From an uncultured Alphaproteobacteria bacterium (GTDB lineage: Bacteria; Pseudomonadota; Alphaproteobacteria; RF32; CAG-239), in assembly GCA_946618745.1 (NCBI GenBank), contig CAMOLN010000005.1, forward strand, positions 1 through 15,092: a stretch of 15,092 bases of DNA, read 5' to 3'. This document shows, in pieces, positions 1 to 15,092 of this stretch (positions are counted from its first letter, which is position 1; each line of letters begins with the position of its first letter). The notes below the pieces were generated by a model. The model searched no databases, was not told the origin of the DNA, and saw only the letters and a list, made by a program, of their open reading frames with translations. Made by a program: the position numbers and the translations under genes.

Positions 1-32
1 AAGATGAATATAACTCTTCCAGAGAAGATGTA

Positions 33-428
33 ATGGCTGCTGTATTTGAATCGGCATTTACATCATTATCCGCAATTGAAGAAGCTGCAAGAATAAAAGA
101 AAAGCAAATCATTACCGAAGAAGAATACGAAAGAATTAAGCAGCAAGCTTTAAATAAATTAAAACCGAGTAAAGAATCTGATGAAGATGATGAATACAAA
201 AAGCGTAATAGGATCTATTTGGTAATACTGATTATTTTAACGATAGCACCTCCGGCATGTTCCATAAAATTCTTTCCATCACCTTTCGGTACAGTTGCTA
301 CTGTTGCATGGCTGCTTTTTATAGCATATTGTGCTGTCAAAACATTGTGGAATGTATATGGTCCTGGCAAAATACTTGAAAAGCACATTGTCGGTGAAGG
401 TGTGCGAATGGGTAGAAAACGAAGGTAA
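33..428 (+). CDS. SHOCT-like two-helix membrane protein, possibly 5'-partial
   Basis: The 131-residue product has a SHOCT-like segment at about residues 13-43, with the pattern EEAARIKEKQIITEEEYERI. SHOCT is a short helical domain usually found at protein C-termini and thought to mediate oligomerisation. A charged linker (about 45-60) and two hydrophobic helices (about 61-77 and 86-106) follow, and the tail is basic, so the protein should sit in the inner membrane. The start is uncertain. The frame is open to the left window edge (codons encode DEYNSSREDV before the ATG), so this may be the end of a longer protein. Alternatively the ATG overlaps a TAA in another frame (TAATG), as in a coupled start. 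The J-domain gene follows after 19 bases, so the two are probably co-transcribed. Function is unknown. Confidence 0.65.
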   Translation: MAAVFESAFTSLSAIEEAARIKEKQIITEEEYERIKQQALNKLKPSKESDEDDEYKKRNRIYLVILIILTIAPPACSIKFFPSPFGTVATVAWLLFIAYCAVKTLWNVYGPGKILEKHIVGEGVRMGRKRR

Positions 429-447
429 TATACGGTGGAACAGAAAA

Positions 448-1311
448 ATGAGTGCACTTGCTTGGATTATAGGGGGAATAGTAGCCTCTTGGTTTATACC
501 TGATAAATTTGGTGCTTATCAGCTGTTGAGCGAGCAAGGTAAAGAAACGTTTACCGATGCTTGGGCCAGAAGAGAAAAGAAAGCAAATAAAAAGAATGCT
601 TATGACGTATTAGGAATTGAGCCGACAGCAACAGCCGAAGAAATCAAAGCAGCCTATAAGACTATGGTAATGCGGTATCATCCCGACCATAACGAAAGCA
701 AAAATGCCGCATCTCAATTCAGAATTGTCAAAAAAGCTTATGATATTTTACAAGATGAGAAGAAAAAAGCCGAGTATGATGCCAACATACTTCCTCGTGC
801 GAAAAAGGTTTTGCTTGTCGGCTTTTCTATCCAGCAGTTACGGTTGACTTTGGCTAAAAATATGAAGATTGATTCCAAAAAGATTAAATTCACGCAAACC
901 GGTGATGTTTTTATCAATGATGAGTTTTCCGCCTGTTGGTGTGAATTTGGTGGTTTCTTTGTTTATTATGAGCCGCAAAAGCCTAAAAATATTAAGTTTG
1001 ACGATACAATCCACGAGGTTATCCTTTTAACTTCTTACAATATTTGTGAGTTAGAAGAAATGATAGCAATGAATTTCGGTTGTATGTCTTCTGCGATAGA
1101 GCGTAAATATAACGAATTTGATTGGAGTGGCGGAATAGTCTTAAAATATGGCGAGTATGCGCTATGCTGGCGAGAAGTTAATGATGACTACTATGAATAT
1201 TATTGTCCGACAGTTTATTACACTCCTGAAGAAACATCTGCAGAAGAAGATGACTTTGATAAATTTGACTTTTCAGATGAATCCCAAGAAGATGTTAAAA
1301 ATAACAAATAA
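448..1311 (+). CDS. Membrane-anchored J-domain (DnaJ-like) protein
   Basis: The product has 287 residues from the ATG at 448, preceded by GGTGGA 8 bases upstream. An earlier in-frame ATG at 331 lies deep inside the preceding gene and is less likely. A hydrophobic helix at about residues 4-17 should anchor the protein in the membrane. A clear J domain spans about 50-111 (start NAYDVLGIEP) with the essential HPD motif at 78-80, so it should stimulate the ATPase of a DnaK-type Hsp70. It lacks the Gly/Phe region and zinc fingers of DnaJ, so it is a specialised co-chaperone and not DnaJ itself. The C-terminal half (about 120-253) looks like two related units of roughly 60 residues, each ending in a Cys-Trp-x-Glu segment followed by Tyr-rich sequence. 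The last 30 residues are acidic. The client is unknown. Confidence 0.85.
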   Translation: MSALAWIIGGIVASWFIPDKFGAYQLLSEQGKETFTDAWARREKKANKKNAYDVLGIEPTATAEEIKAAYKTMVMRYHPDHNESKNAASQFRIVKKAYDILQDEKKKAEYDANILPRAKKVLLVGFSIQQLRLTLAKNMKIDSKKIKFTQTGDVFINDEFSACWCEFGGFFVYYEPQKPKNIKFDDTIHEVILLTSYNICELEEMIAMNFGCMSSAIERKYNEFDWSGGIVLKYGEYALCWREVNDDYYEYYCPTVYYTPEETSAEEDDFDKFDFSDESQEDVKNNK

Positions 1312-1318
1312 TTTTAAT

Positions 1319-1366
1319 TGCAACTAACCAAAACAAAGACTCAACATCAAGTCGAGCTTTTGTTGC
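1319..1366. terminator. Imperfect hairpin between convergent genes
   Basis: GCAAC at 1320-1324 can pair with GTTGC at 1362-1366. Inside, CAAA/TTTG and GACT (1338-1341)/AGTC (1350-1353) can also pair, with bulges. It lies between the converging ends of the J-domain gene and the methyltransferase gene, where a shared terminator is expected, but there is no clean T run next to the stem. Confidence 0.3.
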
Positions 1367-1376
1367 ACTTCATTAC

Positions 1377-2168
1377 TTATTTTTTCTTGCAAATATAAAG
1401 CAAATGCGAGCTGTAACCTTGTTGATCCGATCTCTCACAGGTTAAAAAATGCCATTTCAGAAAGGCTTTATAGCCTTTTTCCGACAATTGCTCTAAATAT
1501 TCCTTCATAACATAAGCAATCCCATCGGTTGCCACATTGGTAATATATTTAGTGTTTGTTTTTTCAAACAATTTTTTGAAATCTTCAATATAAAAACAAT
1601 TAAATACTTCGGCGGGAACATCCTTAAAACGACCGACCTTATCCATTACCTCATCCAAACGCTCAAAACCCAGATGAAGCAATCCGTAACCGCTGGCAAT
1701 AGAAGCACAAGGTATATAAGCAAACATGCAAATTGCATTTTTCTTTGCCACCCGCAACGTTTCACTAATTGCTTGATTTTTATCTTTTTTGTTAAACAAA
1801 TGATACATCGGTCCAAAGTTTAACACCATATCAAAAGATTTATCCGCAAACATACTCAAATCAAGAGCATCAGCAACCATACACTTAAAATTTTTTAATT
1901 TACGTGTTTTGGATTTCATTATTTCAACATGGCGCGGCGTTAAATCAACAGCGGTAACTTCATATCCCATTTTAGCCAAGTTTATGGAATAATGTCCGGT
2001 TCCGGCGCCGACTTCTAATATTTTAGCCCCCGGTTTAAGAAATTTTTGAATATAACGCATAGTGGTCAGATATTCCACATTATGACCTCTGTCGCTGAAT
2101 AAACGTGCATCTTCTTCATATTCTGTATATTTATTTATAATTATGTCTTTATATTTGTTTATGACCAT
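1377..2168 (-). CDS. Class I SAM-dependent methyltransferase
   Basis: The 263-residue product has a Rossmann-fold methyltransferase core. Motif I is ILEVGAGTG (about 50-58), the acidic residue ending strand 2 is D75 in AVDLTP, a motif II-like VADALDL lies near 98-104, and VLNFGPMYHL (about 115-124) fits the active-site strand. It should transfer a methyl group from S-adenosylmethionine to an unknown substrate, probably in the cytoplasm, since no signal or membrane helix is seen. The N-terminal segment before motif I (tyrosine-rich, with VEYLTTMRYI) is the substrate-cap type common in small-molecule methyltransferases. The start is supported by AGAAGG 7 bases upstream of the ATG, and a promoter-like sequence lies about 30-55 bases upstream. 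It is transcribed alone, convergent with the J-domain gene and divergent from the PopZ-motif gene. Confidence 0.88.
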   Translation of the reverse strand: MVINKYKDIIINKYTEYEEDARLFSDRGHNVEYLTTMRYIQKFLKPGAKILEVGAGTGHYSINLAKMGYEVTAVDLTPRHVEIMKSKTRKLKNFKCMVADALDLSMFADKSFDMVLNFGPMYHLFNKKDKNQAISETLRVAKKNAICMFAYIPCASIASGYGLLHLGFERLDEVMDKVGRFKDVPAEVFNCFYIEDFKKLFEKTNTKYITNVATDGIAYVMKEYLEQLSEKGYKAFLKWHFLTCERSDQQGYSSHLLYICKKK

Positions 2169-2196
2169 TTCTTTACCTTCTTAAATCTCATATAAA

Positions 2197-2224
2197 ATAC
2201 TATGATAAAAAACAAAACTGTCAA
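2197..2224 (-). promoter_or_regulatory. Candidate sigma-70-type promoter for the methyltransferase
   Basis: Read on the minus strand, a perfect TTGACA (2219-2224) is followed after 16 bases by TAGTAT (2197-2202), which matches four of six consensus -10 bases. The ATG of the methyltransferase is 28 bases downstream of the -10 element. Alternative -10 choices exist in this AT-rich stretch. Confidence 0.45.
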
Positions 2225-2268
2225 GATAAAACAGGTAATGCAACAAAGGTTGGAAGTTCGATATAATA

Positions 2269-2284
2269 TTGACAAACTTGACAA
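2269..2284. repeat. Tandem TTGACAA boxes in the divergent intergenic region
   Basis: TTGACAA occurs at 2269-2275 and again at 2278-2284, a 9-base period, about 50 bases before the PopZ-motif gene. They may be overlapping -35 elements or a small direct-repeat operator. I see no convincing -10 element at 16-18 bases from either copy. A separate TATAAT lies just upstream at 2262-2267 and another abuts the ATG at 2323-2328. Confidence 0.4.
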
Positions 2285-2329
2285 TTTGTTTTAGCCTCAA
2301 TTCCACAAAAAGTTATTAAAATTATAATT

Positions 2330-2743
2330 ATGGAACAACAAACAATTGATGAAATCTTGGCATCAATCAGAAAGCTATTATCCGAAAATGTTTCTGTGGA
2401 AATCAAAAAAACACAGCGTCGCTCGGATGTTTGGCTGATTATCTTCACTTGGACCAATGGATTGGAAAATATCGATGATTGGGCAATTAAACAGGTCTAT
2501 CCTTTGCAATGGAATAAGATCAATCCTGTAATAGAATCCCATCATTGTTTCAGGGCCATTCATTGCCTCGAAAACAAATTTGTGTTTTTCGCTCGCTTTG
2601 ACGGGGTGTTTTGCAAGTTTGAAAAACCATTAGACTATGATGTCTATGGCGGAGCACCTAATCACACCATATATGTGGGTGAATGCCTCGCTATTGACGA
2701 TGTAATCAACTACATCACCGAAAATCGTAATGTGATTTTCTAA
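2330..2743 (+). CDS. PopZ-type N-terminal motif fused to an unknown domain
   Basis: The 137-residue product opens with TIDEILASIRKLLSEN (residues 5-20). This closely matches the conserved N-terminal helix of the alphaproteobacterial polar organiser PopZ (DUF2497; Caulobacter has MEEILASIRRIISED), the part that binds PopZ client proteins. The rest is not PopZ: there is no proline-rich acidic linker and no C-terminal oligomerisation helices. Residues about 30-137 look like a compact, aromatic-rich globular domain (motifs DVWLIIFTWTNG and KFVFFARFDGVFCKFEKP) that I do not recognise. No membrane segment or signal peptide is present, so it should be cytosolic. There is no Shine-Dalgarno sequence before the ATG, where the leader is almost pure A/T, so translation may be weak or use a leaderless start. 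Two hairpins follow the stop codon closely. A role in mimicking or competing with PopZ at the cell pole is inference only. Confidence 0.75.
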   Translation: MEQQTIDEILASIRKLLSENVSVEIKKTQRRSDVWLIIFTWTNGLENIDDWAIKQVYPLQWNKINPVIESHHCFRAIHCLENKFVFFARFDGVFCKFEKPLDYDVYGGAPNHTIYVGECLAIDDVINYITENRNVIF

Positions 2744-2748
2744 AAGCT

Positions 2749-2773
2749 GAAGCCGACTTTCAAAGTCGGCTTC
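2749..2773 (+). terminator. Strong GC-rich hairpin after the PopZ-motif gene
   Basis: GAAGCCGACTTT (2749-2760) is exactly complementary to AAAGTCGGCTTC (2762-2773), giving a stem of at least 10 bp with a tiny loop, starting 6 bases after the stop codon. It has no good T tract, so it may protect the mRNA end or act together with the next hairpin. Confidence 0.6.
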
Positions 2774-2781
2774 TGCTATTT

Positions 2782-2808
2782 AAAAAACACCTAAAGAGGT
2801 GCTTTTTT
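2782..2808. terminator. Bidirectional rho-independent terminator
   Basis: A run of six A, CACCT, loop AAAG, AGGTG, then C and six T. The stem is flanked by A and T runs, so it can terminate in both directions: the PopZ-motif gene on the plus strand, and anything transcribed from the structured region or tRNA on the minus strand. Confidence 0.75.
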
Positions 2809-2809
2809 A

Positions 2810-2936
2810 TAGTTGGCGGATAGAGTGGAATTGCTTCGTTCACTGCGGCAATCGGCTAAAAGCCGACCGGCATACTTTCGTCTGCCTTTGCCTTGTAGTC
2901 GAACCCACTTATTTTCGTGGCTTCAAATCCCAACTA
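2810..2936. other. Structured stretch with tRNA-Ser 3'-end copy, possible tRNA remnant or small RNA
   Basis: The segment is bounded by a 7-base inverted repeat, TAGTTGG (2810-2816) and CCAACTA (2930-2936). It contains a hairpin TCGGCT-AAA-AGCCGA (2852-2866). Positions 2813-2832 copy the 3' end of the neighbouring tRNA-Ser with a single mismatch, and TCGAACCCAC (2899-2908) repeats its T-arm. Like the tRNA, it is followed on the minus strand by a terminator hairpin. It may be a decayed or interrupted tRNA duplicate, an attachment-site remnant, or a structured RNA. No protein-coding gene is credible here. Confidence 0.4.
2813..2832 (-). repeat. Partial copy of the tRNA-Ser 3' end
   Basis: Positions 2813-2832 match 2975-2994 (acceptor stem, discriminator and CCA of tRNA-Ser plus part of the T-arm) at 19 of 20 positions and in the same orientation, 162 bases apart. 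Direct copies of a tRNA 3' end are the usual footprint of tRNA-targeted integration, but no integrase is visible in the window. Confidence 0.6.
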
Positions 2937-2941
2937 CCAAT

Positions 2942-2971
2942 AAAAAAAAGAGGGCATAAAACCCTCTTTTC
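2942..2971 (-). terminator. Rho-independent terminator of tRNA-Ser
   Basis: On the minus strand, AAAAGAGGG, a 7-base loop and CCCTCTTTT form the stem, which continues into a T tract of eight (2942-2949). It begins 5 bases after the encoded CCA end of the tRNA. Confidence 0.8.
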
Positions 2972-2975
2972 TTAT

Positions 2976-3067
2976 TGGCGGATAGAGTGGGATTCGAACC
3001 CACGGTACCCTTTGAGAGGTACACACGATTTCCAATCGTGCGCCTTCGACCACTCGGCCATCTATCC
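2976..3067 (-). tRNA. tRNA-Ser (anticodon GGA)
   Basis: The minus strand gives a 92-base class II tRNA. The 7-bp acceptor stem is GGATAGA (revcomp of 3061-3067) pairing with TCTATCC (revcomp of 2980-2986), with discriminator G and an encoded CCA (2976-2978). The D-loop has GGCCGAGTGGTCGAAGGC, the anticodon arm ACGATTGGAAATCGT shows GGA, a long variable arm pairs GTACC with GGTAC, and the T-arm is GTGGGTTCGAATCCCAC. The long variable arm is diagnostic of serine. It reads UCC and UCU codons. A terminator follows directly, so it is transcribed as a single gene. Confidence 0.97.
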
Positions 3068-3339
3068 TCAAACCGCTTGCGTCAATCTAAAATATTAAAT
3101 TTATTTTTGCAATATAAAATTGCCGATTCTCGCAAAATATTTATTTTTTTTACCTGATCAATAGTATAACAAACCGATTTTATTAACTTATTTTTCATAA
3201 AAATCGCCTATTATTTATCCTTAAAGCAAACTGTGCTGATTTTACCAAATAACAGTAGGATAATTTAATCGGCAAGGTTGCAAAACAAATGTTAATATAT
3301 TACCATTAATTCTGTGGTTTTATCGGAGAGGTGATTGTT
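3068..3339. other. AT-rich intergenic leader between tRNA-Ser and virB3
   Basis: These 272 bases carry no credible gene. They must contain the divergent promoters for tRNA-Ser (minus) and for the secretion gene run (plus). The sequence is very AT-rich, so many weak -10-like sequences occur. Apart from the plus-strand candidate listed separately, I see no riboswitch, repeat array or other defined element. Confidence 0.5.
3278..3306 (+). promoter_or_regulatory. Candidate promoter of the virB3-virB4 gene run
   Basis: TTGCAA (3278-3283), a 17-base spacer and TACCAT (3301-3306) match four of six bases each of the -35 and -10 consensus. It would give a leader of about 25 bases before the GTG of virB3. 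Evidence is weak given the local AT bias. Confidence 0.3.
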
Positions 3340-3630
3340 GTGCGTGAGATGATATTAAAAGCGGTTGCTAATCCTCCTAAAATATTATGGGGGCCGTTTT
3401 TGCCTGTTATGGTTAATCTCGGATTACAGTTTCCTTTGCTGTTTATGGTGGTCGGTACATTTAATATTAATCCGCTTATATTTTTGTCATCAATACTTAT
3501 CGGGCATGCTTTTTGCATATTCTTAGGAGTAAAAGAACCTCATATTTCCGATATGACCAAAGCCTATGGACAATCAGCTAAAAAAACTAACAATCTTTAT
3601 AAAGTAAAGGGGAATAAATTTGCGCCCTGA
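3340..3630 (+). CDS. virB3: VirB3-like type IV secretion membrane protein
   Basis: The 96-residue product has two hydrophobic helices (about 17-39 and 44-63) and a cytoplasmic tail containing KEPHISDMTKAYGQ, the kind of sequence expected of the VirB3/TrbD family. VirB3 is a small inner-membrane subunit that works next to the ATPase VirB4 and is almost always encoded directly before it, as here. I place the start at GTG 3340 because GGAGAGGTGAT ends just upstream at good spacing; the GTG at 3331 is inside that ribosome-binding site. The gene end overlaps virB4 by 11 bases, which implies translational coupling. It is the first gene of the long plus-strand run. The family call rests on size, topology, tail motif and position, since VirB3 sequences are poorly conserved. 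Confidence 0.8.
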   Translation: MREMILKAVANPPKILWGPFLPVMVNLGLQFPLLFMVVGTFNINPLIFLSSILIGHAFCIFLGVKEPHISDMTKAYGQSAKKTNNLYKVKGNKFAP

Positions 3631-6049
3631 TTTTGACTTTTTATCTATATTTGTTGAAGGTTTATCCGGTGCGGAGATATTTGTCGCTATTGTCGGCTTT
3701 ATTTCAGCGGCGGCTTTTGCCGGATTATGGGCAACCAAATTCGGTTATTTGATATTGCCTCATCCCACTGAATCTCGTGTATCGGACTTTATGCCGTTTG
3801 AAAAATTATTGTCTGACGGAATGACTATTCGTTGTTATAATGGTTCATTGGCTCGAGTTTTTCGCGTCAACGGTATTGATTTAACCTTTGCGCCCGGCGA
3901 AAAAATTGAGTCTATGATGGAAGCGCGCAAGGCTTGGATTGATAATATGTCCGATCTGCAAATTACCTGTCGCGTCATAACAGTCCGTGAAAAAGTTCCG
4001 CTGGAAGAAAATGTTAAAAATTTTAATAATCCTCTGTTGGAAAAAATTTCCGAAGTTTGGGAAGAAAATGTTAATCGTGTGTTTTTCAATACCCACTATA
4101 TTGTTATTTCTGTTCCCGATCGTCGAGATGCACTTAAAGACCTTAATTACGCTTCGCAATCTTTAACTGCAACTTTGAGCGAATACGGGGTTGATGTTTT
4201 GGCCGAAACAGAAGGCTCATCGGCTGATGACAGTCCGTTTTCGTTATATGCTAAATTATGTTCTCCGGTATCGCGGCCTAAACCGCTGGTAGGAAGCACC
4301 GAAGGTGCCCAATTGAATCAAATGCTTACCGCGGATCACATACATTTTACCGGTGAGAACGGTATTATAAAATTTTTTTCCGGTGATAAGGAAAAATATG
4401 AAATAGTTATGGGTATTCGCTCCTCCGGAGATTATGTCGATGAAAGCATGACTGTATCTTTATTGGCAATTGATTGCGAAGTGATTATGTTGCACAATAT
4501 TCAAGCTCAATTTAAGCCGGCGGCTCGGGCATTGTTATTGCATCAACAACGCATGTCCAAAACCACCAGCTTTTCAGCCAACGTTACCGAGCAATATAGC
4601 GAAGCTCTGGCTTCTATAGAGGATAGTGATGCCAACCACCAATCCTTAACCAAATATTCCATGGCTATTCTGTTGCGAGGCGACAGTTTGGAAGAGCTGG
4701 ATTTTGCCGAAGGTGAAGTTCAACGCATTTGCCGACTTTTCGGGGTTACACCGGTTCGTGAAGGTTGGGTAACTCAGGCAACATTTTTTAATCAATTTCC
4801 TACTTATGAAACTTTGCCACGTAATTATCTTTATCTTTCACGTGCAGTTGCCTGTTCGGTGTCATTTGATAAACCTTCCGAAGGTTTTTCCAAATCTGAC
4901 TGGGGTAATGGCGCTATCTCGGTTTTCCGCACCACTTCCGGCTCAGCTTATCGTTTTCAATTCCATGTTTCTTCTGAAGATTCGGCGGTGGCGCACTGTT
5001 GTATTATCGGTCCAACCGGTCAAGGTAAAACTACATTACTGACCTTCTTGGCGGGACAAGCAATGCGTCATGCCGATTTACGCGTATTCTTCTTTGATCG
5101 TCATTTAGGTGCTCGTATTTTCACTCACGCAGTTCAAGGCGCTTATATTGGATTTGATGGCGATGAAAAAAATGTGTCGCTCAATCCTTTTGATTGTCCG
5201 AATACTCCCAACAATCGGGCCTTTTTACGTCGCTGGATGCGCGCGATAACTTTGGTGGATGATCCTGTTTCTGAAAAAGAAATTGCTCGTGCGGTAACCA
5301 CTGCTTTTGATTATTTGCGTCCTGAAGAAAGAGTCATGACCAATCTTTATAAAAGCTGCTTTTCGCCGACCGGTAATATGCGCCGAGAATTATTCAAATG
5401 GATAAACCCTGATCAGTATGGTAATATATTCAATGGTGTAAACGATAGCCTTGATTTGAAAAGCAAAAGATTTATGGCTTTTGATTTTACTCATATCTTT
5501 GAAGATGAAACTCTGGCTCCCGCAGTTATCAGTTATATCATGCACCGTATTCAAACCGAAACAGGAGAAACGGGTGTTCCTTCGTTAATTATGATTGATG
5601 AAACAGCACCTATGCTAAAGCATCCGATGTTTAGAGATTACTTCATTATTGGTCTGCAAGAGGGACGTAAAAAGCGTCAGGCTTATTTATGCGCGTTTCA
5701 ACAACCGAGTATTATTGATAAATTGGGAGTAGGCGAAGTTATTCGCGGTCAATGTCAAACGGTTATCTTTTTCCGCAATCCTCAAGCAACTCCCGAGGAT
5801 TATGCCAACTGGAATTTAACCGATTCGGAAACAGATTTTATTTTCGGACGGTCTTATCGCGATTTTCCTTATGCGGTTTTGCTTTCGAGACCAGCCACCG
5901 GAGAGTCGGTAATTTTAGATGTCGACTTAAGTGGTTTAGGTCCATATCTTAAAATCTATAATTCCGGACGCAAGAATGTTTTGCTGGTTGAAGATTTGGT
6001 CAAAGAATATGGCGAAGAAAATTTTGTTACAAAATATTTAAATCTTTAG
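3620..6049 (+). CDS. virB4: VirB4-family type IV secretion ATPase
   Basis: The 809-residue product has the length expected of VirB4/TrbE ATPases, which power substrate transfer and pilus or channel assembly at the inner membrane. A hydrophobic segment lies near residues 19-38. The N-terminal CagE/TrbE/VirB region follows, and the C-terminal RecA-like domain carries Walker A GPTGQGKTT (464-472), Walker B LIMIDE (656-661), the family QQP motif (694-696) and FFRNP (717-721). All key nucleotide-binding residues are present, so it should be active. The start is TTG 3620, with AAGGGG 7 bases upstream; it overlaps virB3 by 11 bases. The exported-protein genes begin 77 bases after the stop. No coupling ATPase (VirD4) or VirB11 is visible, so substrate type, DNA or protein, cannot be told. 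Confidence 0.96.
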   Translation: MRPDFDFLSIFVEGLSGAEIFVAIVGFISAAAFAGLWATKFGYLILPHPTESRVSDFMPFEKLLSDGMTIRCYNGSLARVFRVNGIDLTFAPGEKIESMMEARKAWIDNMSDLQITCRVITVREKVPLEENVKNFNNPLLEKISEVWEENVNRVFFNTHYIVISVPDRRDALKDLNYASQSLTATLSEYGVDVLAETEGSSADDSPFSLYAKLCSPVSRPKPLVGSTEGAQLNQMLTADHIHFTGENGIIKFFSGDKEKYEIVMGIRSSGDYVDESMTVSLLAIDCEVIMLHNIQAQFKPAARALLLHQQRMSKTTSFSANVTEQYSEALASIEDSDANHQSLTKYSMAILLRGDSLEELDFAEGEVQRICRLFGVTPVREGWVTQATFFNQFPTYETLPRNYLYLSRAVACSVSFDKPSEGFSKSDWGNGAISVFRTTSGSAYRFQFHVSSEDSAVAHCCIIGPTGQGKTTLLTFLAGQAMRHADLRVFFFDRHLGARIFTHAVQGAYIGFDGDEKNVSLNPFDCPNTPNNRAFLRRWMRAITLVDDPVSEKEIARAVTTAFDYLRPEERVMTNLYKSCFSPTGNMRRELFKWINPDQYGNIFNGVNDSLDLKSKRFMAFDFTHIFEDETLAPAVISYIMHRIQTETGETGVPSLIMIDETAPMLKHPMFRDYFIIGLQEGRKKRQAYLCAFQQPSIIDKLGVGEVIRGQCQTVIFFRNPQATPEDYANWNLTDSETDFIFGRSYRDFPYAVLLSRPATGESVILDVDLSGLGPYLKIYNSGRKNVLLVEDLVKEYGEENFVTKYLNL

Positions 6050-6067
6050 TTTGGGGAACGAAAATAT

Positions 6068-6096
6068 TTGGAGTTTGGTTTGTTAAGTAGTATAGT
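6068..6096 (+). promoter_or_regulatory. Candidate internal promoter before the exported-protein genes
   Basis: TTGGAG (6068-6073), a 17-base spacer and TATAGT (6091-6096), which matches five of six -10 bases. It sits in the 77-base gap after virB4, the largest gap in the gene run, so the exported proteins could also be expressed separately from virB3-virB4. The -35 match is only three of six. Confidence 0.35.
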
Positions 6097-6126
6097 AAAA
6101 TTAGGCTCACTATGAGGAGACGGACG

Positions 6127-8124
6127 ATGAGATTGCGAATTTTGGTTGTTGTGCTAATGCTACTGATGCCGCTGAAGGCTCAGGCCGCAATTACATGGGA
6201 TTTCGGAGCTATTTCCGGAACGATTCAAAACGTTGTAACCAATGTTAAAACCGCGATTGATACTGCCAAATCAACTGTTTTAGAATGGAAATTTATTCAA
6301 CATTTAGGTTCTTGCATTTCAACTGTTGCCGAGTTTTTCCAAAATGTCCGAAATGAGTATGATAGAATTAGGAATATGTACCTAAAATGGCGTGAAGATA
6401 TTGTAAACTTCCAAAAGAGTATTAAAGATTTTTATAACAGTACAATGGATGTTTATAAAGCTGCACTTGATACGGTTGAAAATATTTCTGAAATAGCCAC
6501 CAGAGTCCAGGTATATCTAAACGAATCTAAAGACCTTATTCAATATATCGGTGCTACCGTAACCAAATGTGTAGACAATACTGTAGAGCTTGTAAAATTC
6601 AAAAAACATTTTAATGAGCAGAAAGAGGAATTAAAACAAACTATTGAATTTCATCGGGCTGAGAAGGCCGCTTTGGAACAGGAATTAGCCGCATTAGAAG
6701 CTAATCCTAATAGCGATTCCAACGAAATTACCAACAGCATACGCGATACAAGAGAGAGAATTTATATCCTAGATGGCCAAATCAATAATTTTTTGGGAAC
6801 TCTTGATGATATTGATAATCAAATTGTCAACTTTATTATGTCGCAAAAAGGACTTGTTTACGAATGTATTGATGATGTTCGAATGATCAGAGGACGTGTA
6901 GATCGTTTGTTGTGCAATATAAAAAATACCGAGATTAAAGGTTTTGAAAGTAAGATTAACCAAATCGGTAACAGTATAAATAACTGGGGCAATAGCATTT
7001 TGCAATTAAATAATACGACTCAGGATTTAAAAAATGACTTTACCGAAGGTTGTGCTAATGTAGATATGATTTTGGATAGTTGTTATTTATGCGACAAGGA
7101 CCGAACAAATAATAAAGAAGCCTGCAATAAATGTAATATTTGCAAACCTACCCAAGGCGAAACTCTTTCCTATGCTCCGTTACCATCCGGTAATGAGAAA
7201 TGCGAAGAAAAAATTCGTGAAATATTAGGAGCTCCTGGAGCTGAAAGTTGTTTGTCTTATAAAAATACCTGTGAAGAACAAATTAGTAAAGGTAATCCAT
7301 ATTCTAATACTTGTGAAATAAGTTGTAGTCCTTTATGCGGAACCATAGATCCGGGAAGTCAAACCTGTTGCAATATTTACAATTCTAAATGCAATGTCGG
7401 TAAAGAAAATTATTGCGATAAATACAGAGAAAATTGCAACGGCGGTCAAGGAGGCGGACAGATAAGTTTCAACTATTCCGTTTCCACATCTTCTGCCACG
7501 GCTTATGCCTTTTCTATAAATAATTTAGGTGATGCCAAAAGCGGTAATGATGAATATGGCAACCTGATAATCCCCGATAATATGGCGGCTTGTTGTCAAG
7601 ACGATTCTTCTGACGCATTAAAAGATGGAGAAATGTATAAGTGTATTAATCGTTTTATCACCGCAGCCTATACAGAGGTAGGAACAGAAATTTCCGAAGA
7701 TGATAAAATTTTCTTTCAATGTTTGCGTCGAACAATAAATCGAGATAAAGATTTTAAAGATATAAGAGATAGAACAGGTTTTACCGATCTTAAAGATTTT
7801 GATCCGCAAGTTCGTTCTTCTGATAATAAGGCAGCTGCAATGTTTTTAGAAGAGGCTTATGCCGAGTATCTTGCCGGAGCTTATTTAGATGCTTTGCGAT
7901 CCTACCAAGACTCTCTGGAATATGCGAACGAAATTGCTAAAGAGAATAATTCCTCATACAAAGATATCGGATCAAATTGGGTTGCTGTTGGTAATATGAA
8001 CCTTAAAGTTAATAATCGCATCAATGAAATCGGAAAAATATGGGCACGTGAACAATTAATTCGTGCGGTCAACAAGGCGCGTAATTATAAAATCTCGTCA
8101 AAGGAAAAAACTGATGCAAAATAG
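6127..8124 (+). CDS. Secreted Cys-rich coiled-coil protein of the T4SS cassette
   Basis: The 665-residue product starts at ATG 6127, because AGGAGA lies 6 bases upstream; an in-frame ATG at 6112 has no such site. A Sec signal peptide covers residues 1-20 (cleavage after KAQA). The mature protein begins with a long helical region (about 25-300) including a heptad-like coiled coil near 155-240 rich in Glu, Lys and Leu. A Cys-rich block (309-437) carries 17 cysteines, with CxxC pairs such as CYLC and CNKCNIC, followed by a Gly-rich linker, a further CC pair (489-490), and a helical C-terminus (about 565-655) that vaguely resembles a TPR hairpin. The protein has about 25 cysteines, so disulfide bonding in the periplasm or at the surface is likely. 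I do not recognise the family. Its N-terminal helices loosely recall VirB5-type pilus-tip proteins. Its end overlaps the next gene by 11 bases. Confidence 0.85.
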   Translation: MRLRILVVVLMLLMPLKAQAAITWDFGAISGTIQNVVTNVKTAIDTAKSTVLEWKFIQHLGSCISTVAEFFQNVRNEYDRIRNMYLKWREDIVNFQKSIKDFYNSTMDVYKAALDTVENISEIATRVQVYLNESKDLIQYIGATVTKCVDNTVELVKFKKHFNEQKEELKQTIEFHRAEKAALEQELAALEANPNSDSNEITNSIRDTRERIYILDGQINNFLGTLDDIDNQIVNFIMSQKGLVYECIDDVRMIRGRVDRLLCNIKNTEIKGFESKINQIGNSINNWGNSILQLNNTTQDLKNDFTEGCANVDMILDSCYLCDKDRTNNKEACNKCNICKPTQGETLSYAPLPSGNEKCEEKIREILGAPGAESCLSYKNTCEEQISKGNPYSNTCEISCSPLCGTIDPGSQTCCNIYNSKCNVGKENYCDKYRENCNGGQGGGQISFNYSVSTSSATAYAFSINNLGDAKSGNDEYGNLIIPDNMAACCQDDSSDALKDGEMYKCINRFITAAYTEVGTEISEDDKIFFQCLRRTINRDKDFKDIRDRTGFTDLKDFDPQVRSSDNKAAAMFLEEAYAEYLAGAYLDALRSYQDSLEYANEIAKENNSSYKDIGSNWVAVGNMNLKVNNRINEIGKIWAREQLIRAVNKARNYKISSKEKTDAK

Positions 8125-8935
8125 GTCTCTTATTTTGAAATTAGGTTTAATGGCAGCCCTTTTCTGTTCGGCAATGGCTAATGCTGAAGAGCCAGAAAAC
8201 AATAGTTCGGAAGAAAATATTAAAATTGAAGCTCCTGGCACTACTAATTGCGATGGTAATGATCCTAACAGCGGACTTGTTTTAATCCCGGAAGAATGGG
8301 TTAAGCGGTGCAAATTATGTTCGGCCGGCGGTGAATTGGAATTTGATTACGATTGTCTGAAAAGATTGGCTTATGATTTCAAATATCAACCGGATCAATA
8401 TAATCAACAATTTGAGGCCGTGCTGAAAATGTATATAGAAAATGATTTAAAATATTCTTTGATGCGGCTGACTGAAACAGGTCAGAATACCACCAAAGCC
8501 AAACAGGATGCCGGTTATGGCGGAATTTTGCAAGAAGCTGCTAAACAAGTTATGAGCGAATCAGGTTTGACAAATATTGTAGCTCCCCAAGACAAAGATG
8601 GTAATTTCATAAATCGTGCTGAAAATGGTTTATCCAAAGATAAAGATGGAAATATTCTACAGAGTAATGTTGAGAAATGTGTGGATGATCAAGGTGAAGA
8701 CAGTGGACGTTGTGCTATGGAAGCCAATAACCGTATAACTACTCAAACCGCTAATATACTCAATAAATTGCTTGCCTCGGCCGCTATGATAGAACGAGAA
8801 GATGTAATTGATAGTCTGGTCGGTTATGTTTTACCGAACACTGATGTTAATAAGAATAACAAAGCTCTTATTCTTCCAAGTGATAAAGATGCCGAAGATG
8901 TTAACAAATCAAACAAGGAGAAAACTAATGAATAG
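8114..8935 (+). CDS. Secreted protein with CxxC and paired DKDGN motifs
   Basis: The 273-residue product starts at ATG 8114, with AAGGA 8 bases upstream. Upstream in-frame starts lie inside the preceding gene and would spoil the signal peptide. The signal peptide spans residues 1-24 (cleavage after MANA). The mature part has cysteines at 46, 66, 69 (CKLC), 81, 189 and 200, an even number that fits disulfides. A helical stretch lies around 84-150. DKDGN occurs twice (160-164 and 176-180), resembling partial calcium-binding loops, though neither is a full EF-hand. The C-terminus is polar and probably disordered. The family is unknown. The gene overlaps its upstream neighbour by 11 bases and its downstream neighbour by 8, which ties it into the cassette. 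Confidence 0.82.
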   Translation: MQNRSLILKLGLMAALFCSAMANAEEPENNSSEENIKIEAPGTTNCDGNDPNSGLVLIPEEWVKRCKLCSAGGELEFDYDCLKRLAYDFKYQPDQYNQQFEAVLKMYIENDLKYSLMRLTETGQNTTKAKQDAGYGGILQEAAKQVMSESGLTNIVAPQDKDGNFINRAENGLSKDKDGNILQSNVEKCVDDQGEDSGRCAMEANNRITTQTANILNKLLASAAMIEREDVIDSLVGYVLPNTDVNKNNKALILPSDKDAEDVNKSNKEKTNE

Positions 8936-9725
8936 ATTTGTAAGCATCTTTTTATTAACAATAAGTTTGGTATTTGTTAATTCGTCTAATGCCCGTGCCG
9001 GAACTGATATCATTAACAACCTTTTGATTAAAGCAGGCAATGTGGTTGATAATATTTCCTTAAAATATCAAGAAATATCAATGGAAATAAGTAAAATTAC
9101 CGAAGGAAAAATGTTTCAACTTGATGATACCACCAGTGATTTAATCCGTAATGCAATTGATGATTATTATTTAGTACAAGCCAAAATTAATCGAATTAAA
9201 GAAGATGTCGAATTAGTCAAGTCTGTTTATTATGACGCGGTTGACTACTATAATCAAGCTAACGAGCGTATAAATAATGCTAAAGAAAAAGCTGAAGAAT
9301 TTTTGCATAAACGTGGCTGGTTTAATCGAGATGATGATGAAGATGATGAAGATGATGAAATCGGTAACGTCACTACACCTCGCACAATAGATGATAATGG
9401 TAGAATTGATGATACGGATAATGACAGATTGAGTAGGGAAGACGATAATAGCCGCCGCGGAAGCAGCGATAACAACAGTCGCGGCGATAATAACAACTCA
9501 CGTGGCAATAACAACACTACCCGCGGCACTGGGGATAATAACAGCCGTTCCGATAGTCAAAGTGATGACAATATGCTCAAGAAACCGGGTAACAACGAAA
9601 TAAATTATGGAGCAATGCAACCATCTCGCCGCAGTTTTATCACTGATGATGATTCATCAATTGATCAAAATAAAAATGCTTCATTAAACAATCAACTCTC
9701 GGAGGCAGTAAATGCTAAAAAATAG
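8928..9725 (+). CDS. Secreted helical protein with Asn/Ser/Arg/Gly low-complexity tail
   Basis: The 265-residue product starts at ATG 8928, with AAGGAG 7 bases upstream. The signal peptide spans residues 1-24 (cleavage after ARA). Residues about 25-128 form helices with a periodic pattern (SLKYQEISMEISKI, YYLVQAKINRI), similar in style to VirB5 or TrbJ N-terminal helices. An acidic run follows (135-144, almost all Asp/Glu), then a low-complexity region (about 165-215) built from units such as DNNSRG, DNNNSRG and NNNTTRG. The C-terminus is also polar. There are no cysteines, unlike its neighbours. The tail is likely to be disordered and could act as a flexible linker or surface-exposed region. 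Function is unknown. It overlaps the genes on both sides (8 and 14 bases). Confidence 0.82.
   Translation: MNRFVSIFLLTISLVFVNSSNARAGTDIINNLLIKAGNVVDNISLKYQEISMEISKITEGKMFQLDDTTSDLIRNAIDDYYLVQAKINRIKEDVELVKSVYYDAVDYYNQANERINNAKEKAEEFLHKRGWFNRDDDEDDEDDEIGNVTTPRTIDDNGRIDDTDNDRLSREDDNSRRGSSDNNSRGDNNNSRGNNNTTRGTGDNNSRSDSQSDDNMLKKPGNNEINYGAMQPSRRSFITDDDSSIDQNKNASLNNQLSEAVNAKK
9420..9572 (+). repeat. Degenerate in-frame repeat coding for NSRG-type units
   Basis: About 50 codons encode imperfect 6-8-residue units made of Asn, Asp, Ser, Arg and Gly. The units differ in length and in synonymous codons (CGC and CGT for Arg), so this is an aged repeat, not a recent perfect duplication. Confidence 0.6.
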
Positions 9726-10368
9726 CCGATTTTTTGTTATAACTTGTTTGTTGCTGTTTGGTTGTTTTTTATCATCCGGCCGGTCGGCTTTTGCCGATAA
9801 TTTAGATGACTTGCTAAACGGAGCAAAAGAAATGGGCGATTTTTTGGCTAGCGGTAAAGGAGCAGAATATTATAACGATAAAGTATCGGTTATGAGTGCT
9901 GTTTCAGGACAACCGGTTTATGTATGGAAAACTCCGTTGGGAGATGATAAAGATGGGGTTAATGTTGATAATAACAAACTTAATCGCTGTAAAATTATTA
10001 AGACGCTTAAACCTGGAGAACTCGAAGTTATGAAAGCTCGTCACAATACCGAAGCTTTATTGTCCAGATATGCCACTGATTTATATGTAGAATCAGTGGA
10101 AACGGAATTTGACCTTGATAGAGAAAAGCCTGTTGCTGGAGTAGCGCATAGCGCTGAACAAACTATGGTCAAACGTGAAATTTTAGCTCGTTTGGCTAAT
10201 ATTGCCACCCGGCTTAATGTTATAGTTTCATTAGAGGCGCGAACCGCCGCTATGGATAATATTAATAAATTGAGCAAGGTTGGGGCTTTTGTATTCGGTG
10301 ACTATGAGTATAATGTTAAAGACGGCACTTGCGAGATGTCATCAGAAACGGATAATAACGGAGGATAA
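9712..10368 (+). CDS. Secreted protein of unknown function in the T4SS cassette
   Basis: The 218-residue product starts at ATG 9712, with GGAGG 6 bases upstream, and overlaps the preceding gene by 14 bases. The N-terminus is a signal peptide, cleaved most plausibly after SAFA (residue 28); LFGC at 15-18 is a poor lipobox but leaves a lipoprotein possible. The mature protein has a short beta-like segment (QPVYVWKTPLG, about 67-77), a DKDG motif near 79-82, then a predominantly helical region (about 105-190) with MKARHNTEALLSRYATDL and REILARLANIATRLN. There are two mature cysteines (93 and 207), which could form one disulfide. I do not recognise the family. Its place inside the overlapping run points to a periplasmic or surface part of the same apparatus. 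Confidence 0.82.
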   Translation: MLKNSRFFVITCLLLFGCFLSSGRSAFADNLDDLLNGAKEMGDFLASGKGAEYYNDKVSVMSAVSGQPVYVWKTPLGDDKDGVNVDNNKLNRCKIIKTLKPGELEVMKARHNTEALLSRYATDLYVESVETEFDLDREKPVAGVAHSAEQTMVKREILARLANIATRLNVIVSLEARTAAMDNINKLSKVGAFVFGDYEYNVKDGTCEMSSETDNNGG

Positions 10369-10373
10369 CTGTT

Positions 10374-11816
10374 ATGAAAAAATATCAAAAATATGCATTA
10401 CTGACAGTTATTTTATTTGGTCTGATTTTTCCGTTAAGATCTGCCGATGCGCTTATTCCGTTTGAATTCACTTTTCCTGAAACTGCCGGAAAAATTGGCA
10501 CATGGATTCAAGAAAAAATTACTTGGGTGCAATTACAAATTTCTTCCATCAATAACAGTAAAGTAGCTCTCAAAATCGGTGACGGATTGAAAATCGCTCG
10601 CGAAGTACGTAATTGCATTCGTAAGGTTTATATAGGAAAGCCGGTTAACAAATTGAGTGAATATTACCAAAGTTTCACTTTTCCGGAGAGTGATCCGTGT
10701 AGTAGATATACAAAAAAATATCCTTTTCTTGCTAATCTTTTGCGCATAACAGGCCAAACTCAGCAGATTCTCCGTGAAATTAAAAATGAAGATGTTTATA
10801 TAATAATGGACACAGCACGTAAAGTTGCTGATGATGCGGTGCTTATTACCGATCTTGAGGAGCAACGAGAACAGCAAATCCAAGCAGTAGAAGATAAAGC
10901 TGAACTTGATAGGGCAACTATTGATGCAAAAATAACTATGGCCGAACAAAATTTAGCAATGTTAAAAAAAGAACGTGATGAACACGAAGGTACTCCTGAA
11001 GAAGAAAATTATATCAAGATGATTGCTGACGCAACAGTAGAATTAAATATGCTCAAGGCAAAAAAAATAGAAATTGGTGTTCGAGCAACTGAAGATAAAG
11101 CCCGTATAACTAATCAATTTTTGTTGAAAATTAACGAAGTCAAAGAGAGACATTTGGCAAATTCGGCATTACTAAAGAAGTATAAAGAAGAAAGAGATAA
11201 AATACGGCAAGAAAGAGAAGCTGAAAGAATAGCAAATGCACTTGATTTAGCTATTGAGGCCAAGAAAAAATATAGTGCCGATATTTCCAATGATGTAAGA
11301 GATACTATGAAAAAATCGTTAAAACGAGCTGAAAATATTAAAAATGATTTTACTAAAAACATCGTTGCCGCTCTTAATGAAAGCAATGACTATATTGCTT
11401 ATGCCCATGATCCGGCCAATAATCCGGAAGTAGATGCTAATCTGAGTGGTACCGGCGAAGGTAAAAAGGAAGCTTTACAGGGTATGATTGATAATACTCT
11501 ACGCCAGATAGATGTAATTGAAAAAATTATTAATGAGGAACTTACCTCTTTAGAAAAACGAACCATGCGAATAATCTCGCAGAATATCAATCATCGACTT
11601 GATCATAAAAAACAAGAAGGTGAAAAAAGTCTGATAATTGACTTTTGTCGTTATCAGGTAGGCAGAAGTTATACCAGATCTTTCAAGGGAAAAGCTGAAA
11701 ATAAAAAAGATAAAAATAGTAAAGACGAAGACAAGAAAAAACAAGAAGATAATAAAAACAAACCGGATAATAACGAACCGGATAATAGCAAGCCTGAAAC
11801 AGGTGAAGAATGGTAG
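10374..11816 (+). CDS. Secreted long coiled-coil protein with charged tail
   Basis: The 480-residue product starts at ATG 10374 with GGAGG 9 bases upstream, 5 bases after the previous stop. The signal peptide spans residues 1-26 (cleavage after SADA). The mature N-terminal domain (about 27-135) contains a repeated FTFPE motif (32-36 and 101-105) and cysteines at 81 and 109. A long, Glu/Lys/Ala-rich helical region (about 135-335) is interrupted by a likely turn near 205-210, consistent with an antiparallel coiled coil or rod. A second helical segment (about 360-420) follows, then a cysteine at 425 and a very polar Lys/Asp/Asn tail (about 437-480). I do not recognise the family. A structural role spanning the periplasm or projecting from the cell is inference from the coiled coil and the signal peptide. 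Confidence 0.85.
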   Translation: MKKYQKYALLTVILFGLIFPLRSADALIPFEFTFPETAGKIGTWIQEKITWVQLQISSINNSKVALKIGDGLKIAREVRNCIRKVYIGKPVNKLSEYYQSFTFPESDPCSRYTKKYPFLANLLRITGQTQQILREIKNEDVYIIMDTARKVADDAVLITDLEEQREQQIQAVEDKAELDRATIDAKITMAEQNLAMLKKERDEHEGTPEEENYIKMIADATVELNMLKAKKIEIGVRATEDKARITNQFLLKINEVKERHLANSALLKKYKEERDKIRQEREAERIANALDLAIEAKKKYSADISNDVRDTMKKSLKRAENIKNDFTKNIVAALNESNDYIAYAHDPANNPEVDANLSGTGEGKKEALQGMIDNTLRQIDVIEKIINEELTSLEKRTMRIISQNINHRLDHKKQEGEKSLIIDFCRYQVGRSYTRSFKGKAENKKDKNSKDEDKKKQEDNKNKPDNNEPDNSKPETGEEW

Positions 11817-11845
11817 TTCGGATTTTGGGGCAAAGGAGAGGAAAA

Positions 11846-14800
11846 ATGAGACGTAAATTTTGGACATTATTAACCGCCATAGCAATTATATTGGCGCCAA
11901 AAACTTCCTCAGCTCTTATATTAAAGGCTATTGAAGAGGCTTACAATGTTATACCTTTGTCTCCGGTTATCAATTTTGGTGAAGATATTGCCGAAACCGG
12001 TAAATTGCTTAATAAAACCGCAATGAAAGTTCAAAAACTTACTATCCAGATAAAAAAAGATATTATCAACTTAAAAATTGCCCTTAATGATATTGCATTA
12101 AAAATAGAAGCTCTTTTTGCGGGTGATTTTGGTGTGCTCACAGGTCTTTTTAGCCTTTCTGAAGAAAAAGAAAAAGTTGAAGTCTGCGGTGTAAATATGG
12201 CAGATACCAATCATGACGGCATGGCGGGCAAACTTCAAGAAATTTTGTTAACTTACGGCATTGGCGAAAAAGAAATTGTTGATCGTAATCGTCGCAAATT
12301 TTATTTAGATAATGTTTATAATATCTATGCTGCAGTTCAAGTGTTACGTTACAATCTTTCCGATGATGGAGATATAGGACAGAAAATTACAGCTGCACAG
12401 CTTTGTTGCGGTGAAGGTCAAGGAGCAGATTGCGGACTTCCGGTTATACAAGGTAGCAATAATAACGATGATGAAGGCTTGATTGAAATGCAAATGTATT
12501 ATGGCTACGCTTTAGGGGCTCTGGAAAATCTTATTAAAACTTGGGAGAGAGTTGCTGCTCTTAAAGCGCAGCTTCAATCTGTTGAAACTATAATGGACAT
12601 AGAACTTAAACCTGATTTTTCTGAAGATACTACCGATACATCTTGGGTTGAACCTGCCAAATCAGCTAAAATATATGCTTCCGCTCAAACGTCTTATAGC
12701 CAACCTTTGGCATTTGCTCAAATGATTTACAATGACAGTAAGGCTTTTGATTTTGAAGAAATCATTAATGAGGATGACAAGACAACTTCTCCGGGAGGTT
12801 TTACCGGTATGGGTTTGAAATTTAGCCGTCCTGAATCCACTTTAGCTCCTTCAGCCTTTGCCCAAAATAAAGAGGAGATGGAAAGTTATCGAGAAATTAC
12901 GGATATAGAAAATACTTTATCAAAAGCAATTTCTATCCATGGTAAAATCAGAAACATTGATGAATATCAAGAAACTGCCAAACAGCTTAAAAGTCTTCAA
13001 GAACAATATGCTAAAAAACTTAAAATTCTTGAAGATTCTAATCAGTGCGGACGTGATTACGTAGCTCGCTATTTTCGTAATCCCGATGAGGTATGGACGG
13101 GAATGAATCGAAAATTAACCTCGGAAGAAATCAATAATTATGATATTCGTAAAGGTATATCGGGTTGGGCAATAGATGCCTATGAGTTTGCCAAAGCCGC
13201 TGAGGCCAGCATTGATTTCAATGATAATAATTTTGATAAAAAAGAATTTAAAGTAGAAGCTGCAAATTATAAATCCGCAAATGAAGAAGAAAAAGATTCT
13301 CAAGTTACAAAAGCTTCTGGTGAAGGCGTGGATATTTCGAAAGTCAATCAAAAGGCCAATGAGCTTTCAGGAAACGATCCTGAAACAAATCTGGATGATC
13401 TTGCAGAAGAAACTATAGATGATAAAGACCAAACACCGGGAGAGTCTAATTTGCAAGATATTGAAGACAAAAAAGTCAGCGTCAATGAAGATAAATATAA
13501 TAAAGGTCAGGGAATAAGTGAAGAAAAATCAAAAGCTACTCAAGATGAAAATCGCAAGGCGACAATGATTGCTTGGCATATCGGCGCATTAGCTTCGGAA
13601 GATTTAGGACTTAATGCCGGTCCCAGCACTGATGCAGAAAATCCTCAATGGGGAATTACTAATGATCGAAAAATGATTTGGAGTGATGCTAAGATTTTTT
13701 ATGACCAATATCTTGAGCGCAAATATAAAAATATTAAAAAATATCTCAAAAGGTATATAAAAGCTGATATAATTGAGCTGTTCATATCAGTGCTTAAAGG
13801 TCAGGTTAAGAATATCAATCAAACGGACTATCAACAAAAATTGAATGAATTGCATACTGCCGCCAGAGCAGCATTGGATGCTCAAGAAAGTGAGGCCGAA
13901 GAAGCTAAAACCAAAGCATCTGATGATCTGGAACAACAAAAAAAAGAAATAGAAATAAAAATAAACCAATTATCCGAAGATGTTAAAAACTTAACTCAAG
14001 AGATTGCCGGTATGGTATTTAATGCTGAAGAAGGTGCTTACACTTCAATCGATGAAATCGTATCTACAAAAATTAATTATTTAGCCGAAGAAGATGTTAA
14101 GCAAAAACAGGATTTAGACAATCTTAAGAAAGATAGTGTAATTGAAAATAAAATAGTAGATAAGAAGAGTTTTAATATAGCCTACAATACAGATGATAAT
14201 GGTCAGACAAAATCTCAAAAAGAAGGTATGCTAAGAGCAAAACAACAAGCTCTCGAGGCTGCCCGAAAAGAGTTAGACGATGTAAACCAAGCGATTGCCG
14301 CCGCTATATTAGATGCACAAGAAAAAGCAGCATCTTCTCAAAATACTGAAGAAATCAGTGAAATTATCCATAATTTCACATCATTAAACCCTAACGGATA
14401 TAACCGAACAGCTGAAAATAATCTTTCATCAATTATTGAAACCGTTTTTCCCAATGAGAATTTATTCGGCAGAAATAGGATAAAAAAACAAATCACGAAT
14501 GTTGCAGAAGATATTATCAACACCTTAAATAGTGAGATAGACAAGGTAGTAGATGAAGGTCTTGTTGAAATACATAAATTAGGTGATGATTTATATCTTC
14601 CGGAATCATCTAATCGAGTTAAAGAAATTCATAAAGAAATTATTACCAAACTTAAGGGAATAGCCATAGTTGGAACAGCTGTCGGATATTCTCTTCCTTC
14701 CGGCATTACTTTAGCCTCTCTAATTACTATGAATACTGATCCTGATATTGGATTTTTTGTCGGAGCCATACCGGCAGAACGCGATTTCAAATCGCCTCGT

Positions 14801-15092
14801 CCTATGGAAGATTTCAGCCAACCTCCGGTTCGTGAAGTTTTTCACTTTGATATGACCGACTTTGCTAATATCAAACCTTATGATGAGGACAGATATAAAA
14901 AATATAGTAATAAAGTATTTCATATGAGTGATGATAAGAAATTAGCCGCACGTGCTATAACTCGCGGTGATTTCTTGAACTATGGTGGTAAAGTTCCTGA
15001 TTTATGGAAAATGATGTTGCAACGTAAAGCTTTTATTGAAACAGAATTTAAGCTGAAGGACGCTCTTAATCAAGGTTGTGAGGATGTAGCTC
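11846..15092 (+). CDS. Giant secreted protein of the T4SS cassette, 3' end outside window
   Basis: The reading frame opens at ATG 11846, with AAGGAGAGG 5-6 bases upstream, and stays open for 1082 codons to the window edge, so the protein is longer than this. A signal peptide covers about residues 1-23 (cleavage near TSSA). An N-terminal helical region (about 24-95) is followed by cysteines at 114, 187, 188 and 195, with a DTNHDG loop (120-125) that fits the first half of a calcium-binding loop. A middle part (about 435-555) is acidic and low in complexity, a coiled coil lies near 665-730, and one moderately hydrophobic stretch occurs near 937-965 (IAIVGTAVGYSLPSG). It is the largest gene of the run and begins 29 bases after the previous stop. 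It could be an outsized scaffold, or a VirB6-like protein whose membrane part lies further downstream; nothing visible settles this. Confidence 0.85.
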   Translation, partial: MRRKFWTLLTAIAIILAPKTSSALILKAIEEAYNVIPLSPVINFGEDIAETGKLLNKTAMKVQKLTIQIKKDIINLKIALNDIALKIEALFAGDFGVLTGLFSLSEEKEKVEVCGVNMADTNHDGMAGKLQEILLTYGIGEKEIVDRNRRKFYLDNVYNIYAAVQVLRYNLSDDGDIGQKITAAQLCCGEGQGADCGLPVIQGSNNNDDEGLIEMQMYYGYALGALENLIKTWERVAALKAQLQSVETIMDIELKPDFSEDTTDTSWVEPAKSAKIYASAQTSYSQPLAFAQMIYNDSKAFDFEEIINEDDKTTSPGGFTGMGLKFSRPESTLAPSAFAQNKEEMESYREITDIENTLSKAISIHGKIRNIDEYQETAKQLKSLQEQYAKKLKILEDSNQCGRDYVARYFRNPDEVWTGMNRKLTSEEINNYDIRKGISGWAIDAYEFAKAAEASIDFNDNNFDKKEFKVEAANYKSANEEEKDSQVTKASGEGVDISKVNQKANELSGNDPETNLDDLAEETIDDKDQTPGESNLQDIEDKKVSVNEDKYNKGQGISEEKSKATQDENRKATMIAWHIGALASEDLGLNAGPSTDAENPQWGITNDRKMIWSDAKIFYDQYLERKYKNIKKYLKRYIKADIIELFISVLKGQVKNINQTDYQQKLNELHTAARAALDAQESEAEEAKTKASDDLEQQKKEIEIKINQLSEDVKNLTQEIAGMVFNAEEGAYTSIDEIVSTKINYLAEEDVKQKQDLDNLKKDSVIENKIVDKKSFNIAYNTDDNGQTKSQKEGMLRAKQQALEAARKELDDVNQAIAAAILDAQEKAASSQNTEEISEIIHNFTSLNPNGYNRTAENNLSSIIETVFPNENLFGRNRIKKQITNVAEDIINTLNSEIDKVVDEGLVEIHKLGDDLYLPESSNRVKEIHKEIITKLKGIAIVGTAVGYSLPSGITLASLITMNTDPDIGFFVGAIPAERDFKSPRPMEDFSQPPVREVFHFDMTDFANIKPYDEDRYKKYSNKVFHMSDDKKLAARAITRGDFLNYGGKVPDLWKMMLQRKAFIETEFKLKDALNQGCEDVA

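Follow-up and report, generated by a model that had tools for sequence, protein, structure and literature searches.

The window, the whole stretch of 15,092 nucleotides analyzed here, carries virB3 and virB4 followed by six genes on the same strand, which on balance appear to encode the exported, target-facing module of a type IV secretion system (T4SS) that is chromosomal and VirB-type, serving there as target-contact or stalk parts. The arrangement in the original prediction, virB3-virB4 and then six same-strand genes with signal peptides, was confirmed, with the sixth gene cut by the contig end. The features are as follows:

virB3: 3349..3630, plus strand, ATG start at 3349; predicted small inner-membrane T4SS protein with two hydrophobic segments
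virB4: 3620..6049, plus strand, TTG start; ATPase with a PF03135 match over the cut-off
E1: 6112..8124, plus strand; predicted exported protein of family A with a long helical body, a Cys-rich part, and a C-terminal domain, filling the virB5 slot
E2: 8114..8935, plus strand; predicted exported protein, apparently a duplicate of the family A C-terminal domain
E3: 8928..9725, plus strand; predicted exported protein with a low-complexity tail, probably corresponding to the N-terminal half of B
E4: 9712..10368, plus strand; predicted exported protein, assigned to the C-terminal half of family B
E5: 10374..11816, plus strand; predicted exported, helical protein of family C with a charged tail
E6: 11846..15092, plus strand; predicted giant exported protein of family D, with its 3′ part beyond the contig end

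Searched up to E 1, neither Pfam nor NCBIfam gave a match to the window virB3. Its orthologue in the relative G009 was 78% identical and matched PF05101 (VirB3) below the cut-off (E 0.015), and the identity of virB3 is therefore based on its position, its size, and this weak match. The ORF at 3620–6049 was identified with certainty as virB4 from its sequence; it matched TIGR00929 (VirB4_CagE) at E 2.9e-111, yet below the strict cut-off of that model. A virB4 match was found in 54 of the 63 family members searched (two of the 54 being fragments), with one match at E up to 0.001 in each virB4-positive family genome, and the virB4 proteins of genus members were 80–90% identical to that of the window, a 23-residue fragment left aside.

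The six ORFs lie on the virB4 strand and fill the window from 6112 to the contig end, where E6 remains incomplete. The spacings from virB4 onward were +62, −11, −8, −14, and +5, with 29 bases before E6 if it starts at ATG 11846; for E2 and E3, ATG 8114 and ATG 8928 are likely starts rather than the upstream GTG/TTG codons. Each of E1–E6 had a single N-terminal hydrophobic core resembling a signal peptide and no second stretch at the threshold used. The numbers of cysteines in E1–E6 were 25, 7, 0, 4, 3, and 6, respectively, so that the description of these proteins as Cys-rich fits E1 and partly E2. The predicted structures of E1 and E6 were nearly all helix, but at low confidence (E1, pLDDT 61 and pTM 0.33). 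The Foldseek matches of the E1 model were generic helical ones, and neither the E1 nor the E6 model gave a match at E up to 0.001.

The rest of the machine was found in part in the own genome of the window, which is 85% complete. Contig C114 opens at the matching residue of the broken E6 and continues with virB8, virB8, and virB9, the last being the one virB9 match in this incomplete genome, and further contigs carry two VirB2-like, at least two VirB6-like, and two VirD4-like genes. An orthologous virB11 was not found in this 85% complete genome. The operon of G009 continues with two virB8 genes, virB9, two virB10-side genes, and virB11 (over the cut-off: PF04335 twice, PF03524, PF03743, and PF00437). 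A VirB4 of the VirB4_CagE kind thus occurs with VirB8, VirB9, VirB10, and VirB11 in the G009 locus, and a polytopic VirB6/TrbL protein is present in the group, as expected of a VirB-type (P-type) T4SS. PF04610 (VirB6/TrbL) matched in 37 of 58 genomes, in 35 of them over the cut-off, with two such matches in the own genome; the VirB6-like ORFs that were read had 5–9 hydrophobic segments. VirB6, reported as not visible, is indeed absent from the window; it is displaced from the block, not missing. The contrast drawn with the rickettsial virB3-virB4-virB6 order was not supported, as 23 of the 26 virB4-positive genus members had four or five TrbL/VirB6-like matches. The proposal of a divergent T4SS with lineage-specific exported parts found support in the G009 operon and in the virB8, virB9, VirB2-, VirB6-, and VirD4-like genes of the own genome. 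In G009, matches to a PilS/bundlin-like pilin, PilO, a secretin, and TcpQ mark a pil-type operon near the T4SS.

Among 73 named loci, 42 extend to virB8. In the virB4–virB8 interval of these loci, 184 of the 185 plus-strand ORFs of at least 130 amino acid residues had an N-terminal hydrophobic core by hydropathy and none of the 185 had a further transmembrane stretch, and no minus-strand ORF of 130 residues was left after overlap filtering. The exported block, with family D as its last gene before virB8, was found in 42 of 42 loci. This recurrence indicates that the arrangement is not due to chance. The interval held four genes in 30 loci, five in 7, and six in 5, and across the group the block encodes some four to seven proteins of exported type and unrecognized family, the longest with 1,803 residues. 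Judged by profile comparison, the basic set is A-B-C-D, and the window form corresponds to E1 and E2 (A), E3 and E4 (B), E5 (C), and E6 (D). Of 111 genomes, 55 had a family D match, and every one of these also had a virB4 match. Within the genus, D was present in 25 of 26 virB4-positive and 0 of 9 virB4-negative genomes, and 27 of the 28 remaining family members had it as well; at class level, 12 genomes had a virB4 match, and 10 of these gave no D match. The block belongs, in all likelihood, to the T4SS.

The assignments to families were made with profiles and reversed controls. E6 was matched by the D HMM at E 6e-116, and D against the E6 set scored 100% (E 3e-180; reversed, 55.7%). C against the E5 set scored 99.8% (E 2.3e-27; reversed, 18.6%), and the window E5 itself gave no match with the single family HMMs. 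The A profile scored 100% against the genus E1 set (E 1.7e-38), with a reversed control of 89.2% (E 2.2e-6); among single HMMs, the window E1 was matched by C at E 2e-12 and by A at E 2e-9. For the E2 set, the genus E1 set scored 98.7% (E 4.1e-16; reversed, 0.5%) and A 98.0% (E 1.5e-13; reversed, 0.1%). B against the E4 set scored 97.6% (E 3.2e-12; reversed, 0.2%); the window E4 gave no match with the single family HMMs, and E4 of genus members matched the B HMM at E down to 6e-17. The assignment of E3, probably an N-terminal half of B, is the weakest of the six: B against the E3 set scored 84.6% (E 6.8e-6; reversed, 12.9%; B HMM, E 2e-7), and A scored 97.2%, but with a reversed score of 78.0%.

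Between the window and G009, virB4 and virB3 were 90% and 78% identical, and E1–E6 were 41, 33, 30, 50, 37, and 45% identical, respectively. The dN/dS values of the block genes, where dS was computable, were 0.05–0.26, compared with 0.00–0.01 for virB4 and 0.01–0.02 for virB8a. The block diverged faster than virB8, virB9, and virB11, and much faster than the ATPase gene virB4, possibly because it carries the target-binding surface.

The gene after virB4 shares with virB5 its direct adjacency to virB4, a predicted Sec signal, and a predicted helical character. The family A profile scored 41.5% against 113 mature VirB5 proteins (E 2.7e-4; reversed, 0.6%), and B, C, and D scored 0.5, 1.1, and 4.2%, respectively; the C counterpart of the five-gene type scored 21.1% (reversed, 4.9%), the first gene of that type 6.4%, and the genus E1 profile only 2.3%. 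The motif P-x(1,3)-D after the signal peptide was present in 65 of the 90 first genes and in 74 of the 110 VirB5 proteins; the corresponding counts were 100 of 321 for the other block genes and 49 of 237 for control ORFs. The window E1 lacked this motif and, at E up to 1, had no VirB5 match (PF07996, TIGR02791). In the order-mate G063, the 260-residue first gene product gave in-register matches to TIGR02791 (VirB5; E 0.0015) and to TrbJ (E 0.0027), both below the cut-off; the same profile search matched SMC-type coiled coils in a larger number of members. The first gene of G014 had a PF07996 match (E 5.1e-4), with two similarly strong matches elsewhere in other genomes. A VirB5 HMM gave 66 matches on 456 mature block proteins versus 65 on their reversals (E up to 10), the best being the G063 first gene at 1.1e-4 (the true VirB5 of G066 apart) and the best reversed one 3.2e-4. 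No VirB5 profile match over the curated cut-off was obtained, either for E1 or in relatives, where the best matches lay below. The VirB5 fold is described as a helical bundle with a globular part (PMC2653234). Family-wide, the first genes weakly resemble VirB5.

Since the block stands in the slot of virB5-virB7-virB6 of R388, some exported protein is expected there; what is surprising is the number, size, and novelty of the proteins. The products of A–D would be carried to the periplasm by Sec, where A, occupying the virB5 slot, and probably the others may assemble on several VirB6 paralogues and form the stalk and tip of the VirB2 pilus, bearing the target-cell binding surface. A more elaborate version is tentative and rather unlikely as a whole: A–D would derive from or replace VirB5, each on one of four to five VirB6 paralogues, and form a large exchangeable recognition head, with D of 900–1,800 residues, a core with beta-flower extensions, and a T4SS lost jointly with the neighboring type IVb pilus.

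Alternatively, the block may contribute to the core complex, as accessory ring subunits or as a periplasmic scaffold, and not to tip or stalk, as the Cag and Dot/Icm machines have species-specific core-complex proteins. We consider this possible, if doubtful. D is a large protein in which many residues are nearly invariant, is present in all named loci reaching virB8, and directly precedes that gene; the core itself is odd, with a VirB9 of 558 residues that matches SPOR below the cut-off and with beta-flower repeats in two proteins, of which one ends in VirB10/TrbI; and the VirB5 link of A is weak. The faster divergence of the block than of virB8, virB9, and virB11 argues against a scaffold, as does the VirB5 N-terminal motif in first genes of the family, that of the window excepted.

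It is unlikely that the block represents substrates, namely adhesins or effectors that are secreted by the T4SS or stay in the periplasm and are merely encoded alongside, although rapid divergence, Cys-rich and low-complexity tracts, and changes in gene number by fission and copying would suit such a role. The set holds the same position in every complete locus, and no D was found apart from virB4, so that the effector/adhesin set also envisaged in the original prediction is less likely than machine parts. Effectors are usually scattered through the genome, and VirD4-dependent substrates usually have no Sec signals. Several Sec-exported, partly Cys-rich genes within one T4SS operon would also recall divergent F-type periplasmic pilus-assembly proteins (TraF/H/N/U/W, TrbC), but virB4 scored E 2.9e-111 with VirB4_CagE versus 8.8e-10 with TraC-F-type, and Pfam and NCBIfam searches with E1–E6 at E up to 1 returned no F-type family, making this origin highly improbable.

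According to record titles, genomes of this alphaproteobacterial group are frequent in gut and rumen metagenomes, and the papers listed by literature searches gave no description of the system in their titles and displayed abstracts. If the block is a contact head, the fissions, copies, and allelic differences that occur in it naturally would offer a probe of T4SS target choice, and the virB5 slot would be shown to be rebuildable on a large scale.

The gene order of R388 (NC_028464), virB2-B3-B4-(B5-B7-B6)-B8-B9-B10-B11, is the same overall as that found here. Unlike R388, with its single VirB5 of 226 residues, the present loci have 4–7 exported genes, with VirB6 elsewhere. A search with the relaxase family PF03432 gave nothing over the cut-off in 22 of 22 family and order members and one sub-cut-off match in G018; the relaxase of R388 is of the MobF type. 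The pil-type operon of G009 presumably resembles that of the R64/IncI thin type IVb pilus, with the difference that its neighbor here is a VirB-type transfer system. Hallmarks of the Rickettsiales rvh system include duplicated virB4 and virB9 and the lack of a VirB5 analogue (PMC2653234, PMC11077975). The present system is likewise alphaproteobacterial and chromosomal, with duplicated virB8 and multicopy virB6, whereas each virB4-positive family genome gave one virB4 match, and the virB5 slot is filled by a large exported block. In the Trw system of Bartonella, VirB2 and VirB5 genes are multiplied and diverge more quickly than the rest of the machine; its TrwJ (VirB5), with a calculated mass of about 26–27.5 kDa, is located on the surface and binds erythrocytes, and the system has no coupling protein (PMC2883598, PMC3406051). 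Both are VirB-type systems, and the present block changes much faster than virB4, as the multiplied genes of Bartonella do; unlike in Bartonella Trw, VirD4-like genes are present here, and unlike TrwJ, the block proteins reach 1,803 residues and resemble VirB5 only in family A as a profile.

Behind virB3 and virB4, the window carries six genes (E1–E6) on the same strand, with neighbours at most 62 bases apart and a purine-rich stretch ahead of the start in most of them. Hydropathy analysis revealed an N-terminal hydrophobic core and no second such stretch in each of E1–E6, bearing out the original prediction of six tandem exported-type genes after virB3–virB4. The following features were also found in the window.

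331–1311, plus strand, DnaJ-domain protein, upstream of virB3
1377–2168, minus strand, SAM-dependent methyltransferase, upstream of virB3
2976–3067, minus strand, tRNA-Ser(gga)

Plus-strand ORFs at window 2799–3157 overlap tRNA-Ser(gga) in antisense and are unlikely to be genes.

To the extent that its contigs reach, the window's own assembly (1.12 Mb, 197 contigs, 85% complete), in which the window is contig C5 (15,092 bases), agrees in gene order with the related genome G009, whose virB4 is 90% identical. The order in G009 is three VirB2-like genes, a reductase-like gene, virB3, virB4, six exported genes, virB8, virB8, virB9, a 1,102-aa protein, a 1,523-aa VirB10/TrbI protein, virB11, and four more genes; its 5′ side differs, with the virB2 genes and the reductase-like gene where the window has the DnaJ-domain and methyltransferase genes. 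Window E6 aligns to residues 1–1026 of its G009 counterpart, and contig C114 of the own genome begins with an ORF aligning to residues 1026–1346, followed by virB8, virB8, and virB9. The search beyond the window for other VirB genes also located VirB2 genes (C50), VirB6-like genes (C45 and C104), and VirD4-like genes (C38 and C32), the last numbering up to two per genome and being kept in virB4-less genus members. The assembly, being 85% complete, gave no hit for the virB11 orthologue. VirB6, noted originally as not visible, is indeed not in its expected place but is displaced rather than absent, since PF04610 (VirB6/TrbL) matches occur elsewhere in the own genome and the genus: 37 of 58 genomes had a match, with four or five in 23 of the 26 virB4-positive genus members and one or two in the others.

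Further components of the related loci were as follows.

L106:4104–11982 (G009), adjacent 1,102-aa and 1,523-aa proteins, both with beta-flower (Bflower_2) repeats, the second also with VirB10/TrbI
G009 joined 4837–6549, last gene of the virB2 group, 570 aa
G002 joined 6821–11950, last gene of the virB2 group, 1,709 aa
G024 joined 3427–7254, last gene of the virB2 group, 1,275 aa
L183:6663–16832 (G009 C1, about 204.7–214.8 kb), type IVb-pilus-like operon, about 15 kb upstream of the virB2 genes

The beta-flower repeat proteins extend the core complex in an unusual way. The virB9 product of G009 (558 aa) has a sub-cut-off SPOR match. One of the G009 VirB2-like genes exceeded the PF04956 cut-off and two fell below it; the last gene of the group is as variable as the exported block, and its pilin-domain match, checked in G009, was below cut-off. 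The pilus-like operon of G009 gave matches over cut-off to a PilS/bundlin-like pilin, T2SSF, the T2SSE ATPase, PilO, secretin, and TcpQ. In most genus members that carry the T4SS, the VirB11 query also picked up the ATPase of this operon, and it found no match to it in the eight virB4-negative members searched.

To describe the block across relatives, plus-strand ORFs from virB4 to virB8 were surveyed in 73 named loci, 42 of which extend to virB8. All 42 contained an exported block between virB4 and virB8 that included D, the last gene of the basic A-B-C-D set, so that the proposed check of gene order in related genomes came out in favour of the arrangement. Among block proteins of at least 130 aa, 184 of 185 had an N-terminal hydrophobic core and none had a further transmembrane stretch. 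Gaps were never longer than 300 bases, and overlap filtering left no minus-strand ORF of 130 aa. The block comprised four genes in 30 loci, five in 7, and six in 5. Of 19 genus loci, from genomes partly overlapping the named loci, 16 reach virB8, with six genes in thirteen, five in two, and seven in one.

Family HMMs for A–D, built from thirty four-gene operons, recovered B, C, and D in that sequence in most of the other members. Variability was greatest in the first block gene; several five-gene loci had a first gene without any match and a second gene that matched A. In the window, single HMMs matched E1 (C, 2e-12; A, 2e-9), E3 (B, 2e-7), and E6 (D, 6e-116), with no A–D match for E2, E4, and E5. 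Profile comparison on mature sequences with reversed controls resolved most of the assignments. It matched A to the genus E1 set (100%, 464 columns, E 1.7e-38), the reversed control being high (89.2%, E 2.2e-6) because of the coiled coil. With clean controls, E2 matched the C-terminal domain of A and E1, and E4 the C-terminal half of B. E3 matched the N-terminal half of B (84.6%, reversed 12.9%); this is the least secure assignment, because A also matches E3 (97.2%, reversed 78.0%). By profile similarity, E5 is assigned to C (99.8%, reversed 18.6%) and E6 to D (100%, E 3e-180, reversed 55.7%).

The closest relatives with a name are genomes from gut and rumen metagenomes, titled Alphaproteobacteria, proteobacterium, Rhodospirillales, or 'Azospirillum sp. 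CAG:239'; the group is named RF32. A virB4 match was present in 67 of 111 genomes: 26/35 in the genus, 28/28 in the family's other genera, 1/1 for the order-mate, and 12/47 at class level. Among the family matches, those of G007 and G048 are short fragments. Identity to the window's virB4 was 80–90% in the genus and 66–82% in the other family members, fragments left out. Of the 111 genomes, 55 matched the D profile, and every one of these also has a virB4 match. In the genus, D occurred in 25 of 26 virB4-positive and none of nine virB4-negative members, the exception (G001) having virB4 solely on a 3-kb contig; in the rest of the family it occurred in 27 of 28, the exception (G048) being 59% complete. 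A D match was rare at class level (2 of 12 virB4-positive genomes), and D therefore marks the system of this lineage rather than virB4 generally. At this position G084 (virB4 62%) carries its own set of five exported genes, most without an A–D match. Of the nine virB4-negative genus members, eight were searched for the VirB11 orthologue, which was present in G011 and absent from the other seven; of the same eight, five (G013, G020, G026, G029, and G031) had no PF04610 match and three had one to three. VirD4-like genes were retained in all eight and unmatched in T4SS-bearing G008, and may therefore have another role.

The block changes faster than the engine. Between the window and G009, identity was 90% for virB4, 78% for virB3, and 41, 33, 30, 50, 37, and 45% for E1–E6; between G009 and G024, it was 95% for virB11, 74% for virB9, 57 and 71% for the virB8 genes, 22–40% for E1–E6, and 27% for the third VirB2-like gene. 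In six close pairs, dN/dS was 0.05–0.26 for block genes with computable dS, 0.00–0.01 for virB4, and 0.01–0.02 for virB8a, with many dS values above 1 and several not computable. The block is thus on average under purifying selection, although it changes faster. In the locus pair L145/L153, dS was 0.27 for virB4 and 0.28 for E3, and 1.61–2.85 for E1, E5, and E6, an up to about tenfold spread that suggests exchange of block alleles by recombination.

The slot behind virB4 is that of virB5 in R388, and in class-mate G066 it holds a PF07996 gene over cut-off. Profile A against 113 mature VirB5 sequences gave 41.5% (E 2.7e-4, reversed 0.6%), with aligned columns N-terminal in both. The motif P-x(1,3)-D occurred immediately past the signal peptide in 65/90 first genes and 74/110 VirB5 proteins, compared with 100/321 other block genes and 49/237 control ORFs, the sequences being related and the counts hence not independent. 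The first gene of G063 gave in-register, sub-cut-off matches to TIGR02791 VirB5, TrbJ, and DUF4141. On the other side, the VirB5 HMM failed to distinguish block proteins from reversed sequences, the PF07996 match of the G014 first gene (E 5.1e-4) was equalled by two matches in unrelated positions, and in the five-gene type the first gene scored 6.4% against VirB5. Mature B, C, and D gave 0.5–4.2%, and the five-gene counterpart of C reached 21.1% (reversed 4.9%); B–D were left unassigned. Given this evidence, we call the slot VirB5-like by position and family-wide also by weak similarity. Window E1 was not accepted as VirB5, as it lacks the motif and any Pfam or NCBIfam VirB5 match and the genus E1 profile scored 2.3%.

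In this lineage the VirB5 slot has expanded to hold four to seven exported genes, and VirB6 has become multicopy. No description of the block was found among the titles and abstracts that the literature searches listed. PMC12857230 describes characterised systems in which VirB5, modelled as a pentamer sitting on a pentamer of VirB6, comes to lie at the tip of the pilus; VirB5 has also been linked to adhesion. According to PMC2883598 and PMC3406051, Bartonella Trw has multiplied VirB2 and VirB5 homologues whose diversification outpaces that of other components, and its VirB5 protein, TrwJ, binds erythrocytes. Because fast-changing VirB2-like and VirB5-slot genes likewise accompany a conserved engine here, we infer that the block may be a target-contact module. 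Substrate delivery is possible, since VirD4-like genes are present. Among 22 members of the family and order (21 from the genus, plus G063), no PF03432 relaxase exceeded the cut-off; G018 gave one sub-cut-off match. A duplicated virB4 is given as a hallmark of the rvh system in PMC11077975, whereas virB4 is not duplicated here (virB9 was checked in the own genome, with one match); virB8 duplication and a VirB6 array are common to both.
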